A stretch of 64,000 nt of DNA from Anaerolineaceae bacterium (GTDB lineage: Bacteria; Chloroflexota; Anaerolineae; Anaerolineales; Anaerolineaceae), in NCBI GenBank assembly GCA_029975475.1, contig JARKPB010000008.1, positions 682,001-746,000 on the forward strand. The letters run 5' to 3'. Under the pieces are notes generated by a model. It did not search any database. It was not told the origin of the DNA and saw only the letters and a list, made by a program, of their open reading frames with translations. Within the stretch, counting starts at the first letter, position 1; the number at the start of each line of letters is the position of its first letter. Positions 1-64,000 of the stretch are shown here, one piece after another. Made by a program: the position numbers and the translations under genes.

Positions 1-476
1 GAAAATTTGGACCGAATTTCAGCGGCAAACTGGCTGAATTGGATATTTTTTGCTTCTGCGTGTTCCCGCTGGTAAATGACTGTGGCCGCTTGATACCCCT
101 TAAATGGATAGGCAGGAAGTTCTTCAATACGGATAAACAGGCTGGTTTGTGAAGAATTCGCTACTTTGGGAATTATGATCCTCAACCGGACATCTTTCGT
201 CTGCTGAATCGATCGATGGATGGCTTCTCGCAAAACCGATCTTAAGACATGGATACCAAAGTTGATGGGAATTTGGAGAATTTCGGCTGAAAGGACGAGT
301 CTTTGATAGTGCGCGGCAAAATTCAACACACGGTCATAGTGGTAAGTGCGCAGCGTGGTATAGGCGGCTGCCTCATCAAAGTGATCAAGCGAGCCCTGAA
401 AAGGATGGATGCGGTATTCACCGCGGGAATCGATCTCAACCATGAATGCGGGATTTGGGTTCGTCAGCTCGGTCAT
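1..476 (-). CDS. Class IV PLP aminotransferase, N-terminal part (BCAT / aminodeoxychorismate lyase-like)
   Basis: Only the first ~158 codons are inside the window; the gene runs off the left edge. Reading the minus strand from an ATG at 474-476 gives an open frame whose residues ~38-61 carry YTTLRTYHYDRV followed by HYQRL, the N-terminal substrate-binding pattern of fold-type IV PLP enzymes (branched-chain aminotransferase, D-amino acid aminotransferase, aminodeoxychorismate lyase). The catalytic lysine lies outside the window, so the exact reaction cannot be read. A GAGGA ribosome site lies about 10 bases before the ATG. It diverges from the sirtuin gene with 61 bases between the starts. The family call is fairly secure; substrate is open. 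Confidence 0.72.
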   Translation of the reverse strand, partial: MTELTNPNPAFMVEIDSRGEYRIHPFQGSLDHFDEAAAYTTLRTYHYDRVLNFAAHYQRLVLSAEILQIPINFGIHVLRSVLREAIHRSIQQTKDVRLRIIIPKVANSSQTSLFIRIEELPAYPFKGYQAATVIYQREHAEAKNIQFSQFAAEIRSKF

Positions 477-537
477 TCTTTGGTAAAATCCTCTGGGTTA
501 TTATAAAACGATCCTGGCTGTTTAAGAGATAACGCGC

Positions 538-1287
538 ATGCCCGCTGAATTTGAATTTCCATCTGCTCTGGCTGGATGCATTAACGCAACCACGAAAGTG
601 GTCGTGTTAACAGGTGCCGGGATTTCAGCCGATAGCGGTATCCCGACATTCCGCGATTCTCAAATCGGTCTGTGGAAAAATTATAAACCGCAGGAACTGG
701 CGAGTATCCGGGCGTTTGAAAAAGACCCAAAACTGGTTTGGGACTGGTATCGCTGGCGAAGGGGTTTGATCGACCGCGCAGAACCAAATCCAGCCCATTA
801 TGCGTTAAAGCAATTAGAAGAGTGCGCGCCTGAAACGACCATCATTACGCAGAATATTGATGGATTGCATCGAAAAGCGGGAACAACCCACTTAATTGAA
901 TTACACGGTAATATTCACCGGGCGCGCTGCCTGCCTGAAGATAAATCGTTGCTGACCTGGGATTACAAAGCTGATATTCCCCTCTGCCCGGATTGCGGCG
1001 GTAGACTGCGGCCGGACGTGGTCTGGTTTGGCGAGCCGCTGCCCAATGAAGAACTAGCCTATGCGGTGCGGTGCAGTCGCGAATGCGACCTATTTCTTTC
1101 AATTGGCACATCAGGACTGATCGAGCCAGCAGCAAGCCTGGCGTATGAAGCCTTGAGATGCGGCGCGAAAGTCATTGAAATCAACCTCGAAGCTACACCT
1201 CTGACGGTTTATGCAACCCACGTTTTTACTGGTCAGGCGAAATCTATTCTTCCACCCTTAATCGAGTGGATGATCACATCCCGTTGA
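538..1287 (+). CDS. cobB: Sir2-family NAD-dependent protein deacylase (CobB-like)
   Basis: Cytoplasmic enzyme removing acyl groups from lysines with NAD+, giving nicotinamide and O-acyl-ADP-ribose. The 249-residue length is typical. Visible motifs: GAGISADSGIPTFR (26-39) of the NAD site, TQNID (104-108), catalytic His123 in ELHG, and a reduced zinc module (C131, C150, C153) resembling E. coli CobB, where the first CxxC is also incomplete. A Y71-x-x-R74 pair in the position expected for class III sirtuins suggests activity on negatively charged acyl groups such as succinyl-lysine; that is inference from the motif. GAGAT about 9 bases before ATG serves as ribosome site. Its 3' end overlaps the convergent MocA-like gene by 14 bases. 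Confidence 0.9.
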   Translation: MPAEFEFPSALAGCINATTKVVVLTGAGISADSGIPTFRDSQIGLWKNYKPQELASIRAFEKDPKLVWDWYRWRRGLIDRAEPNPAHYALKQLEECAPETTIITQNIDGLHRKAGTTHLIELHGNIHRARCLPEDKSLLTWDYKADIPLCPDCGGRLRPDVVWFGEPLPNEELAYAVRCSRECDLFLSIGTSGLIEPAASLAYEALRCGAKVIEINLEATPLTVYATHVFTGQAKSILPPLIEWMITSR

Positions 1288-1891
1288 TTTCTTTCTGATA
1301 ATCTTCGGGTGTATCCAGGTCCTTGAGGATATCAGGGGTATCTACGACCAGGTATTCGATATGCTTTTCCTGGGATTGTAAATAATCCCGCATTGTCTGA
1401 TCATCACGCATGGATAAAATTTCCTGGATACATTCAGGGGCCAGCATCCAGGGATGCCCACGGCGCATTTGATAGCTGGGAATTAATATTTTCGGCTGCT
1501 TCTTGTTCCAGGCGGTGATTAAGTCCGCCACCAGGCTGGGATGTATCTGCGGTTGGTCCCCTAGCCCGATAAAAAAAGGATGGATTTTCATATCAGAACT
1601 TTCGAGATATAGCAGCCCAATTTTTAAAGAAGTAAACATTTCTGTTGTTTCAAACCTTTTATTTTGGATGACTCTGACAGTATTATTGTTTCTAAAAAGA
1701 TGTTGAAGCTCATCGTGCGCTGCGCCGCTGACGACGATAATCTGGTTCACCCCTGCCTGTTGAAATGCGCTAACGACCGTTTCAATAACGGTTGAATCTT
1801 TCCACGGCAGGATTAATTTTTGTTTACCCATTCTTTTGGATTGTCCTGCGGCTAAAATAATCGAAAAAAGTAAGTTATTGGCTACACGCAT
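1274..1891 (-). CDS. MocA-like molybdenum cofactor nucleotidyltransferase (stand-alone)
   Basis: NTP_transf_3 (GT-A fold) protein of 205 residues. The nucleotide-binding signature ILAAGQSKRMGKQKL lies at about 12-26 and a GLGDQP segment follows mid-protein, where MocA carries the metal-binding Asp. MocA enzymes transfer CMP from CTP to molybdopterin (releasing PPi) to form the MCD cofactor of xanthine-dehydrogenase-family enzymes. Last gene of the long minus-strand unit; its ATG shares one base with the stop of the upstream YqeC-MocA fusion (TAATG), so translation is probably coupled. A second MocA domain sits in that fusion, so this copy may differ in nucleotide (CTP versus GTP) or in the hydroxylase it serves. 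Confidence 0.8.
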   Translation of the reverse strand: MRVANNLLFSIILAAGQSKRMGKQKLILPWKDSTVIETVVSAFQQAGVNQIIVVSGAAHDELQHLFRNNNTVRVIQNKRFETTEMFTSLKIGLLYLESSDMKIHPFFIGLGDQPQIHPSLVADLITAWNKKQPKILIPSYQMRRGHPWMLAPECIQEILSMRDDQTMRDYLQSQEKHIEYLVVDTPDILKDLDTPEDYQKEINGM

Positions 1892-3225
1892 TATTTTCTT
1901 TCCTCTACTTCGGAATAATCAATTGGCTCGTCAATGTCCCTGAGCACTACGGGGTCGAGCCATGGTACTCTATGGATTGGCCGCCCCTTCATTACCTGCC
2001 TACCCCCTACTTCTCCCGAAAGATTGCTTAATTCGAGAAAATATTCGCGGTCAAACAATGTTGGATTCCCCCTTCTGCCGTCGAAGTCCGGTAGAATGAT
2101 CTTTCCCTTCCCTGTTTGATGTGCCTCAATCAGCGATCGGATCACCAGCGGGTTATCTAACGGCTGGTCTGCCAGCATAAATATCACCGCTCCGCAACTT
2201 CGCTTCATCACCGCGCGCATCCCGGCCGCGACGCTGCTGCCCTGCCCGCTCGACCAATCGGGATTTTGAACAATTTCGACCGGCAGACCGTTCAAGGCCG
2301 CGGCGACGCTGTCTTTTTGATATCCAACAACCGCGACGACTGACTCGCATCCCGCCAGCAGCGCCGTAGAAGCCGACAGACGCACCAGGGGCATCCCGTA
2401 CACAGGTAAAAGCTGCTTTACCTCCCCATACCGACTCGCTGCACCTGCCGCCAGAATTACTGCCGCAATTTTTTCAAACCTGGCTTTTATTGGTCTCTCT
2501 TCAGCCTGTAGCGAGGCAGCGATCACTGTGCTGTAACCGGATAACAAATTTTTGGCTATCCAGCCAGCGCTCTTCAGCTCTTCGTCCGAGTCGCATTGAT
2601 TAAGCAGCAGAACTCTTTCTGCCGCAGCGGGTATGTTCTTTAATCCGCCACCTGGATGAACAGCCCAATTAATTATTTTCTGTTCATCAATCACTTCCCC
2701 GACTGATCCGCCAGCCACCCGGGCAAATTCATCCGGCCGGTGAATCTGCCCGGATTCTATGCTTTTTCCCAGCGCGGACATTCCAGCCATCACTATCACA
2801 ATGGTGGACTGACTCGGAATGGCAGGTTCATGACTGGCAGGCGCTTTTATCGGCAGCTGCCGAGACCCATCTGCTTCGATGATGACTGGAATCTTATTCC
2901 CAGCCGAAACACCAAGCAGCGTCTGCATGGCTTTCTCACTTAAACCCTTAACCCGATCGTCCTGCACCCTTTCGCCAGTAAAAAGAACAGGGGAGCGGAG
3001 ATGAAGAAAGGGTGAAAAAAAGTCTGCGCTGGCGTCTTCCGGAACGACAATCCAGTGTTTAAATCTTTTCGCCTGACCAGTAGAGAGATGCGTCGTTGTG
3101 GTAATAAATACCGGCGGTGTAATTTCACCCGCCAATAAAAACAGGGCTGTGGTTTTTCCGCCAGCCCCAACAATGGATACAACAGATGTGCGCTCAATGT
3201 GAAGCGCGTCTGATAATTTCATCAC
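1891..3225 (-). CDS. YqeC-MocA fusion: selenium-dependent hydroxylase accessory protein plus Mo-cofactor cytidylyltransferase
   Basis: Two-domain protein of 444 residues. Residues 1-~245 match YqeC: a P-loop-like VGAGGKTT (19-26), a TTTTH segment (42-46) and EADGSR (117-122). YqeC is linked to selenium-dependent molybdenum hydroxylase maturation, but its biochemical role is unresolved. Residues ~253-444 are a MocA-type nucleotidyltransferase starting with ILAAGAASRYGEVKQ, with the conserved ADQP later. In many genomes yqeC and mocA are adjacent separate genes; here they are one chain. ATG overlaps the stop of the upstream Mo subunit by 4 bases (ATGA), supporting co-translation. Points to a matured, possibly labile-selenium-containing, Mo hydroxylase. 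Confidence 0.85.
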   Translation of the reverse strand: MMKLSDALHIERTSVVSIVGAGGKTTALFLLAGEITPPVFITTTTHLSTGQAKRFKHWIVVPEDASADFFSPFLHLRSPVLFTGERVQDDRVKGLSEKAMQTLLGVSAGNKIPVIIEADGSRQLPIKAPASHEPAIPSQSTIVIVMAGMSALGKSIESGQIHRPDEFARVAGGSVGEVIDEQKIINWAVHPGGGLKNIPAAAERVLLLNQCDSDEELKSAGWIAKNLLSGYSTVIAASLQAEERPIKARFEKIAAVILAAGAASRYGEVKQLLPVYGMPLVRLSASTALLAGCESVVAVVGYQKDSVAAALNGLPVEIVQNPDWSSGQGSSVAAGMRAVMKRSCGAVIFMLADQPLDNPLVIRSLIEAHQTGKGKIILPDFDGRRGNPTLFDREYFLELSNLSGEVGGRQVMKGRPIHRVPWLDPVVLRDIDEPIDYSEVEERK

Positions 3226-5429
3226 GGAATTTTACCCAGACCGCGCAGAACTTTTTCCGGAGTCAGAGGAAATTCATCGAACCACTTACCCGTCGCGTTC
3301 TTCACAGCCGTGATGACGGCAGGCGCAAGCGGCATATAGGGCATTTCGCCCATACCCCTGGCGCCCCAAGGGCCGATCGGATCAGCGTATTCCAAAACCA
3401 CAGGCTTTACTCGCTTTGGAATATCTAAAACGGTCGGTATCAAGTATGTCGAGAGGGTTCGTGTTTTGGTGATGCCCTGCTCCTGAATAAAGTTTTCCAG
3501 CAGTGCGTAACCCGCGGCCTGCACAATAGCCCCTTCAATTTGTCCTTCCACCTGCTGCGGATTGATCGCTTTTCCGACGTCATCCGCGCAAACAATATCC
3601 TCGAGGGTGATCTCACCGGTTTCGGGATCCACGGACACCTTCACGGCTTCAGCCACATAACCGTAAGCAAAATTTGGCTCAGATTTTCCGGTTTCAGGAT
3701 CGTACATTGAAGTTTTCGGGGGACGGTATGTGTAAGTACTTATTGCCGGCCGTTCTTCAGCCTCCCACTTTTCTAAAGCCTCCTGGGCTGCGCCGCGGAT
3801 TGAATTTCCAGCCATGAAGGTCATCCTGGATGCCGATACAGAACCAGAATTTTCTGAAAACGCGGTATCGGACGCGACCAGTTCAATCCGGTCAACTGGT
3901 ACGCCAAGGGCTTCAGCGGCCATTTGAACAAATACAGTATGGCTTCCCTGTCCAACTTCAGCGCCAGAATGCTTGAGAATAACTCGATCGATCTCCGCCT
4001 CGCCATGCAGCTCAATGGTCGCGGTGCATTGTTCAGGCGCACCAAATGAGAAACCAACATTTTTAAACGCGCAAGCCAAACCAATTCCAGTCCACTTGCC
4101 ATTAATGGCATCAACCTTTGGAGCCTGCCAGCCGCTGGCTGTTTGCGTCCAACCGGCGGTTTCAGCGCATTTTTGAACCACCTTCTTAATTGAAACCCCG
4201 CGCGGAAGCGGCGTTCCCACCGAAAGGAGCGCACCTTCATCCAGAAGGTTTCCCATGCGAAATTCAACCGGGTCCATGCCTAACTTTTCAGCCAGTTTTG
4301 ACACCTGCATTTCGGCTTCAAACGAACTTTGCGGTCCGCCAAAACCGCGGAACGCACCATTCGGGATATTGTTCGTGTAAACACCAAAGGAGTCGACCCA
4401 CACATTGGGTATTTCATAAGGACCTGTGCACATTAGATTAGCATTACCCAGCACTTTCGGCGTTGTATATGCATACGCGCCGCCGTCAGCGATGACGGTG
4501 ACTTTGGCAGCCACAATTTTCCCGTCGCGAGTGGCACCCCAGCGAGTCTGAAAAATAAACGGGTGGCGCTTATTGTGACCGATAATCGATTCTTCCCGCG
4601 TCCAGACGATCTTGACCGGACGGTCGATCCCTTTTTCTTTCAAGCGCATGACAGCAAGTGCCAAAATAATCTGCACCGACATATCTTCACGCCCGCCAAA
4701 CGCGCCGCCGATTGCCGGGTAGATCACCCGAACCTGATCTGCGGGTATATTCAAGGCGTGCGCGATTTGATCCCGATCTTTATGTGTCCACTGCCCGCCA
4801 ACGATCACGGTGATGCGCCCCTGGTCGTCATAATAAGCAACCCCGGCCTCGGGTTGTAAAAAAGCATGCTCCTGGGCTGGCGTTCGGTACTCGCCCTCAA
4901 CGATTACGTCAGCCTTCTTAAACCCTTCTTCAATATCACCCTTTCTGATACGGTAACGGGTAAAAATATTACTTCCCTTATCAGGATGCAGCAAAGGGGC
5001 GCCGTCTTTCATCGCCTCAATTGGATCATAAACACCCGGCAAATCTTCATATTCGACATCAACCAGATCGCGTCCCTTCGCGGCTGTCTCCTCATCCTCC
5101 GCGATAACCAGAGCCACCTGATCGCCTTCAAACCGCACCCGATCGGTGTATTCCTTTACACCACCGGGACCGCAAAGCACGGGCTGATCATACATACCGA
5201 GCCCATATTCATTTACCGGAACATCCCTGGCGGTCAAAACCAGGATAACACCGGGGAGGGCTTCCGCCTTGCTTGTGTCAATCTTGACGACCCGCGCATG
5301 CGGTCGCAGCGCAAATTTAACTTTCATGTGCAGCATGTCCGGTAAATAAACATCGCCGGGATATAGCGCCTGGCCTCTAACTTTCGCTTCCGCGTCTACC
5401 CGTGTTATGGACTGACCAATTATGCTCAT
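3222..5429 (-). CDS. Molybdenum hydroxylase large subunit (xanthine dehydrogenase family, Mo-pterin binding)
   Basis: 735-residue Mo-pterin subunit with both aldehyde oxidase/xanthine dehydrogenase domains and no Fe-S or FAD domain. Seen: GGAFGGRE (241-248) and GAFRGFGGPQ (358-367), the latter matching the bovine xanthine oxidase loop, and the base catalyst Glu695 in GMGEMP. E248 sits where bovine Glu802 binds the purine, but the residue matching Arg880 is Asn329 by gap-free counting, so a canonical xanthine dehydrogenase is doubtful. The CO-dehydrogenase signature (AYxCSFR) is absent. Partners are the FAD+[2Fe-2S] protein at 5812-7236 and perhaps the small membrane protein between them. Ribosome site AGAGG precedes the ATG. 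Confidence 0.9.
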   Translation of the reverse strand: MSIIGQSITRVDAEAKVRGQALYPGDVYLPDMLHMKVKFALRPHARVVKIDTSKAEALPGVILVLTARDVPVNEYGLGMYDQPVLCGPGGVKEYTDRVRFEGDQVALVIAEDEETAAKGRDLVDVEYEDLPGVYDPIEAMKDGAPLLHPDKGSNIFTRYRIRKGDIEEGFKKADVIVEGEYRTPAQEHAFLQPEAGVAYYDDQGRITVIVGGQWTHKDRDQIAHALNIPADQVRVIYPAIGGAFGGREDMSVQIILALAVMRLKEKGIDRPVKIVWTREESIIGHNKRHPFIFQTRWGATRDGKIVAAKVTVIADGGAYAYTTPKVLGNANLMCTGPYEIPNVWVDSFGVYTNNIPNGAFRGFGGPQSSFEAEMQVSKLAEKLGMDPVEFRMGNLLDEGALLSVGTPLPRGVSIKKVVQKCAETAGWTQTASGWQAPKVDAINGKWTGIGLACAFKNVGFSFGAPEQCTATIELHGEAEIDRVILKHSGAEVGQGSHTVFVQMAAEALGVPVDRIELVASDTAFSENSGSVSASRMTFMAGNSIRGAAQEALEKWEAEERPAISTYTYRPPKTSMYDPETGKSEPNFAYGYVAEAVKVSVDPETGEITLEDIVCADDVGKAINPQQVEGQIEGAIVQAAGYALLENFIQEQGITKTRTLSTYLIPTVLDIPKRVKPVVLEYADPIGPWGARGMGEMPYMPLAPAVITAVKNATGKWFDEFPLTPEKVLRGLGKIP

Positions 5430-5447
5430 TGAAACCTCTAGACCACT

Positions 5448-5819
5448 TTAACGCGATTTCTTAATATTTTTTACCCGCGGCATGGGCATATCCGTTGGCC
5501 CGTATCTCGGTGGGCCAAAAGAACGATTGATGATGAATGTGATGAGCGCAAATACAGCGTACAAAAATAAAGCGATGACAACCGTAAAAATGGCTTTTAT
5601 TAATATCAACGGATCGCCGAATCCTTTTACCAGCAATTCGGTCGGGATTTTAAACCAGGCTTGCTTTGCATTTTCCTGTAAGATTAACAGCGCGGCAGCA
5701 AAAGCCATCGCCGGAATTAAAACCATTAACACACAGCCAATCCCGCGCCACACTGGATGAACGGTTTTCTCTGCCGGCGTTATCTTCCTTTCACTGGAGT
5801 AATTGGTATATTTACTCAT
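5448..5819 (-). CDS. Small two-helix membrane protein of unknown function
   Basis: 123 residues; two hydrophobic helices (about 27-47 and 74-97) separated by a short loop, with a polar N-terminus and a basic, proline-containing C-tail. I do not recognise a family. It lies exactly between the two subunit genes of one Mo hydroxylase, overlapping the upstream FAD+[2Fe-2S] gene by 8 bases and separated by 18 bases from the Mo subunit gene, so it is very probably co-translated with them. A membrane anchor or electron-transfer docking role is an inference from position only; no cysteines, hemes or quinone motifs are apparent. Confidence 0.72.
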   Translation of the reverse strand: MSKYTNYSSERKITPAEKTVHPVWRGIGCVLMVLIPAMAFAAALLILQENAKQAWFKIPTELLVKGFGDPLILIKAIFTVVIALFLYAVFALITFIINRSFGPPRYGPTDMPMPRVKNIKKSR

Positions 5820-7236
5820 CGGCCATCTCCCGGGCTGCTTTTTCTATGGCGGAGATAATTTTATAATATCCCGTACAGCGGCAAAGATTTCCTGTAATTG
5901 CTGCCACGATTTCATCTCTATTGGGTTTCGGTTTTTCTTCCAGTAACTTCACCGCGGACATAACAAATCCAGGCGTACAATATCCGCATTGAACTGCCCC
6001 TTCTTCTAGAAAAGCCTTTTGAACCGGGTGCAGTTGTCCTTCCTGACCTGTTACTCCCTCAATTGTTCGAACCTCGCAGCCATGAAGGCTTACCGCCGGG
6101 ATTAAACAGGACATTACCGCTGTGTGATTAACCAGCATTGTGCAGGCACCGCATTCTCCTTCTCCACAGCCTTCCTTGGATCCGGTTAACCCGGCTTCAT
6201 CGCGAAGTAAATGCAGCAAACTTTTCTGTATCCCGCGGTTAAAAGTCCGGAGTTGTCCATTCACAATCAACTGCAGCGGCTGTTTTCCATCTTTTTCAAA
6301 CACAATTGTCCGGTCTAAACCTGACGTCCAGGTATTCTTAGCGAGCGTGACAGGATCGAGATCCAATTCAGGCTTATATGAATCCTCAACTAAGAAACCC
6401 AGAGCTTTTCTTGAAAACACTTTCGCAGAATACCGGCGGTATTCCGCAGAACCGCGAAGATCAGAAATTGGGCTGGCGGCTTGCCCAATAACTTCAACCA
6501 GTTTGTCCAGATCGAGCGAGGATAGTTCTGCTCCCTCGATCATTTGCTCTGCTTCTTCACAGCGAATGATCGTCGGGGCAACAGCGCCCAGGGCAAACCA
6601 GGCGTTGCTCACCTTTTGACCGGACATCCTCAAAACAAACGCTAAATTCGTAACTGAAATTGCCTGAGCCTTCCTTAATGCTTGCTTCAGGAAGATTCCT
6701 TTATCAAATGGTTCAAGTTTCTTAAAAATAATTTCTTTAACCAGCTCGTCCGGTTCTAGTACAGATTTGCGCACTCCGGTAAAAAACTGTTTTAGCGGAA
6801 CAATTCTTTCGCCGCGTTTCGATATGAGCGTAACAGCTGCGCCTAAAGCCATTAACGGCGTGATCGTATCATTGGCTGGAGATGCGGTCACTAAATTTCC
6901 AACCAGAGTACCGCGGTTACGGATTTGCGGAGACCCTACCTGCCAGCAGGCCTGCGCCAGAGGCCAGGCTGTTTCACGGATCAATTTACTGGAAACGCAG
7001 TCATTATGCGTCACCAGGGCGCCAATGTGGATAACGCCATCCTCATCCATACAAATTTCCCGCAAAGCATTTATCCGGGAAATATCAATCAGCGTATCTA
7101 TGCCTTTCCGCATTCCCTTTTCAATCTCGAGGATAAGATCCGTGCCACCGGCGATCACCCTTGCTTTTTGTTTTTCAGCCTCAAGATAAGAAAGAGCATC
7201 TTCCAGGTTAGCAGCGAGGACATACTTATTCCACAT
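5812..7236 (-). CDS. FAD-binding + [2Fe-2S] fusion subunit of molybdenum hydroxylase
   Basis: 474 residues, domain order FAD then iron-sulfur. Residues ~1-285 are the CoxM/XdhB FAD module with AGGTD (29-33) and NRGTLVGNL (107-115). Residues ~318-474 hold both [2Fe-2S] clusters: plant-type C357, C362, C365, C377 and the four-helix cluster C417, C420, C452, C454. Moves electrons from the Mo centre through two clusters to FAD. The usual small-subunit (CoxS) gene is absent because it is fused here to the C-terminus of the FAD module, the reverse arrangement from the second hydroxylase in this unit. ATG overlaps the XdhC stop by one base (TAATG). Confidence 0.9.
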   Translation of the reverse strand: MWNKYVLAANLEDALSYLEAEKQKARVIAGGTDLILEIEKGMRKGIDTLIDISRINALREICMDEDGVIHIGALVTHNDCVSSKLIRETAWPLAQACWQVGSPQIRNRGTLVGNLVTASPANDTITPLMALGAAVTLISKRGERIVPLKQFFTGVRKSVLEPDELVKEIIFKKLEPFDKGIFLKQALRKAQAISVTNLAFVLRMSGQKVSNAWFALGAVAPTIIRCEEAEQMIEGAELSSLDLDKLVEVIGQAASPISDLRGSAEYRRYSAKVFSRKALGFLVEDSYKPELDLDPVTLAKNTWTSGLDRTIVFEKDGKQPLQLIVNGQLRTFNRGIQKSLLHLLRDEAGLTGSKEGCGEGECGACTMLVNHTAVMSCLIPAVSLHGCEVRTIEGVTGQEGQLHPVQKAFLEEGAVQCGYCTPGFVMSAVKLLEEKPKPNRDEIVAAITGNLCRCTGYYKIISAIEKAAREMADE

Positions 7237-8045
7237 TACTTTTCTCCCAATGGTTCCATCTTCATTGTATTACCGCTTGCGCCTTTCTTAACTGCCAGGA
7301 TTTCAGCCATAATGCTTACTGCGATTTCTTCCGGGGTCTCCGCCCCGATATCCATCCCGATGGGAGAATAAACTCTTGACAGCTGCTCCCTGGAAATTCC
7401 TTTCTCGAGCAAGCCTTTCTGAGTGTTGATCCAGCGGCGTTTTGACCCAATGATGCCAATGTACTTTGCGTCTGATTTGAGTAATTCGGGTAATCCCTCA
7501 ATATCAATCAATGAACCGCGGGTGACCAGGACAATATAGGTTTGACCATTAATCGGAAAAGCGGCGGCGAACTCCTTCATACCAACAGGGAAATATTCGT
7601 CTGCTTCAGGAACAATTTCCGCGTTGCAAAGGTCGGCCCGGTCATCCGATAAAACGACTTTAAACCCGAGCCATTTTGCCAGATGGGCCAGCGACTTTCC
7701 CACATGGCCAGCTCCAATGATCACCAGGACGGGTTTTGATAATATCGGTTCAACAAATATTTCCAAAGTTCCGCCGCATATTCCCGGATCCCCGCGGCCC
7801 GGATCAACCATGCTGTACCTTAGCAAGCGCGGTTTTCCCTCTTTTATGGCTTCAAGTGCTTCTGCTATGGTTCGGCTTTCGACTTCACCACCGCCGACGG
7901 TGCCGGTAAAAGTCCCATCAGGATACACAAGCATTTTACTGGTTTCGTGGCGGGGTGTAGAACCCTTCGTCTCTATAATCGTGCACAATGCACCAGACTG
8001 ATCCCTTGCCTGCAATTCAGCTACCAGTTGAAAAATCGTTTTCAT
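7236..8045 (-). CDS. xdhC: XdhC/CoxI-family molybdenum hydroxylase maturation protein
   Basis: XdhC proteins bind sulfurated molybdenum cofactor and insert it into xanthine-dehydrogenase-type apoenzymes. The 269-residue chain shows the N-terminal XdhC_CoxI domain with ETKGSTPR and GTVGGGEVE (about 25-57), a CGG near 95, and a C-terminal Rossmann-type domain with IGAGHVGKSLA (~115-125) and GIIGSKRRW (~198-206). Length is normal. It could instead be assigned to the related YqeB group, since YqeC and SsnA are in the same unit; the N-terminal domain favours XdhC. One base separates its ATG from the stop of the pyrophosphatase gene. Confidence 0.86.
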   Translation of the reverse strand: MKTIFQLVAELQARDQSGALCTIIETKGSTPRHETSKMLVYPDGTFTGTVGGGEVESRTIAEALEAIKEGKPRLLRYSMVDPGRGDPGICGGTLEIFVEPILSKPVLVIIGAGHVGKSLAHLAKWLGFKVVLSDDRADLCNAEIVPEADEYFPVGMKEFAAAFPINGQTYIVLVTRGSLIDIEGLPELLKSDAKYIGIIGSKRRWINTQKGLLEKGISREQLSRVYSPIGMDIGAETPEEIAVSIMAEILAVKKGASGNTMKMEPLGEK

Positions 8046-8046
8046 G

Positions 8047-9393
8047 TCAGCGCTCCAATAATCCTAGAACCACCGGTAATAACTGTTTCTTTCGAGAGAC
8101 TACCCCTTCTGCCAGTCGGGTGCCGTCCGGCATTGGTTTATATGGTAAATCTTCCATAATTGGAGGAGGGTTTACGGTGATCAGACGGCTGGAACCCCGG
8201 ACGACGTCGGTTACCATCAACATGGCAAAGTTTAAACCTTTAGATTCCCGAAGTTCTTCCAACGCTTTACGCAGCTCTTCCAATTTCTCGCTGACTTCGT
8301 ATAAATCCGTAACCTCTGCCTGGGCAACGGCGAAATCCAATCCGCCGGCACGATAAATCTTCATGTCACTCCGAACCACCTCTCGCGGAGCGCGCGCGCC
8401 CAGACCAGATCCTGCCAGCAATACTTTATCACCATATGTATCAATGGTCTCACCCGCCAGGGCAGAACCGCCTACAAACGCCCACCTCGCCAGGCGCTCG
8501 CCTGCCTGGCGGTCGCGTTCAGTCGTAGTCGGCGATTTTAATTTCAGCGTATCGGACAGCAGACCGGCGAGCATCATACCCGCCAGGCTCGGAGGAGCGG
8601 ACAGCCCGGAATCTTCAATTCGTTCCGAGACCAGCGTGCTGGTTGATCCGACGATATCCACCGTGAACTTGATAGGAATGTGGGTCGAAGGGTTTCCCAG
8701 CCGGTGGTGATCAAGGATTTCTATCAATTCCGCTTCATCAAGCGAACCAACCGCCTGCGAGGGCTCATTATGATCAACCAGTACCAGCTTGATGCGCGGC
8801 GGGTTTAAGATGTCGCGCTGGCGGCAAATCCCCATGTATCTTCCATTTTCATCCAGCACCCAAAACTCATCCCCTTCTTCGCGCAGCAACCGCTGAAGAA
8901 CATCCCGGATCCTTGTGCTGGCCTGAAATGCGGGGACATCGGTATCAGATGCTTCTGAACAGGGCAAAACTAGGATGTCGCTGAGACGCATTTCCTGCTG
9001 CGCGAGATGCGGTCCAACCAGCTTATTTACAAAAGTAAACATGGACCGCCCTGTGATCATTCCATACGGGGTGCCGTCCGGTTTAACTACCGGCGCTATT
9101 CCGCCAGTCTTCCCTGCGATTGACCATCCCTCACGCAATGGGCGATCGGGTGTTGTGGTATCCAGGCGGCGTGTGACGGATTCAAATCTTGGAGACGCAT
9201 CCGTTAACAGATACGGCGCATCTAACCCAAGGTGTTTAAGCACCCAGGCGGTCTGAGGGTTAACAGCCCCGGCCCGCGCGGCAACCGCATCAAGCCCATC
9301 CCTCTCTCGCAGCAGCCAGGCGTACCCCATCGCGGAAGCGATCGAGTCAGTATCCGGATTGACGTGTCCAACAACATAAATTGGTGAAGGCAT
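8047..9393 (-). CDS. ppaC: Manganese-dependent (family II) inorganic pyrophosphatase with CBS domains
   Basis: DHH-superfamily hydrolase of PPi, 448 residues. Metal-binding motifs: GHVNPDTDS near the N-terminus, VDHNE after the insert, and DHH (in ILDHHRLG). Between the first and second motif lies an insert of ~150 residues with two CBS-type repeats, as in nucleotide-regulated PPases; the DHHA2 domain closes the C-terminus. I chose ATG at 9391-9393 rather than a GTG at 9415-9417 because it places the first motif at the usual distance and avoids a 22-base overlap. It lies between two hydroxylase gene sets; its likely task is to remove PPi released by the MocA and CofC enzymes of the same unit, which is inference. 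Confidence 0.85.
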   Translation of the reverse strand: MPSPIYVVGHVNPDTDSIASAMGYAWLLRERDGLDAVAARAGAVNPQTAWVLKHLGLDAPYLLTDASPRFESVTRRLDTTTPDRPLREGWSIAGKTGGIAPVVKPDGTPYGMITGRSMFTFVNKLVGPHLAQQEMRLSDILVLPCSEASDTDVPAFQASTRIRDVLQRLLREEGDEFWVLDENGRYMGICRQRDILNPPRIKLVLVDHNEPSQAVGSLDEAELIEILDHHRLGNPSTHIPIKFTVDIVGSTSTLVSERIEDSGLSAPPSLAGMMLAGLLSDTLKLKSPTTTERDRQAGERLARWAFVGGSALAGETIDTYGDKVLLAGSGLGARAPREVVRSDMKIYRAGGLDFAVAQAEVTDLYEVSEKLEELRKALEELRESKGLNFAMLMVTDVVRGSSRLITVNPPPIMEDLPYKPMPDGTRLAEGVVSRKKQLLPVVLGLLER

Positions 9394-9395
9394 AG

Positions 9396-12371
9396 TTATT
9401 CTTTCATTGCACGCCACAGGCGTTCAGGTGTGATCGGAATGACATCAACATTTGCGCCAACCGCATTGAAAACAGCGTTGCCGACAGCCGGCGCAACTCC
9501 ATCCATTGGAATTTCAGCAACAGCTTTGACGCCGAAGGGATGACTGGGTTCGTAGGTTTGCACAAAAATTGCCTCAAGCCCAGGCATTTCGTCTGCCCGG
9601 AAGATATGATAATCGACCAGGTTTTTATCAAGCGGACGGCCCTTCTCGTCATACCGCATTTCCTCGCAGACCGCGTAGCCCAATGCCTGAGTCATTCCGC
9701 CCTCGATTTGACCGGATGCTGTCAGTGGGTTGACGATTACACCGGAATCCACCGCCATCACCAGCTGCTTGACTTCTACCTCACCTGTCTCGGTATCCAC
9801 CTCAACTTCCGCGAATTGGGCAGCGAATGGGGGCGGCGAAGAAGGAGACATATAGGAGGCAACGCCCATAATTTGTTCTTGATTATCGTGATGAAGCGCG
9901 TTGTGACCTATTTCAGACAATGTTAAAGATCGCCCATCCGGTGCCAGTGCGCAGCGGTTCTCAAGCCGAATATCATTTTCACCCAACTTCACCGTACCGG
10001 CTGAATTGAACATCGCTGCGGCCCGCTGTTTTATTTTATCAGCCACAATTTGGGCCGCCTTGACCACCGCCGTCCCGGAAATATAAGTGGTGCTGGAAGC
10101 GTATGCGCCTTTGTCAAATGGCGTGAAATCCGTATCGGAGGAATACACAAAAATATCTTCCACCGGAACACCCAGCACTTCGCCCGCCATCTGCGCCAAA
10201 ACGGTATCCGACCCAGTGCCTAAATCAGTCGCGCCGACCAGAAGAACAAAAGAACCGTCGTCCTGCATTTTGATTGAAGCGCCGCCCATATCGAGGTAAG
10301 GGATCGCCGTTCCCTGCATCACCAGCGCCGCTCCAATTCCCCGTTTCTTGGTGGGTTTATCAGCAGAATTGCGCCAGCTTTCGTTTCCAAATTTTTGATC
10401 CCAGCCAATGGCGGCTTTGCCCTGCCGAACGCATTCTTCAAGACCAACCGTATGAATGATCTCTGGCCGCGGCTCCCTGCCCTCGCTCCATGCCGTGGAG
10501 AAGGGATGTAACTCGCCTTCCCGTAAAGCATTTTTAAGCCGGAATTCTATCGGGTCAAGCCCCAGCGCGTGAGCAATTTTCTCAAGATGTCTTTCCAGCG
10601 GCCAGAATCCCTGGGGGACGCCGTAACCGCGATACGCTCCGGCTGGTGTATGGTTTGTGTAAACCACGTCAGCATAAAAACGAATGTTTGGCTGCTTGCG
10701 ATATTCGCCATCCCCGACATAAAGCGCCATGGATTTATGTCCGGTGTTGCCTGCCACTGTCAGCGCGTGGCAGCCGTATGCGCCGGTGTCACTGAGGACA
10801 TACATTTCATTAGCCGTGATGGTGCCGTCTTTTTTTACTCCGGTTTTCATGCGCGCCACCATTGGATGGCGCGATCGGGCGGCAATAAACTCTTCCTCGC
10901 GGCTGTATTCATACAGGACCGGCCGGCGAGTCGCTATGGTTAAGTGCGCGGCAACATCTTCAATTAATATTTCCTGCTTGCCCCCAAAGCCGCCGCCAAT
11001 TCTCGGTTTGATCACCCGAATCCGCTTCATGGGCAGTTTTAAGACTGGCGCAAGGATCCTGCGAACATGAAAGGGAACCTGCGTGCTGGTCTTTATAACC
11101 AGGCGGTCATCTTCATCCCAGTAGGTAAGAACCACGTGCGGCTCAATATGCGCCTGCTGAACTTTGGGCACCTCGTATTCTGCTTCAAAGATCTGGTCAG
11201 CTTCAGCAAACCCCTTTTCAACATTTCCAATATCAATCCGGATTTCCGCTGCAAGATTCCTGGCAGGGTTTGAGTCGGCAAAATTCACGTATTCCGGTTC
11301 GTCATGCAGGATGGTTTGATTGTCTAAGGCTTCTCGCGCATCCAGAATCGCCGGAAGCTCTTCGTAGGTGACTTTGATTAACGACAACGCTTTTTCAGCA
11401 ATTTCAGGTGTTTCAGCAGCCACAAACGCCACCCGGTCGCCGACATAACGCACTTTGTAATCAAGCGAAAAAGTATCCAGCGGCCCGGGGATTGGATCCG
11501 ATTGCCCCGCGGTTGAGTAAACCACCCGCGGGATATCCCTCCAGGTCAGAACGGCAGCGACACCCGGCAGCGCCTTTGCCGCGGAGGTGTCGATATCCAC
11601 AATCCGGGCATGTGCAACCGGGCTAAACAAGACCCTGGCGTAAAGCATGCCCCGCATCTCCATATCAGCCGTAAACGCCGGCTTTCCCTGAGCCAGTTTG
11701 AGCGCGTCGACTTTGATTTCAGGTTTTCCAACCTGTCGGGTGGTTTTTACGCCCGGCAAAGTCCAAATTTTTGGCATTACCCGTGTTTGTGTAAGCTGAG
11801 TGCCGCCGGACTGATCCTCAGGTGAAATGGGTTCGTTTGTCTGAAGTGGACCCAGGGAAAAGATTTCATCCTGAACACCGGACTCGCCCCGCAAAATTGC
11901 TGCTGCGCGCAGAATTGCCTGGACAGGTTTCTTGTAACCGGTGCACCTGCATAAAATTCCCGATAGCGCTTTTCGCGCATCATCCTCATTTGGATTTGGG
12001 TTTTGCCGCAGCAGTCGTAGGCTCGCCAGAAGCATCGCCGGGGTACAGTAACCGCACTGAATCGCGCCGACTTCAGCGAACGTGGTTTGCAGGACATGCA
12101 AACCTTCATTTGCGCGCCAGCCCTGCTGGGGATGTTCTCCTAGACCTTCAATGGTCTCAATGTCATGTCCGTCAGCCTGAGCAGCAAGAATGGAGCACGA
12201 ATTGACCAGCCGACCGTCCAACAGCACAGCGCACGCACCGCACTCCCCTTCTTTACAGCCGCCCCATTTCGCGCCAAACCATCCATTTTTTCTTAGAACC
12301 TGCAGAAGCGTGTCACCGGGCTGGCAATCGTATTCGTATTGCGTCTGGTTGATGCGTAGAGAGATAATCAC
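9396..12371 (-). CDS. Molybdenum hydroxylase, [2Fe-2S] + Mo-pterin fusion subunit
   Basis: 991-residue fusion. Residues 1-~155 carry both [2Fe-2S] clusters (C39, C44, C47, C59; C106, C109, C141, C143). Residues ~215-991 are the Mo-pterin part with GGGFGGKQ (459-466), GAYRGYGVPQ and a C-terminal AVAEIP containing the presumed catalytic Glu. Where bovine xanthine oxidase has Glu802, this protein has Gln466, so its substrate differs from that of the 735-residue paralogue. FAD would come from the short protein just upstream (12387-13127). Starts with GTG at 12369-12371 behind a strong GGAGGAAAA site. No CO-dehydrogenase signature. Confidence 0.9.
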   Translation of the reverse strand: MIISLRINQTQYEYDCQPGDTLLQVLRKNGWFGAKWGGCKEGECGACAVLLDGRLVNSCSILAAQADGHDIETIEGLGEHPQQGWRANEGLHVLQTTFAEVGAIQCGYCTPAMLLASLRLLRQNPNPNEDDARKALSGILCRCTGYKKPVQAILRAAAILRGESGVQDEIFSLGPLQTNEPISPEDQSGGTQLTQTRVMPKIWTLPGVKTTRQVGKPEIKVDALKLAQGKPAFTADMEMRGMLYARVLFSPVAHARIVDIDTSAAKALPGVAAVLTWRDIPRVVYSTAGQSDPIPGPLDTFSLDYKVRYVGDRVAFVAAETPEIAEKALSLIKVTYEELPAILDAREALDNQTILHDEPEYVNFADSNPARNLAAEIRIDIGNVEKGFAEADQIFEAEYEVPKVQQAHIEPHVVLTYWDEDDRLVIKTSTQVPFHVRRILAPVLKLPMKRIRVIKPRIGGGFGGKQEILIEDVAAHLTIATRRPVLYEYSREEEFIAARSRHPMVARMKTGVKKDGTITANEMYVLSDTGAYGCHALTVAGNTGHKSMALYVGDGEYRKQPNIRFYADVVYTNHTPAGAYRGYGVPQGFWPLERHLEKIAHALGLDPIEFRLKNALREGELHPFSTAWSEGREPRPEIIHTVGLEECVRQGKAAIGWDQKFGNESWRNSADKPTKKRGIGAALVMQGTAIPYLDMGGASIKMQDDGSFVLLVGATDLGTGSDTVLAQMAGEVLGVPVEDIFVYSSDTDFTPFDKGAYASSTTYISGTAVVKAAQIVADKIKQRAAAMFNSAGTVKLGENDIRLENRCALAPDGRSLTLSEIGHNALHHDNQEQIMGVASYMSPSSPPPFAAQFAEVEVDTETGEVEVKQLVMAVDSGVIVNPLTASGQIEGGMTQALGYAVCEEMRYDEKGRPLDKNLVDYHIFRADEMPGLEAIFVQTYEPSHPFGVKAVAEIPMDGVAPAVGNAVFNAVGANVDVIPITPERLWRAMKE

Positions 12372-12386
12372 GATTTTCCTCCGGGA

Positions 12387-13127
12387 TCACATTCCTGAGA
12401 GAATTCTTCTGAATAAGGCAACCACCGAGTCAGCCCTGTAATCCGGGCTTGCCCAGTGATCCGCAAATTGGCGGCTGGCGCTGCGCAGACCCTCTTCAAC
12501 CCCTTCTGTTCCATTGCCGTCCGCGATTAACATGGGTTTTGCAGATGAACTCCCCATGACTACACGCAGTCTCCCGGATTTCCATCGAGCGACGCTTACC
12601 GACAAGAAAGGCACATCCAGCGGAGAGCGCTCAACAGATTCGACCCGTATTTCAACGCTGGCGGGCAGCCGAATTTCGCTTAATAGAAGCCCGCTGTTCC
12701 CCATTGCCAGCCAATCACCGTAAGACACACTGGCCGCGCCTGGTTCCCAGATGAGAAGCGCGTCCGCTGCCAGCGCAGCGCAGGCGAACAACGAGGTGCC
12801 GCTCGCAGATAGAAGGGTCCCGCCAGCTGTTGCGGTTTGACGGAGATTGATTGTTCCCTCTCTCCTCAAGGCGAGCCGGTAGGCCTCTGGTAATCCATGC
12901 CAGCTTTCTATATCCGCGAGCCTGGCACCGGCGCCAATCGTGAATCCATCCTGAGAACTGGAAAATGAATCCAGATGCAGGGCTTGAATATCCACAACTT
13001 CTATTGGCTCCCCGCGATATTGGCTTAAACGGGTTCCGCCAGCAAGAACAACCGTTTTCGGCTGTTTTCGAGATAGCAGTGATAAAGCTAGCTCTTTGGT
13101 ATCGGGCCTGTGGTACTGGGTAATCAT
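12387..13127 (-). CDS. Divergent FAD-binding subunit of molybdenum hydroxylase
   Basis: 246 residues, against ~285 for ordinary CoxM/XdhB subunits. The first FAD motif is recognisable as AGGTRL (29-34; usual form AGGTDL) and the second as NLRQTATAGGTLL (~112-124; usual form IRN.GT.GGN). The C-terminal CO-dehydrogenase flavoprotein domain appears shortened. It precedes the [2Fe-2S]+Mo fusion by 15 bases, so it is most likely that enzyme's electron-exit subunit. Weakening of both FAD motifs raises the possibility that it binds flavin poorly, or passes electrons to something other than NAD+. Confidence 0.78.
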   Translation of the reverse strand: MITQYHRPDTKELALSLLSRKQPKTVVLAGGTRLSQYRGEPIEVVDIQALHLDSFSSSQDGFTIGAGARLADIESWHGLPEAYRLALRREGTINLRQTATAGGTLLSASGTSLFACAALAADALLIWEPGAASVSYGDWLAMGNSGLLLSEIRLPASVEIRVESVERSPLDVPFLSVSVARWKSGRLRVVMGSSSAKPMLIADGNGTEGVEEGLRSASRQFADHWASPDYRADSVVALFRRILSGM

Positions 13128-13138
13128 TGTCCTGGGTC

Positions 13139-14137
13139 CTATTTTTGCGCGAAAGTATCAATTAATAATTTTACATCACCAGCAACCGGGTACAAAATCG
13201 GGCATGTACAACCATGTTTTTTATATTCCTCAACCTTCGCCCGGGCTTCAGCCGGTGTGCCAGAAGCCGTAATGCGCATAATTAAATCTTCTGGCACCAG
13301 ATGCTTTGCTTTCTGAATCTGCTCATGGGTCGCTGGCCATCCCAGGATGGATTGAATTTTCTCAACAATTTCCATAGAGACATTTGACGCCTTCGCGATA
13401 TGCGGCTGCTGGGCCAGATACTGGGTCAGTAATTCGCGGGCGAAATCAATGGCCCGGTCATGATCTTCATCAACACTGCAAACAACCAGTTGGGGCCGGT
13501 CAATTTGGTCCAGAGTTTTTCCTGCTTTTTTAGCGCCGGCTTGCAGCAATTCCAGCGCTCGTTCGTTATAATCGGGCGAGACGCAGTAGTTCAAAACGAC
13601 GCCGTCACATATTTCTCCGGTTAGTTCCATCATCTGGTCGCCAGTCGCGCCGATATAAATTGGCACGTTGCGCGGTTCGCGCCTTCCATGCACCACATCC
13701 AGTTCAATCCCATTGACGTGGATAAATTCGCCATCAAACGTTACCCGCTCCATCGCCAGCAGCCGCCGCATCACAAGCACAGTCTCCTTCATAGCGGTCA
13801 GCGGCTTTCGCCGATCAATACCAACATTCTTTGCCAGCGGATCCCACCATGCGCCAATGCCGCAGATAATCCGGTTTGGCGCCAGGTCATCCAGTGTCAG
13901 GAACGTCGATGCCAGCAGCCCAATATTCCGGGTCCAATTATTAATGACCCCCGAGCCGATTTTTATTTTTTCTGTGACAGCCGCATAGGCAGCCATAGGA
14001 ACAATCGCATCTCTAACCAGGCGGCTTTCTGCCTGCCAGATGGCTTCAAACCCTCTTTCTTCCGCGTATCGCGCGTAGTCAAGACCATCCCTTAAGTCAT
14101 GGGCATCTTGCAGATAAAGGGCAACTCGTTCGGTCAT
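13139..14137 (-). CDS. LLM-class (luciferase-like) F420-dependent oxidoreductase
   Basis: 332-residue TIM-barrel protein of the bacterial luciferase superfamily, related to methylenetetrahydromethanopterin reductase and F420-dependent glucose-6-phosphate dehydrogenase. Recognisable parts: the N-terminal barrel strand with [21 protein letters not shown], and CGIGAWWDP around 96-104, then PIYIGATG. Such proteins bind F420 or FMN; F420 is favoured because cofC, cofD, cofE and the F420:NADP oxidoreductase are immediately upstream. Start set at ATG 14135-14137, which has GGAGG at ideal spacing, not at the TTG 12 bases earlier. Substrate unknown; a hydride donor or acceptor role beside the Mo hydroxylases is an inference. 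Confidence 0.85.
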
Positions 14138-14149
14138 TTTAGCCTCCAA

Positions 14150-14779
14150 TTATTGGGTCGCAAATACAGAATTGGGCATCGCTTTTTTGATCATGAACAG
14201 GTCATCGGGCAAATCGAGGTCAAAGGACAGCGCCTCATTTTCAAAAATTGTGAGATTTAAACCCTTTTTCTGGGCATACATCACGTGCCTTGCAAATGAA
14301 TGCGGGCCAAAAAAGTATGGGATTGCCCCAGGAGGAGACACGACCAGAGCATTTGTCCCGTCCCTACGGTGATCCGGGGTAATAATTACTCCGTCAGGGA
14401 CTGATGAGCGGCAGTCAATTAATGCGTTAACAGCCTCACGGGTAAGCAATGGCAGGTCAGCGGGAAGGATCATGATCTCTTCCACGCCATCAGCCTGTAA
14501 TTCCAGAGTCGCCTGATGCAGGGCAGCATTTAACCCTTGAGGATTCCTTTCGATAATCCAGGTAACCGGTGAATGAATTTCACCGCATGCGGCCGATTCT
14601 GCCCTTTCAACGCTAACCACAGCGATTCCTTGTATCGACTTTATCTGATTCAGAACACGCATGGTATTCTGGAATAGCGTCCGGCTGATTTCATAGCGCT
14701 CCACGTCCGTAAGAATAGAACGAAGGCGGGTCTTCGAATCAGAAAATGGTTTGATAGGAACCAGAGCCCATCGAATCAT
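14150..14779 (-). CDS. cofC: CofC: 2-phospho-L-lactate (or PEP) guanylyltransferase
   Basis: Nucleotidyltransferase of coenzyme F420 synthesis that joins GMP from GTP to 2-phospho-L-lactate or phosphoenolpyruvate, releasing PPi. 209 residues, normal length. Seen: N-terminal WALVPIKPFSDSKTRL (4-19), equivalent to the P-loop-like nucleotide site; ILPADLPLL (~101-109) with the metal-binding Asp; and the late SFDLDLPDDL segment. The sequence does not tell which three-carbon acid is used. The ATG overlaps the cofD stop by 4 bases (ATGA). Confidence 0.92.
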   Translation of the reverse strand: MIRWALVPIKPFSDSKTRLRSILTDVERYEISRTLFQNTMRVLNQIKSIQGIAVVSVERAESAACGEIHSPVTWIIERNPQGLNAALHQATLELQADGVEEIMILPADLPLLTREAVNALIDCRSSVPDGVIITPDHRRDGTNALVVSPPGAIPYFFGPHSFARHVMYAQKKGLNLTIFENEALSFDLDLPDDLFMIKKAMPNSVFATQ

Positions 14780-15726
14780 CGATTAATTCCCAGAGCAAAA
14801 CTGATCACAAACCTGGCCAGTGTTTCCCGATCGCTTGCTGAACGCATTATGGTATTGGTATCCACTGTCATTATACCCCAGCGCGATTTGATCCGATTTG
14901 CGCAAGCTGCATCCTCGGTATCAATGATGAAATGACTGATTAATTCATGATAGGTATTCGCAACCGCCTCTGCAGATGGAGTGATGCCCATTTCCTGATA
15001 CATTTTTGCAGCCGGGCCCTTGATGGTTTTGCCGCTAACAATCGGGGAGACAGCTGCGATCGTTTTTCCCGTCAAAGCTTCTTTATATCCAGGAATTGCC
15101 AGAATAGGCCCAATGCTGACCCAGGGATTAGATGGGCAGATAACGATCAGATCCGCAGCGCGGATTGCTTCGATCGCAGCCAGAAGAGGCTTCGCCGTTT
15201 CAGCATTATGAAAAACAAACCCGCTGACTTCAGGTTCGCACTGCAACCGCACAAAGTATTCCTGGAAATCCAAGATTTTCTGCCCTCTGGTAATAACTTT
15301 TGTCTGAACCGGTTCGTTACACATTGGCAAAACACCCGGTTTTACCCCGAATGCTCGCGTCTGCCAGGTGGTAATGGCTTCCAAAGATTCGCCGCTGTGC
15401 TTTCGTCTTGTTCGCTCAAGATGCCAAGCCAGATCAAGATCGCCCAGGCGAAACCAGGCTTCGCTCCCCAGGCGAATTCGCTCTTCATGCACTCGCCAGC
15501 TCTCATCTGCTCTGCCCCATCCAGTTGTGGGATTGGCAATTCCTGCCAGCGTGTACACCATCGTATCAATATCAGGGCAAATATACAAACCGCAATATTC
15601 AAAATCATCGCCGGTGTTGACGATGATTTTCAGCTGCTCTGACGGCAAGACCCTCGCGAGTCCATCAGCTAATTTAGCCCCGCCAACACCGCCGGCGAGA
15701 GCAACAATTTGCAAATTCTGATCCAT
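14776..15726 (-). CDS. cofD: CofD: 2-phospho-L-lactate transferase (F420-0 synthesis)
   Basis: Transfers the phospholactyl (or enolpyruvyl) group from the CofC product to the riboflavin-like deazaflavin FO, giving F420-0. 316 residues, normal length. Characteristic N-terminal ALAGGVGGAKLADGL (9-23), NTGDD (37-41) and CPDIDTMVYTLAG (50-62), which build the FO and GDP sites. Lies between cofE (9 bases upstream) and cofC (4-base overlap). The FO synthase genes cofG/cofH (fbiC) are not in this window and must be elsewhere for the pathway to work. Confidence 0.94.
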   Translation of the reverse strand: MDQNLQIVALAGGVGGAKLADGLARVLPSEQLKIIVNTGDDFEYCGLYICPDIDTMVYTLAGIANPTTGWGRADESWRVHEERIRLGSEAWFRLGDLDLAWHLERTRRKHSGESLEAITTWQTRAFGVKPGVLPMCNEPVQTKVITRGQKILDFQEYFVRLQCEPEVSGFVFHNAETAKPLLAAIEAIRAADLIVICPSNPWVSIGPILAIPGYKEALTGKTIAAVSPIVSGKTIKGPAAKMYQEMGITPSAEAVANTYHELISHFIIDTEDAACANRIKSRWGIMTVDTNTIMRSASDRETLARFVISFALGINR

Positions 15727-15735
15727 ATGCGCTCA

Positions 15736-16509
15736 CTACCGGAATAAATCCATATCTTTTGGGCGTACCAACTCTTGAACGGATCCGCTCGAAAGCGGAT
15801 ACGGATAGCCGCGCGCCAGAACAGCCGGGATGCGTTCGGCCGCCTGTCCCATGATCAGAGATGCTGCGCCAGCCAGCTCGTCTGCGGCAGCAACCTGTGT
15901 GATCCGCAATTTATACCCGTAAATGTCTTCCCATCCACGCAAATCTACCAGCGCGTGGAAACCGGCGATGCCAATCGTCGTGCCCACCGTGCCCAGCCGC
16001 CATGCTCTTCCGTGCGAATCTATGATTAATACACCGATAATTTTGCCGGTCTCTTTTTCTATTCTTTCTTTGATTGAATTTGCCGACCCGTCAGGATCAA
16101 CCGGCAGCAGTAAAACATAATCATCACCAGTGCCCTCGGGGCCAGAGACGTTGGAATGATCGATCCCGGCGTTGGCACAGACAAAACCCAGTTTATGCCG
16201 AACGATCAAGGTCCCCGGCCGGGTTCTTAACACTTCTGCGCTTTCCCTCAGGACCAGTTCAACAAAGGCAGGATCTTTTTCAGTGGTTTCGGCGATTCTT
16301 CTCGCTTCGGCGGAAGGCTCAATTTCGCTCAATTTATAAATTCGCCCCTCAGCTTTGGAAACGATTTTTTGAGCAAGCACCAGAATATCGCCGTCCTCAA
16401 TACGCAGGTTATTTTCTGTCAGAACGCGCAGTAAAAGACCGGGCAAATCGTCTCCCGGTTTTATCATGGGTAATCCATTCAGCGGAAATAGCTGCAAAGG
16501 GACAGCCAT
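15736..16509 (-). CDS. cofE: CofE: coenzyme F420-0:L-glutamate ligase
   Basis: GTP-dependent ligase adding the gamma-linked glutamate tail to F420-0. 257 residues; begins with LFPLNGLPMIKPGDDL, has ILVLAQKIVSKAEGR (~44-58), which is diagnostic, and RPGTLIVRHKLGFVCANAGID in the middle with the metal and nucleotide ligands. It is the short archaeal-type CofE, without the C-terminal FMN reductase domain found in actinobacterial FbiB. I use ATG at 16507-16509: AAGGGA precedes it and it clears the upstream stop, while the longer frame would overlap the neighbour by 50 bases. Confidence 0.93.
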   Translation of the reverse strand: MAVPLQLFPLNGLPMIKPGDDLPGLLLRVLTENNLRIEDGDILVLAQKIVSKAEGRIYKLSEIEPSAEARRIAETTEKDPAFVELVLRESAEVLRTRPGTLIVRHKLGFVCANAGIDHSNVSGPEGTGDDYVLLLPVDPDGSANSIKERIEKETGKIIGVLIIDSHGRAWRLGTVGTTIGIAGFHALVDLRGWEDIYGYKLRITQVAAADELAGAASLIMGQAAERIPAVLARGYPYPLSSGSVQELVRPKDMDLFR

Positions 16510-16513
16510 CGGA

Positions 16514-17173
16514 TTAATCCCTTGGAATTCCTGTGATTTGGATTCCGGCCGCGCTTGTCCCAAATTGCTTATTAAGGTGGATTAAGATCGAAGTTAATCC
16601 TTCAGCAACCACGGAATTTTCAAGTGGGCCGGCGTCCCACCCCTTTAGACCGACATCTTTAACCAGATCCAGGACGGTTTTTCTGGTTTCTTTTGACCCA
16701 CCAGTGACCAGCACATCGCAGATCGCTTCGGTTTCATCATCCAGTAAATGCTCGTATGATATATTTTGAAAAGCAGAAACGACTTCCACTTCATCGCCCA
16801 AAATTTCACGTGCTTCCAGTGCCGCGCTGCCAGCCGCCGGCAGCTGCACACGGGTAACTTTAGGTGGAACCAGAGGTACAGTCACGTCAATCAACAACTT
16901 GCCTTTCAACACCGGCTTTAACTCTTCCAGGATGGCTTTATGAGCCTGATAAGGCACGGTCAGTACCGCAAGCTCAGCCTGAGCAGCCGCCTCAGAATTA
17001 ATCATTCCCGAAATTTTGATGTCCCCAGAAAACAACTTGCGTAAATCTTCAACCGCAGCGGTGGCTTTTTCCAGGCTGCGAGATCCAATAATGATCTCAT
17101 GACCAGCCTTTAGCCACCGATACGCTAGACCCTTTCCTTCTTTTCCGGTTCCGCCAATGATCGCGATCTTCAT
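16514..17173 (-). CDS. npdG: F420H2:NADP+ oxidoreductase (NADPH-dependent F420 reductase)
   Basis: Exchanges hydride between F420H2 and NADP+. 219 residues. N-terminal Rossmann fold IAIIGGTGKEGKGLA (3-17) followed by GSRSLEKA, where the serine and arginine are the usual NADP 2'-phosphate ligands; VLTVPYQAH (~72-80) and TGGSKETRK in the C-terminal half are typical of the family. Four bases upstream of cofE; ribosome site AGGAAAAG. It supplies the link between the F420 pool and NADPH for the adjacent luciferase-like enzyme. Confidence 0.92.
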   Translation of the reverse strand: MKIAIIGGTGKEGKGLAYRWLKAGHEIIIGSRSLEKATAAVEDLRKLFSGDIKISGMINSEAAAQAELAVLTVPYQAHKAILEELKPVLKGKLLIDVTVPLVPPKVTRVQLPAAGSAALEAREILGDEVEVVSAFQNISYEHLLDDETEAICDVLVTGGSKETRKTVLDLVKDVGLKGWDAGPLENSVVAEGLTSILIHLNKQFGTSAAGIQITGIPRD

Positions 17174-17191
17174 GAAGCTTTTCCTCCGAAA

Positions 17192-18526
17192 TCAGAATTG
17201 CTTTTCATACGCTGCCCAAACCTTTGGGGCTAAAGCCAAAGCTTCTTTCAACACAGATTCAGCGTCCAAAATAGTAACTTTTCGATCCCGCATTAAAAAA
17301 CGACCATTAACCATCGTGGATGTAACCATGCTCTCGCGAAAACCAAAAAGAATATGCCAGGGAAGATTGCCGCTGGTAACCGGTGTGAATGGCTGGTAAT
17401 CAACAAATATCAGATCCGCCTTGTACCCTGGCGCGATCATCCCAGTATGAATGTTGAAATGACGCTCGACCAGTTGACGGTTGTGATCAACCGCCATCTT
17501 GACAACATCAAAACCGCCCATGCGCTGCGGATCGCGGTTCCATACTTTGTGAACCAGATAAGCCGCCTTCCATTCTTCCCACATTGAATTAGAAAATCCG
17601 TCATTTCCCAGGCAAACCAGAATGCCAAAATTTAGCAGTGAATTTATGTCGCCAATGCCAACCGCGTTATTCATATTTGACCGCGGCTGGTGAGTCAGCG
17701 CAGCCCCGGAACGTTTCAATAACGAAATTTCATTGGCGTCGAGGTGAACCCCGTGGACAGCGATGCTTTTTTCATTCAATAGATCATGGCGATACAAGCG
17801 TTCAATTACCCGCTGGCCGTATTTTGCAAGGCTATCGTGCTGGTCCACCAGATCTTCCGCGGTGTGAATATGGACGCCGACATTTTCCGGAAGTACTTTT
17901 CGAACGGTTTTTAATGTCTCTTCTGATAAAGTCAGGCAGGCGTGCAACCCAAAACTGGATGCGATCATTCCTGTTTCTTTAGATAGACTGTTTTTTTCTA
18001 TGAATCGGAGATTCTCTTCGATCCCTTCCATCGCTTGCTGTTCACCGTTTCGATCCGTCACCTCGTAGCACAAACTGACCCGCAGCCCGGCCTCTTCAGC
18101 CGCCTTTTCAATTTCATCAAGGCTGCCGGTTATATAGGATGGAGAAGCGTGGTGGTCGAAGAGGGTCGTTGTGCCGTGTTGAATCGCGTCAATTAAACAA
18201 ACAGCGGCGGAATAATAAACCGCTTCTTTAGACAGGGAACGGTCTAACGGCCACCAGAGTTTGTCAAGTATTTCAATAAAATTTTTCGGGGCAGCGCCCG
18301 GAATGTTCATCCCCCGCGCGTATGCGCCGTAAAAATGCGTATGCGCGCAAATGTTCCCGGGAAGAATGTACTGGCCGTTGGCGTCAAATACCTCTTCAGA
18401 TAGATCAATTTCTGTCCCGTTCGGGACAATGTCGACGATTGCGCCATCTCTAACAACCAGGACGCGGTCTTCGAGAATATCGAATTTCGGGTTGAAGGTC
18501 ACAATTTTGCCGTTTCGGATAAGCAT
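17192..18526 (-). CDS. ssnA: SsnA-type amidohydrolase (selenium/Mo-hydroxylase associated)
   Basis: Amidohydrolase-superfamily metal-dependent hydrolase, 444 residues, close in pattern to E. coli SsnA: metal ligands in HTHFYG (~59-64), LWWPLDRS, IDHHASPSYITGSL-like stretch (~123-136), HIHTAEDL, QPRSNMNN and LGNDGFSN, plus a C-terminal composite domain. SsnA genes accompany yqeC and selenium-dependent Mo hydroxylases; the reaction is not established, deamination or ring hydrolysis of a purine-like compound being the common guess. First gene of the long minus-strand unit. ATG at 18524-18526 lies 5 bases after a perfect AGGAGGT; an upstream in-frame start 36 bases earlier lacks one. Confidence 0.87.
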   Translation of the reverse strand: MLIRNGKIVTFNPKFDILEDRVLVVRDGAIVDIVPNGTEIDLSEEVFDANGQYILPGNICAHTHFYGAYARGMNIPGAAPKNFIEILDKLWWPLDRSLSKEAVYYSAAVCLIDAIQHGTTTLFDHHASPSYITGSLDEIEKAAEEAGLRVSLCYEVTDRNGEQQAMEGIEENLRFIEKNSLSKETGMIASSFGLHACLTLSEETLKTVRKVLPENVGVHIHTAEDLVDQHDSLAKYGQRVIERLYRHDLLNEKSIAVHGVHLDANEISLLKRSGAALTHQPRSNMNNAVGIGDINSLLNFGILVCLGNDGFSNSMWEEWKAAYLVHKVWNRDPQRMGGFDVVKMAVDHNRQLVERHFNIHTGMIAPGYKADLIFVDYQPFTPVTSGNLPWHILFGFRESMVTSTMVNGRFLMRDRKVTILDAESVLKEALALAPKVWAAYEKQF

Positions 18527-18552
18527 GCCGACCTCCTGGTGGGTTTTCAAGT

Positions 18553-18561
18553 ATTGTAGCA
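18553..18561 (-). promoter_or_regulatory. Candidate extended -10 promoter for the ssnA/F420/Mo-hydroxylase unit
   Basis: On the minus strand TGC-TACAAT reads as an extended -10 element about 26 bases before the ssnA ATG, leaving a ~20-base leader that contains AGGAGGT. No good -35 is seen. It is the only plausible promoter upstream of a 15-gene unit in this 132-base divergent gap. Confidence 0.35.
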
Positions 18562-18624
18562 TAGGCCATGAAAATTATCTTAGATTGTCAGGCAATTAAA
18601 CAGATTCCCCACCGCAAATGATCT

Positions 18625-18630
18625 TATAAT
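18625..18630 (+). promoter_or_regulatory. Candidate -10 box for the M20 peptidase run
   Basis: TATAAT, 28 bases before the ATG at 18659. No convincing -35 at 16-18 bases. It is the best plus-strand candidate in the divergent gap. Confidence 0.3.
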
Positions 18631-18658
18631 CAAGAAAAACTATCCTGTTGAGAATCAA

Positions 18659-20044
18659 ATGCCAGCCGCCTATCAAACCGCCATCAATTACCTTAAGACC
18701 AACCGACCGCGTTTTCTCGATGAATTGATTGAGTTCTTAAAAATACCTTCCATATCTACTGACCCAAATCACACCGCATCCATGCTAGTCGCCGCTGAAT
18801 GGCTGGCAGAAAAATTGAACCGCACAGGTCTGGAGAACACCCAGATTATCTCCACGCAGGGACATCCGGCTGTTTATGCGGATTACCTGCATGCGGGACC
18901 GCACCAGCCCACCATGTTAATTTACGGTCACTATGATGTACAACCCCCTGATCCGCTAGATTTATGGATGACCGATCCTTTCTCGCCCGCCATCATAGGA
19001 GATCATATCTATGCGCGCGGATCGTCCGACATGAAAGGACAAATCTTAGCCAGCATTTTTGCCCTTGAAAGTATTTTTAAAAATGGAAGTTTGCCGGTAA
19101 ATATCAAATATTTAATCGAGGGAGAAGAAGAAATCGGTTCTCCCAGTCTTTCAGCACTATTAGAAGATAACCGGCAGTTGCTCTCCGCGGATTTTTCATT
19201 GAACCTCGATGCAGGCATGGCTGGCCCAGACCTGCCGACGATTGTTACCGGGCTGCGGGGACTGGCATATTTTGAGCTAACCGTCTATGGTCCGCGCCAG
19301 GATCTGCATTCTGGTGTGTATGGCGGGGTGGTTAAAAACCCGGCGATCGCGCTTGCGGAAATTATCAGCGGGATGCATGATTCATCCGGGAAAATAACGC
19401 TGCCTGGCTTTTATGATGATGTGATTGAGCTGACTGCGGAGGAAAGACGGCAATTCAGCGAACTTCCTGAAGATGATTATTTCTACCTGGTTCAAACTGG
19501 CGCCCCGGAACTTTTTGGAGAACACGGCTTCAGCGCCGCCGAACGCATCGGAGCGCGGCCAACCCTGGATGTGAACGGATTTATTTCAGGATTCACCGGA
19601 TTAGGTTCAAAAACGATTATTCCGTCCTGGGCAAAAGCAAAAATTTCCACCCGCCTTGTCCCCAATCAAAATCCCGTTTCTGTTCGCCAATCACTGGAGA
19701 GCTATTTAAATCGTCACGCGCCAGCCGGCGTAACCTGGGAACTGGTGGCGATGGCCGGGGGATCGCCGTATCTCGCTCCGGACGAGATACCGGGCAGGCA
19801 GGCTTTAATTTCTGCGCTCAAGTCCGTCTGGGGTAAAAACCCGATTTTCAAAAGAGAGGGCGGCAGTATTCCTGTGGTAAACGAAATGAAAACCATCCTC
19901 GGGATTGATTCACTTCTTACGGGTTTCGGTTTACCGGATGACCGTGTTCATTCTCCAAATGAGCGCTTACATCTCCCAACCTGGTACAAAGGGATTGAAG
20001 CATTGGTACAATTCCTATATAACCTGTCTAATCATAAGGATTAA
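18659..20044 (+). CDS. M20-family dinuclear zinc dipeptidase (CPG2/DapE-like)
   Basis: 461-residue metallopeptidase of the M20 family, cytoplasmic, probably cleaving dipeptides or N-acylated amino acids. Metal ligands and catalytic residues: His in YGHYDVQPP (~82-90), bridging Asp in RGSSDMKG (~119-126), the EGEEEIGSPS glutamate pair (~153-162), Asp in NLDAGM, and a late His in DDRVHSPNE. The lid (dimerisation) domain is present in the middle. The start has only a weak GAG ribosome site. Followed by the DUF1385 gene after one base. Exact substrate cannot be read. Confidence 0.9.
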   Translation: MPAAYQTAINYLKTNRPRFLDELIEFLKIPSISTDPNHTASMLVAAEWLAEKLNRTGLENTQIISTQGHPAVYADYLHAGPHQPTMLIYGHYDVQPPDPLDLWMTDPFSPAIIGDHIYARGSSDMKGQILASIFALESIFKNGSLPVNIKYLIEGEEEIGSPSLSALLEDNRQLLSADFSLNLDAGMAGPDLPTIVTGLRGLAYFELTVYGPRQDLHSGVYGGVVKNPAIALAEIISGMHDSSGKITLPGFYDDVIELTAEERRQFSELPEDDYFYLVQTGAPELFGEHGFSAAERIGARPTLDVNGFISGFTGLGSKTIIPSWAKAKISTRLVPNQNPVSVRQSLESYLNRHAPAGVTWELVAMAGGSPYLAPDEIPGRQALISALKSVWGKNPIFKREGGSIPVVNEMKTILGIDSLLTGFGLPDDRVHSPNERLHLPTWYKGIEALVQFLYNLSNHKD

Positions 20045-20045
20045 G

Positions 20046-20933
20046 ATGTCTACAAAAGATCTTAAAATGCCGTCATACGGCGGTCAGGCTTTGATTGAAG
20101 GAGTGCTCATGCGCGGGCAAAAGTACGCTGCCGCAGCATTCCGCCGCCCGGACGGAGAAATCGAAATTCACAGCGAACCGCTAGGCAATTTATATCAAAG
20201 TTCCGTCAGAAAAATCCCATTTTTACGCGGTCTCATCATTCTCTGGGACGCGCTGGGGCTTGGAACCCGCTTTTTGACCCTATCTGCCAATATCCAGGGC
20301 GGCGAGGATGAAAAAATTGAGGGGAAAACCCTGGTTCTTACCCTGGTTGTTTCAATTTCTCTCGCTATTGGTCTTTTCTTCTTGCTACCGGCGTTGATCA
20401 GCCGCGGCGTGGCATACCTGACATCCTCCAGCCATTTTGCCGCCAACCTGATTGAAGGTTTGGTGCGTCTGGTGATCATCATCGCTTACATGTGGATCAT
20501 CGGATTATCGAAGGAAATTCGGGCGGTTTTTGCTTATCACGGCGCGGAGCACAAAACCATCAATGCGTTTGAGAGCGGATCGCCCCTCATCCCTTCCGAA
20601 GTCGCGAAATATTCCCTGGAACACCCCAGGTGCGGCACAGCATTTCTTTTCACCCTGATTGTAATCTCCATCCTTGTCTTTTCGCTCCTGGGAGATCTAT
20701 CCATCTGGATGGTAATCCTGTCCAGGATCATCCTCATACCTGTGCTTGCCATGCTGGCTTACGAATATATCCGGTTTACAGCAGATCATCTGGATAACCG
20801 CCTCATTCGCTGGTTATCCAAACCCAGTCTTGCGCTCCAGAGATTGACTACCCGAGAACCCACAGAAGCGCAGATTGAAGTTGCCATCGCCGCCTTTAAT
20901 GAAATGACAAGATTGGAGACAGGTCAGGCATAA
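20046..20933 (+). CDS. DUF1385 membrane protein (YqhQ-like)
   Basis: 295-residue integral membrane protein with family hallmarks: GGQALIEGVLMRG near the N-terminus, YHGAEHKTINAFE in the central loop, and HPRCGTAF before the last helices. Several hydrophobic segments (about 100-130, 150-175, 215-260). Function unknown; YqhQ in Bacillus is a polytopic protein. The conserved His/Glu/Cys cluster suggests metal binding. Start ATG at 20046, one base after the M20 stop; a longer frame starting inside the M20 gene is rejected because conservation begins after this ATG. Confidence 0.87.
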   Translation: MSTKDLKMPSYGGQALIEGVLMRGQKYAAAAFRRPDGEIEIHSEPLGNLYQSSVRKIPFLRGLIILWDALGLGTRFLTLSANIQGGEDEKIEGKTLVLTLVVSISLAIGLFFLLPALISRGVAYLTSSSHFAANLIEGLVRLVIIIAYMWIIGLSKEIRAVFAYHGAEHKTINAFESGSPLIPSEVAKYSLEHPRCGTAFLFTLIVISILVFSLLGDLSIWMVILSRIILIPVLAMLAYEYIRFTADHLDNRLIRWLSKPSLALQRLTTREPTEAQIEVAIAAFNEMTRLETGQA

Positions 20934-20938
20934 TCAAC

Positions 20939-21487
20939 ATGCAGCCGAAAGTGCGAAAATATTTGGACCTGGCAATTGGCTTTTTTTGCGGTTTGCTGGT
21001 CAGCGGACTCGCACTGTTGTTGATTGTATCAATCAATGGCCAACAAGGCTTTTCGCTCTCTCCAGCCCCTTCTCCAGCACCGGTCACTGTGGAAATCCGT
21101 GGCGGCGTAAATAATCCGGGAATTTACCAAGTTCCGGCTGGAAGCAGAGTCTTGGATGTCATCCAGTTGGCCGCCGGGTTTGCGCCAGGAGCCAGCAGCG
21201 ACCAGGTCAATCTGGCCCGAAAATTAATTGACGGCGAAAAAATCATCATTTCAAATCAAGGAATCATCAATGTGGATGGAAATTCGTCCTTCATCAATAT
21301 CAACCGGGCAAATGAGCTTGAGCTGCAGCGTCTGCCCGGGATCGGCCCAAAAATTGCCCGTGATATTGTCGCTTACCGTACGGCACACGGCCCTTTTGAA
21401 TTGCCTGAAGATTTGATGAATGTGCCTGGAATTGGCGAGGTGACCTTTAATAGGATAAAATCTATAATAACGTTGGTTGACCCTTAG
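20939..21487 (+). CDS. comEA: ComEA-like protein: membrane anchor, SLBB and helix-hairpin-helix
   Basis: 182 residues. One N-terminal transmembrane helix (~12-32), a short Pro/Ala linker, an SLBB domain (~47-102; VEIRGGVNNPGIY then VLDVIQLAGG-like region) and a C-terminal tandem HhH domain (~118-180) with LQRLPGIGPKIA and MNVPGIGEVTF. ComEA binds double-stranded DNA at the cell surface for uptake during natural transformation. No comEB/comEC is next to it, so it may serve competence with genes elsewhere. Five bases after the DUF1385 stop. Confidence 0.87.
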   Translation: MQPKVRKYLDLAIGFFCGLLVSGLALLLIVSINGQQGFSLSPAPSPAPVTVEIRGGVNNPGIYQVPAGSRVLDVIQLAAGFAPGASSDQVNLARKLIDGEKIIISNQGIINVDGNSSFININRANELELQRLPGIGPKIARDIVAYRTAHGPFELPEDLMNVPGIGEVTFNRIKSIITLVDP

Positions 21488-21505
21488 TATTACCCTGGAG
21501 GAGCC

Positions 21506-21955
21506 ATGTCAGAGGTTAAAACAAAGCTGGAGCTTGCGCTGAAAAACGCGATGAAAACCGGTGACGACCTGGCAAAAAGGACTTTCCGACTTGCTGTTGC
21601 CAGTATTAAGAATGCTGAAATCGAAAAAAGAGAAGAGTTGGATGATGCCGCCATCATCAGTATTCTCCAAAAAGAGATAAAAATGCGCCGGGAATCCATT
21701 GAAGGCGCGAAAGCCGCAAACCGTGAGGACATCATCGCCCAGAATGAAGCCGAAATCAAGCTCTTAGAAACCCTGCTGCCCGGACAACTCTCGGAGGATG
21801 AACTTAAAATCCTCGTCAAGAACACGGCCGCCGAGCTTGGTGTTACCAGTCCGTCACAAATGGGCCAGGTAATCAAAGTAGTAATGGCCAAAGCACAGGG
21901 AAGAGCGGCGAACAATGATATCAGCCGCGTGGTAAAAGAAATTCTGTCGAGCTGA
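21506..21955 (+). CDS. yqeY: GatB/YqeY-domain protein
   Basis: 149 residues. The helical YqeY domain covers nearly all of it (LAVASIKNAEIEK, QKEIKMRRES, ETLLPGQLSEDEL), and the small C-terminal GatB-tail-like domain follows (MGQVIKVVMAKAQGRAA). The domain resembles the tRNA-binding tail of the GatB amidotransferase; the stand-alone protein's role is not settled. Excellent GGAGG ribosome site 5 bases before ATG. The stop overlaps the PgpH start (TGATG). Confidence 0.92.
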   Translation: MSEVKTKLELALKNAMKTGDDLAKRTFRLAVASIKNAEIEKREELDDAAIISILQKEIKMRRESIEGAKAANREDIIAQNEAEIKLLETLLPGQLSEDELKILVKNTAAELGVTSPSQMGQVIKVVMAKAQGRAANNDISRVVKEILSS

Positions 21956-24069
21956 TGGTGTTTGAAAAGAAGTTTTCTGACCGTCTTAGATCCCTGAACC
22001 GCGGCACACTGCGCGCGCTGATCCTGGTATTCACAGCAGTTGGGACTTTTCTCAGCCTTTTAATACCAACCGCTTTACGGCCGTCCAATTTTGAGCTTAG
22101 TACTGGAGATGTCGCCGCTCAGGACATCCTTGCCCCGTTTGCGAAAGAATACACCTCCGAAGTCTTAACTGAAAAAGCCAGAAAAGAAGCCGAAGCCCGT
22201 GTTTCTCCGGTCTACCTGCCTGCTGATCCGGCGAAGTCCCGCTTGCAGGTAGAAAAACTCAGAAACATGCTGGCGTACATAGATCTCATCCGTAACGATA
22301 ACCTGGTCCCGATAAGCCAGCGCATTCAAGACCTCACACGCATATCGAGCTTATCCCTGACGGAAGACACTGCCCGCTTCTTGCTAGAGTTGCCCGTTGA
22401 CACCTGGAAAAAAATCCAGGATGAATGCGTCTCCGTATTAATGCAAGTCATGCGGACGCCGATCCGTGAAGACCAGGTAGAATCCGCGAAGAAAACCATC
22501 GCCGGGTTGGTTGATTTCAGTTTTTCCACGGATGAAGCTGAAATCATCGTTAAAATTGCCGGGGGATTTGTCGCGCCTAACAGCATATTCAGTCCTGAGC
22601 AAACTGAGATCATGCTCAAAAAAGCGCGTGATTCAGTCCAACCCGTTGTAAAGAAATATTCGGCGGGACAGATCATCGTTCTCAGAGGTCAAATAATTAC
22701 TGAAGAAGTCATTGAAGCGCTAAAGGCCTACAACCTGATTCGCAGTAAAAACACCAGCCAGGAAACTGTCGCCGCTGCTGTTTATGTGATTATCCTTGCC
22801 GGGTTCATATCGATTTATTTTAACCGCCGAAAGATCAGCCCGATAAACGACATACGTTCTCTGGCGTTGATCGCGATTACATTCATTGGCTTTTTGATCC
22901 TTGCCAGGGTTTCCATCCCAGATCGGGCGATTATTCCGTATGTTTTCCCACTCCCCGCCTTTGCGCTGACCCTTGTGGTCTTATTCAATTTTGAAAGTAG
23001 TTTTGTCCTGGCTCTGATCATCGCTCTTCTCACCGGATACGGGCTGGGAAATTCCCTGGATCTAATTCCGTTTTACGCTGTTTCATCATTGTTTGGCGCG
23101 CTTTTGCTCGGCAAGGGCAGACGCGTCGCTGACTTTTTCTGGGCGGGACTTGGGATCGGTTTGGCAGGCGCGGCGGTCATCGTGGCGTTTCGGCTGCCCG
23201 ATCAAATTACGGACTGGGTCGGTGTGATTACTCTGATCGCCGCTTCCCTGATCAACGGCCTCGCATCGTCGTCACTTGCGTTAATTTTGCAGTTCATCTT
23301 TTCGCAAATTCTGGGACTTACAACATCCCTGCAATTGCTGGATATTAGCCGCCCTGATCATCCACTCATGCAATATATCCTCCGAAATGCCCCGGGTACA
23401 TATCAACACAGCCTGCAGGTCGCCAATATCGCCGAACAGGCTGCTGAAGCGATTGGCGCTGATCCCATCCTGACAAGGGTCGGAGCGATATATCATGACG
23501 CTGGAAAGGCAGCCAACCCGCAATTTTTTATTGAAAATCAGATTCCGGGTAAACCGAATCCGCATAACGAGCTGGATCCCGAAAAATCCGCTGCAATTAT
23601 TATTTCGCATGTCAACGATGGTGTGGCGCTGGCAAAAAAATACCGACTTCCCCGAAGAATTATTGATTTTATGCTGGAACATCACGGAACGATGATTACC
23701 CGCTACCAATACGCCCGGGCAATTAATGCCGCCGGCGCCAAGGACGACGCCGTTAACCTCGATCATTTTCGGTACCCTGGGCCAAAGCCATCTTCTAAAG
23801 AGACCGCGCTGCTCATGCTGGCAGACGGCTGCGAGGCGCGCGCCAGAGCAGAGATGCCCAAAAATGAAACCGAGCTTCGCGCCCTGGTGAAGAAAGTCAT
23901 CGATCACTGCCAGAAAGAAGGCCAGCTGGAAAACACCAACCTGACATTTCGCGATTTAACCCTCGCCAGCGAGTCAATCGTCAACACATTAAGAAACACC
24001 TACCATCCCAGAATTATCTATCCGGAAATTCGAAGCAGCGATTCAGCTCAGGAAGGAAAGAATGATTGA
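21955..24069 (+). CDS. pgpH: PgpH-like 7TM-HD phosphodiesterase (c-di-AMP hydrolysis candidate)
   Basis: 704 residues: one N-terminal transmembrane helix, an extracellular 7TM-HDED sensor domain (~45-265), about seven transmembrane helices (~270-475), then a cytoplasmic HDIG phosphodiesterase domain (~500-690) with YQHSLQVANIAEQAA and IYHDAGK giving the HD metal site. Homologues (PgpH, Listeria and Anabaena) degrade cyclic di-AMP. Gene order pgpH-ybeY-dgkA is the same as in many Firmicutes. ATG overlaps the yqeY stop; its own stop overlaps ybeY by 8 bases. Confidence 0.9.
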   Translation: MVFEKKFSDRLRSLNRGTLRALILVFTAVGTFLSLLIPTALRPSNFELSTGDVAAQDILAPFAKEYTSEVLTEKARKEAEARVSPVYLPADPAKSRLQVEKLRNMLAYIDLIRNDNLVPISQRIQDLTRISSLSLTEDTARFLLELPVDTWKKIQDECVSVLMQVMRTPIREDQVESAKKTIAGLVDFSFSTDEAEIIVKIAGGFVAPNSIFSPEQTEIMLKKARDSVQPVVKKYSAGQIIVLRGQIITEEVIEALKAYNLIRSKNTSQETVAAAVYVIILAGFISIYFNRRKISPINDIRSLALIAITFIGFLILARVSIPDRAIIPYVFPLPAFALTLVVLFNFESSFVLALIIALLTGYGLGNSLDLIPFYAVSSLFGALLLGKGRRVADFFWAGLGIGLAGAAVIVAFRLPDQITDWVGVITLIAASLINGLASSSLALILQFIFSQILGLTTSLQLLDISRPDHPLMQYILRNAPGTYQHSLQVANIAEQAAEAIGADPILTRVGAIYHDAGKAANPQFFIENQIPGKPNPHNELDPEKSAAIIISHVNDGVALAKKYRLPRRIIDFMLEHHGTMITRYQYARAINAAGAKDDAVNLDHFRYPGPKPSSKETALLMLADGCEARARAEMPKNETELRALVKKVIDHCQKEGQLENTNLTFRDLTLASESIVNTLRNTYHPRIIYPEIRSSDSAQEGKND

Positions 24070-24529
24070 ACTTCATATGAGCAAAAAAACCGGGAATTTA
24101 ATCAGGCGTAAAACTATCGCTGAATTCACCCAGCAGGTGGTCGAGGAACTTTTCCCGAAAGATCCTGCCGATCTTACCATTCTGATTCGGGATGACGCAT
24201 ATATTACAGAAATCAATAAAAAATATCTGGGAAATGATCGTCCCACCGACGTGTTGTCCTTTCCAGCCAACGAGATGGATCCGGAAACCGGGCGGATTTA
24301 CCTGGGCGATATTATTCTCTCGATTGATACGCTCGAAAAGCAGGCATCTAAAGCAGGGCATCCAATACTCAGTGAAGCTCAACTCTTGATCATTCATGCG
24401 TTATTACACATTAAGGGTTTTGACCACGATAATCCAGAGCAAAAAACTGAAATGTGGGCTGAACAGGAACGGCTAATCAAACAATTTAATGTCCAGATTA
24501 AATCATTACCCGAAACTGACCTCCCATAA
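24062..24529 (+). CDS. ybeY: YbeY endoribonuclease
   Basis: 155-residue UPF0054 metallo-RNase involved in 16S rRNA maturation and ribosome quality control. The zinc site HALLHIKGFDHD (~117-128) matches HxxxHxxxxDH, and LNDRPTDVLSFP-type segment appears as NDRPTDVLSFP (~59-69). GAAAG precedes the start, inside the pgpH 3' end. Length normal. Confidence 0.94.
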   Translation: MIELHMSKKTGNLIRRKTIAEFTQQVVEELFPKDPADLTILIRDDAYITEINKKYLGNDRPTDVLSFPANEMDPETGRIYLGDIILSIDTLEKQASKAGHPILSEAQLLIIHALLHIKGFDHDNPEQKTEMWAEQERLIKQFNVQIKSLPETDLP

Positions 24530-24533
24530 AAAA

Positions 24534-24908
24534 ATGGCTAAATTTTCAATTCATTCATTTCGTTACGCTGGCAGCGGTGTATTGTACCTTTTTCGCAAAA
24601 CACCCAACGCGAGAATTCAGCTGGTGTTCGCTGCCCTGGCTTTCGCTGGCGGATGTATCTTCTCTATCTCAATCACAGAATGGCTGATCGTTCTCTGTTT
24701 TACTGGATTGGTTTTTTCACTGGAAGCGGTTAACACCGCCGTTGAATTAACCATGGATTTTATCAACCCGGATTACCATCAGATGGTTAAACAAATCAAA
24801 GACCTTTCTGCCGGAGCCGTTCTAATCGCTTCGACGACTGCGCTGGCGGCCGGAATAATCATTTTTCTTCCGAAGCTGCTGGCATTCCTGAAGGAGCTGC
24901 TTCAATGA
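24534..24908 (+). CDS. dgkA: DgkA-type diacylglycerol/undecaprenol kinase
   Basis: 124-residue integral membrane kinase with three hydrophobic helices and the catalytic signature E64..NTAVE (67-71). Gram-positive type DgkA phosphorylates undecaprenol and recycles the cell-wall lipid carrier. Start ATG 24534 chosen because it gives the usual length and lies just after the ybeY stop; an upstream ATG at 24489 would extend into ybeY by 41 bases. The stop overlaps the next ATG by 4 bases. Confidence 0.9.
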   Translation: MAKFSIHSFRYAGSGVLYLFRKTPNARIQLVFAALAFAGGCIFSISITEWLIVLCFTGLVFSLEAVNTAVELTMDFINPDYHQMVKQIKDLSAGAVLIASTTALAAGIIIFLPKLLAFLKELLQ

Positions 24909-25744
24909 CAAAATTTCTTTTTGGTACTGTCGGCGCGCCAATTTCCACACCCGCAAAACCCGGTGGCAGTCAAGGGGCCATTCTCAGAACCGCGGAACTT
25001 GGTTTAAAAGCAATGGAACTGGGCTGGGTGCAAAGTGTGCGAGTCACCGAAGCAACCTGCCAGATCATCAAACAAACCGCTGAAACCCACCAAATTGCGT
25101 TAAGTGTGCATGCGCCTTATTTCATCAATTTGAATGCATCTGCTGACGAATGGCCGAAATCAAAGAAACGCTTAATGGATGCCGCGATATATGGAGCGCT
25201 CGCGGGGGCAACGGATATTGTGTTTCACCCCGGCTCATACTTCGGCCAGGACCCAGAAAGTGTTTTGCCAACCGCGATAAAACGGCTGAAAGATTGTTCG
25301 GACGAACTGGTGAAAATGGGTGTTAGGGTTACATTACGGCCGGAAACGATGGGGAAAGCCTCTTTGCTTGGCTCGCTGGAGGACACCATTGCGCTGTCCG
25401 AAAATGTGCCTGGCGTGGCACCATGCGTTGACTTTGCCCACCTGCACGCGCGTGCAGGAAATGGCGAAATTAACAGTTACCCGGAATTTATCAAGCTGCT
25501 GGATCTGATTGCCGGAAGATTGGGGCAAACTGCGTTGAACCAACTGCATGTTCATCTCTCAGGTATCGAATACACCTCAAAGGGTGAAAAACAGCACCTG
25601 TCGATGAGAGAATCAGATTTCGATATTTTGGGATTATTTCGCGCGCTTAAAGACAGGAATTGCAGCGGACGCATCCTGTGTGAATCGCCTATCATGGAAG
25701 AAGACGCGTTATATTTTATGGACCTCTGGGAAAATCAAAAATAA
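24905..25744 (+). CDS. Endonuclease IV-like TIM-barrel (AP endonuclease family 2)
   Basis: 279 residues; xylose-isomerase-like barrel with metal-ligand segments in the order seen in deoxyribonuclease IV: VHAPYFINL (~63-71), VFHPGSY (~100-106), RPETMG (~140-145), CVDFAHLHARAG (~171-182), HVHLSG (~211-216) and a terminal CESP. Closest in style to the archaeal and Thermotoga-type endonuclease IV, which nicks DNA at abasic sites. It takes the position where era or cdd often follows ybeY-dgkA in other phyla. Ends 1 base inside the following terminator stem. Confidence 0.85.
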   Translation: MTKFLFGTVGAPISTPAKPGGSQGAILRTAELGLKAMELGWVQSVRVTEATCQIIKQTAETHQIALSVHAPYFINLNASADEWPKSKKRLMDAAIYGALAGATDIVFHPGSYFGQDPESVLPTAIKRLKDCSDELVKMGVRVTLRPETMGKASLLGSLEDTIALSENVPGVAPCVDFAHLHARAGNGEINSYPEFIKLLDLIAGRLGQTALNQLHVHLSGIEYTSKGEKQHLSMRESDFDILGLFRALKDRNCSGRILCESPIMEEDALYFMDLWENQK

Positions 25745-25768
25745 AGCGCCGTTTCGTCCGGCGCTTTT
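25744..25768 (+). terminator. Rho-independent terminator
   Basis: An 8-bp stem AAGCGCCG/CGGCGCTT with a 7-base loop (TTTCGTC) followed by TTTT. It closes the plus-strand run from the M20 peptidase to the endonuclease IV-like gene. Read from the other strand the stem is followed by TTTAT, so it may also end the minus-strand regulator that stops at 25783. It is the only convergent junction here with a spacer. Confidence 0.85.
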
Positions 25769-25782
25769 ACTTTCCAGCGGGT

Positions 25783-26433
25783 TTATAAATATTCTTTCAA
25801 ATTATGCTCAACCGCGTATGCGGCCGCTTCAGCCCGATTTGAAACACCTAATTTGGACAGGATGCTGCTGACATAATTCCGAACTGTACCTTCACCAAGG
25901 TAAAGGGCTTTGGCAATTTCCCGATTGGTCTTGCCTTCGGAAACCAGGGCAAGCACATGTTTCTCTTGCTGGCTGAGATTGACAAAAGCAGATGCTTCTT
26001 CTTCTTTTACAGCGCGGCGCACTTCCTGGAACACTCTCTGGGTAACAGCAGGATCCAGCAGCGCCTCGCCCCTTCCAACCGCTTCTACCGCGCGGACAAG
26101 ATCTTCACCGCCAATTTGCTTTAAAACATATCCGGAAGCTCCGGCCCGAATCGCGCTGAAAAGCATTTCATCTTCGGCGTAAGAAGTCACCATGATCACT
26201 TTGGTGTCTGGATAATTCCTGGTAATTTCTTCGCAGGCTTCAATTCCTGAAGACCCGGGCAATCGGATATCCATCAACACTACATCTGGTTTAAGCCGAG
26301 AAACCTGATCAAGCGCTTCTTTCGCGTTCCCAGCTTCTCCAACCACCTCAAAATGATGGTGATGCTCCAGCAGCGCGCGCAAACCGAGCCGAACCACTTC
26401 GTGGTCATCCACTAGCAAGATTCTATGCTTCAT
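25783..26433 (-). CDS. NarL/FixJ-type response regulator
   Basis: 216 residues: receiver domain 1-~120 with acidic pocket D9/D10, phosphoacceptor D55 in LMDIRLPG, conserved Thr/Ser and Lys (VLKQ), then a LuxR-type helix-turn-helix (~150-210; [36 protein letters not shown]). A DNA-binding transcription factor; regulon unknown. No histidine kinase is adjacent; the downstream neighbour in its own direction is the terminator and the upstream one is exonuclease III. Confidence 0.92.
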
Positions 26434-26452
26434 GTGTCACCTGATGGCATTA

Positions 26453-26480
26453 ATCATAACATCAAATAAGTCGAATCCAA
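26453..26480 (-). promoter_or_regulatory. Candidate promoter for the NarL-type regulator
   Basis: Minus-strand TTGGAT (26475-26480), 16 bases, TATGAT (26453-26458); the expected start of transcription leaves a ~13-base leader with AGGTGA before the ATG at 26433. Confidence 0.4.
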
Positions 26481-26494
26481 AAGAAATTTATCAG

Positions 26495-27256
26495 CTAATT
26501 AATGACGAGGCTAATCGGACAGTGATCCGAACCCTGTATCTCTGCGTGAATATCCGTTTTGACTACACGCTTAAGCAAATTTTCTGTGATCAGGAAATAA
26601 TCAATCCGCCAGCCAATATTGCGACTGCGTGCGTTGAACCGATACGTCCACCAGGTGTATGCCACCAGTTCGGGGTAAACATGCCGAAAAATATCGATAA
26701 AGCCAGCCTCTAGATAGGTATGAAACGCGTCTCTTTCGATTAACAGGAATCCGGAATTCTGTTCATTTTCCCGCGGATTGGCCAGATCAATTTCTTGATG
26801 TGCCGTGTTAAAATCGCCGCAGAGAATAATTTTTCGGCCAGCCGCGATTTTTTCTCGCAAAACAGTTAAGAACTGCGCGTAAAAATCCAGCTTGTAACTT
26901 AACCGCTCCAGGCCACGCTGGCCGTTCGGAAAATAGATGCTGTAAATATCCAAATCATTAAATATTATTCGTGTTACCCGCCCTTCCGGGTCCTCCCCGT
27001 CGGAAAATATACCAAATTGCGCCTCGCCCGGCGCGCTCCGAGTGTAAATCGCGGTGCCTGAATAACCCGCGCGCAATCCGCTATTCCAGAAACGCCTGTA
27101 TCCGCTACTTATTAAAAACGCATCCTCGATCTGGTCTTCTCTCGCTTTTGTCTCCTGCAGGCACAAAATGTCTGGTTGGTGGGTTTCCAGCCACTCCCAA
27201 TTGCCTTTATTGGTTACTGCGCGGAATCCATTTACATTCCAACTGTAAATCTTCAT
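26495..27256 (-). CDS. xth: Exodeoxyribonuclease III (ExoA/Xth family)
   Basis: 253-residue EEP-fold nuclease repairing abasic sites and removing 3' blocks. Motifs: YSWNVNGFRA (3-12), LQETKA (~33-38) with catalytic Glu, GDFNTAH (~146-152), TWWTYRFNARSRNIGWRIDYFL-type region split as WWTYRF and WRIDYF, and the terminal GSDHCP catalytic His. Start placed at ATG 27254-27256, preceded by AAAGG, not at the GTG two codons earlier. Forms a DNA-repair pair in the neighbourhood with the endonuclease IV-like protein. Confidence 0.94.
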   Translation of the reverse strand: MKIYSWNVNGFRAVTNKGNWEWLETHQPDILCLQETKAREDQIEDAFLISSGYRRFWNSGLRAGYSGTAIYTRSAPGEAQFGIFSDGEDPEGRVTRIIFNDLDIYSIYFPNGQRGLERLSYKLDFYAQFLTVLREKIAAGRKIILCGDFNTAHQEIDLANPRENEQNSGFLLIERDAFHTYLEAGFIDIFRHVYPELVAYTWWTYRFNARSRNIGWRIDYFLITENLLKRVVKTDIHAEIQGSDHCPISLVIN

Positions 27257-27300
27257 CTTCACCTTTCAATTGCGGGAATCAGAGCCTGTGGTAAACTTAT

Positions 27301-27306
27301 TATAAT
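27301..27306 (+). promoter_or_regulatory. Candidate -10 box upstream of the receiver/DUF192/M23 run
   Basis: TATAAT 14 bases before the ATG at 27321, with GAGGAA (27310-27315) as ribosome site between them. No clear -35 at the expected distance. Confidence 0.3.
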
Positions 27307-27320
27307 ATTGAGGAAAAATC

Positions 27321-27713
27321 ATGGATAAGAATACACCTCAAAAAGTGGTTTATATTGAAGACGATCCAGAAATGATTGATCTGGTGACTCTTATCCTTTC
27401 CCGCCGCGGCTTTGAAGTTAAAGGTGCGCATGGCGGGCGGCAGGGCTTAGACATAGTTTTGCAGGAATCCCCATGCGTCGTCTTGCTGGATTTGATGATG
27501 CCGGATATGGACGGGTGGGATGTGTATCATCAACTCAAAGCAAACCCGCTCACAGCATCAATTCCGGTAATTATTATCACCGCAAAAGCTCAGGCGATCG
27601 ACCGCGTTCTGGGTTTGCACATCGCCAAGGTGGATGACTACATCAGCAAGCCATTTCGACCGCAGGAATTGCTTGATTCAATTGACAAAGTCTTGCGAGG
27701 GAACGCTGCGTGA
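27321..27713 (+). CDS. Stand-alone receiver-domain response regulator
   Basis: 130 residues, receiver domain only: acidic pair E13-D15 region (YIEDDPE), phosphoacceptor D57 in LLDLMMPDMDGW, Thr in IITAKA, and Lys in SKPFRPQEL. Without an output domain it likely acts by phosphotransfer or protein contact, as CheY/DivK types do. Its stop overlaps the GTG of the DUF192 gene by 4 bases. No kinase nearby. Confidence 0.92.
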   Translation: MDKNTPQKVVYIEDDPEMIDLVTLILSRRGFEVKGAHGGRQGLDIVLQESPCVVLLDLMMPDMDGWDVYHQLKANPLTASIPVIIITAKAQAIDRVLGLHIAKVDDYISKPFRPQELLDSIDKVLRGNAA

Positions 27714-28075
27714 AGCGCATGATTTTCCTGGTTAACGGAAACGACGGAGAACTGACCTTAACCCTCTCAAGCTGTTCCAGTTTCAAAGAGAAATTTTTCG
27801 GGTTAATGGGACAGAAAGAAATATTCGAAACTGGCGGCATCATCCTCGAAGATAAGTCTGAAAGCATCCTCAACGCTTCGATTCACATGCTCTTCATGAA
27901 TTTTGATATTGCTGTTTTTTGGTTAAACCGACACTACCAGGTGGTTGATAAAGTTTTGGCAAAACGTTGGGCGCTTTATTACGCCCCTGCGACCCCCGCC
28001 CAATTTACCGTTGAGACGCATCCAAATGTGTATGAAAAGATCCCCGTTGGCGCAACTTTTTCGCTCATCCAATAA
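27710..28075 (+). CDS. DUF192 family protein
   Basis: 121 residues with the DUF192 beta-fold hallmarks: FKEKFFGLMGQ (~23-33), IHMLFMNFDIAVFWL (~58-72) and the VDKVLAKRWALYYAP stretch. Such proteins are small, of unknown biochemical function, and often exported; here no signal peptide is seen. GTG start with AGGG 8-9 bases before it, overlapping the receiver stop. Its last 50 bases overlap the start of the LysM/M23 gene in another frame. Confidence 0.85.
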   Translation: MKRMIFLVNGNDGELTLTLSSCSSFKEKFFGLMGQKEIFETGGIILEDKSESILNASIHMLFMNFDIAVFWLNRHYQVVDKVLAKRWALYYAPATPAQFTVETHPNVYEKIPVGATFSLIQ

Positions 28076-29465
28076 TTTGCGATTGTTTTCCCTTATCGCA
28101 TTAGTATTACTCACCGCAGCAATTGTGACTCCAGCCCTGGCGCAGGATGAACCCCAGTATCCGATCTACATCGTTGAATCCGGCGACACTCTAAATTCAA
28201 TCGCATTAAAATTTGGTGTCACCACCCAAGATATCCTGGGGATTAATAACTTTGACAATCCAAATTTCATCCCAGTTGGCGCGGAAATTAAAATCCCGGG
28301 TTATGAAGGGATTACCGGGACCCTGACCACCCGGCCTGTTGAACTGGGCGAGACCATTGTTTCCATTAGCGAACAGTATAAAATACCGCTGCCAGTATTG
28401 CTCAAATTAAATCGCCTGGTAAGCCCGGATGAAATCTACACTGGATCTGAAATTATTTATCCAGTGGGAGGTGACCAGAAACCCTTCAACAGTTCCATTC
28501 GCGGCGAGGACGGAATCACGCCTCTGGAAGCGAGCGTCTTAAATAACCTCAACCCGCGTTTCTTGTCCATCACTCACCCGCAAGAAAGTAGCTGGCAATT
28601 CCTCTCAACGGATGTCGCATTTTTTGATTCCCCGGGCGACGGCCAATACGCGAACCCAATTGCCAGAGAAATCGTCAAATTCGACATATCTCCCTTGCCG
28701 CTTGTCCAGGGTGAAACAATCATCATTTCAATCCAAACAAACCAGTCGGCAAACCTGCAGGGAAGCCTGAACGGATCTGAGCTTCACTTTTTTTCAGACA
28801 CTGACCATCAGTATTACGCTCTGCAGGGAATTCACGCCATGGCTGAACCGGGCCTGTCGGATTTTACTTTAAGCGGAAAATTTTCTGACGGTCATGAATT
28901 TTCGTTTTCGCAAAAATTAATCTTAAAGGCAGGTAATTTTTCAAAAGATCCCGTTCTTTATGTGGACCCAGCCACAATTGACCCAGAAAATACCAAACCG
29001 GAAGAAGAATTGATTCAATCTGTCATTAAAAACGCGACCCCCGAACGAATGTGGAAGAATCAGTTCTCTCTGCCGGTTGATGAACCATTTTGTATCTATT
29101 CTTACTTTGGCAACAGACGGTCATATAACGGCGGTGAGTATAAAAATTTCCACACCGGCCTCGATTTTGGTGTCTGCGCTACTCTTAATATTTACAGCCC
29201 GACTCCGGGAATTGTCGTATTCGCCGGTCCACAGACTGTGCGCGGCAATCTCGTCCTGATTGATCATGGATGGGGCGTTTATTCTGGGTTTTATCACATG
29301 AAAGACATCCAGGTGAAAGTTGGCGATCGTGTTGAGACAGGCACAATCATCGGGACGATTGGCGATACTGGAAGAGTAACCGGGCCTCATCTGCATTATG
29401 AAATCTGGGTCAACGGAGTTCAGGTTAATCCTGAAACCTGGCTCTTCGACCGTGTCTATCCATAA
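28026..29465 (+). CDS. Secreted LysM-repeat M23 (LytM) endopeptidase
   Basis: 479 residues. An N-terminal signal sequence (hydrophobic LFSLIALVLLTAAIV, likely cleaved after ALA), two LysM modules (~45-90 and ~95-145), a middle beta-rich region with no recognised family, and a C-terminal M23 peptidase (~365-470) with zinc ligands in NFHTGLDFG and HLHYEIW plus HGWG. Cuts peptidoglycan cross-links or activates amidases outside the cell. Start is ATG 28026 or ATG 28032; the former has a GAG at better spacing. The frame can be extended upstream to 27945 but conservation starts at the signal peptide. Confidence 0.88.
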   Translation: MCMKRSPLAQLFRSSNNLRLFSLIALVLLTAAIVTPALAQDEPQYPIYIVESGDTLNSIALKFGVTTQDILGINNFDNPNFIPVGAEIKIPGYEGITGTLTTRPVELGETIVSISEQYKIPLPVLLKLNRLVSPDEIYTGSEIIYPVGGDQKPFNSSIRGEDGITPLEASVLNNLNPRFLSITHPQESSWQFLSTDVAFFDSPGDGQYANPIAREIVKFDISPLPLVQGETIIISIQTNQSANLQGSLNGSELHFFSDTDHQYYALQGIHAMAEPGLSDFTLSGKFSDGHEFSFSQKLILKAGNFSKDPVLYVDPATIDPENTKPEEELIQSVIKNATPERMWKNQFSLPVDEPFCIYSYFGNRRSYNGGEYKNFHTGLDFGVCATLNIYSPTPGIVVFAGPQTVRGNLVLIDHGWGVYSGFYHMKDIQVKVGDRVETGTIIGTIGDTGRVTGPHLHYEIWVNGVQVNPETWLFDRVYP

Positions 29466-29481
29466 AGTGCCAGCGATAAGG

Positions 29482-29487
29482 TATAAT
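29482..29487 (+). promoter_or_regulatory. Possible -10 box before the 530-residue gene
   Basis: TATAAT 38 bases before ATG 29526; no -35 match. Weak evidence. Confidence 0.22.
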
Positions 29488-29525
29488 CAGGAAAACTTTT
29501 CCGTTTCAGGGATTTTTCATCCATT

Positions 29526-31118
29526 ATGATGGCAATTACCCCCTTAGCAATTCCTCCAGAATACTGGTTAAAAGTTCACATCAGCGATGAGGATCTTGAT
29601 TTTCTCTACAACGATTTACTGGAAAAAGAGACACCTCTATCAACAGCCGAATTGGCAAGGCTGCTGGTTGAACACAGGGTTGATTGCGAAATGGACCGCT
29701 TGAAACAGCAGAGTCAGGGCGGAAACCATATTTATCAGCCGAAAAATGACTATAAAGTCGGTCAGAAAATCACCTTCCCGTATTTCGATATGCGAGAAGG
29801 AAAAGTTGCCAGGGTCCGTGACGGCCGCAATCCGGAATTTCCGGGTTTAAAGGTCATTGAAGTTGAGTTTTCTGAAAAAGTCAGGGTTGAATTTGCGTCA
29901 AATATTCAAAATCACGACTTGAACAACCCGACTCCGATCAATTACGACGATCCTAATTTTTCGCCGGATTATGTCCTCAAGCAATACGGGAAAACCATTG
30001 TTCAAGAACTCGATGAGACCCTGGAAGCAAACCCGGATCTGGTCAGGATCGCCGGGAAATGGTTCCCCCGATCGCTTCTTGTGGATGTCAGCCCCGGGCA
30101 CTTAAATCTCGCTGAAGCGGTTCTTGAAGTGAACAACGGCGGCCCATTAACCACCAGGGCACTGCTTGAGCAAATCGAGCTGCCGACTGACAGTAACATA
30201 AATCTCACTGAATTTTCCATGAATCTCGCCCTCCAGGAAGACGAGCGGTTTGATGAGGTTGGCCCTGCCGGTGAAACATTATGGTTCTTGAAACGTCTGG
30301 AACCTGAAGACGTTCAAAATCCGCCGCTTTTCTTAAAATTTAACCGACCAGATTACAACTACGATGAAATTCGTCCGCTGCTCCAATCGCTTGATTCGCT
30401 GGTCACGGATGAACTGGAACCTGAGTTTTCGCGAAACGATTCGCAGGAACACATCGAATTAAGTCTAATTTTTCCTCACTGGCGCTGCGGAACCCTGCCG
30501 CTTTCTTCAAGAATGTTAAATTTTTTCCCGACAGCCTACGAAGCCCCAAGGGTTCAATTCACTTTCATTGATGAAGAAACAAATGAACGCTTTTCTGGTT
30601 GGGTCGTTCGCCCGAATCGATATGTTTACGGCCTGGCCGCGTGGTATGAGCGCAAAGGCGTAATTCCAGGAAGCATCATTCAGGTCAAGAAGGGCAAAGT
30701 TCCTGGCGAAGTATTTGTAAAGGTTGACCGTAAAAAGCCGACCAAAGACTGGCTGCGCACAATGCTGATCGGAGCTGACGGCGGTTTTGTTTTCGCCATG
30801 TTAAAACAAGCCATTACGACGGCGTATGACGAAAGGATGACCATTATTTTGCCTGATACAGCCCAGGTGGATAGATTCTGGTCTGGAAGTACAAAAAATC
30901 GCAGCAGCCTTGACGAATTATGTCAGAATTGCGTCCGGGAGTTATCCAAACTCAATCCGCAAGGCCATGTTCACCTTCAGGAACTTTACGCGGCTGTAAA
31001 TATTATCCGAAGATGTCCCCCCGGATTAATTCTTCACACCTTGTTGTCCTCCTCCTGGGCAAACCATATGGGCGATCTTTATTTCCGCATCAAAGATGAC
31101 TTAGAAGGAACGAATTAA
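29526..31118 (+). CDS. Lineage-specific protein with possible winged-helix segment
   Basis: 530 soluble residues of no family I recognise. The N-terminal helix-rich part (1-65) is followed by a beta-type segment with YKVGQKITFPYFDMREGKV (~76-94) reminiscent of an SH3-like barrel, then a stretch (~195-260; HLNLAEAVLEV, PLTTRALLEQI) that looks like a winged helix of the RpoE-delta/HARE-HTH kind, and a C-terminal domain rich in Trp and Arg/Lys. No signal peptide or membrane helix. Followed after 11 bases by another unrecognised small protein, probably in one operon. A nucleic-acid related function would be consistent but is only inferred. Confidence 0.75.
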   Translation: MMAITPLAIPPEYWLKVHISDEDLDFLYNDLLEKETPLSTAELARLLVEHRVDCEMDRLKQQSQGGNHIYQPKNDYKVGQKITFPYFDMREGKVARVRDGRNPEFPGLKVIEVEFSEKVRVEFASNIQNHDLNNPTPINYDDPNFSPDYVLKQYGKTIVQELDETLEANPDLVRIAGKWFPRSLLVDVSPGHLNLAEAVLEVNNGGPLTTRALLEQIELPTDSNINLTEFSMNLALQEDERFDEVGPAGETLWFLKRLEPEDVQNPPLFLKFNRPDYNYDEIRPLLQSLDSLVTDELEPEFSRNDSQEHIELSLIFPHWRCGTLPLSSRMLNFFPTAYEAPRVQFTFIDEETNERFSGWVVRPNRYVYGLAAWYERKGVIPGSIIQVKKGKVPGEVFVKVDRKKPTKDWLRTMLIGADGGFVFAMLKQAITTAYDERMTIILPDTAQVDRFWSGSTKNRSSLDELCQNCVRELSKLNPQGHVHLQELYAAVNIIRRCPPGLILHTLLSSSWANHMGDLYFRIKDDLEGTN

Positions 31119-31129
31119 GGAATGCACTG

Positions 31130-31561
31130 ATGGAGCAGAAAAAGTTTAGTCTCGTAAAACCGACCGTTGACACGCCATTTTTTATTGATTTCGACTGGTG
31201 GAAAAACCACGAAAGCAACTGGCATGTCTTTCTACGAGACTATCTGTGCCCGGAACATCAGGAAATTTTTTCAAGCATCGCTGAAGTTGGGGAGATTGAT
31301 TGGGTCGATCCGGTTACCGGCCAGATCAGCGTGGTTGACGGACTGCAGCATGTACTGATCAATCACTGCGCAAAATTGGAAGGCTTCTTTGAGGCAAACA
31401 CCGCTCTGGTCGACTCCGTTTTTAGAATTCTGCTCGCCAACAACAATACACCATTGACACCCAGGATCCTTTCAGAATACACTGGAAAAACAGCCGAAAC
31501 AATTCTTCAAACCCTGACACGATCCCAGATCTACCGCGGTATCCGACCCTGTCAGGCGTAA
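31130..31561 (+). CDS. Small conserved-looking protein of unknown function
   Basis: 143 soluble residues, acidic and aromatic-rich at the start (FFIDFDWWKNHESNWH), with LCPEHQE and a C-terminal helical part (~90-140; TPLTPRILSEYTGK, ETILQTLTRSQIY) that resembles a small helix-turn-helix. AAGGAA precedes the ATG. Pairs with the 530-residue gene upstream, 11 bases apart; both end just before the tRNA-Arg. I cannot assign a function. Confidence 0.72.
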   Translation: MEQKKFSLVKPTVDTPFFIDFDWWKNHESNWHVFLRDYLCPEHQEIFSSIAEVGEIDWVDPVTGQISVVDGLQHVLINHCAKLEGFFEANTALVDSVFRILLANNNTPLTPRILSEYTGKTAETILQTLTRSQIYRGIRPCQA

Positions 31562-31571
31562 TAAGTAGATT

Positions 31572-31645
31572 GCCCTTGTAGCTCAATTGGACAGAGCACC
31601 GGACTTCTAATCCGATGGTTGTGGGTTCAAGTCCCACCAAGGGCG
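31572..31645 (+). tRNA. tRNA-Arg (anticodon TCT)
   Basis: Full cloverleaf of 74 nt: acceptor GCCCTTG pairs with CAAGGGC (31638-31644), D stem GCTC/GAGC, anticodon loop CTTCTAA with TCT at its centre, T stem GTGGG/CCCAC around TTCAAGT, discriminator G at 31645. The CCA end is not encoded. The 27-43 pair in the anticodon stem is a C-A mismatch. Reads AGA (and AGG) arginine codons. Confidence 0.95.
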
Positions 31646-31785
31646 CTATAATTTAATTTATAGAGGGACAGTCATACATATATCATCAATGACCAGACGC
31701 GCAAATTGTTTCCTGCTTGCTGGTTAAGGTTTGTCGTTTCCAATTATATGATATACGCCCAGGAAACCATTACGGATCATCCATT

Positions 31786-34218
31786 ATGAGCGATTTTGAT
31801 AATTCCGACCAAGAATTGGACGATATCCAGGTTTCACCTGGCAGCGCGGGTGGCGAGACCATTCCAGAAGAACTGCCGATTCTACCGCTGCGCGGTCTGG
31901 TTGTTTTTCCGAAAACCGCCATTCCATTAACTATTGGCCAGCCCAGATCCATTAAACTGGTGGATGATGTTGTGACCGGCAACCGGCTGGTCGGGCTTGT
32001 AACTTCCAAAGTGCAGGATATCGAAAATCCTTCACCGGAACATCTAAACGCTGTCGGCACCGTTGGTATTATTCACCGAATGTTCCGCGCTCCAGACAAC
32101 ACCATTCGCCTGCTGGTTCAGGGAATGGAGCGCTTCAGATTAAAAGAATTCACCGCACTGGAACCTTACCTGAAAGCAAGGATCGAAATCGCTCCTGAAG
32201 ATGTTGAGACAGGACTTGAGGTAGAAGCGCTTTTACTCAATGCGCGCAAACAATTTGAACATATTGCGGATTTGCTTCCAACCATTCCGCGCGAATTGCT
32301 GGTGTCGCTTTCTTCTGTCACCGATCCTCTGGTGATCACCTACACGATCGCGAATTTCCAGCGGATGGAAATAGAAGATGCCCAAAAAATTCTTGAAATA
32401 AATTCGCTGACAGAGAAATTGAAACGCCTGGTTACAATCCTGACCCACGAAACGGAAGTTCTGGAACTGGGGCAGAAAATTCAGAACCAGGCGCGCTCAG
32501 AAATTGAAACCGTTCAAAGGCAATATTTTCTGCGCGAGCAGTTGAAAGCGATCCAGCGCGAACTTGGAGATACAGACGAACAAACCATCGACCTGGAAAA
32601 TTTTAGCAAAAGAATCGATGAAGCCTGTATGCCAGAGGAAGCCGCCAATCAGGCCCGGCGGGAACTTGACCGTCTGGCCCATCTTCCAGTCGCGTCCGCT
32701 GAATACGGCGTCATACGGACCTATCTTGACTGGCTGACTGGTTTACCCTGGTCGAAAGCAACGCAGGATAATCTAGATATTCCCCATGCGCGCGAAGTTC
32801 TTGAAGAAGACCATTACGGGTTGAAGGATATCAAAGAGCGAATCCTGGAGTTCCTGGCCGTTCGAAAGCTGCGCCAAGAACGCGGGATCGTTTTATCTTC
32901 TGTTCAGGAGGATATCCACTGTTTGCGCGAAGGTGTGATTTTATGTTTTGTCGGCCCGCCAGGGGTTGGAAAAACCTCCTTAGGACAATCCATCAGCCGC
33001 GCGCTGGGTAGAAAGTTCATTCGCGTGTCGCTAGGCGGTATTCGAGATGAAGCCGAAATCCGAGGTCACCGCCGAACTTATATTGGCGCGATGCCGGGGC
33101 GCATTATCCAGTCCATCAAGCGCGTCGAATCGAAAAACCCGGTCTTTATGCTGGACGAGATCGACAAATTAACGATGGATTTTCATGGAGACCCCGCGTC
33201 CGCCCTGCTCGAGGTTCTAGACCCTGAACAGAACCGGGAATTTCGTGATAATTACCTGGAAGTGCCGTTTGACTTATCTCAGATTATGTTCATTACTACA
33301 GCCAATCAGTTAGAGACCATTCCGTTGGCGCTGCTGGATAGGATGGAAGTCATTCGGCTTTCCGGTTACACTGAAAATGAGAAGATCGCTATCGCCAGAA
33401 ATTATCTCGTTCCGCGGCAAATAAAAGAAAACGGTTTGCGGATGAAAGAATTGAGTTTCAGCACGGATGGATTAAAAACCATCATCCGCTCCTACACCCG
33501 TGAAGCCGGGGTAAGGAATTTGGAGCGTCAAATCGGGCGCATTTGTAGAAAAACCGCGACACGAATAACCGAAGGCAAGCCAGTTCAGAAAAAAGTGGAC
33601 ACCCCATTGGTGCAGGAAATTTTGGGAAAACCGCTCTTTCACCACCAGGAAGAAATTTCCCGCCGTCTGGAAGTTCCCGGAGTGGCGACCGGATTGGCCT
33701 GGACCCCGGTGGGCGGAGATATTCTGTTTATCGAAGCGACAAGAATGCCTGGCTCAAAAGGCTTCAAGATTACTGGATCGGTTGGAGAGGTAATGCAGGA
33801 ATCTGCTCAGGCAGCCCTTTCTTATATCCGCGCTAATTGCAACGCCCTAGGGATTGACCCTGATATTTTTGAGAAAATTGATATTCACCTGCACATCCCC
33901 TCAGGAGCTCAACCGAAAGATGGTCCATCTGCCGGAGTCACGATCGCGGCGGCGCTGGTATCTCTATTAACCGCGAAGAACGTATTGCCAACCATCGGGA
34001 TGACCGGTGAAATCACGCTAAGCGGCCAGGTACTGCCAGTCGGCGGCATCAAAGAGAAGGTCCTTGCAGCTTACCGCTCTGGATTAAAGACGGTCATTCT
34101 TCAGGAGCTTAATTTGAATGATCTGGAAGACTTGCCAGAAGAAGTTAAGAAACATATTCGCTTCTTGCCTGTAAAAACTATTCATGATGTGCTAATATCA
34201 GCAATAGCGAAGAAATAA
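31786..34218 (+). CDS. lon: Lon ATP-dependent protease
   Basis: 810 residues, normal for bacterial LonA. Substrate-binding N-domain begins with [13 protein letters not shown] (~29-41); the coiled helical region and AAA+ module follow with Walker A GPPGVGKT (~389-396) and Walker B FMLDEIDK; the peptidase domain has catalytic Ser715 in DGPSAG and Lys758 in GGIKEK. Degrades misfolded and regulatory proteins in the cytoplasm. ATG at 31786 is chosen over a TTG 69 bases upstream because the N-domain begins right after it. No CIRCE heat-shock operator is visible in the 140 bases between the tRNA and the start. Followed by a receiver gene after two bases. Confidence 0.96.
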
Positions 34219-34220
34219 AA

Positions 34221-34580
34221 ATGGCGAAGTTACTGCTTATCGAAGACGATCAGACCATGAGGAGTCTGTTGAAAACACTCCTCGAAATTGAAGGACACAC
34301 TGTGGGCACTTCCACAGGCGACTCCTACGACAGCACCATCAGCCAGTTTGCTGAGCAAAACCCCGACATTGTGATTCTCGATGTCCATTTGTTTCACGGG
34401 GATTCTTTCAAACTACTTGAAGGAATGCGGATGAAGAGTCCAGATGTGAAAATACTGATGACTTCTGGACAGGATGTTCGTGAAAAATGCTTGCAGGCTG
34501 GCGCGGATGGTTTTCTGTTAAAACCATACATGCCTGATGACCTGTTGCGTTGGATAAACCAGAACCTATCAGGAAAATAG
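34221..34580 (+). CDS. Stand-alone receiver-domain response regulator (lon-linked)
   Basis: 119 residues, receiver fold only: acidic pocket E8-D10, phosphoacceptor D54 in ILDVHLFHGDS, Thr/Ser in LMTSGQ and Lys in LLKPYMPD. Two bases downstream of lon and three bases upstream of the PHP+AlbA_2 fusion, so it is very likely in their transcript. No cognate kinase or output domain. Confidence 0.9.
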   Translation: MAKLLLIEDDQTMRSLLKTLLEIEGHTVGTSTGDSYDSTISQFAEQNPDIVILDVHLFHGDSFKLLEGMRMKSPDVKILMTSGQDVREKCLQAGADGFLLKPYMPDDLLRWINQNLSGK

Positions 34581-34583
34581 CCC

Positions 34584-36332
34584 GTGAAAAAAACTGACAA
34601 TAAAAACAATGCCCTGCAATGGAGGTCGTTTGATCTGCATTTGCATACGCCCGCATCGGACGATTTTCAACAACCGGAAACCACGTACCTTGACATTTTA
34701 CAGCGCGCTGAAGCCCGCTCTTTGGATATCATCGCATTTACCGACCACAACAGCGTTGCAGGTTATAAGCAGATGCTGGATCATCTTGATCAGCTGGAAT
34801 TTCTGGAAAAGAGCAACCGCCTATTGAAAGAAGAAAAAGCCGAGCTGATGGAATATCGGCGGTTATTAAAGAAAATCTTGGTGCTGCCGGGCTTTGAATT
34901 TACCGCAACGCTTGGCTTCCACATTCTGGCAATTTTTCCACCATCAAAACCATTGATGGAAATCGAGCACTTACTGTTATCGATGAATGTTCCAGTTGAA
35001 GCGCTGGGCTCAGGGATCACCAATGCTGGCGCCACCGTGGATGTCCTAACCGCTTACCGCCTGATCAACCAGGCTGGCGGCCTGGTAATCGCTGCTCACG
35101 CCAATTCGTCCAACGGTGTCGCGATGAAAGGCCTGGGCTTTGGCGGACAGACCAGAATCGCCTTTACCCAAGACCCGAATTTACACGCGCTGGAAGTCAC
35201 CGATCTGGATATCCATTCTTCAAAATCAACCGCCGCTTTTTTCAACGGCACCAAACCGGAATATCCGCGCCGCATGCACTGTATCCAGGGTTCCGATTCG
35301 CACCGCCTGACCGCTGACCCGGTTAAGAAGAAGAATTTAGGTGTTGGGGACCGACCAACAGAAGCCTTATTGTCTGATGTTTCCTTTGATGCGCTCATGG
35401 AGCTTTTCCAAAGCATGGATTTTTCCAGAACCCGCCCGCGCAGGATGAAAGAAGAACCGGCGTTTGACTTTATCCAGGCTGCGCGCGAACAAGGGCCAAA
35501 CATCGTGCAAGACTTTCATGAATCCTGCGCGATAAAAGGCGGAAAAGAATATGCTATTCTCGCTGACATTTGCGCTTTCGCGAACACAAACGGCGGAACG
35601 CTGTACATTGGAATTCCATCCGATCCGCAAAAGCCAGTCGTGGGTATACCCAATCCCAGTCAGTCACTTCAGCAGCTGGAAAAGGACATCAATACACGCA
35701 TTAGTCCGCCGCTTCAATGTTCTTTGACCTTAAGCGATTACCAGGGGAAGAAAATCCTTAAAATTATCGTTCCTGAATCAAACGACCCGCCCTGCGCACT
35801 GGATGATTATAAAATTTACGTTCGCAATGAAAATGAAACTTCCCTCGCAGTTCGCGACGAAATTGTGCGCCTCGTTCTCCGTCAGAGAGAAAACCTGCCC
35901 GTAAAAATTGAACCACCCGCGCCAGTTGCAGAAGCGGAAGCGTATCCAGCTGTGCCAGCGCAGGTTGAATTAGATTCCGATCCGCGCACCGGCGTAGAAA
36001 TTGTCAGCGTGGAAGAGAGAAAAGGTTTGAAATATTACCAGCTGCGCGACCTGCGGAACGGGAACATAATCCGCAATGTAACCCGTTCTTCTGCCCGCAA
36101 GCTGTGGCACCACGCAATTAGCCGGTACGAAGAAATCATGTCAAAGAATGAAGAAGAAAGTAAAAAAGCGGTCTGGCATGGAAATAGAACCATCATCCGC
36201 AAAACCTTTGCGGGGAAAATGCCTGTATACGAGCTGGCCGAGAAAAAGGACGGAAAAACCCGCTACTTCTTCGGCGTCACCCAGGACGGCATATCGTCAG
36301 CCTGGAAGGATATTGTGGGCGAGGAAGATTAA
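34584..36332 (+). CDS. PHP-domain phosphoesterase fused to an AlbA_2 (Schlafen-like) domain
   Basis: 582 residues. PHP metallo-phosphoesterase domain (~15-285) with metal-site motifs DLHLHTPASDD, FTDHN, AAHAN and GSDSHR; then an AlbA_2 module (~300-425) with FHESCAIKGGKE, ICAFANTNGGTLYIGIP, IVPESNDPP and YVRNENETS. The C-terminal ~110 residues form a separate basic region with no family I recognise (YYQLRDLRNGNIIRNVTRSS). AlbA_2 domains occur in nucleic-acid-associated regulators; PHP hydrolyses phosphoesters, so a nucleic acid or nucleotide substrate fits. GTG start with AGGAAAATAG before it. In an operon with lon and a receiver protein. Confidence 0.85.
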   Translation: MKKTDNKNNALQWRSFDLHLHTPASDDFQQPETTYLDILQRAEARSLDIIAFTDHNSVAGYKQMLDHLDQLEFLEKSNRLLKEEKAELMEYRRLLKKILVLPGFEFTATLGFHILAIFPPSKPLMEIEHLLLSMNVPVEALGSGITNAGATVDVLTAYRLINQAGGLVIAAHANSSNGVAMKGLGFGGQTRIAFTQDPNLHALEVTDLDIHSSKSTAAFFNGTKPEYPRRMHCIQGSDSHRLTADPVKKKNLGVGDRPTEALLSDVSFDALMELFQSMDFSRTRPRRMKEEPAFDFIQAAREQGPNIVQDFHESCAIKGGKEYAILADICAFANTNGGTLYIGIPSDPQKPVVGIPNPSQSLQQLEKDINTRISPPLQCSLTLSDYQGKKILKIIVPESNDPPCALDDYKIYVRNENETSLAVRDEIVRLVLRQRENLPVKIEPPAPVAEAEAYPAVPAQVELDSDPRTGVEIVSVEERKGLKYYQLRDLRNGNIIRNVTRSSARKLWHHAISRYEEIMSKNEEESKKAVWHGNRTIIRKTFAGKMPVYELAEKKDGKTRYFFGVTQDGISSAWKDIVGEED

Positions 36333-36334
36333 TC

Positions 36335-36757
36335 TTGGACGTAAATATTCGCGCCTTTAGTTTTCCCGAAGATTATCCTTCCGTGGTTGATCTGTGGAAA
36401 AGTGCCGGCCCCGGCATACACATCCATGCCTCCGATACGTATGATGAGATTCAAAAAAAATTAGCGCGCGACCCGGAACTATTTCTGGTCGCGGAAGAGA
36501 GCACCTCAATTATTGGCTCCGTGATAGGCGGCTTTGATGGGCGGCGCGGAATGATTTACCATCTGGCGGTTGCTCCCGCTTTTCGCGGAAAAGGGATTGG
36601 GAAACTGCTCATGCAAGAAGTCGAAAACCGTTTAAGAGCTCTTGGGTGCATCCGCTGCTATCTGCTGGTTGCCGTTGACAATCCAGAAGTGATTGAGTTT
36701 TATCAGCACCTTGGATGGGATCAAATGGCTGTGATCCCTTTTGGGAAAAACTTATGA
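36335..36757 (+). CDS. GNAT-family N-acetyltransferase
   Basis: 140 residues. Acetyl-CoA site VAPAFRGKGIGKLLM (~77-91) with the Q/RxxGxG/A pattern, and NPEVIEFYQHLGW (~117-129) near the C-terminus, typical of RimI/YpeA-type enzymes. Acceptor unknown. TTG start at 36335 supported by GAGGAAG seven bases before it and by position two bases after the upstream stop. Ends overlapping the MoaB/Mog ATG (ATGA). Confidence 0.88.
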   Translation: MDVNIRAFSFPEDYPSVVDLWKSAGPGIHIHASDTYDEIQKKLARDPELFLVAEESTSIIGSVIGGFDGRRGMIYHLAVAPAFRGKGIGKLLMQEVENRLRALGCIRCYLLVAVDNPEVIEFYQHLGWDQMAVIPFGKNL

Positions 36758-37272
36758 GACCCATCCGTATCGCCGTCCTGACTGTGTCTGACCGCTCTTC
36801 TCGAGGCTTGCGTGAAGATTTATCGGGGCCTGCCATTCAAGAAATGGCGGTTTCATTTGGCTGGCAGGTAGCCTCGACCGCGGTTGTACCGGATGAAATC
36901 GTCGCAATTCAAGAGGTTCTGGTCAATTGGGCTGACACCGGCAAATTTGACATCATTTTTACAACCGGGGGAACCGGTTTTGCTCCCAGGGATGTCACGC
37001 CTGAAGCCACATTGGGGGTCATCGAAAGACCGACGCCCGGAATTTCTGAAGCATTACGCGCCAACAGCCTGCGCATTACAGCGCATGCGATCCTTTCGCG
37101 GGCGGTATCCGGGATCAGGAATAATACGTTAATAATCAATTTTCCCGGCAGCCCCAGGGCGTGCCGTGAAAATCTTGAATATCTTGCGCCGGTGCTGCCG
37201 CATGCCGTTGACCTGATGAGAGATTATCCAGCGGCAGAATCTGGTCATCTCACTGCCGCCCCTCAAGAATAG
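36754..37272 (+). CDS. moaB: MoaB/MogA-family molybdopterin adenylyltransferase-like protein
   Basis: 172 residues. Molybdopterin-binding fold: IAVLTVSDRSSRG (~5-17), FTTGGTGFAPRDVTPEAT (~71-88) and INFPGSPRA (~128-136). Adenylates molybdopterin before Mo insertion. Its presence far from the hydroxylase cluster shows basic Moco synthesis is spread around the genome. ATG overlaps the GNAT stop. Its 3' end overlaps the convergent DUF58 gene by 23 bases. Confidence 0.9.
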   Translation: MRPIRIAVLTVSDRSSRGLREDLSGPAIQEMAVSFGWQVASTAVVPDEIVAIQEVLVNWADTGKFDIIFTTGGTGFAPRDVTPEATLGVIERPTPGISEALRANSLRITAHAILSRAVSGIRNNTLIINFPGSPRACRENLEYLAPVLPHAVDLMRDYPAAESGHLTAAPQE

Positions 37273-38518
37273 ACTGGAAATCATCCCCGTAGTTTATTTG
37301 ATACAGGTTCATATCAGCGTAGAATCCCTTCATGTCAGGCGCGGAACGGCCAGGCGCGCCGAACGAAGCCGCATTGATTGAGATCATAACGGGGGTAAGA
37401 TTTCTCTTGTATATCTCAGCCAAAGCAAGGAATAATTGTTCACGCTGCGCCGGCGAAATCACTACCACTATACTCCCCTTTGGCACATTTGGCAGCTGCC
37501 CTTTGAGTAAACCGGCAAGGGGCAAGTCTCCCATGGCTTCAACAAAAGCCAGATCGGATAAAATTTTCGCAAGATGCCGTTCGCCTCGATCGGGATTAAT
37601 CACCAGGTTGGACCGCCCAGCGCTGGCCAGGCCAACTGATTTACCAGCCCGCAGGTAGTATTCTGCCACGCTCGCGGCAGCAGAGACTGCATATTCAAAC
37701 GTATCTTTTGGCAGCTCCAACCGTCGACTGCTGCGACCGAGCCAGAAATAATCTTCCTGGGAGGGTTTTTGCTCAAGTCGATCTCTAAAATGGATATTTT
37801 TTTCTCCATCCAGAAAAATCCAAACATTGGAAAACTGGTCTTGTTCAAATTCTTTAACCATCAAGCGCCCCTTTCGGGCGGTTGAACGCCAGTGAATTCG
37901 GCTTAAGGGATCACCCGGAGCGTATTCGCGCACCCCTGCAGCGTAAGGAGTCACTTCAAGGGTTCTTCTTCGCTGCGCTCTGCCCCCAGAAAGCAAACCG
38001 GCCGGCTCGGCAAAGCTGTTTAATTTTTTAAAGTATGGGAGCACAAGAATCGTTTTTTGACCCGGCAGGACGCGGCTGGTTTCAAACAGGCCAAATGGGT
38101 CTCCTGAAATCACCCTGGTAGGTCCCAGGATGTAGGATCCTCGATTAAATAACCGCGTTCGCGCAATAAAGGAACGCCGCTGTTTGGGTCCGATCCACGA
38201 TAACACCCTGGAACCGGCGTGATAACTTAAAGAGCCTTCATCCTGAATTTCTAACCAAATCCGCACCAACGGCAAATGATTAATCACCTCAAATCTTTCT
38301 TCAAACACTGAACCGGCCTGGAATCGGTTCATTCTGATCGCGCGGTCAACCATTATGCCGCGCAAAGATACCAGGGTCCAGATACATGAAAACACCAGCA
38401 GCGCAGCGGCAAGAGCCACAGCGCGCAATAATCCATTGTCTTGTAGCTTCAGATACAGCATCAGCAAGACAGTGAATAATCCTAGAAAGTACCAGAAGGA
38501 TTTCCTAAGGTGGATCAA
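37250..38518 (-). CDS. DUF58 domain protein with two N-terminal membrane helices
   Basis: 422 residues. Helices at ~10-25 and ~33-51, a beta-rich middle, and the DUF58 signature around EYAPGDPLSRIHWRSTARKG (~200-219) followed by a vWA-like tail with DGE. DUF58 proteins pair with MoxR ATPases in putative membrane or envelope chaperone systems; the MoxR gene is 3 bases upstream. The frame starts at TTG 38516-38518, without a strong ribosome site (AGGCAG ~10 bases upstream). Confidence 0.88.
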   Translation of the reverse strand: MIHLRKSFWYFLGLFTVLLMLYLKLQDNGLLRAVALAAALLVFSCIWTLVSLRGIMVDRAIRMNRFQAGSVFEERFEVINHLPLVRIWLEIQDEGSLSYHAGSRVLSWIGPKQRRSFIARTRLFNRGSYILGPTRVISGDPFGLFETSRVLPGQKTILVLPYFKKLNSFAEPAGLLSGGRAQRRRTLEVTPYAAGVREYAPGDPLSRIHWRSTARKGRLMVKEFEQDQFSNVWIFLDGEKNIHFRDRLEQKPSQEDYFWLGRSSRRLELPKDTFEYAVSAAASVAEYYLRAGKSVGLASAGRSNLVINPDRGERHLAKILSDLAFVEAMGDLPLAGLLKGQLPNVPKGSIVVVISPAQREQLFLALAEIYKRNLTPVMISINAASFGAPGRSAPDMKGFYADMNLYQINYGDDFQSILEGRQ

Positions 38519-38521
38519 AAT

Positions 38522-39487
38522 TTACTCTGCCTGATAGTTCCCGTCAAAGACCGGCACACTGGCCAACACTTCCTGAATTACCTGCACTGGAGAAAGATTT
38601 CGCAGCCTGGAAGAGGGATTCAAAACCATGCGGTGAGGCAATGTAAATTCAGCCAATGATTGAATATCATCCGGAAGAACATAATTCCGGCCATCGAGGG
38701 CAGCTTTCACCTGTGCGGTTTTGTACAATGCCAGACTGCCGCGAGGGGAGACCCCCAAATATACGTCCCCGTGGCTGCGGGTTGCGCGATTAATTTCTAC
38801 AATGTAGCGCTTCACCGCATCGGAAACATAGACACGCTTAACGGCTTCCTGAGCCTCAACCAGCTCATCCACAGTCGCGACCGGTTGGATGGTATGAATT
38901 GGATGCTGGATCTGCTGCAAATCCAGAATATTCATTTCGTCCGCTAAAGATGGATAACCAATTTGAAGCCTGAGCATGAATCGATCAAGCTGTGCTTCAG
39001 GCAGCGGAAAAGTGCCTTCGTATTCAATTGGGTTTTGGGTGGCAATAACCATAAAGGGAGTTGCCAGGGAATGGGAAACACCGTCAACGGTTATCTGGCG
39101 TTCTTCCATCGCCTCCAGCAGTGCGGATTGAGTCTTTGGCGTGGCGCGGTTGATCTCATCCACCAGCACAATTTGCGACATCACCGGTCCGGGCCGAAAT
39201 TCAAATGATCCGGTAGACTGGTTATATATGGAAACCCCGGTCACATCGCTGGGAAGCATATCCGGCGTAAACTGCAGCCTGGAAAATTCGCAGCCGATTG
39301 ATTTTGCGAGCGCTCTCGCCAGCATGGTTTTCCCAACCCCAGGGATATCTTCAATCAAGATATGCCCCTGCGCCAACAAGCCAATGGTCATTAATTCCAG
39401 CGCTTGAGCTTTTCCAACAATCACTTTTTCAAGATTATTCGCCAACGTTTTCCCAAACGCCTGCACATGACTCACGGAAATATTCAT
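38522..39487 (-). CDS. MoxR-family AAA+ ATPase
   Basis: 321 residues. Walker A GVGKTML in [16 protein letters not shown] (~46-61), Walker [24 protein letters not shown]-like stretch with DEINRA, sensor-1 [23 protein letters not shown] region, and the C-terminal AAA lid. Works with DUF58/vWA partners in assembling or activating protein complexes. Four-base overlap with the upstream YfhO-like gene. Confidence 0.93.
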
Positions 39488-41760
39488 TTACTCTTCTCCA
39501 TTTTTCTTTTCAGTTTATAGCGGAAAACGGAAAAACATAAACCTGCCCAGGTAAATACGGATAGAATTACCGCAGGAAGCAGCCAGTCTGGTTGATAGAC
39601 CAGTTTAATTTGATGGCTGCCTTCGCTTACTGGCAAGGCGCTGAATAAATAATTGGCGCGCATGAGCTCAACCGGCTTTCCATCCACAATCGCGCGCCAA
39701 CCAGGATAATACGCCATTGGCAGATACAACAAGGCTGAACGGCTGCTTTGCACCTGAATGGTCAGATAATCCACCTTTATATTCCCGGAGAGTTCTTCGT
39801 TTTGGCACCATCTTTCTTGACCTGCGATGACTATCCGGTCAATTGCCCTGCCGGTTGTGATCAATTCCAAGGCTTCCTGGTTGTTTTTGACCCACACCGG
39901 GCAGGCGACCAGTGAAATCCCAATGGGTTTGTCCACCGGTATGAATTTGACCCCCGCTTCATCGGCCACATCCAGAACAATTTCTTTGCCAACATTTGAT
40001 TTTCTTAGCATATCCACGCGAGTAACAGCATCAACCTGCTGAACTTTATCCATCCACTGCTCATATTCATCCAGGACAATTGGATCGAAATTGTTTAGCA
40101 TTGGCGTTCTTGAAAATAAATTGATATTTGGCAGAGAAACAACATTGACCATATTCATGTCTTCAATTGGTCGAAAATCAGAAAAACGGAAAAAACGATT
40201 GATTTTTAGCTGCTGCTCGACATCTTTATCCATGTAGAGACGCTCAGAAAACGGCGCGGTTAATTCGCCTATCCGATCAGGGATAAGATTCATCGTTGAC
40301 CGGGGTATCAACGGCTGGGCATAAAATAGAAGGTCAGCAAACACCAGTGCGAACATGCACCCAAGCCAGAGTCTCTCCCGCGATGGTTGGGCATCAGCTT
40401 TTGGAGCAAACAATTTCAAAAAGCCAAAACTCATCGCCAGTGCACTGAACCGAAATAGAGAGAAAAATACGCTTAATGGTATGTTCTTGATGGCCACTAG
40501 TGCATACATGGTACCGAGGGAGATCGCGCCCGCACCAGCGGTCGCCAGTCGGCCCCAGAACAGTCCCCGTCCGTGCGGACGCTCAAATTTATCCAGCCCC
40601 AGACAGGCCAGCAAAATTAAGCCCGTCTCGACCAGCAATAACCAGCGGGCGGGCGCTTTGAACATATCAAATCCCGGAATATGGCTGTAAAGGTATGGAT
40701 AAATCGGCGTAAAATCTCCAAAAGCCAGAACGAGCCCGATGATTATTACGGTGAAGCTGTAGAAGCTGACCGCCCTGGTCAGTTGATCACATTTGCGCAA
40801 TCGAGTCAACAGCGGAAAACTGAAAATCGCGAAAAGAGCAGGAACAGCGCCAATATAAATTGCATCTTCCCAATATGTGGCATAACCATAATAATTCCCC
40901 ATGCCAGGATTACCAAACAGGTCTGGGAGGAACAATGTCAGAATTTTCAGGGGCGAAAAAGAGTAAGTAAATACCGTTGTGTAATCCAGGGCATTTGCCC
41001 TCTGAGATAATTGCAAATATTCAAAGGTTGGTATCAATTGAATGGATGCAGCCATCGCGCCAAAGCAAACGGCTGCGCAGAAATAACCGAATCGAGTTAA
41101 AGTGCGCAAGATATTTGTGGTCATTAGACCATAGAATATTACCCACAAACCAGACAGCACAATAACAAGGATTGCAGTTTGAGCGTGTCCCGCGAGGAAT
41201 ACCAAAGCCGAGGTAATACTCAACCGCAGAATGGAACCCTGTTTTGACTCTCCAGCGGCCAGATCGTGAGCGCATACCAACATCCAGGGTAGCCAGGCAC
41301 CTGTTAGAAAGATCGGGAAAAAATTTATCCGCGCAATAAAATAACCGGATAACGGAAAGAGCATGGCACCCAGGATCTGGCTTTTTTCTGAAAACCCTGC
41401 CCGCTTCCGAAATAAAGCCATTCCGATCGCGCCGAACCATGCATGACCTAACAGCACCAGGGTGTTGGACCACGCGCCCCACGAATTTCCACCCCAAATA
41501 TAAAAAGGCAAAGTTAGCCAGTTCGGCGGATAAAAAACGCCAGCCTGATAATTTGCCGCTAAAGGCGCACCGCCGCCGTTGTAAAAATTCCACCAGGGAA
41601 AGACACCCTGCTGAAGCTGGGCAGCAGCTTCAGCCTGCCAGGGGAAGAATTGCAGTATAGGTGCTCCCCAGTACAGTACCTGCCCAGAAACCAATACCGG
41701 AAGAAACAGCGGTAAGGGAAAGATAATGATCCACATCCATTTAATGGGAAATTTACGCAT
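39484..41760 (-). CDS. YfhO-family polytopic membrane protein
   Basis: 758 residues with about a dozen hydrophobic segments from ~7 to ~460 and again at the C-terminus, and a soluble extracytoplasmic domain in between that contains [13 protein letters not shown] (~690-702), a pattern of YfhO proteins. The N-terminal loop with [20 protein letters not shown] is also typical. YfhO is required for lipoteichoic acid or glycolipid glycosylation in Firmicutes; the glycosyltransferase activity here is inferred. One base overlap with the upstream membrane protein gene. Confidence 0.84.
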
Positions 41761-43322
41761 TATTTCACCCGGAAGAGCAAATAACCGTTAAGATCAATAA
41801 TTCTTTCCCACTCTTCTGGAAATTGAGCCGGCCGGACGTCTTCAGGCGCATATAAGAGATAGTTTACATCGAAATCACCAGGCAGGGTTTGATCCAGCAA
41901 TTCCGGCCATCTCATCACAAGCTGAACTTTTTCCAATAAGAGATCATGGAGAATGGACTCGGGACCGTGACCTATGACTACGCGCAAATTCGTCCAGGCA
42001 GGGATTTCATTGCTAAGCTGGCGATTGGCAACCACGACAGATCGGTTTTGTTCCAGCTCCGCTATTAGTTCGTACACTTCCGTCCGTTCCGCGGGGACAA
42101 AATTGGGTTGAGCACCGCTCACCGCGGCATTCACCGCCCCTATCCAAAGGATTAGCGATGTCAGCAAACTGCTTGCCACAACCGCAGTCAGTCCCACCTT
42201 ATTCCATCTCGACTGCCAGACCAAAAACGTCAAGGCGCAGATCGCCAGCCAGACGCCATCTGCCAGTCGGCGCTGCATCACGTAAGGAGCGTACACCAGA
42301 ACAGGCAGCAATAAAACCCAGGCCAGAAGAAACCATTCATTGGTATTCATCCGCTTCTTGCGAGTGACCATACCAACAATAATCAGACAAAAATTTAGAC
42401 CATACGATAGCAGATAATCTGTAAAAGGCGGAGATTTTATCTGGTTTTGTGCATACCACCCGCTTGCCAGGGGGTCAAAAGTAAACTGAAAAATGCTAAT
42501 CAGCACAAACGGCAATGATGAAATCGAAAAAACGCTGAGGTTGCCCATCCATCTTTTCCAGTTTTGCGCATTGCGGTTAAACAGCAAGTCCGTTGTTGCC
42601 ATCAGCCCTGCCAGGAAATAGGCAATTAAAGGCGTTTGGGGTTGGAATATCCAGGAAAAAACCAACCACAATCCTGCTTTGAAGAAATCCCGCGAGCGGT
42701 TTGAGGATTTTGCCGCAAGAAAAGCCGCCAGACTTAAAAACAAACCCGCTCTGGAAAATAACAGATGCGGCAGACCCATCGTCATTAAAAAACCAAAAGA
42801 TTCAGGCGAATAAAATTCCAGCGGAAGCTGATTGTACCCTCTAAAGGGTACGCCGATCAGGACCAACCAGCCCAAACCGTTCCCGATCAACGTCAACGAC
42901 GAGACCAGAATCGCCGGAACACGCGCCAGACCAAGCAGGGCTGCGAGGTGATAGCCAGCCCAAAGACATAAAAAGACTCCAAAAAATCGGAAAACCTGAA
43001 AAAGGATGATTAATTGCAGCCGGCTTTCTTGCCCGCCTGCCAGTTTCCCCAGAAGCAGATAAGAAAAATTGGTAAACGTTCCCGCCTGGGGATAAGCTGT
43101 ATAAGGTGTACGGTAAATCCAGTCACCCAGCATTCCCTGACGCATTTTCGCGATATACGAATTGCCATCTTCGACGCCAAAAACAAAACCAGAAAATACG
43201 CTTCCATCTGAGCGTGGTTGCAAACCAATAAGATACGGCACAGCGGTAACCCCAAAAATTAAAACCGCAATTGCGATCAAGAATCGTCTATCGGATTGTA
43301 AAAAGTCAGAAAATGATTTCAT
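41760..43322 (-). CDS. Large polytopic membrane protein, possible GT-C type
   Basis: 520 residues with roughly 11 hydrophobic helices, an early loop containing DGNSYIAKM and a soluble C-terminal ~100 residues (from ~415). Layout resembles GT-C glycosyltransferases (dolichyl-phosphate-mannose mannosyltransferase type) but lacks the YfhO C-terminal PGW motif. ATG at 43320-43322 overlaps the upstream stop by 4 bases; a longer frame starting inside the upstream gene is not supported. Flanked by two YfhO-like genes. Confidence 0.78.
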   Translation of the reverse strand: MKSFSDFLQSDRRFLIAIAVLIFGVTAVPYLIGLQPRSDGSVFSGFVFGVEDGNSYIAKMRQGMLGDWIYRTPYTAYPQAGTFTNFSYLLLGKLAGGQESRLQLIILFQVFRFFGVFLCLWAGYHLAALLGLARVPAILVSSLTLIGNGLGWLVLIGVPFRGYNQLPLEFYSPESFGFLMTMGLPHLLFSRAGLFLSLAAFLAAKSSNRSRDFFKAGLWLVFSWIFQPQTPLIAYFLAGLMATTDLLFNRNAQNWKRWMGNLSVFSISSLPFVLISIFQFTFDPLASGWYAQNQIKSPPFTDYLLSYGLNFCLIIVGMVTRKKRMNTNEWFLLAWVLLLPVLVYAPYVMQRRLADGVWLAICALTFLVWQSRWNKVGLTAVVASSLLTSLILWIGAVNAAVSGAQPNFVPAERTEVYELIAELEQNRSVVVANRQLSNEIPAWTNLRVVIGHGPESILHDLLLEKVQLVMRWPELLDQTLPGDFDVNYLLYAPEDVRPAQFPEEWERIIDLNGYLLFRVK

Positions 43323-45424
43323 CTTCGAACCCACAAGATTGCAAGCGCAAGCCAGCCCGCGGCAGAAATACATAGCGCGTACCACAGATCCGCAGGAAAA
43401 AATTCAAAGACGACCCGGTGAATGCCTGCGGGTACCTCAGCCCCGAGAAAAATCCCTTGAGGTTTCATGATAGCAGGAAGTCCATCCACACTTACCCGCC
43501 AACCTGGATAATCAGGAACCCTGACCGTGATTCTTCCTGGTCCGACCGCATTAATAACGATCCGGTTAATATCCTTTGTCTCGATGCTCGCCTGCGCCGC
43601 GGACGAGCTGGAAGACATTTCAACCAACGGTCTTGCCATCAGATTCCGGTATAGATAATAACCTTCCTGACTGTATATCAGATCAAATTGTTGAGAATTA
43701 ATTAATTCTTGCTGCGTGAAAATCCAGACGACATTTAGCTCCCCGATTTTCTCCGGGTCCGGTGCCAGCGCAGCGGGATTATCCAGGGGGTTTCCTGCAG
43801 CGATTGGGGGTAAGGTAACTGAATAACCAGGCGGAAATGCGCCGCCCAGGGCGGAAGTGAATTGGTCATAATAAGTCTTTATAATGAGCGGAGCGATTCC
43901 GCCGGCGAGCTGAAGCCCATACCGGGCTGCGTATGACTGCGGAATGCTAAAGGTTGGGGAATAAATCCTTCCATCCGGGATGTTGTTTTTCAGAGCAACA
44001 GCAATTTCTTGCGGAACATCCGGGACTGGCCGGTAGGTTACCGCTAAAAAAGCGTAGATTCCGTAATCCGCAATCAACCCTGCAGCCAGAAGGATGGCGG
44101 CCCGGCGAGAGCCGAGCCGATTCCAAAACAACAGGCTCAGAATGATCACCCCGTATACGATTACTCCGGTTACAGCACCGGGGAAAACCGCCCGGGTAAA
44201 CATCGAAATTCCTGCGCCAATTCCTATCACCAGAAACACGATCGATAGGGAAGCGATCTTAAAAGCCTTTGTCGGCGGTTGTGGATACTTCGATAGATGG
44301 TCTAACTGCCAGACCGCAAAAAAGACTGCCCAGCTGCCGATTACCAGCCATGCCCGGGACGGCACCCGCAAAAGGTTAAACCCCGGCAGCCCAACCAGCC
44401 AGACATTAGGGAGGAAATATTCACCGAAACTATAAAAAATCAAGAACCCGACCGGCAGGATCAGAGCTGTCTTTGTAAATCGATTCTTTCCCCTTGACCA
44501 GGCGATGATTGACAAGAAGAGAACGAATGCACCTATGTAAATTGACCGGTCAGCCTGTTCACCGTAAACTGGAAGGATCACCTTGATCAGTTCGATGGGC
44601 TCAACTGCATACTGAAGCAAATCACCGGCCGTTATCGCGGAGCGCGTTGAATGCGCGGCAAAATTTAACATTGGGATAAATAACAGCGCAGCGCCCATCA
44701 CTGCCAGGGCTGCAGCGGTGACAGTTTGGAGGATCGACCGACCAAGGGCGCGCCAGTTTTGCCTGCCACCAAGAAATGAGGCGATAAAAAAAGTCAGCAG
44801 CGTATAAAATAACCAGCGCGGATCAGCCAGAGCGCAAAAGGACAATGCGCCAGCGCCTGCCGCCAGATTTCGCCCAAAAATTTTTTCGCTCCGTGAAGTA
44901 GCATACCCGGAAAGCGCTGCCCAGGGCATCCAGCTTACTGCGAATAAGGTACTGACATGGCCAGAGGCGTAATGCGCCCATAACTTCGGCATGATCACAA
45001 CGAGAAGCCCGCAGATCAGCGCATACAGTCTGGTGATTCCCGCGAAACGGCATAACAAATAAGTTCCTAGACCAAGCCAGAAAAAATGGACGATGATTAA
45101 TAGGTTAAGTCCGTAAGGTTGCGGAAGCAAATATCCTGGCCAGCCTGGAAGATAAAAGATGCCGGAGAGCGGATCCGCATAAAACGGATATCCACCATTA
45201 ATTACGGAAGACCAAAAAGGGAATTCTCTTTTATCAAATAAACTGTACTGCAGGTAATTCGCGCTGGCGAGATGGGCAATTTCAAAATCAGTGTATTGAG
45301 ATCCGGGTTGATAGGGAATCTCGGATAAATGGGCAATAAGATAGATGAACGGAATCAGGATTAGACTTCCAATCACAATTTCGGCTATCTTTTTGTTTGC
45401 GAATAAGTGCTTCACTTGCGCCAT
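43319..45424 (-). CDS. YfhO-like polytopic membrane protein (second copy)
   Basis: 701 residues, around 12 membrane helices, N-terminal loop with FPFWSSVINGGYPFYADP (like the 758-residue neighbour's NGGGAP loop) and a C-terminal extracytoplasmic domain with PDYPGWRVSVDGLP (~640-653). Paralogue of the protein at 39484-41760. First gene of the minus-strand membrane run ending with MoxR and DUF58. Start placed at ATG 45422-45424; an in-frame ATG at 45469 would reach into the divergent zinc-ribbon gene. No strong ribosome site. Confidence 0.82.
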   Translation of the reverse strand: MAQVKHLFANKKIAEIVIGSLILIPFIYLIAHLSEIPYQPGSQYTDFEIAHLASANYLQYSLFDKREFPFWSSVINGGYPFYADPLSGIFYLPGWPGYLLPQPYGLNLLIIVHFFWLGLGTYLLCRFAGITRLYALICGLLVVIMPKLWAHYASGHVSTLFAVSWMPWAALSGYATSRSEKIFGRNLAAGAGALSFCALADPRWLFYTLLTFFIASFLGGRQNWRALGRSILQTVTAAALAVMGAALLFIPMLNFAAHSTRSAITAGDLLQYAVEPIELIKVILPVYGEQADRSIYIGAFVLFLSIIAWSRGKNRFTKTALILPVGFLIFYSFGEYFLPNVWLVGLPGFNLLRVPSRAWLVIGSWAVFFAVWQLDHLSKYPQPPTKAFKIASLSIVFLVIGIGAGISMFTRAVFPGAVTGVIVYGVIILSLLFWNRLGSRRAAILLAAGLIADYGIYAFLAVTYRPVPDVPQEIAVALKNNIPDGRIYSPTFSIPQSYAARYGLQLAGGIAPLIIKTYYDQFTSALGGAFPPGYSVTLPPIAAGNPLDNPAALAPDPEKIGELNVVWIFTQQELINSQQFDLIYSQEGYYLYRNLMARPLVEMSSSSSAAQASIETKDINRIVINAVGPGRITVRVPDYPGWRVSVDGLPAIMKPQGIFLGAEVPAGIHRVVFEFFPADLWYALCISAAGWLALAILWVRR

Positions 45425-45444
45425 CCTGAAAGCGACTCTATAAT
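45416..45444 (+). promoter_or_regulatory. Sigma-70-type promoter giving a probably leaderless mRNA
   Basis: TTGCGC (45416-45421), 17-base spacer, TATAAT (45439-45444). The expected transcription start, 6-8 bases after the -10, falls on or next to the ATG at 45452. It overlaps the first bases of the divergent membrane protein gene. Confidence 0.6.
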
Positions 45445-45451
45445 CCACATT

Positions 45452-46153
45452 ATGATCCAGATATCGCATTTGTACCAGCTACAGAAGACGGATTCTGAAC
45501 TAGATCGTGCAAAATCGCGCTTAACGGCAATTATCGAAGCTCTGTCGAATGACACCCGAATGCGCGTTTTACAGGAAAAAATCGAGAAAATTGATCGCGA
45601 GTATCATCAGGTCCAAAATAATTATCAAGACCTTGAAGAACGAATCAACCAGAAAAAAATTAAAAAAGAGCTTTCTTCATCTGCATTATATTCCGGTAAA
45701 GTTACCAGCCCGAAAGAATTAAAATCGCTTGAAGATGAAATTGCATCGCTAAACAAGCAAACTACACAGCTTGAAGATCAACTTCTAGAAGTGATGGGGC
45801 AACTGGAACAGCTGACAAATGAAAAAGAGACCATGAAGCTGGCGAAAGACGATCTGGAGGCACGAATAATCGTTGAAAATGCGCAGCTAGCGGGAGAAAA
45901 AAGTCAGCTTGACAGCCTGGTTTTGCGGCTGGAATCTGAACGCCAGGTGATTGTGTCTCAAATTCCCGAGGAACTGCTTTCGATTTATCAAGCGCTGCGG
46001 CTGAGTAAAAAAGGTGTGGCGGTTGCTCTGGTGGAAGATGAATCCTGCTTGGTCTGCGGTGCTCAACTCGCGCCGGCGGAATGGCAATCCGTGCGGTCGA
46101 AAAGCCAGGTCATTTATTGCCGGGGTTGCGGTCGAATTTTATACGCTGGGTAG
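45452..46153 (+). CDS. CdsZ-like coiled-coil protein with C-terminal C4 zinc ribbon
   Basis: 233 residues: a long antiparallel coiled coil (~8-180) and a C-terminal zinc ribbon with CLVC (~203-206) and CRGC (~225-228). Matches the widespread zf-RING_7/C4-type family, associated with nucleic acid or ribosome-related roles; the exact function is unsettled. No ribosome binding site: a TATAAT box ends 7 bases before the ATG. The next gene starts four bases after its stop. Confidence 0.87.
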   Translation: MIQISHLYQLQKTDSELDRAKSRLTAIIEALSNDTRMRVLQEKIEKIDREYHQVQNNYQDLEERINQKKIKKELSSSALYSGKVTSPKELKSLEDEIASLNKQTTQLEDQLLEVMGQLEQLTNEKETMKLAKDDLEARIIVENAQLAGEKSQLDSLVLRLESERQVIVSQIPEELLSIYQALRLSKKGVAVALVEDESCLVCGAQLAPAEWQSVRSKSQVIYCRGCGRILYAG

Positions 46154-46156
46154 CCC

Positions 46157-48541
46157 ATGTTTCGATTACCAATCATCCGCGTTGACCTCTTTTCATTTCT
46201 TCTTGGTTTTGCAAGCGGATTTATTCTGTGGTGGATCATTGGCCAGATCAAGAAAGCCGTACCGGTAATCAAAGCCAACGCTGCCGCCAGACGTGAGGCC
46301 CAAAGGGCGAAAAGAAATGCTGGTATTGTTGCTTTTCTTTCCACCGGGTTGAGAAAGCGGATTCAAAACTGTCATGTTGCTGCTCCGCTTTTTCCGCTGG
46401 ATGAAATTTTGATTGAGCCCAGATTTCTTGCGCCTCAACCTGCACCGTTAGAAACCGGGGAGTTCCACTACGATCGACTGATAACCCGCAATTTGCCCTA
46501 CCTGCCGGACGCGGCTGAAATTTTGACTTCCATGGGTTGGCCGCTTTTGAATGCGGAGGAGCTGATCCGCTCATCTGCCCGTGTCGCGCTGGTTGGTTCC
46601 CCGGGCAGCGGAAAAACAGTCAGTCTCCACTACATCGCCAAATTAGCACTTCAGGATGAAGAGACGAAGAAATACCCCTTATTGGTGCATATTCTTGACA
46701 TCGATCCAGCTCAAACAGACCCTTATACTGCTTTAGCCCAGGCACATCAAAACACGAGCGACCCCAGGCAGATTAAGGAAATTCGCTCCTTCCTGAAGGA
46801 AAAACTTGAACGCGATGAAATCCTGTTGTTGGTTGATGGATTTGATCAAATCTCTGAACCCCTGTTAAGCGACAAATTTGCCTTTGTCCGTGATTTACTT
46901 GAGAAGTATCCCGGGCTTCCCGCAATTATTGCGGCCAACAGCGACCAGCTTGACGGGTTCATGGATGCCGGGTTTGAATTGATTGGAATGGCAGCCTGGA
47001 CAAGGACAGACCGGTCTGCTTTCATTAATCGCTGGTGGCAGGCCTGGCAAAACAACATTTTTACCAGGATGAAGTTAAGCAATAATGACAGCCATTTTGC
47101 CCGGCCCGAAATTGTTCTATCCTGGTTGCAGCAGGATCAGCAAATCTCGACACCTCTGGAGCAAACGTTAAAAATATGGGCCGCGCTGGCTGGCGACCTC
47201 TCTGGCTTGAAAGCGGAAAATGCTGTAAAGGCTTATGTTGAAAGAATGCTTGAAACGGATCATCCCGACGAGGCAATCTGCAAAACCTCGCTCGAATCCA
47301 TCAAGGCAGACACGCCCTATCTGTCAACCGCCAGTTTGCTGGATATCTCGACAAAATTGCTTGAAAATTCAGGAATGGTATTCACGAATATTCATGGCAA
47401 CGCCTACTTCAAGCACCTGACCTTTTGCGGATACCTGGCTGCCCAGTGCCAGCAACCTCTGGACAAAGAATTTAGCACAATTGGCAGCCTTTCTCCAGCA
47501 GACCAGATATATCTGAAGTTTAAAGGATACAGCGGGGATATATCAGAACCCGTTCAACAAATTATGTCCTGGGAAGATTCGATTTTGCTGCGGCATTTCT
47601 CAGCGGTCCTGCAAGTGATCAATACCGCATCAGGCTCAGATAATTGGAAAACCGAATTCTTCCGGGCTTTGATTCAGCAGATACAAAAGGAAGCCGTTCC
47701 ACTGTCATCAAGGGTAAGACTGGTCAATCATGCATTACGCCTCAATGACCCCGGATTTGACCAGTTATTCCGGCAAATGATCAGCTCTCCGCACGCTGGT
47801 ATCCGCGCCCTTGGATTAATTGACTGCGCCACCGCAAGAAATCAAAAAGCTCTGCCGGAGATCACCACCTGCCTCCAGGACAGCAACGAACAGATACGTT
47901 TGCTGTCCGTCTTCGCATTAAGTTCCTTCGCGACAGAATCCACAACGCAAATACTGGTTGAAGCGCTATTACAAGGGAGCGAAGATGTCCGCATGGCCGC
48001 TGCCCAGGCATTTGCGATGTCCGGCGGAGAAGGATTTGAAATCCTGCAGGAAGCTGCTACCTATGAGGATATTTTAACCCGGCGGGCTGCAGTATCTGGC
48101 CTGGGTTTAATTCATGAAACCTGGTCGCAACAGCTGCTGGAAAAAATCTCCATTGAGGACGGCCAGTGGGTAGTCAGAAATGCTGCTGCTCAGATGCTGG
48201 AGACGATGGGCAAAACCGAACAGCTCAATCTGCTGCCTTTCACGCCGATCTGGGATCAACCCTGGCTGATTCAATATGCTTCAGAAAAAGGGATGGGTAT
48301 TGCCCCTGGAGAATATCCGCTGAATTTATTAATAAACGCGCTCAAAGATGGTTCGATTGTTCAACAATTTTATGCGCTTTACGCACTGCGAAGAAAGCAA
48401 CCGCGCTCAGTAGCGGGAAATGTTTTTACGTTGGCGCTTTCGATGGATTCGCCTGTTAAAGATACAGCAGCCTGGGCCCTCTGGTGTATGGCGGCGTGCG
48501 GAACTGAAATACCATCCCCGCTTGAGTACGGGCTTAGCTAA
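46157..48541 (+). CDS. Membrane-anchored NACHT-like STAND ATPase with HEAT repeats
   Basis: 794 residues. One N-terminal helix (~10-30) followed by a basic stretch rich in Arg/Lys, so the bulk should be cytoplasmic. NACHT-type ATPase: Walker A GSPGSGKT (147-154), Walker B LLLVDGFD (223-230) and a downstream helical region ending ~500. The C-terminal part (~545-780) is built of alpha-helical HEAT-like repeats (for example IRALGLIDCATA, IRLLSVFALSSFA, VRMAAAQAFAMSGG, VRNAAAQMLETMG). Such architecture occurs in signalling or defence STAND proteins; no effector domain (nuclease, TIR, protease) is seen. Probably co-transcribed with the zinc-ribbon gene. Confidence 0.83.
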   Translation: MFRLPIIRVDLFSFLLGFASGFILWWIIGQIKKAVPVIKANAAARREAQRAKRNAGIVAFLSTGLRKRIQNCHVAAPLFPLDEILIEPRFLAPQPAPLETGEFHYDRLITRNLPYLPDAAEILTSMGWPLLNAEELIRSSARVALVGSPGSGKTVSLHYIAKLALQDEETKKYPLLVHILDIDPAQTDPYTALAQAHQNTSDPRQIKEIRSFLKEKLERDEILLLVDGFDQISEPLLSDKFAFVRDLLEKYPGLPAIIAANSDQLDGFMDAGFELIGMAAWTRTDRSAFINRWWQAWQNNIFTRMKLSNNDSHFARPEIVLSWLQQDQQISTPLEQTLKIWAALAGDLSGLKAENAVKAYVERMLETDHPDEAICKTSLESIKADTPYLSTASLLDISTKLLENSGMVFTNIHGNAYFKHLTFCGYLAAQCQQPLDKEFSTIGSLSPADQIYLKFKGYSGDISEPVQQIMSWEDSILLRHFSAVLQVINTASGSDNWKTEFFRALIQQIQKEAVPLSSRVRLVNHALRLNDPGFDQLFRQMISSPHAGIRALGLIDCATARNQKALPEITTCLQDSNEQIRLLSVFALSSFATESTTQILVEALLQGSEDVRMAAAQAFAMSGGEGFEILQEAATYEDILTRRAAVSGLGLIHETWSQQLLEKISIEDGQWVVRNAAAQMLETMGKTEQLNLLPFTPIWDQPWLIQYASEKGMGIAPGEYPLNLLINALKDGSIVQQFYALYALRRKQPRSVAGNVFTLALSMDSPVKDTAAWALWCMAACGTEIPSPLEYGLS

Positions 48542-48866
48542 GGTCATTGGATTGGACGAGCGAATTTTTTATGGCAGCATTAACTTCCTCTGGCGACATC
48601 CCGTCCACTGTGATCAATTTGTCTTTTCCAGTTTGACCGGCCACAATTTCCAGCCTTGAGGGGGCAACGCGGAATAGATCCGCCAGAAAATTGAGCAACG
48701 CGCGGTTTGCCTGCCCATCTACAGGAGCAGCGGTGATGCGGACTTTGATGGTTCCATCCGCCATTATTTCGTAAATTTCATTCCGGCTGGCTCTCGGGCT
48801 GACGCGCACACGAATTGCTGCCCCCTTTTTTCCATCGTGCAATTGAAACTTCCTTTGTTCGCCCAT
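48534..48866 (-). CDS. DUF167 (YggU) family protein
   Basis: 110 residues; signature RVSPRASRNEI near 20-30 and KVRITAAPVDGQANRALLNFLA (~44-65, core APVDGQAN). Small cytoplasmic protein of unknown function, commonly linked to yggS and yggT as here. ATG 48864-48866 has GAGG 5 bases upstream and is preferred over GTG two codons earlier. Its 3' end overlaps the convergent NACHT gene by 8 bases. Confidence 0.9.
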   Translation of the reverse strand: MGEQRKFQLHDGKKGAAIRVRVSPRASRNEIYEIMADGTIKVRITAAPVDGQANRALLNFLADLFRVAPSRLEIVAGQTGKDKLITVDGMSPEEVNAAIKNSLVQSNDLS

Positions 48867-48868
48867 AC

Positions 48869-49126
48869 TCACCTCAGGCTGAGGATCAAATTAACGATCA
48901 CCGTTTGAAGCAATTGTAGCAGCAGAATTAATATGAGCGGGCTAAAATCCAACCCGGCGATTGGAGGAATCACACGCCGGATGGGATCCAACAGGGAATC
49001 AATAAAACTCAATGCTCTCCGCACTGGATGATAAGGCTGGAGGAAAAAAGAAGTGAATGCATACACGATGATTGCCAGTGTCAGCGCATAAAATATAAAA
49101 TTGATGAAACTTGCGATAACTGTCAT
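48869..49126 (-). CDS. yggT: YggT family membrane protein
   Basis: 85 residues with two hydrophobic helices (~4-26 and ~58-80) and the YggT pattern FTSFFLQPYHPVRRALSF with the loop DPIRRVIPP. Found beside yggS in many phyla, including those where the cluster lies near division genes. Four-base overlap with yggS. Confidence 0.9.
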   Translation of the reverse strand: MTVIASFINFIFYALTLAIIVYAFTSFFLQPYHPVRRALSFIDSLLDPIRRVIPPIAGLDFSPLILILLLQLLQTVIVNLILSLR

Positions 49127-49851
49127 TTTTGTTCCTTTCCCGGTCTGGGTCCCAGGATTGCCTGTCCTATACGAATATGCGTTGCCCCTTCCAGAATCGC
49201 ATCCTCAAAATCCTCGCTGGTTCCCATTGATAAAAATTCCAGGTTTTTAAATCCCTGTTTTTGAAGGTAATCACGTAATTTTCGAACAGCCGCGAAGTAA
49301 GGCCTGTTTTGGCCCTTGACCATTGAAAATGGCGGCATGCACATTAACCCTACAAGACGCAGATTTTCGTAATTTTCTAGAGGAGTAAGCCAGTTGGCAA
49401 GCAGCGACCAGGAAGAGGAATCGCCTGCGTTAAAACCGCCTTTAGTTTCCTCCCCGCTGATATTTACCTCAACCATGATGTCAAGCGATCGGTTATAGCC
49501 TGCCAGCTGAGATTGAATTTTTTCAAGCAGATCCAATCGATCCAATGAATGATATACATCGAAATATCTGGCGATAATGGATACTTTTCTGGATTGCAGA
49601 TGACCGATCATATGCCAGCGCAGCGATAAATCCGGGTCAAGCTGGCGAATTTTCTCTTCGGTCTCTTCCGGATAATTTTCTCCGAAATCCTTGATTCCAT
49701 TTTGAATGAGCGGCAGAAAGCGGCCAACCGGCTGCCCTTTGGTAACGGTTACAATTTTTATTTCGTCAGGATTTCGATTAGCGACCCTTGCTGCCTTGTG
49801 TACAGCTTCCTGCACGCGAAAGTAATTTTGCAGGACGTCCATAGATTGCAT
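49123..49851 (-). CDS. yggS: YggS/PLPBP family pyridoxal-phosphate homeostasis protein
   Basis: 242 residues; fold-III PLP barrel lacking a racemase second domain. PLP-lysine segment IKIVTVTKGQP (~29-39), FGENYPEE (~53-60), WHMIGHLQSRK (~75-85), and SMGTSEDFEDAI near the C-terminus binding phosphate. Controls vitamin B6 and amino acid balance. I select ATG 49849-49851, five bases after GAGG and clear of the pgeF stop, rather than the longer frame. Confidence 0.92.
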   Translation of the reverse strand: MQSMDVLQNYFRVQEAVHKAARVANRNPDEIKIVTVTKGQPVGRFLPLIQNGIKDFGENYPEETEEKIRQLDPDLSLRWHMIGHLQSRKVSIIARYFDVYHSLDRLDLLEKIQSQLAGYNRSLDIMVEVNISGEETKGGFNAGDSSSWSLLANWLTPLENYENLRLVGLMCMPPFSMVKGQNRPYFAAVRKLRDYLQKQGFKNLEFLSMGTSEDFEDAILEGATHIRIGQAILGPRPGKEQK

Positions 49852-49858
49852 CTGCACC

Positions 49859-50638
49859 TCACCGAATTGCCAGAAATGCTCCAAAACGACCCGTTTTCCC
49901 GTTTTCAGCTCGATGAGAATACCAACGGGTTAAATCACAGGCAGTACAAATATTACTGCGTTCGATAAATTCTACACCTGCCTGCCGTAAGAGAAATTCG
50001 TTGGCAGCCCATAAGTCAAAATAGTATCCTCCGTTTTTTTGCAACAAGAATTCATCTGCGCTGCTGCCAAAGCTGATTTCGGCTGCTTGGATAACTTCGT
50101 TACCCACACGGTAATGGTCGGGTCCGATGGAGGGACCAATCCCTGCGATTATTTTTTCAGGTCTGGATGAAAATCCTTCCCGCATACCCGCGACGGCGGC
50201 TTTAACTGCCCCGGCCAGGGTGCCTCGCCATCCTGCATGCACCATGCAGATCGCGGCATGTTCAGGATCAAATAAGAGAATCGGCGTGCAATCCGCAAAA
50301 CGCATAAACAATGTGATCTTCCGGTCCCTGGTTGCGATAATATCAGCCTTCTGATGAATCTCATCCAGGTTGCGGGGTTTATCGGTAATAATCATCCCAG
50401 TCCCATGAACCTGCCAGGAATCGAAAATTGACTCTACCGGCCTGTTAATCGCGGAGAAAACTCTCCGCCGATTCTCAATGATATTCTGGCGCGAATCACC
50501 AATATTTCCCCCAAAATTTAAACTGTCCCACGGCGATGGGCTGACGCCCCCTTTCCTGGTTAAGATCCCGTGAACACAATGCTCCTCTAATTGTTCAAAC
50601 GACCAGAATTCAAGCTGGTCAACCTGATGAATTATCAT
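49859..50638 (-). CDS. pgeF: PgeF/YfiH laccase-domain purine nucleoside phosphorylase-like enzyme
   Basis: 259 residues. Zinc-site motifs in order: WQVHGTGM (~70-77), RFADCTPILLFD (~110-121) with Cys, and MVHAGWRGT (~128-136) with His. YfiH proteins act on purine nucleosides; PgeF also edits peptidoglycan precursors in E. coli. ATG 50636-50638, preceded by AGG at 6 bases, replaces a longer frame that would overlap the DUF2085 gene by 59 bases; the overlap is then 20 bases. In a common yggT-yggS-pgeF cluster. Confidence 0.9.
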   Translation of the reverse strand: MIIHQVDQLEFWSFEQLEEHCVHGILTRKGGVSPSPWDSLNFGGNIGDSRQNIIENRRRVFSAINRPVESIFDSWQVHGTGMIITDKPRNLDEIHQKADIIATRDRKITLFMRFADCTPILLFDPEHAAICMVHAGWRGTLAGAVKAAVAGMREGFSSRPEKIIAGIGPSIGPDHYRVGNEVIQAAEISFGSSADEFLLQKNGGYYFDLWAANEFLLRQAGVEFIERSNICTACDLTRWYSHRAENGKTGRFGAFLAIR

Positions 50639-51617
50639 TTGTACCTGTCGTCCGGTTTTGCTGCCGAATTTTTTCAATTTTCGTCAGGATTAATTGTTTT
50701 GTTTCCAGGACTGATTCATGCAGCATGGGAATAAAAAACCAAGCCAGCGTAAAGCCAAATAAGGTCCCGGTTATCGATCTTAATAGCGGGGTCGACTCTC
50801 TCACTGGCAACCAGGAAGGCAAACCAGAAGCGAGAGAAGGGATTTGAGAAAACCCGTCCAGCGCGATCGGGAATGCGCCAACCAGCAAGAACCAGAAAAA
50901 AGGCAACTGCCGTATGCGATATTTTCTTATGCCGAACAACAAAGAAAAGATTAAAAAAGCCCCGTACATCGCCACATCGCGCTGGCAAAGGGCGACTTTA
51001 TACCCGGTGAGAGAATTACCGGTAAATTCTCGCGCCGCGCCTAAATCTTCAGCAAATAAACCAGTAGCAGCTTCATAGGTGATCAAACCGGGAATGTGAG
51101 CCAATTCACGAGGATAGTAAGCCTGCTCGCCAAACAAAAACCAGGAACGATAGGCAAGCTGGTGGCAGAGATTACTGTAAAGTCGGTAGATGACCTGAGC
51201 CGGGAAGACTGCTCCGCTTTTTTCCAAAACCGGCGCAAGAAAAGCGAGGCCAAGATACACGATTAAAAAAATATTGATGATTGCCAGATAATGATTCGAG
51301 ATCCATAAATAAGCTCGATCGATAAAAAACAATTGACTTCCCCGGTTTTTCTTTTGCTCGTAATCGAGGTGAGGCAGACTGGAGAGCTGCCTGGCGCGGT
51401 CTTGAGCTGCTCGTATCGCTACTTCTAATTCCGTATCACTGAAAGGTGGCGTCAGTCGGTACGGGCCAACCTTTATTTCCAATGGGGGATCCGAAATTGC
51501 ATCATGTTTGATCTCGATAACCTGAACATTCAGTCGTTCACCGACGCGTTTTACTAAGGCTAACAAATCTTCGTCTTCTTTTCTTCCAGGCAGGTATCGA
51601 ATGATGATCGATGTCAT
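50619..51617 (-). CDS. DUF2085 membrane protein with glutaredoxin-like N-terminus
   Basis: 332 residues. Residues 1-~80 read like a glutaredoxin/DUF836 beta-alpha fold but have no cysteine pair. Residues ~100-310 carry about five membrane helices with DUF2085 motifs: LCHQLAYRSWFLFGEQ (~148-163) and LCQRDVAMYGA (~208-218), whose His/Cys residues may bind metal. Function unknown. It lies in the ccdA-tlpA operon with a 4-base overlap with the thioredoxin gene, so a link to redox or thiol chemistry at the membrane is plausible. Confidence 0.82.
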   Translation of the reverse strand: MTSIIIRYLPGRKEDEDLLALVKRVGERLNVQVIEIKHDAISDPPLEIKVGPYRLTPPFSDTELEVAIRAAQDRARQLSSLPHLDYEQKKNRGSQLFFIDRAYLWISNHYLAIINIFLIVYLGLAFLAPVLEKSGAVFPAQVIYRLYSNLCHQLAYRSWFLFGEQAYYPRELAHIPGLITYEAATGLFAEDLGAAREFTGNSLTGYKVALCQRDVAMYGAFLIFSLLFGIRKYRIRQLPFFWFLLVGAFPIALDGFSQIPSLASGLPSWLPVRESTPLLRSITGTLFGFTLAWFFIPMLHESVLETKQLILTKIEKIRQQNRTTGTNDNSSG

Positions 51618-52135
51618 TTGATTTCGATGTATTTTTGTAAAATCTCGTCGCTGACCTGGCCAACGATGATAGCCTGAATTTTACCGTTTTCATCAAGGAT
51701 ATAACTGGTCGGCAAAGCGGACACCAGGAGCATACGGCTGATTTTTGCCTGCGGGTCGATCCAGTTGGGGAAGGTCAGCCCAAGACCGTCCACTATTTTA
51801 TGGATATCCTCGGAAGTATCATCTGAATTTATTCCAATGACATCGAGCTTATCTTTCGTTTTTTCTGATATTTCCTGCAGGTAAGGCAATTCATCCATGC
51901 AAGGAGGACACCAGCTTGCCCAAAAATTGATCAGGACCTTTTTCCCTGAATTTCCTGAAAACCGAACAGAATGACCCTCAAGATTGACAGCAGAAATTTC
52001 AGGAAATGCCGCTCCGACTTCTGGAACAAACCGTTTTGGTTCCTGCTGATTCCCGGTGAAATAAAGCAACACCAAGCCTAACAGAATTCCAGTGCCAAGG
52101 CCAATAAAAATCCAGACAGTGATGGATTTCTTCAT
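51614..52135 (-). CDS. TlpA/ResA-like membrane-anchored thioredoxin
   Basis: 173 residues: N-terminal helix (~7-27) as membrane anchor, then an extracytoplasmic thioredoxin fold with FWASWCPPCMDELP (active C76-PP-C79), and cis-Pro in ALPTSYILD (~142-150). Reduces disulfides outside the membrane, for example in cytochrome c or envelope proteins. Three bases downstream of ccdA, which would keep it reduced. No cytochrome c assembly genes are nearby. Confidence 0.92.
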   Translation of the reverse strand: MKKSITVWIFIGLGTGILLGLVLLYFTGNQQEPKRFVPEVGAAFPEISAVNLEGHSVRFSGNSGKKVLINFWASWCPPCMDELPYLQEISEKTKDKLDVIGINSDDTSEDIHKIVDGLGLTFPNWIDPQAKISRMLLVSALPTSYILDENGKIQAIIVGQVSDEILQKYIEIK

Positions 52136-52138
52136 GGC

Positions 52139-52849
52139 TTACAACCCCAGGTCGATCAACGTGCCAAGCGACTTTAACTGCTGGAATGTGCCCAAAAAAA
52201 GCATTAAACCCAACACGATCATAAGCACCCCCAGGCCGATTTCAACATAATGCAGTTTTGACCCGTGTTTCCGTAAGATTGCACTTACCCAGCCAATTCC
52301 CAAAGCAGCCGCAAGAAAAGGTATTGACATCCCGAGGGAGTAGATCAGCAGCAACCCGGCTCCAGCCCAGAAAGTATTCGTATTCACCGCCAACGCCAGA
52401 ATGGTACCCAGAATGGGCCCAACACAAGGCGACCAGCCGGCGGAGAAAAATACTCCCATCAAGAAAGAAGTCAGATAGGACCGTTTTCTCTCCGTATCAA
52501 AACGGGGACGCAAATCGTAATATAAAAAAGGGATGCGAATGAGACCGGTCATGTGCAAGCCAAACACAATGACAATGATCCCGCCAATTCGGACCAGCCA
52601 GAAAGTGAGTTCAAAAAGAATAACGCGTAAGGTGGAGATCGCAATGCCTAACAGGAAAAATACCAGGGTGAAACCCAGAACAAACATAACCCCGTGGCGA
52701 AAGGTCTCAAACCTTCCCGAAGCGTTTTCTGGCCCCATGGAAATCGATCGCCCGCCCAGATAGCCAATATACACCGGCACAAGAGAGAATACGCAGGGGG
52801 TTAAAAAGGACGCCAGACCAGCCAGGAAAGCAAAACCGATACTAACCAT
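52139..52849 (-). CDS. ccdA: CcdA-type thiol-disulfide transmembrane electron carrier
   Basis: 236 residues, six hydrophobic helices. FLAGLASFLTPCVFSLVPVY near the N-terminus (core TPCV) and AGWSPCVGPILGTIL (~133-147) supply the redox cysteines on helices 1 and 4. Passes reducing equivalents from cytoplasmic thioredoxin to extracytoplasmic TlpA/ResA. Three bases separate it from the tlpA-like gene. Confidence 0.93.
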   Translation of the reverse strand: MVSIGFAFLAGLASFLTPCVFSLVPVYIGYLGGRSISMGPENASGRFETFRHGVMFVLGFTLVFFLLGIAISTLRVILFELTFWLVRIGGIIVIVFGLHMTGLIRIPFLYYDLRPRFDTERKRSYLTSFLMGVFFSAGWSPCVGPILGTILALAVNTNTFWAGAGLLLIYSLGMSIPFLAAALGIGWVSAILRKHGSKLHYVEIGLGVLMIVLGLMLFLGTFQQLKSLGTLIDLGL

Positions 52850-52854
52850 ATTGA

Positions 52855-53958
52855 TTAATACAGCTTTTCAACAACGTCGACAATCGTGCCGCCTGGCATA
52901 GACACCGTCTGATCGCCAGGATCAAGGCTTACATGGGGGGTTGTCCAGCGGAAGACCCATTTCGCGTCTTCAGGGCGCGCATTCACGCAGCCGTTGGAAC
53001 GCGGAGTGCCGTAATCGTTATGCCAGAAGCATGAATGGATCGCGACGCCGGTGCCAGCGAAGAGAGACGTCCAACCAACCCCGGCGATATCCCAGCCGCC
53101 GCCAGTAGTTCCACCACTCATGTGGATGGAAATTAATTTGCGCCAAATTGGATGCGGTCCCGGCGGGGTCGACCATTTATCAACCGCCTGGCCTGAAGCA
53201 TTGAATTTCGCACCGGAAGAAATTCGACAGAAATAAACTTCGGTGTTGCCTTCAAAACAAGAAAGGGTCTGATGATTAAGGTCCACAACAACGCGTTTAT
53301 CGGCAACGTCGGGGTTAATTGGAGCAATTTCCTCTTCTGAAATTGGACGGAAAGCGCTGGCTTCACACCAGTAAATATCTCCATAGCTTCCGTACAACTC
53401 GTTGACCCGGTAAAGCGCGACACCATCAGAATTAGTGGTCACATCATCAACCCAGATAACCTGACCGTAATATAAACGCGGTCTGATGGATTCTTTTAAC
53501 CAGGGAGAGGCTGGACCTCGTTCGATAAAAATATCTACATACGGTACGGTCACTTCGACCCACATCCCTCTACCCAGACCGCTGGTCGGAAGCTCTGTTA
53601 CAGGCTGGTTGGGTAGATTGCGCACGGGCTGTACAACCGGCGCGTATAAATACCCATCGGGTGTTTCAACCCACCGCTTTGAATAGCGTCCCGCAGGCGC
53701 TTCGCCCACAACTTCTCGCAGCCAGGTGAAAATCGAATCTTCGTAAAAAGTGCCCACAACCGGTGCCGAAAACGACGGGCGCGACCGCATCTCAATTTTG
53801 CCGCCCGAACAATTTCGCCCTAACAGATCTCCGGCAGGGAACTCAGCCGTCAATTGCTGGCCGTGGCGATTTGATATTAACGGCACAATGGATAGCCCCA
53901 AGAGGCTGGTCGAGCCCAATTTTAAGAATTCTCTACGCGAAAGCTGCTGATTACTCAT
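52855..53958 (-). CDS. TAT-exported L,D-transpeptidase (YkuD) with SH3-type domains
   Basis: 367 residues. Twin-arginine signal (SRREFLKLG, 7-15, then a hydrophobic run), one or two SH3b-like modules (~45-200) and a C-terminal YkuD domain (~220-340) with IHSCFWHND and the catalytic Cys in RSNGCVNARPED. Makes 3-3 peptidoglycan cross-links or anchors proteins to the wall. Start at ATG 53956-53958: GGTGA sits before it; the ATG 12 bases upstream has none. The TAT route suggests that it folds before export. Confidence 0.9.
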   Translation of the reverse strand: MSNQQLSRREFLKLGSTSLLGLSIVPLISNRHGQQLTAEFPAGDLLGRNCSGGKIEMRSRPSFSAPVVGTFYEDSIFTWLREVVGEAPAGRYSKRWVETPDGYLYAPVVQPVRNLPNQPVTELPTSGLGRGMWVEVTVPYVDIFIERGPASPWLKESIRPRLYYGQVIWVDDVTTNSDGVALYRVNELYGSYGDIYWCEASAFRPISEEEIAPINPDVADKRVVVDLNHQTLSCFEGNTEVYFCRISSGAKFNASGQAVDKWSTPPGPHPIWRKLISIHMSGGTTGGGWDIAGVGWTSLFAGTGVAIHSCFWHNDYGTPRSNGCVNARPEDAKWVFRWTTPHVSLDPGDQTVSMPGGTIVDVVEKLY

Positions 53959-53969
53959 CTTGATCACCA

Positions 53970-55508
53970 TTAATCGAATTTTACCCGAAACATTTCACCG
54001 GTTACCATGGAACGTATCAGGTCAATATCCGGCTTCCAATAGCGGTCATAATCCGCGGATTTCACTTTTGCAGAAATTTTCTCATAGGCAGCCATGGTGC
54101 CGCGCCCTAGTTTTAAACCCGGGTCAATCTTAAACCTTAAGTCCAGCGCTCTTTTGGCGGTGAACAGTTCAATGGATAAGACGGTCATGGCATTGGCGAT
54201 GATCTGTGACGCGTGGCGAGAGGCAGTGGTTGCATTCGCATTATGATCTTCCTGTTCTCCTGAGGTTGGCAGCGAATGCACCGAATCTGGAGCGGCCAAA
54301 GTTTGATTTTCCAGAACAAGGGATGCTGCGGTGTACTGGGGCATCATCAGACCGGAATTCAATCCAGCAGCTTCAATGTTCTCTACCAGCATCGGCGGCA
54401 GCCCGTTATTCAACTTTGCGTCAATCAGGCGGAAAATCCGTCTTTCGGAAATTGCCGCCAGTTCAGCCACGGCAATTCCCAGAAAATCCATCACCATGCC
54501 AATGGGCTCGCCGTGAAAATTCCCGCCGGAAATTGCCTGACACTCGTCGAACAACAATGGATTGTCAGTAGCCGCATTAATTTCTCTGGAAACGACATTC
54601 CGAACATATGAGAGTGTATCCCGCACCGCGCCGTGAACCTGGGGCGCGCATCGCAGAGAATACGCATCCTGCACACGGGCAGATGAGTCAATCAGACTGC
54701 TGCCGTTAATAAGCTGCCGAATATTTCCAGCGGTCCTGATCTGTCCATCCTGTCCGCGAGCCCCGTGAATTCTAGGATCAAAAGCTGCAGCGCAACCGAG
54801 CAACGCCTCCAGGCTCATTGCCAGAGCGATGTCAGCGGTATCAGATAGAATGCCAGCATCATAGACCGCAAGAGCGGCAATTGCGGCAGCAAAAGTCGCC
54901 CCGTTATTGATCGCCAGACCTTCTTTCGGACCAAGAATGATGCGCTCCAGACCCGCCTTACCCATAGCTTCTTTACCGCTCATGATTTGTCCGTTATAAC
55001 AGGCAAGACCCGAGTCTTCTTCCCTATCCGTCTGATCGGTAGTGAATACCATTGCCAGATGAGACAAAGGCCCCAGATCACCTGATGAACCCAGGGATCC
55101 CTGCGAAGGTACACAGGGCACCACCCCGCGGTTCAGCATTTCAATCAGGGTTTCAACCACAATCAGGCGAACACCAGAGAAACCTTTCGCCAACGTGTTT
55201 GCGCGGACCAGCATAGCCGCGCGAACAACCTCTTCTGAAAAGAAGGCGCCGGTTCCCACCGCATGGCTTAAGATCAGGTTGCGGCTCAGCTGCGCGCTTT
55301 TTTCTTCACTTATACTTCGGTCAGCAAAAATTCCAAAACCGGTATTTATTCCGTAAACCGGTTTTCTACTTTCCAATATTTTTTCTAAACACGTCCTTCC
55401 GCGCAGGATATTCTCTCTCCCTGTTTTGCTTAAAACAACTTTCTCTCCAAACCGGGCCGCGCTGACAACCGCTTCTATGGACAGCGAATTTCCATCTAAT
55501 TCAATCAT
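53970..55508 (-). CDS. hutH: Histidine ammonia-lyase with Ser-Ser-Gly MIO triad
   Basis: 512 residues, normal HAL length. Histidine to urocanate plus ammonia via the self-made MIO group. YGINTGFG (52-59) supplies the catalytic Tyr; SH81-82 in NLILSHAVG is the histidine-type selectivity pair; the MIO triad reads S141-S142-G143 (GSLGSSGDLGPLSH) where nearly all HALs have Ala-Ser-Gly; NGATFAAAIAAL and the SGEQEDHNAN late motif are intact. No hutU, hutI or hutG nearby, so histidine breakdown cannot be completed from here. It sits between a SEC59-type kinase gene (12 bases upstream) and the L,D-transpeptidase. Confidence 0.9.
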   Translation of the reverse strand: MIELDGNSLSIEAVVSAARFGEKVVLSKTGRENILRGRTCLEKILESRKPVYGINTGFGIFADRSISEEKSAQLSRNLILSHAVGTGAFFSEEVVRAAMLVRANTLAKGFSGVRLIVVETLIEMLNRGVVPCVPSQGSLGSSGDLGPLSHLAMVFTTDQTDREEDSGLACYNGQIMSGKEAMGKAGLERIILGPKEGLAINNGATFAAAIAALAVYDAGILSDTADIALAMSLEALLGCAAAFDPRIHGARGQDGQIRTAGNIRQLINGSSLIDSSARVQDAYSLRCAPQVHGAVRDTLSYVRNVVSREINAATDNPLLFDECQAISGGNFHGEPIGMVMDFLGIAVAELAAISERRIFRLIDAKLNNGLPPMLVENIEAAGLNSGLMMPQYTAASLVLENQTLAAPDSVHSLPTSGEQEDHNANATTASRHASQIIANAMTVLSIELFTAKRALDLRFKIDPGLKLGRGTMAAYEKISAKVKSADYDRYWKPDIDLIRSMVTGEMFRVKFD

Positions 55509-55520
55509 CCAGACCTCGTA

Positions 55521-56228
55521 TTAGAAAAGTAAGATGCCCAGGATCACGGCCGCGAGCGGCACGGTCAGATTATCATAATCTTTAATGGGCAATGTTTCGA
55601 TAATGGTACCTGCCAGAGAGATGAGCAATATCGGTAATAATAAACTCGTTAGAGAGTAATTAAAAGCACCGACAGTGATATACACCCACAAAACGATAAG
55701 GCTGAATATAAACGAACCGGCTAACATCCCCAGCGATCCGGCCAGCGATTTTTCGGGATTCCAGGGAATTTTGGGCGATGCAATTCGTTTTCCAATAATA
55801 TCCGCAAAACCATCGCCACCGCACAGTAGCATCAATGCCACAATTCCAACGGGCGATTCTTTCCAGAAAACCAGCGTGGCAATGACAAAAACAATTCCAT
55901 AGATGAGCGGGCCGCGCAGGATTTCCTTTCGATCTCCGCTGCGCGACATCGCGGCAACAGAAGCAGGGTCATCGATCTTCCCGATGCCAATTAAGAAAAA
56001 CTGAGCTGTAATTCCAAAAGGAACAATCGCTGCCAGATAGCGGTTAATTGCATCCCCGTCAAACAACAGCCAGCACAAAACAAAAATTAGCCCGGTTCCA
56101 GCGTGAATGATCTTTCTCGATAGGCTGGATGAAATCATTCCCCGGTGGGCAAAAAAATCCATGATTCTTAACCAGGCGATCGCTACCGCAAAGGTGATGG
56201 TCAAAGCCAGTAAGTTGCTGCCGATCAT
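55521..56228 (-). CDS. SEC59/DGK1/VTE5-type CTP-dependent membrane kinase
   Basis: 235 residues with six or seven hydrophobic helices. Typical pieces: SRKIIHAGTGLIF (~38-50), CGGDGFADIIGKR (~137-149) and PEKSLAGSLGMLAG (~158-171), as in phytol, dolichol and yeast diacylglycerol kinases using CTP. A polyprenol or isoprenoid alcohol phosphorylating role in the membrane is likely; the substrate cannot be read. Eight bases downstream of smpB. Confidence 0.85.
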   Translation of the reverse strand: MIGSNLLALTITFAVAIAWLRIMDFFAHRGMISSSLSRKIIHAGTGLIFVLCWLLFDGDAINRYLAAIVPFGITAQFFLIGIGKIDDPASVAAMSRSGDRKEILRGPLIYGIVFVIATLVFWKESPVGIVALMLLCGGDGFADIIGKRIASPKIPWNPEKSLAGSLGMLAGSFIFSLIVLWVYITVGAFNYSLTSLLLPILLISLAGTIIETLPIKDYDNLTVPLAAVILGILLF

Positions 56229-56236
56229 TCTGTGGC

Positions 56237-56689
56237 TTACTCCTGATTTTTAAAAGATAGCGCGGTTTCTCGGCTGGCTTCTCGCCTGGCGATTTCATCG
56301 CGTTTATCATATTGCTTTTTCCCGCGAGCAATTGCAATATCAAGTTTAGCCAGACCATTCTTGATATACAGTCGCACCGGAACAATCGTGTTTCCCTTTA
56401 GCCGTACAGCGTTCCATAATTCCGCGATCTCTTTTTTATGCAGCAGCAGCCTGCGTTTTCGTTTGGGATCGTGGTTGTATATACTCCCTTCTTTGTAAGG
56501 AGCGATAAACGCCTCGACCAGGAAAGCTTCTTTTCCATCAGTTTGGATATACGCTTCCGCCAGGGAAACCTGACCGGCGCGGATAGATTTTATTTCTGTC
56601 CCGGAAAGAGAAATGCCGGCTTCATAGTGCTCGAGCAAAAAATACTCAAATTGCGCTTTGCGGTTTGTTGCGACAATTCGATCCGTCAT
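56237..56689 (-). CDS. smpB: SmpB, tmRNA-binding protein
   Basis: 150 residues, normal. Signature NRKAQFEYFLLEHYEAGISLSGTEIKSIR region (core YEAGISLSGTEIKS), later GLAKLDIAIARGKKQYDKR. Delivers tmRNA to stalled ribosomes. No ribosome binding site precedes the ATG; a TAGAAT hexamer ends 6 bases before it, suggesting leaderless transcription. No ssrA gene is seen in the window. Confidence 0.96.
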   Translation of the reverse strand: MTDRIVATNRKAQFEYFLLEHYEAGISLSGTEIKSIRAGQVSLAEAYIQTDGKEAFLVEAFIAPYKEGSIYNHDPKRKRRLLLHKKEIAELWNAVRLKGNTIVPVRLYIKNGLAKLDIAIARGKKQYDKRDEIARREASRETALSFKNQE

Positions 56690-56695
56690 GGGGTC

Positions 56696-56701
56696 ATTCT
56701 A
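56696..56701 (-). promoter_or_regulatory. Possible -10 box for smpB (leaderless)
   Basis: TAGAAT on the minus strand, six bases before the smpB ATG, with no Shine-Dalgarno sequence in between. No clear -35. Weak alone; reported because two other genes show the same arrangement. Confidence 0.25.
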
Positions 56702-56729
56702 ACACAAGCGCACCAACTTGTGGCTTGTG

Positions 56730-56758
56730 TTTGCCCTCTTTCGCGCCGCGGACTATAA
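56730..56758 (+). promoter_or_regulatory. Sigma-70-type promoter giving a near-leaderless mRNA
   Basis: TTGCCC (56730-56735), 17-base spacer, TATAAT (56753-56758), nine bases before the ATG at 56768. Expected leader is 1-3 bases, and no ribosome binding site is present. Confidence 0.6.
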
Positions 56759-56767
56759 TTCACTACC

Positions 56768-57940
56768 ATGAACCCGGAATATAACTTCAAGGAAGATTTT
56801 CTTTTAGATCCCGATATTATTTTCCTGAACCACGGTTCTTTTGGCGCGACTCCCAGGCCGGTTTTTGAAGTGTACCAACGCTGGCAGCTGGAACTGGAAC
56901 GTCAACCGGTTGCTTTTCTAGGCCGAAAGGCGCCAGAATTGCTCCGTTCTGCCAGAGAACCATTAGCGGATTTTCTGCATGTCAAACCAACCTCACTCGC
57001 TTTTATCACCAACACAACGATTGGGATCAATACAATTGCCCGCAGCCTTCGCCTTGGACCCGGAAACCTGGTATTAACCACCAATCATGAATACGGAGCG
57101 ATGGATAAAACCTGGGAATACCTGGCAAACAAAAACGGATTTACATATCGGAAAATGCGGATCCGACTTCCAATAGAGTCTTCCGAACAGTTCCTCGAGG
57201 ATTTAACGAATGGGTTAGAACAAAAACCGGATGTCTTGTTTATCAGCCACATCCCGTCACCCACAGCCCAAATTTTCCCGATTGAATCGTCGATTAAGTA
57301 CGCTAGAAAGAACGGGATTCTGACAATCATCGACGGCGCGCATGCGCCGGGGCAGATCCCGTTGGATTTAAGCAAGTTAGGAGCAGATTTTTATGTTGGC
57401 AATCTGCATAAATGGCTATGCGCACCTAAGGGGTCCGCATTTTTATTTGCATCCACAGATGTTTTGGATTTGCTCGATCCGCTGGTGATCTCCTGGGGCT
57501 ATTCGCCTACCGACAAAACCCCAGACCGCCTGGCAAATTTTATTGAATGGCAAGGCACAAGAGACATATCCGCCTTCCTGGCTGTGCCAGCGGCAATACA
57601 GTATCAACAACACCATAACTGGGATGAAGTTCGCCAGCAATGCCACTGCCTGACCGCTGCCACAATCCAGGAAATTTCGGATTTCACCGGTCTGCCAGCT
57701 TTATATGCCCAACCCGATGTGGATTTTGCCCAGATGGCATCAATCCGTTTGCCTAAATCATCAGACCTCGAATCCCTTAAAACTTCACTTTATGAAACTT
57801 ACAAAATCGAAGTCCCGCTGATCGCCTGGGAATCCGAAAAATTGCTGAGAATTTCCGTTCAATGCTATAACACGCAAGCGGATCTCGACCGCCTCATTCA
57901 GGCTCTCCAGAAAGAATTACCGGTTTATTTGCGCGGTTAG
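56768..57940 (+). CDS. Class V PLP aminotransferase (isopenicillin-N-epimerase/cysteine desulfurase-like)
   Basis: 390 residues. LNHGSFGATPRPV (~19-31) is the N-terminal pattern of the isopenicillin N epimerase branch; DGAHAPGQIPLDLS (~196-209) holds the PLP-binding Asp; Lys215 in NLHKWLCAPKG forms the aldimine. The acid substrate is not deducible; this branch includes epimerases, hercynylcysteine lyase-like and desulfurase-like enzymes. No Cys-loop of true NifS is apparent. The 3' end overlaps the convergent gene by 24 bases. Confidence 0.88.
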   Translation: MNPEYNFKEDFLLDPDIIFLNHGSFGATPRPVFEVYQRWQLELERQPVAFLGRKAPELLRSAREPLADFLHVKPTSLAFITNTTIGINTIARSLRLGPGNLVLTTNHEYGAMDKTWEYLANKNGFTYRKMRIRLPIESSEQFLEDLTNGLEQKPDVLFISHIPSPTAQIFPIESSIKYARKNGILTIIDGAHAPGQIPLDLSKLGADFYVGNLHKWLCAPKGSAFLFASTDVLDLLDPLVISWGYSPTDKTPDRLANFIEWQGTRDISAFLAVPAAIQYQQHHNWDEVRQQCHCLTAATIQEISDFTGLPALYAQPDVDFAQMASIRLPKSSDLESLKTSLYETYKIEVPLIAWESEKLLRISVQCYNTQADLDRLIQALQKELPVYLRG

Positions 57941-59269
57941 CTCACTCAATTCTTGAGCAGATATCCTGGATTGGATTTCCCCTATCTTTGTTGATAAAGC
58001 GTGATAATCGTTCTGCCAGTGGATTAATGCCCGCGTATCACAGGGATAATGACTCTTCCGCGCTCCAACCTGGATAACCTTGCGACCCTTGAGAGTTTCC
58101 AGCCACTCTTCCCACGCGGCCATATCGGGCGTAATAGAAAATGTAGCCAACAAGGACAGGTAAACGGGCAGACTGGCGGGAATTTCCTGAAGGATTCGCT
58201 GCAGGACCTCACAGCTGTCGCCGGTATTAAAAATTAACCAGACTGGCAGATGATGGCTCATTAACGTCCACGCCGGGTCAAATTGGGAGAACATACCCAC
58301 AAAAATCCCCCGCGGCTGCACCCCGGCTTTCTCATATAACCGCGAAAAAGCCATCAAAGCCAGTAGACTATAATCATTGGGCGAAGGCAAACAGAAATGA
58401 TAATACCGGTATCCATTCTCTCTGGCAAAATCGTTCAGCGCGACGCTCAGGCTTTCTTCACTTCCCCACTCTGATTCCGGTCCAACTTCAAGCGGCAAAC
58501 CACTCAGCTTCCACTTTGAATACATCAGCCCATTTTCCCGGCAGTATTGGTCCAAGCGTGCACTTCCCTCTATGAATTCTTCAGGAGGGATTCCGCCCCA
58601 CCCGCCTACCTGAAAAATATTCCGCGGGCCAAGGCGGTACCGCAACCATGCGGCCTGACAATCAAGGTGAATGATCTCTCCACCAGGCTTCAGATTTTTC
58701 CGAATATAATCTTGATACGCTTGCGGAAGCTGGAGCAACTTTAAGCGCAGGTGATGAACGCTGCGGGTTAGCCAGCCGTCGTGGACCGGATCATAATGCT
58801 GGATGGCGATAATTTCAGGGTTGTTCTCGCTAAGCGCCATACTTTCCGCGAAACCCAAATTAAAATATTTTTCTACATCCCCGTCTGGGGAACCGCCTTT
58901 GAGGGTCAGGACAAATGCTTCTGGAAGAAAGAGGCTGCGCGTGGCAAGTGCCAGATGCGCGCTCGTTCCGCCCATGGCTGCTCCAATAATCATAGAGTCG
59001 ACAGGCAGAGGCAAATCAGCGTAATCATTTAACCGGTATTCGATAATTTGGGAAAGTCTTAACTGCCGAATCGCTTCCGGATCCAGCGCATTGATCGATT
59101 GAAAGCGCGGGATGATCCACTTTGAGAGTCCCATCGGCAAATAACCAAGGATTTCTAGAGCGATTTTCTCAAACCGTTTAAATTCATAGGCGGTAAAACT
59201 TTTCCCCGCCAGCCCGGCAGCGACTGCGCGGGTAACAATGGGCGATGAACTTTCGCGACTCTCAATCAT
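57917..59269 (-). CDS. Unrecognised 450-residue soluble protein
   Basis: No family that I recognise. It is soluble, with no signal peptide. Notable segments: IIGAAMGGTSAHLAL (~92-106), which looks like a glycine-rich nucleotide or phosphate loop, TLKGGSPDGDVEKYFNLG just after, and RKNLKPGGEIIHLD (~196-209), which resembles a methyltransferase motif but without a preceding SAM-binding motif I. His and Trp are frequent in the C-terminal half. ATG 59267-59269 is preferred to a GTG two codons earlier because AGG lies six bases before it. Stands alone on its strand between two plus-strand genes. Confidence 0.75.
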   Translation of the reverse strand: MIESRESSSPIVTRAVAAGLAGKSFTAYEFKRFEKIALEILGYLPMGLSKWIIPRFQSINALDPEAIRQLRLSQIIEYRLNDYADLPLPVDSMIIGAAMGGTSAHLALATRSLFLPEAFVLTLKGGSPDGDVEKYFNLGFAESMALSENNPEIIAIQHYDPVHDGWLTRSVHHLRLKLLQLPQAYQDYIRKNLKPGGEIIHLDCQAAWLRYRLGPRNIFQVGGWGGIPPEEFIEGSARLDQYCRENGLMYSKWKLSGLPLEVGPESEWGSEESLSVALNDFARENGYRYYHFCLPSPNDYSLLALMAFSRLYEKAGVQPRGIFVGMFSQFDPAWTLMSHHLPVWLIFNTGDSCEVLQRILQEIPASLPVYLSLLATFSITPDMAAWEEWLETLKGRKVIQVGARKSHYPCDTRALIHWQNDYHALSTKIGEIQSRISAQELSELTAQINR

Positions 59270-59294
59270 AGGCACCTGTTTATACCCGAATGGA

Positions 59295-59300
59295 TATAAT
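59295..59300 (+). promoter_or_regulatory. Possible -10 box for the patatin gene
   Basis: TATAAT 27 bases before ATG 59328, in the 58-base divergent gap; AGGCAGGAAAC follows as ribosome site. No good -35. Confidence 0.3.
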
Positions 59301-59327
59301 TAATTATAAGAGGACAGGCAGGAAACA

Positions 59328-60239
59328 ATGAAGGAAATCTCTCTCGCACTTGGCGGCGGCGGAGTTCGCGGAATTGCCCATATCGGGGTGATTCAGGCGC
59401 TTAACGCTCTTGGATTTAAGATTAAAGCGGTTGCGGGCACTTCTGCCGGGGGAATAATCGGCGGTCTCTTCGCAAGTGGAAAATCGATCGAAGAAATTGT
59501 TGATTTTATCCATACGGCGATGCAAAACCGAAAAAAATTTGCCCGCAGGAAACAGGATCAACCATCCCTGCTCGGTTTAGAAGGCTTTGAAGAAGACCTC
59601 GAAGCTTTTCTCGGCAAGGTACGCATTGAGGATCTGGCAGTAAAATTCGCCACCACCGCCGTAGATGTCAACAGCGGACAAGAGATAATTTTTTGCAGAG
59701 GCGGCCTTAAGGACGCTATTCGAGCGACGATTGCGGTACCGGGTATTTTTCCCGCATTTTCATTCGGCAGTTACGAATTAGTAGACGGCGCTATCCTTGA
59801 TCCCGTTCCGGTTCGTCTTGCCAGATGGCTGGCGCCAAAAGTCCCGGTTCTGGCAGTATGCCTGACGCCAAAAGAGGATCAGTGGGCGAATGTTTCCCCG
59901 TTAAAACTTCCGGCTTCGACCGGAATTCCCATGCCAATCCTAGAGACGCTCTCTCATATCCGGTATGCGAGGGCATTTCAAATTTTCACCACATCAATGG
60001 ACATTACTTCCCGAATGCTGACTGAGCTGCGCCTGAAAGTGGATCAACCCGAAATACTGATCAGGCCCGAGGTCTATCAGACAGGAATACTGGATGATGT
60101 AAACCCGAATGATATGATAAAAAAAGGCGCAGAAGCGGTTGAAAACAATATTGACCAATTAAACAGATCGTTTTACCCACTGAGCCGGTTCCTCAAGAAA
60201 AAACCGATCGTAGAGATCCCGGGCATCCCCATCCCATAA
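59328..60239 (+). CDS. Patatin-like phospholipase (RssA-type)
   Basis: 303 residues. Oxyanion loop GGGGVRG (9-15), nucleophile Ser39 in GTSAGG, catalytic Asp153 in VDGAILDPVP. This is the complete Ser-Asp dyad of bacterial patatins of the RssA/YchK group, which hydrolyse lipid acyl esters. No signal peptide. The start is well supported by AGGCAGGAAAC. Likely co-transcribed with the small membrane protein and hydrolase downstream (27 and 9 bases). Confidence 0.92.
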   Translation: MKEISLALGGGGVRGIAHIGVIQALNALGFKIKAVAGTSAGGIIGGLFASGKSIEEIVDFIHTAMQNRKKFARRKQDQPSLLGLEGFEEDLEAFLGKVRIEDLAVKFATTAVDVNSGQEIIFCRGGLKDAIRATIAVPGIFPAFSFGSYELVDGAILDPVPVRLARWLAPKVPVLAVCLTPKEDQWANVSPLKLPASTGIPMPILETLSHIRYARAFQIFTTSMDITSRMLTELRLKVDQPEILIRPEVYQTGILDDVNPNDMIKKGAEAVENNIDQLNRSFYPLSRFLKKKPIVEIPGIPIP

Positions 60240-60266
60240 CGCGAACGCTGCAGGAAACCTGATCCA

Positions 60267-60491
60267 ATGCGCGATTTAAGAGAATACGCCAGGCAGACGA
60301 ATATTCGCTTAATCATTGGTGTGATTTCCATTACCCTGGTTCTTGGCACAGGCTTGATCTTGCTGATCTACGGGCCAGGGGCAGCCAGCCTGGGTTTTCT
60401 CTGCCTGCTTGGTGCCGGGATACCCATCGGGCTGATCATCTTATTAATGCTATTCCTCGATTTCATCATAAAAAAACGCCAAAATTTATAG
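60267..60491 (+). CDS. Small two-helix membrane protein
   Basis: 74 residues; helices at ~14-38 and ~44-66 with a basic N-terminus and a lysine-rich tail. No family recognised. Placed between patatin and an alpha/beta hydrolase, so possibly linked to lipid turnover. Supported by gene spacing and an uninterrupted frame. Confidence 0.65.
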   Translation: MRDLREYARQTNIRLIIGVISITLVLGTGLILLIYGPGAASLGFLCLLGAGIPIGLIILLMLFLDFIIKKRQNL

Positions 60492-60500
60492 GAGAACGCT

Positions 60501-61115
60501 GTGATAATTAATTTTCAGCCCGGTGAAAAACCAGATTCCCCTGTATTGATTGCCCTGCATGGGTGGACAGGCGACGAGAACACGATGACCATCTTTACAA
60601 ACAATATTGGAAGCCGCTTTTCCCGCCTACTGCCGCGAGCGCCTTACCCGAGCAGCGAAGGAGGCTTCAGCTGGGTACCACCGGAAACTTCCCGCCCGTC
60701 GCGCTTTTCGGATCTTAAACCTGCCGCAGATCTGATCGCCAGCCAGTGGACAGAGTGGCTCAGTCAGAAAGGTGTATCCGCGCCACCAAAGTTTTCACTG
60801 GTTGGCTTCAGTCAAGGCGCAGCTCTTTCCTTAATAATTACAATTCTCTACCCGAATTTAATTGACAGAGCAGCAATTCTGGCCGGTTTCTTACCCGAAG
60901 GTTATTCCGAAACAGATTTGCAAAAGGTACGTGGAATTCGTTATTTTGTCAGCCACGGAACCCGGGATGAAATCATCGAGTACGAAAAAGCCGAGAAATT
61001 TGTGTCTGTCCTGCGCTCAAATGGCGCGGAGGTTGAATTTTGCCCGGCCGAGGTAGGACATCGGATCAGCGCTGGCTGTTTCAAAAACCTTGAGGCGTTT
61101 TTTAATGGATCTTAA
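60501..61115 (+). CDS. Alpha/beta hydrolase (carboxylesterase/phospholipase family)
   Basis: 204 residues. Oxyanion HGWTGDE (20-26), nucleophile Ser104 in GFSQGA, Asp in SHGTRDEII (~155) and His in VGHRIS (~187): an intact triad of the YpfH/carboxylesterase group. Substrate unknown. GTG start directly after AGGAGAACGCT. The stop overlaps the convergent SH3 gene by 4 bases. Confidence 0.87.
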   Translation: MIINFQPGEKPDSPVLIALHGWTGDENTMTIFTNNIGSRFSRLLPRAPYPSSEGGFSWVPPETSRPSRFSDLKPAADLIASQWTEWLSQKGVSAPPKFSLVGFSQGAALSLIITILYPNLIDRAAILAGFLPEGYSETDLQKVRGIRYFVSHGTRDEIIEYEKAEKFVSVLRSNGAEVEFCPAEVGHRISAGCFKNLEAFFNGS

Positions 61116-61729
61116 CGGGGCTGCAAGAAAGAAACCGCGCCAATGATGACGCCCAGCGCGACCATGATCAAGATAATTAACCCAACGGGCATTCCGCTTC
61201 CGGAACCGATCGTTACCGTATCGAATTCGGGTATAGCCAGAGTGGGAGCCTGGGTAAAAGTTGGCAGGCGTGTCGGTTGAGGCGGCACGATAAATTGAGC
61301 AGCCAGCGTCGGGTCAATGGTCTGGGTAACAACCGGTGTTGGCTCGGGCGGTGGTTCAACGATCGGCAGCTCTCCTGGAGAGAGATCCAGATAATTTGCC
61401 CATACCCAGCCTTGATTACCGGGCACACCCATATATCTCACCAGGACCCAGCCGCCGCCCTGGGATTTCCCCAGCGCGGGCACAGACTGGCCGGGTAGCA
61501 ATATCCCGATCGCATCATAGGTCGTGTTGGGTCCGGAGCGTACATTAATCTGATTTTCCATGCCAAAACGCACGGTCGCCATTGGGCCACTGATCGTTCC
61601 GGTAACCGTCGGGATTGATCCGGTGGGCTGCTGCTCCAGCGGGTGCGCGAAGGCCTGGCTATTAATAAAACCGAAAGAAAGTATGAAGAGAAGCCCCATC
61701 AGGAGCATTGATATTTTTCTCTTTTTCAT
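61112..61729 (-). CDS. Surface protein: signal peptide, bacterial SH3 domain, Pro/Thr linker, C-terminal helix
   Basis: 205 residues. Signal sequence (ISMLLMGLLFILSFGF, likely cut after AFA), an SH3b domain (~55-120) with NVRSGPNTTYDAIG and WVWANYLDL, a proline/threonine-rich stretch (~125-175), and a C-terminal membrane helix (~180-200) followed by a short basic end. Looks like an envelope protein held to the membrane by its C-terminus. ATG 61727-61729 has AAGG upstream; a longer frame begins seven codons earlier without one. A TGG-TATAAT promoter-like element lies ~20 bases upstream. Confidence 0.82.
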   Translation of the reverse strand: MKKRKISMLLMGLLFILSFGFINSQAFAHPLEQQPTGSIPTVTGTISGPMATVRFGMENQINVRSGPNTTYDAIGILLPGQSVPALGKSQGGGWVLVRYMGVPGNQGWVWANYLDLSPGELPIVEPPPEPTPVVTQTIDPTLAAQFIVPPQPTRLPTFTQAPTLAIPEFDTVTIGSGSGMPVGLIILIMVALGVIIGAVSFLQPR

Positions 61730-61749
61730 ATAAACTACCTTGACCACCA

Positions 61750-61758
61750 ATTATACCA
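61750..61758 (-). promoter_or_regulatory. Candidate extended -10 promoter for the SH3 protein gene
   Basis: Minus-strand TGG-TATAAT, 20 bases before the ATG at 61729. The TG motif can replace a -35. The element lies inside the 45-base divergent gap. Confidence 0.38.
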
Positions 61759-61774
61759 TCTGGATTTTACAAGA

Positions 61775-62359
61775 ATGGAACAAAGAGTTTACCACGGCAG
61801 TATCAGCCCGGATGTGATTGCCAACGCACTGTATTCACAATTCAACCGCGGAAATTTCCGGGTTCAAAAGGTCGGCGATAGCAGCCAGGTTGTGGTTCAG
61901 ATTGCCACCTCGCCGTTGACCCAATCCGGCGGGCAAACCGCATTAAGTGTAAATATTCAAAAAGTTCAGGATGGCGTTTTGGTTCAGGTCGGACAGCAAA
62001 CCTGGATCGGTATCGCCGCGAGCCTGGGCATTTCCGCAATACAGGCGCTCCGCAACCCCCTTAGCCTGCTTGGACGTTTAGATGATATTGCCCAGGATTA
62101 TGAATCAATCACCCTTTCAGAAGAAATCTGGAGAACCATTGACGGAGTGGCAAGAGCCAATAAAGCGAACTTTGAGCTTTCTGAAAGATTGCGAAGAGTG
62201 GCCTGCAGCTACTGCGGAACAGCCAACCCGGTTGGCGAAGCAGCCTGCCTGAGCTGTGGAGCCCCGCTGGGGTATGATCAGCCAGGTACCTGCAAGCGCT
62301 GCGGTTTTGTGGTTAATCGCTCGGAAGCATACTGCCCGAACTGCCGTGCGCCATTATAA
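61775..62359 (+). CDS. Protein with two C-terminal zinc ribbons
   Basis: 194 residues. An N-terminal alpha/beta part (1-~140) of no known family, with a hydrophobic patch LGISAIQAL that may contact membrane, then two CxxC-CxxC zinc ribbons: CSYC...CLSC (~148-166) and CKRC...CPNC (~176-193). No signal peptide. Such double ribbons are common in lineage-specific proteins of Gram-positives and Chloroflexota; the role is unknown. The 3' end overlaps the convergent zwf by 6 bases. Confidence 0.8.
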   Translation: MEQRVYHGSISPDVIANALYSQFNRGNFRVQKVGDSSQVVVQIATSPLTQSGGQTALSVNIQKVQDGVLVQVGQQTWIGIAASLGISAIQALRNPLSLLGRLDDIAQDYESITLSEEIWRTIDGVARANKANFELSERLRRVACSYCGTANPVGEAACLSCGAPLGYDQPGTCKRCGFVVNRSEAYCPNCRAPL

Positions 62360-63841
62360 ATCGTCCGGCAGCTTCCATTTTCGATTATCCCTGGTGATAA
62401 AATCTTCCAGGCCTTGCGGACCCCAGGTGCCGGCTTCATAAACCGGTAAATTTTTTCCACCGTTCGTTTTCCAAGCGTCGATAATCTGCTGGGTAAATGC
62501 CCACTGGGCTATGACCTCGTCTGTCCTGGTGAATAACGCGGCGTCGCCCTGGAAAGCATCTAATAACAGACGTTCGTAGGCATCCGGTGGTTCAATCCCA
62601 AATTCGGATTGATAATCAAATTTCATCATCGAAGGCGCGATTTGATCAATCGGTCCCGGGGCTTTAACCCCAAAAGTGAGCGTGATCGATTCGTCCGGCT
62701 GCAAATTCAGCAGCAATACATTGGGCGCGGTTCCGGCCATGTTTCCCCAGTTGAACAGAGACAAAGGCACTTGCTTAAATTGAATCGCAATCTGGGTAAT
62801 GCGCTTTGGCAGCCTCTTCCCAGACAAGAGGTAAAACGGCACCCCCGCCCAGCGCCAGTTATCCACAAACAACCTGGCAGCCATCAGCGTTTCCGCCACA
62901 GAAGACGGCTCAACCGATCCTTCATCTTTATATCCCGGTACACGGGACCCGTTGATCACACCGGAGACGTATTGAGCGCGAAACGTATTGACCTTCACCT
63001 GTTCTTCCTGCAGGGGTCTAAGCGCGCTGAGCACTTTAACCTTTTCATCCCGCAGCGCATCCGCATTAAAGCTCGAAGGAGCCTCCATAGCTGTCAGCGC
63101 AAGAAGCTGTAACAAATGATTTTGAAAAACATCCCGAATCACACCGGCTTTTTCATAATACGCGCCCCGGCTGCCGATACCAATATCTTCAGCTACCAGA
63201 ATTTGAACGTGATCAACATAATTCCGATTCCAAAGAGGCTCAAAGATCCCGTTGGCAAAACGCAAAACCAGAATATTTTGCACGGTGTCTTTACCCAGAT
63301 AATGGTCAATGCGGTAGATTTGCTTTTCTTGAAACACCGAATGCAGGACACTGTCTAAACGAACAGCGGTTGTCAGATCCGTACCAAACGGCTTTTCAAT
63401 GACGATCTTCACTTCTTTCTCGAGTTGATTGATCCCGGACCCACCAAGATTATGAATAATGGTTTCGTATTCATCAGGCGGCGTGGCGAGGTAGAAAATT
63501 ACCTGACGAATTTCCAGAGAAGTCAGAAACTGCTTTAATTTTTCGTACCCGCTTACATCCTCAAAGGTGGATTGCAAGTATTTAACATTTTTTGTAAAGT
63601 TTTCTATAACCTCTTGGTCCGGTGGGATTTTTGAGGTTGAGTGATCACGCAAACCAGCCTCTAACTGATCGCGGAAATATTCATCCGTCCAATCGCGGCG
63701 GGCAAACCCAATAATATAGAGTTCTTCAGGCAGCCGGTGCTTTTGGGCAAGGTGATAAAGCGCAGGAGAAAGTTTTCGCTTCGCCAGATCTCCAGTTGCG
63801 CCGAAGATAACAATAGCTGCGCCAGCGATTTCTTTTGCCAT
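62354..63841 (-). CDS. zwf: Glucose-6-phosphate dehydrogenase
   Basis: 495 residues, normal. NADP-binding GATGDLAKRKL (14-24), EKPFG (149-153) and the substrate/catalytic RIDHYLGK (177-184). First step of the oxidative pentose phosphate pathway, producing NADPH; ATG 63839-63841 has GGAGGG seven bases upstream and gives the usual N-terminus, so the longer frame is rejected. NADPH from this enzyme could feed the F420:NADP oxidoreductase described above, a link made only by pathway logic. Confidence 0.96.
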   Translation of the reverse strand: MAKEIAGAAIVIFGATGDLAKRKLSPALYHLAQKHRLPEELYIIGFARRDWTDEYFRDQLEAGLRDHSTSKIPPDQEVIENFTKNVKYLQSTFEDVSGYEKLKQFLTSLEIRQVIFYLATPPDEYETIIHNLGGSGINQLEKEVKIVIEKPFGTDLTTAVRLDSVLHSVFQEKQIYRIDHYLGKDTVQNILVLRFANGIFEPLWNRNYVDHVQILVAEDIGIGSRGAYYEKAGVIRDVFQNHLLQLLALTAMEAPSSFNADALRDEKVKVLSALRPLQEEQVKVNTFRAQYVSGVINGSRVPGYKDEGSVEPSSVAETLMAARLFVDNWRWAGVPFYLLSGKRLPKRITQIAIQFKQVPLSLFNWGNMAGTAPNVLLLNLQPDESITLTFGVKAPGPIDQIAPSMMKFDYQSEFGIEPPDAYERLLLDAFQGDAALFTRTDEVIAQWAFTQQIIDAWKTNGGKNLPVYEAGTWGPQGLEDFITRDNRKWKLPDDL

Positions 63842-63903
63842 GATCCCTCCATTATTCACTTCAGAGTAAAATAAATTTACCGTGAACCAAATCAATCATC
63901 CTG

Positions 63904-63909
63904 ATTATA
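63904..63909 (-). promoter_or_regulatory. Possible -10 box for zwf
   Basis: TATAAT on the minus strand, 62 bases before the zwf ATG; no clear -35. Confidence 0.25.
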
Positions 63910-63981
63910 AAGACTCTTCTACCAAAACTGATTGTTATGAAAGAAATGCATAACGTCGGTTCCAAATACATAGGGAGAAAC

Positions 63982-64000
63982 ATGCTCGGGATCAATCAAA
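63982..64000 (+). CDS. Possible start of the next gene (six codons only)
   Basis: ATG at 63982 preceded by GGGAGAAAC at good spacing and open to the window edge. Too short for any identification. It would diverge from zwf with about 140 bases between the starts. Confidence 0.25.

Follow-up and report, generated by a model that had tools for sequence, protein, structure and literature searches.

CBS-domain-containing family II inorganic pyrophosphatases (CBS-PPases) are, according to the cited parts of PMC11172384, inhibited by AMP and ADP and activated by ATP, and members of this group without a DRTGG domain have been published (cited parts of PMC7226116 and PMC11172384). Those of Eggerthella lenta and Ethanoligenens harbinense, in the portion of PMC7226116 used here, likewise show the arrangement DHH-CBS-CBS-DHH-DHHA2 without DRTGG that we find in the protein described below. 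The CBS-PPases of Clostridium perfringens and Desulfitobacterium hafniense (3l31; same parts of PMC11172384) have the same catalytic domains but carry a DRTGG domain, which our protein lacks. The canonical family II PPases of Bacillus subtilis (1k23 and 1wpm) and Streptococcus mutans (1i74) match it in catalytic residues and in fold (Z up to 37.7, 299 residues aligned), but are without its CBS insert of ~130 residues. Methanosaeta thermophila also has a single soluble family II PPase with a CBS sequence, and in the excerpt of PMC3426162 relied on here this CBS-containing type II enzyme is described as uninhibited by either AMP or ADP, which may serve, by analogy, as a warning that CBS domains do not prove regulation. 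The same excerpt gives M. thermophila as lacking a membrane PPase, whereas the genome studied here has one.

We here analyze a CBS-PPase gene in a window of 64,000 nucleotides (the whole stretch of DNA that was examined) from an Anaerolineaceae bacterium (order Anaerolineales, phylum Chloroflexota; GCA_029975475.1, contig JARKPB010000008.1, positions 682,001 to 746,000), the assembly being 98.9% complete in 20 contigs. Its context is a molybdenum-hydroxylase/F420 operon; the comparison with the Eggerthella and Ethanoligenens enzymes concerns the proteins. The protein is an addition to the DRTGG-less CBS-PPases, a known group, and its context is lineage-specific. Literature searches found no description of a CBS-PPase in a molybdenum-hydroxylase/F420 operon, and no paper that brings a family II pyrophosphatase together with xanthine dehydrogenase in an operon, or F420 with xanthine dehydrogenase in Anaerolineae.

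The PPase gene and its operon

The PPase gene begins with ATG at position 9393 and ends with TGA at 8047-8049, and its reading frame looks intact, with the catalytic residues present. It belongs to a run of 15 genes on the same strand, which opens with the SsnA-type gene (start 18562) and closes with the stand-alone MocA-like gene (end 1274); adjacent genes overlap slightly or lie no more than 18 nt apart (Table 1). Within this run it lies 2 nt from the upstream molybdenum-hydroxylase gene and 1 nt from xdhC, its immediate downstream neighbor, with hydroxylase subunits encoded on both sides. The original prediction of a CBS-containing family II PPase between hydroxylase genes is confirmed: the coordinates are exact, Pfam and the predicted fold agree, and the flanking subunits are as described.

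Table 1. Genes of the operon containing the PPase gene, with window coordinates and the evidence for each assignment
Feature	Position	Strand	Evidence
CBS-domain family II inorganic pyrophosphatase, 448 aa	8047..9393	-	Pfam, PDB profile search, AlphaFold model and structural alignment, 36-sequence alignment
Molybdenum hydroxylase, [2Fe-2S] and Mo-binding fusion, 991 aa, directly upstream of PPase	9396..12371	-	Pfam, NCBIfam
XdhC family molybdenum-hydroxylase maturation factor, directly downstream of PPase	7236..8045	-	PF13478, PF02625
FAD-binding and [2Fe-2S] hydroxylase subunit (fusion)	5812..7236	-	Pfam
123-aa protein, no Pfam/NCBIfam match	5448..5819	-	tblastn: same place in many relatives
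Second molybdenum hydroxylase Mo-binding subunit	3222..5429	-	Pfam, NCBIfam
YqeC fused to MocA-like nucleotidyltransferase (predicted PPi-releasing)	1891..3225	-	TIGR03172 above cut-off; TIGR03310 138.0 bits, below cut-off 186.45
Stand-alone MocA-like nucleotidyltransferase (predicted PPi-releasing)	1274..1891	-	PF12804; TIGR03310 166.1 bits, below cut-off 186.45
FAD-binding hydroxylase subunit	12387..13127	-	PF00941
LLM-class luciferase-like oxidoreductase, probably F420-dependent	13139..14149	-	PF00296; top NCBIfam hits belong to F420 families, none of those shown reaching its cut-off
CofC, 2-phospho-L-lactate guanylyltransferase (PPi-releasing)	14150..14779	-	TIGR03552 137.7 against cut-off 105
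CofD	14776..15726	-	TIGR01819 above cut-off
CofE, start codon uncertain	15736..16563	-	TIGR01916 above cut-off
NADPH-dependent F420 reductase (npdG)	16514..17173	-	TIGR01915 above cut-off
SsnA-type aminohydrolase	17192..18562	-	TIGR03314 above cut-off

The claim that the same unit encodes three PPi-releasing domains stands as far as sequence families go, and for CofC it stands above the family cut-off, but both members of the MocA pair, though strong matches to TIGR03310, fall below its cut-off. Both MocA-like domains are NTP_transf_3 domains in Pfam, and their identity as MocA is likely. The 123-aa protein encoded between hydroxylase subunits (5448-5819) shows, by eye, two hydrophobic stretches.

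Several genes point to a selenium–molybdenum side of the cluster. YqeC (TIGR03172) and SsnA (TIGR03314) exceed their cut-offs within the unit (window 1274-18562), and so do YqeB (TIGR03309; C18:594587-595351) and SelD (TIGR00476; C10:43190-44125) elsewhere in the genome, so that all four members of the gene set sought as a mark of a selenium-dependent molybdenum hydroxylase cluster are present. The SelD gene has one in-frame TGA and is possibly that of a selenocysteine-containing SelD. In the part of PMC2276186 cited here, genes for YqeC, SsnA and YgfJ (TIGR03310) accompany selenium-dependent molybdenum hydroxylases. Because YqeC, SsnA, YgfJ-type, YqeB and SelD genes are present, the hydroxylases of the window are possibly selenium-dependent, and purines are plausible substrates. 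In five related loci (L035:16248-17063, also L034, L036, L042 and L047) a gene of ~270 aa lies between the second hydroxylase subunit and YqeC-MocA; the L035 copy has no Pfam match, and the gene is absent from that place in the window. We suspect it, from its sequence, to be YqeB.

Domain structure and fold of the PPase

The 448 residues are arranged as DHH part 1 (~1-66), a CBS pair (~66-198), DHH part 2 and DHHA2 (~328-443). Pfam detects DHH (PF01368, 60.8 bits) and DHHA2 (PF02833, 72.1 bits), both above cut-off, and one significant CBS domain, the second being supported by the predicted fold and by MJ1225, a CBS-pair protein that matches at 73-195 in a profile search. No DRTGG domain was matched in Pfam and the insert is only ~130 residues long, a predicted layout that places the protein in the DRTGG-less group of CBS-PPases. 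NCBIfam model NF011449 (451 positions) matches at 5-447 with 278.1 bits against a cut-off of 411. A profile of 36 sequences searched against the PDB matched solved family II PPases with a best E of 1.1e-67. The AlphaFold model has a mean pLDDT of 87.0, with residues 232-246 below 50, and superimposes on 1i74 with Z 37.7 and rmsd 2.2; the nine best rows, all family II PPases, align over the full length at 30-37% identity. The insert (66-195) superimposes on the CBS pair of the C. perfringens structure 3l31 with Z 14.3 and rmsd 1.8 over 119 residues, while phmmer with the CBS region as sole query did not place this regulatory structure among its matches at E up to 10.

In the 36-row alignment, whose rows were chosen by homology alone, H10, D14, D16, D207, H229, H230, D281, K345, R434 and K435 are invariant. 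We take these to be the catalytic residues, the correspondence with the B. subtilis enzyme being taken from an alignment. In a larger alignment of 112 rows, GHxNPD and DHHR were required for a row to be chosen, which makes their invariance there uninformative, and DHN and SRK are invariant. In these 112 sequences the first CBS domain mostly reads G-h-h-[T/N]-G-x-S and the second G-[I/V]-[C/A]-R-Q-R-[D/E], so that each agrees only in part with the ribose-phosphate consensus G-h-h-S/T-x-x-D/N of PMC11172384 (as stated in the part cited). From these features the window PPase is predicted to hydrolyze PPi, and by analogy with characterized CBS-PPases it may be under nucleotide control through its CBS pair.

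Conservation of the PPase locus

Homologous loci were found in 157 relatives, and the best 80 loci from named genomes were retained, the nearest named ones being from Anaerolinea and Longilinea. In 68 of the 80, the PPase gene has cluster neighbors on its own strand, namely xdhC downstream, the hydroxylase fusion or LLM gene upstream, or both, however far away within flanks of up to 10 kb. The fusion lies upstream in 55 loci (no more than 250 nt away in 30 of them) and xdhC downstream in 61 (no more than 250 nt away in 41). Four loci show none of hydroxylase fusion, LLM or xdhC in 10 kb on each side, and in the remaining eight a nearby contig end leaves linkage undecidable. At the level of genomes, DHHA2 was found in 58 of 121 relatives, and 54 of 56 examined genomes (window genome included; G078 and G115 left out) have a cluster gene within 5 kb of the CBS-PPase, the two without being G002 and G119. 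In 48 of the other 53 linked genomes, one of four cluster genes is at most 250 nt from the PPase gene. The linkage between PPase and cluster within the order is therefore real, and the suggestion to compare homologue neighborhoods is answered in two ways: homologues sit in the same place in these 54 genomes and 68 named loci, but elsewhere outside the order, as detailed below.

The other neighbors are less constant. In other lineages, unrelated HD/PAS, AAA-cyclase, M16 peptidase, band 7 and DNA methylase genes occur around or between hydroxylase, PPase and xdhC, as seen in one scanned representative of each type. In many other loci the PPase gene stands with hydroxylase and xdhC, and no cof genes were seen within the examined flanks. 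Twelve genomes (G008, G014, G016, G025, G028, G031, G047, G054, G055, G063, G067 and G095) keep the PPase gene directly after LLM and before xdhC or the FAD/FeS gene, with the hydroxylase fusion missing there. A PPase tree of 63 rows shows three changes of linkage among those labeled linked (36) or unlinked (17), the direction of change not being readable. Locus L040, labeled 'Chlorobiaceae bacterium', is identical in cluster layout and coordinates to L044, a Chloroflexi contig, and probably comes from a misassigned or misbinned genome.

Clusters without the PPase also exist. Cluster loci were fetched from 25 of the 63 genomes in which DHHA2 had no match; they were chosen for a close hydroxylase relative, and in 24 of them the PPase is absent from the fetched stretch (19 with full-length family I PPase in the genome and five without). 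The exception, G023, holds a truncated CBS-PPase where its contig ends. Both hydroxylase fusion and xdhC are present in 21 of the 24, separated by 16-232 nt; of the other three, G041 gave no xdhC match, and in G089 and G051 the contig breaks off at the hydroxylase gene. Constant presence of the PPase in the cluster, as expected of a dedicated enzyme, is not what these loci show.

Outside the order, DHHA2 was searched for in 400 genomes of the phylum and found in 80, of which 11 belong to the class but not the order and 39 lie further out. We fetched 20 loci, all 11 of the former and nine of the latter; 13 encode proteins 48-63% identical to the window PPase, and seven proteins 29-36% identical over part of it. 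None of the 20 has hydroxylase fusion, XdhC, LLM or FAD/FeS genes near the PPase gene, some of the flanks being short. One of them, L155, has an SsnA-like gene ~5.6 kb from the PPase gene on the opposite strand.

Other pyrophosphatases in the genome and among relatives

Whether the genome has another PPase, which the original prediction had proposed to check, receives a divided answer: no other family I or II enzyme was found, and there is a membrane PPase. The window PPase is the only DHHA2 protein of the genome and no family I PPase was detected, i.e. the separate general soluble PPase that a dedicated enzyme would presuppose was not seen (zero family I, one DHHA2). The single membrane PPase gene is located at C18:748079-750202, ~2 kb outside the window. 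The PpaX model was applied to look for family III (HAD) PPases: of its 11 matches to HAD-like proteins none exceeded the cut-off, but neither did any in 14 control genomes, B. subtilis included, which makes the result uninformative, and a family III enzyme may be present. The outcome named beforehand as fatal to a dedicated PPase, namely that this was the only PPase and that homologues were usually elsewhere, is half of what we observe: it is the sole family I/II PPase detected, yet a membrane PPase is present and close homologues are in the same place.

CBS-PPase and family I PPase nearly exclude one another among the relatives. Of 58 relatives with a CBS-PPase, two have a full-length family I PPase, as against 31 of the 63 lacking a CBS-PPase (Fisher p 5.5e-9); the figures are 4/58 and 32/63 when partial genes are included (p 8.0e-8), and 2/45 and 25/44 (full-length genes) among genomes at least 90% complete (p 3.2e-8). 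When every PF00719 match is counted the figures are 10/58 and 34/63 (p 2.9e-5), or 10/59 and 34/62 (p 2.4e-5) with G023 moved to the CBS side. The 44 relatives with a PF00719 match comprise 33 with full-length genes, three with truncated or split ones (G094, G116 and G014) and eight with weak matches only. The weak matches over cut-off (G011, G061, G021, G050, G065, G087, G109 and G078) lie, in at least five cases, in frames of ~480-500 aa, and are perhaps parts of a larger protein with a PPase-like domain. The Fisher tests ignore kinship. On a tree of cluster proteins (72 rows, 12 of which contain only a quarter of the columns), CBS-PPase and family I PPase change 11 times each, and a test on independent pairs (family I with partial genes included; n=7, of which ~4.2 change in opposite directions, 0.5 in the same way and 2.4 show no difference) is not significant, with a median p of 0.219 and a range of 0.0625-0.688.

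Neither DHHA2 nor a full or partial family I gene was found in 31 of the 121 genomes, many relatives being incomplete metagenome assemblies; these 31 include G023 with its truncated CBS-PPase, and 27 of them have a membrane PPase. Because these 31 show neither family, a soluble family I/II PPase is not indispensable in the group. The membrane PPase is found in 110 of the 121 genomes and in 52 of the 58 with a CBS-PPase, and therefore its presence does not discriminate. The six CBS-PPase genomes in which it was not found (65-96% complete) show no full or partial family I gene either, one of them (G109) having the weak PF00719 match. In G058 (C55), G041 (C15), G007 (C35) and G069 (C26) the genes for the family I PPase and the membrane PPase are ~7 kb apart.

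Discussion

We consider it likely that the window PPase is the cell's general soluble PPase, long lodged in this operon and exchangeable for a family I enzyme, and it is probably the main soluble pyrophosphatase of the bacterium. Its substrate would be the PPi shared throughout the cytosol, supplied mainly by tRNA charging and polymer synthesis and only to a small extent by CofC and the MocA-like enzymes. Its gene would have become lodged in the molybdenum-hydroxylase/F420 operon early in the lineage and would then have been kept and translated from there; where a lineage has a family I PPase, the CBS-PPase would be dispensable and would usually be missing from the operon. By analogy with characterized CBS-PPases, AMP and ADP would slow the enzyme and ATP would speed it, such that at low energy a slowed PPase would leave more PPi for the membrane PPase. 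The direction of loss or gain and this sharing of PPi are what we infer, the near-exclusion of the two soluble families being what is seen. What counts against a general PPase is that a linkage in 54 of 56 genomes, maintained despite the turnover of other neighbors, exceeds what is expected for a gene without a tie to the cluster; the 31 genomes with neither soluble family and the lack of significance on independent pairs also weigh on this side.

It could also be that the enzyme is of the housekeeping type but that its placement is selected, for co-expression with purine and molybdenum-hydroxylase metabolism by way of adenylate/purine status or of a rising PPi flux. The persistence of the linkage over deep divergence while other neighbors change speaks for this, as do the mere three linkage changes among the labeled rows of the PPase tree, and SsnA and YqeC in the unit with YqeB and SelD in the genome, which point to selenium-dependent molybdenum hydroxylases. 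Many relatives, however, retain the cluster genes without the PPase, and the inertia of a tight operon that includes a needed gene gives the same pattern, so that we regard selected placement as unlikely. The operon position itself suggests that the PPase is co-expressed with its neighbors, selection and inertia not being separable from sequence.

The original prediction had argued for a dedicated rather than housekeeping PPase, which would clear PPi locally for the CofC and MocA-like steps of the unit. The tight operon shared with three PPi-releasing domains and the linkage in most examined genomes and named loci would fit such a role, and the removal of PPi would hold as favoring the CofC and MocA reactions, but this is ordinary chemistry that is true for any soluble PPase. 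Against it stand the lack of another family I/II PPase in the genome, the absence of the PPase tracking the presence of family I, the 24 of 25 fetched cluster loci (from genomes without a DHHA2 match) that do without it, and the many loci that keep PPase, hydroxylase and xdhC with no cof genes seen within the flanks. Nor is dedication supported by the 12 genomes that keep the PPase where the adjacent hydroxylase fusion is missing. Moreover, PPi diffuses freely and the flux through the CofC and MocA-like cofactor steps is small. As the main reading, dedication is rejected because of the co-occurrence pattern with family I, the PPase-less clusters and the homologues located elsewhere in the 20 loci outside the order, and we hold it to be quite improbable. 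That the protein is no PPase at all and is instead a DHH-family phosphoesterase or exopolyphosphatase-like enzyme with another substrate is most improbable and is dismissed on catalytic residues and fold. In its favor, the DHH family also contains exopolyphosphatase, nanoRNases and c-di-AMP phosphodiesterases, the alignment with the yeast exopolyphosphatase reaches Z 25.5, and every NCBIfam PPase model matched stays below its cut-off. Against it, the DHH and SRKKQ motifs and the lysine of DHHA2 vary little or not at all in the 36 sequences, and family II PPases align at Z 33-38 with 30-37% identity, compared with 17% identity for the exopolyphosphatase and Z 15-17 for NrnA/PDE-type proteins.

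A more far-reaching proposal, speculative and unlikely to hold as a whole, would be that an old and stable operon position, together with the CBS sensor, wires the order's only soluble family I/II PPase to a selenium/molybdenum purine-hydroxylase and F420 program, in which adenylate status would set how far PPi is burned or used by the membrane PPase during purine catabolism. No such link between PPi or adenylate and molybdenum hydroxylases was found in the literature searched. If the placement of the gene is selected, PPi turnover and adenylate sensing would be tied to molybdenum-hydroxylase metabolism in a little-cultured group. As the relatives without the PPase show, its presence at this site is not a requirement of the operon, and the locus cautions that operon position is not dedication: a housekeeping-type enzyme can stay in a specialized operon across much of an order.
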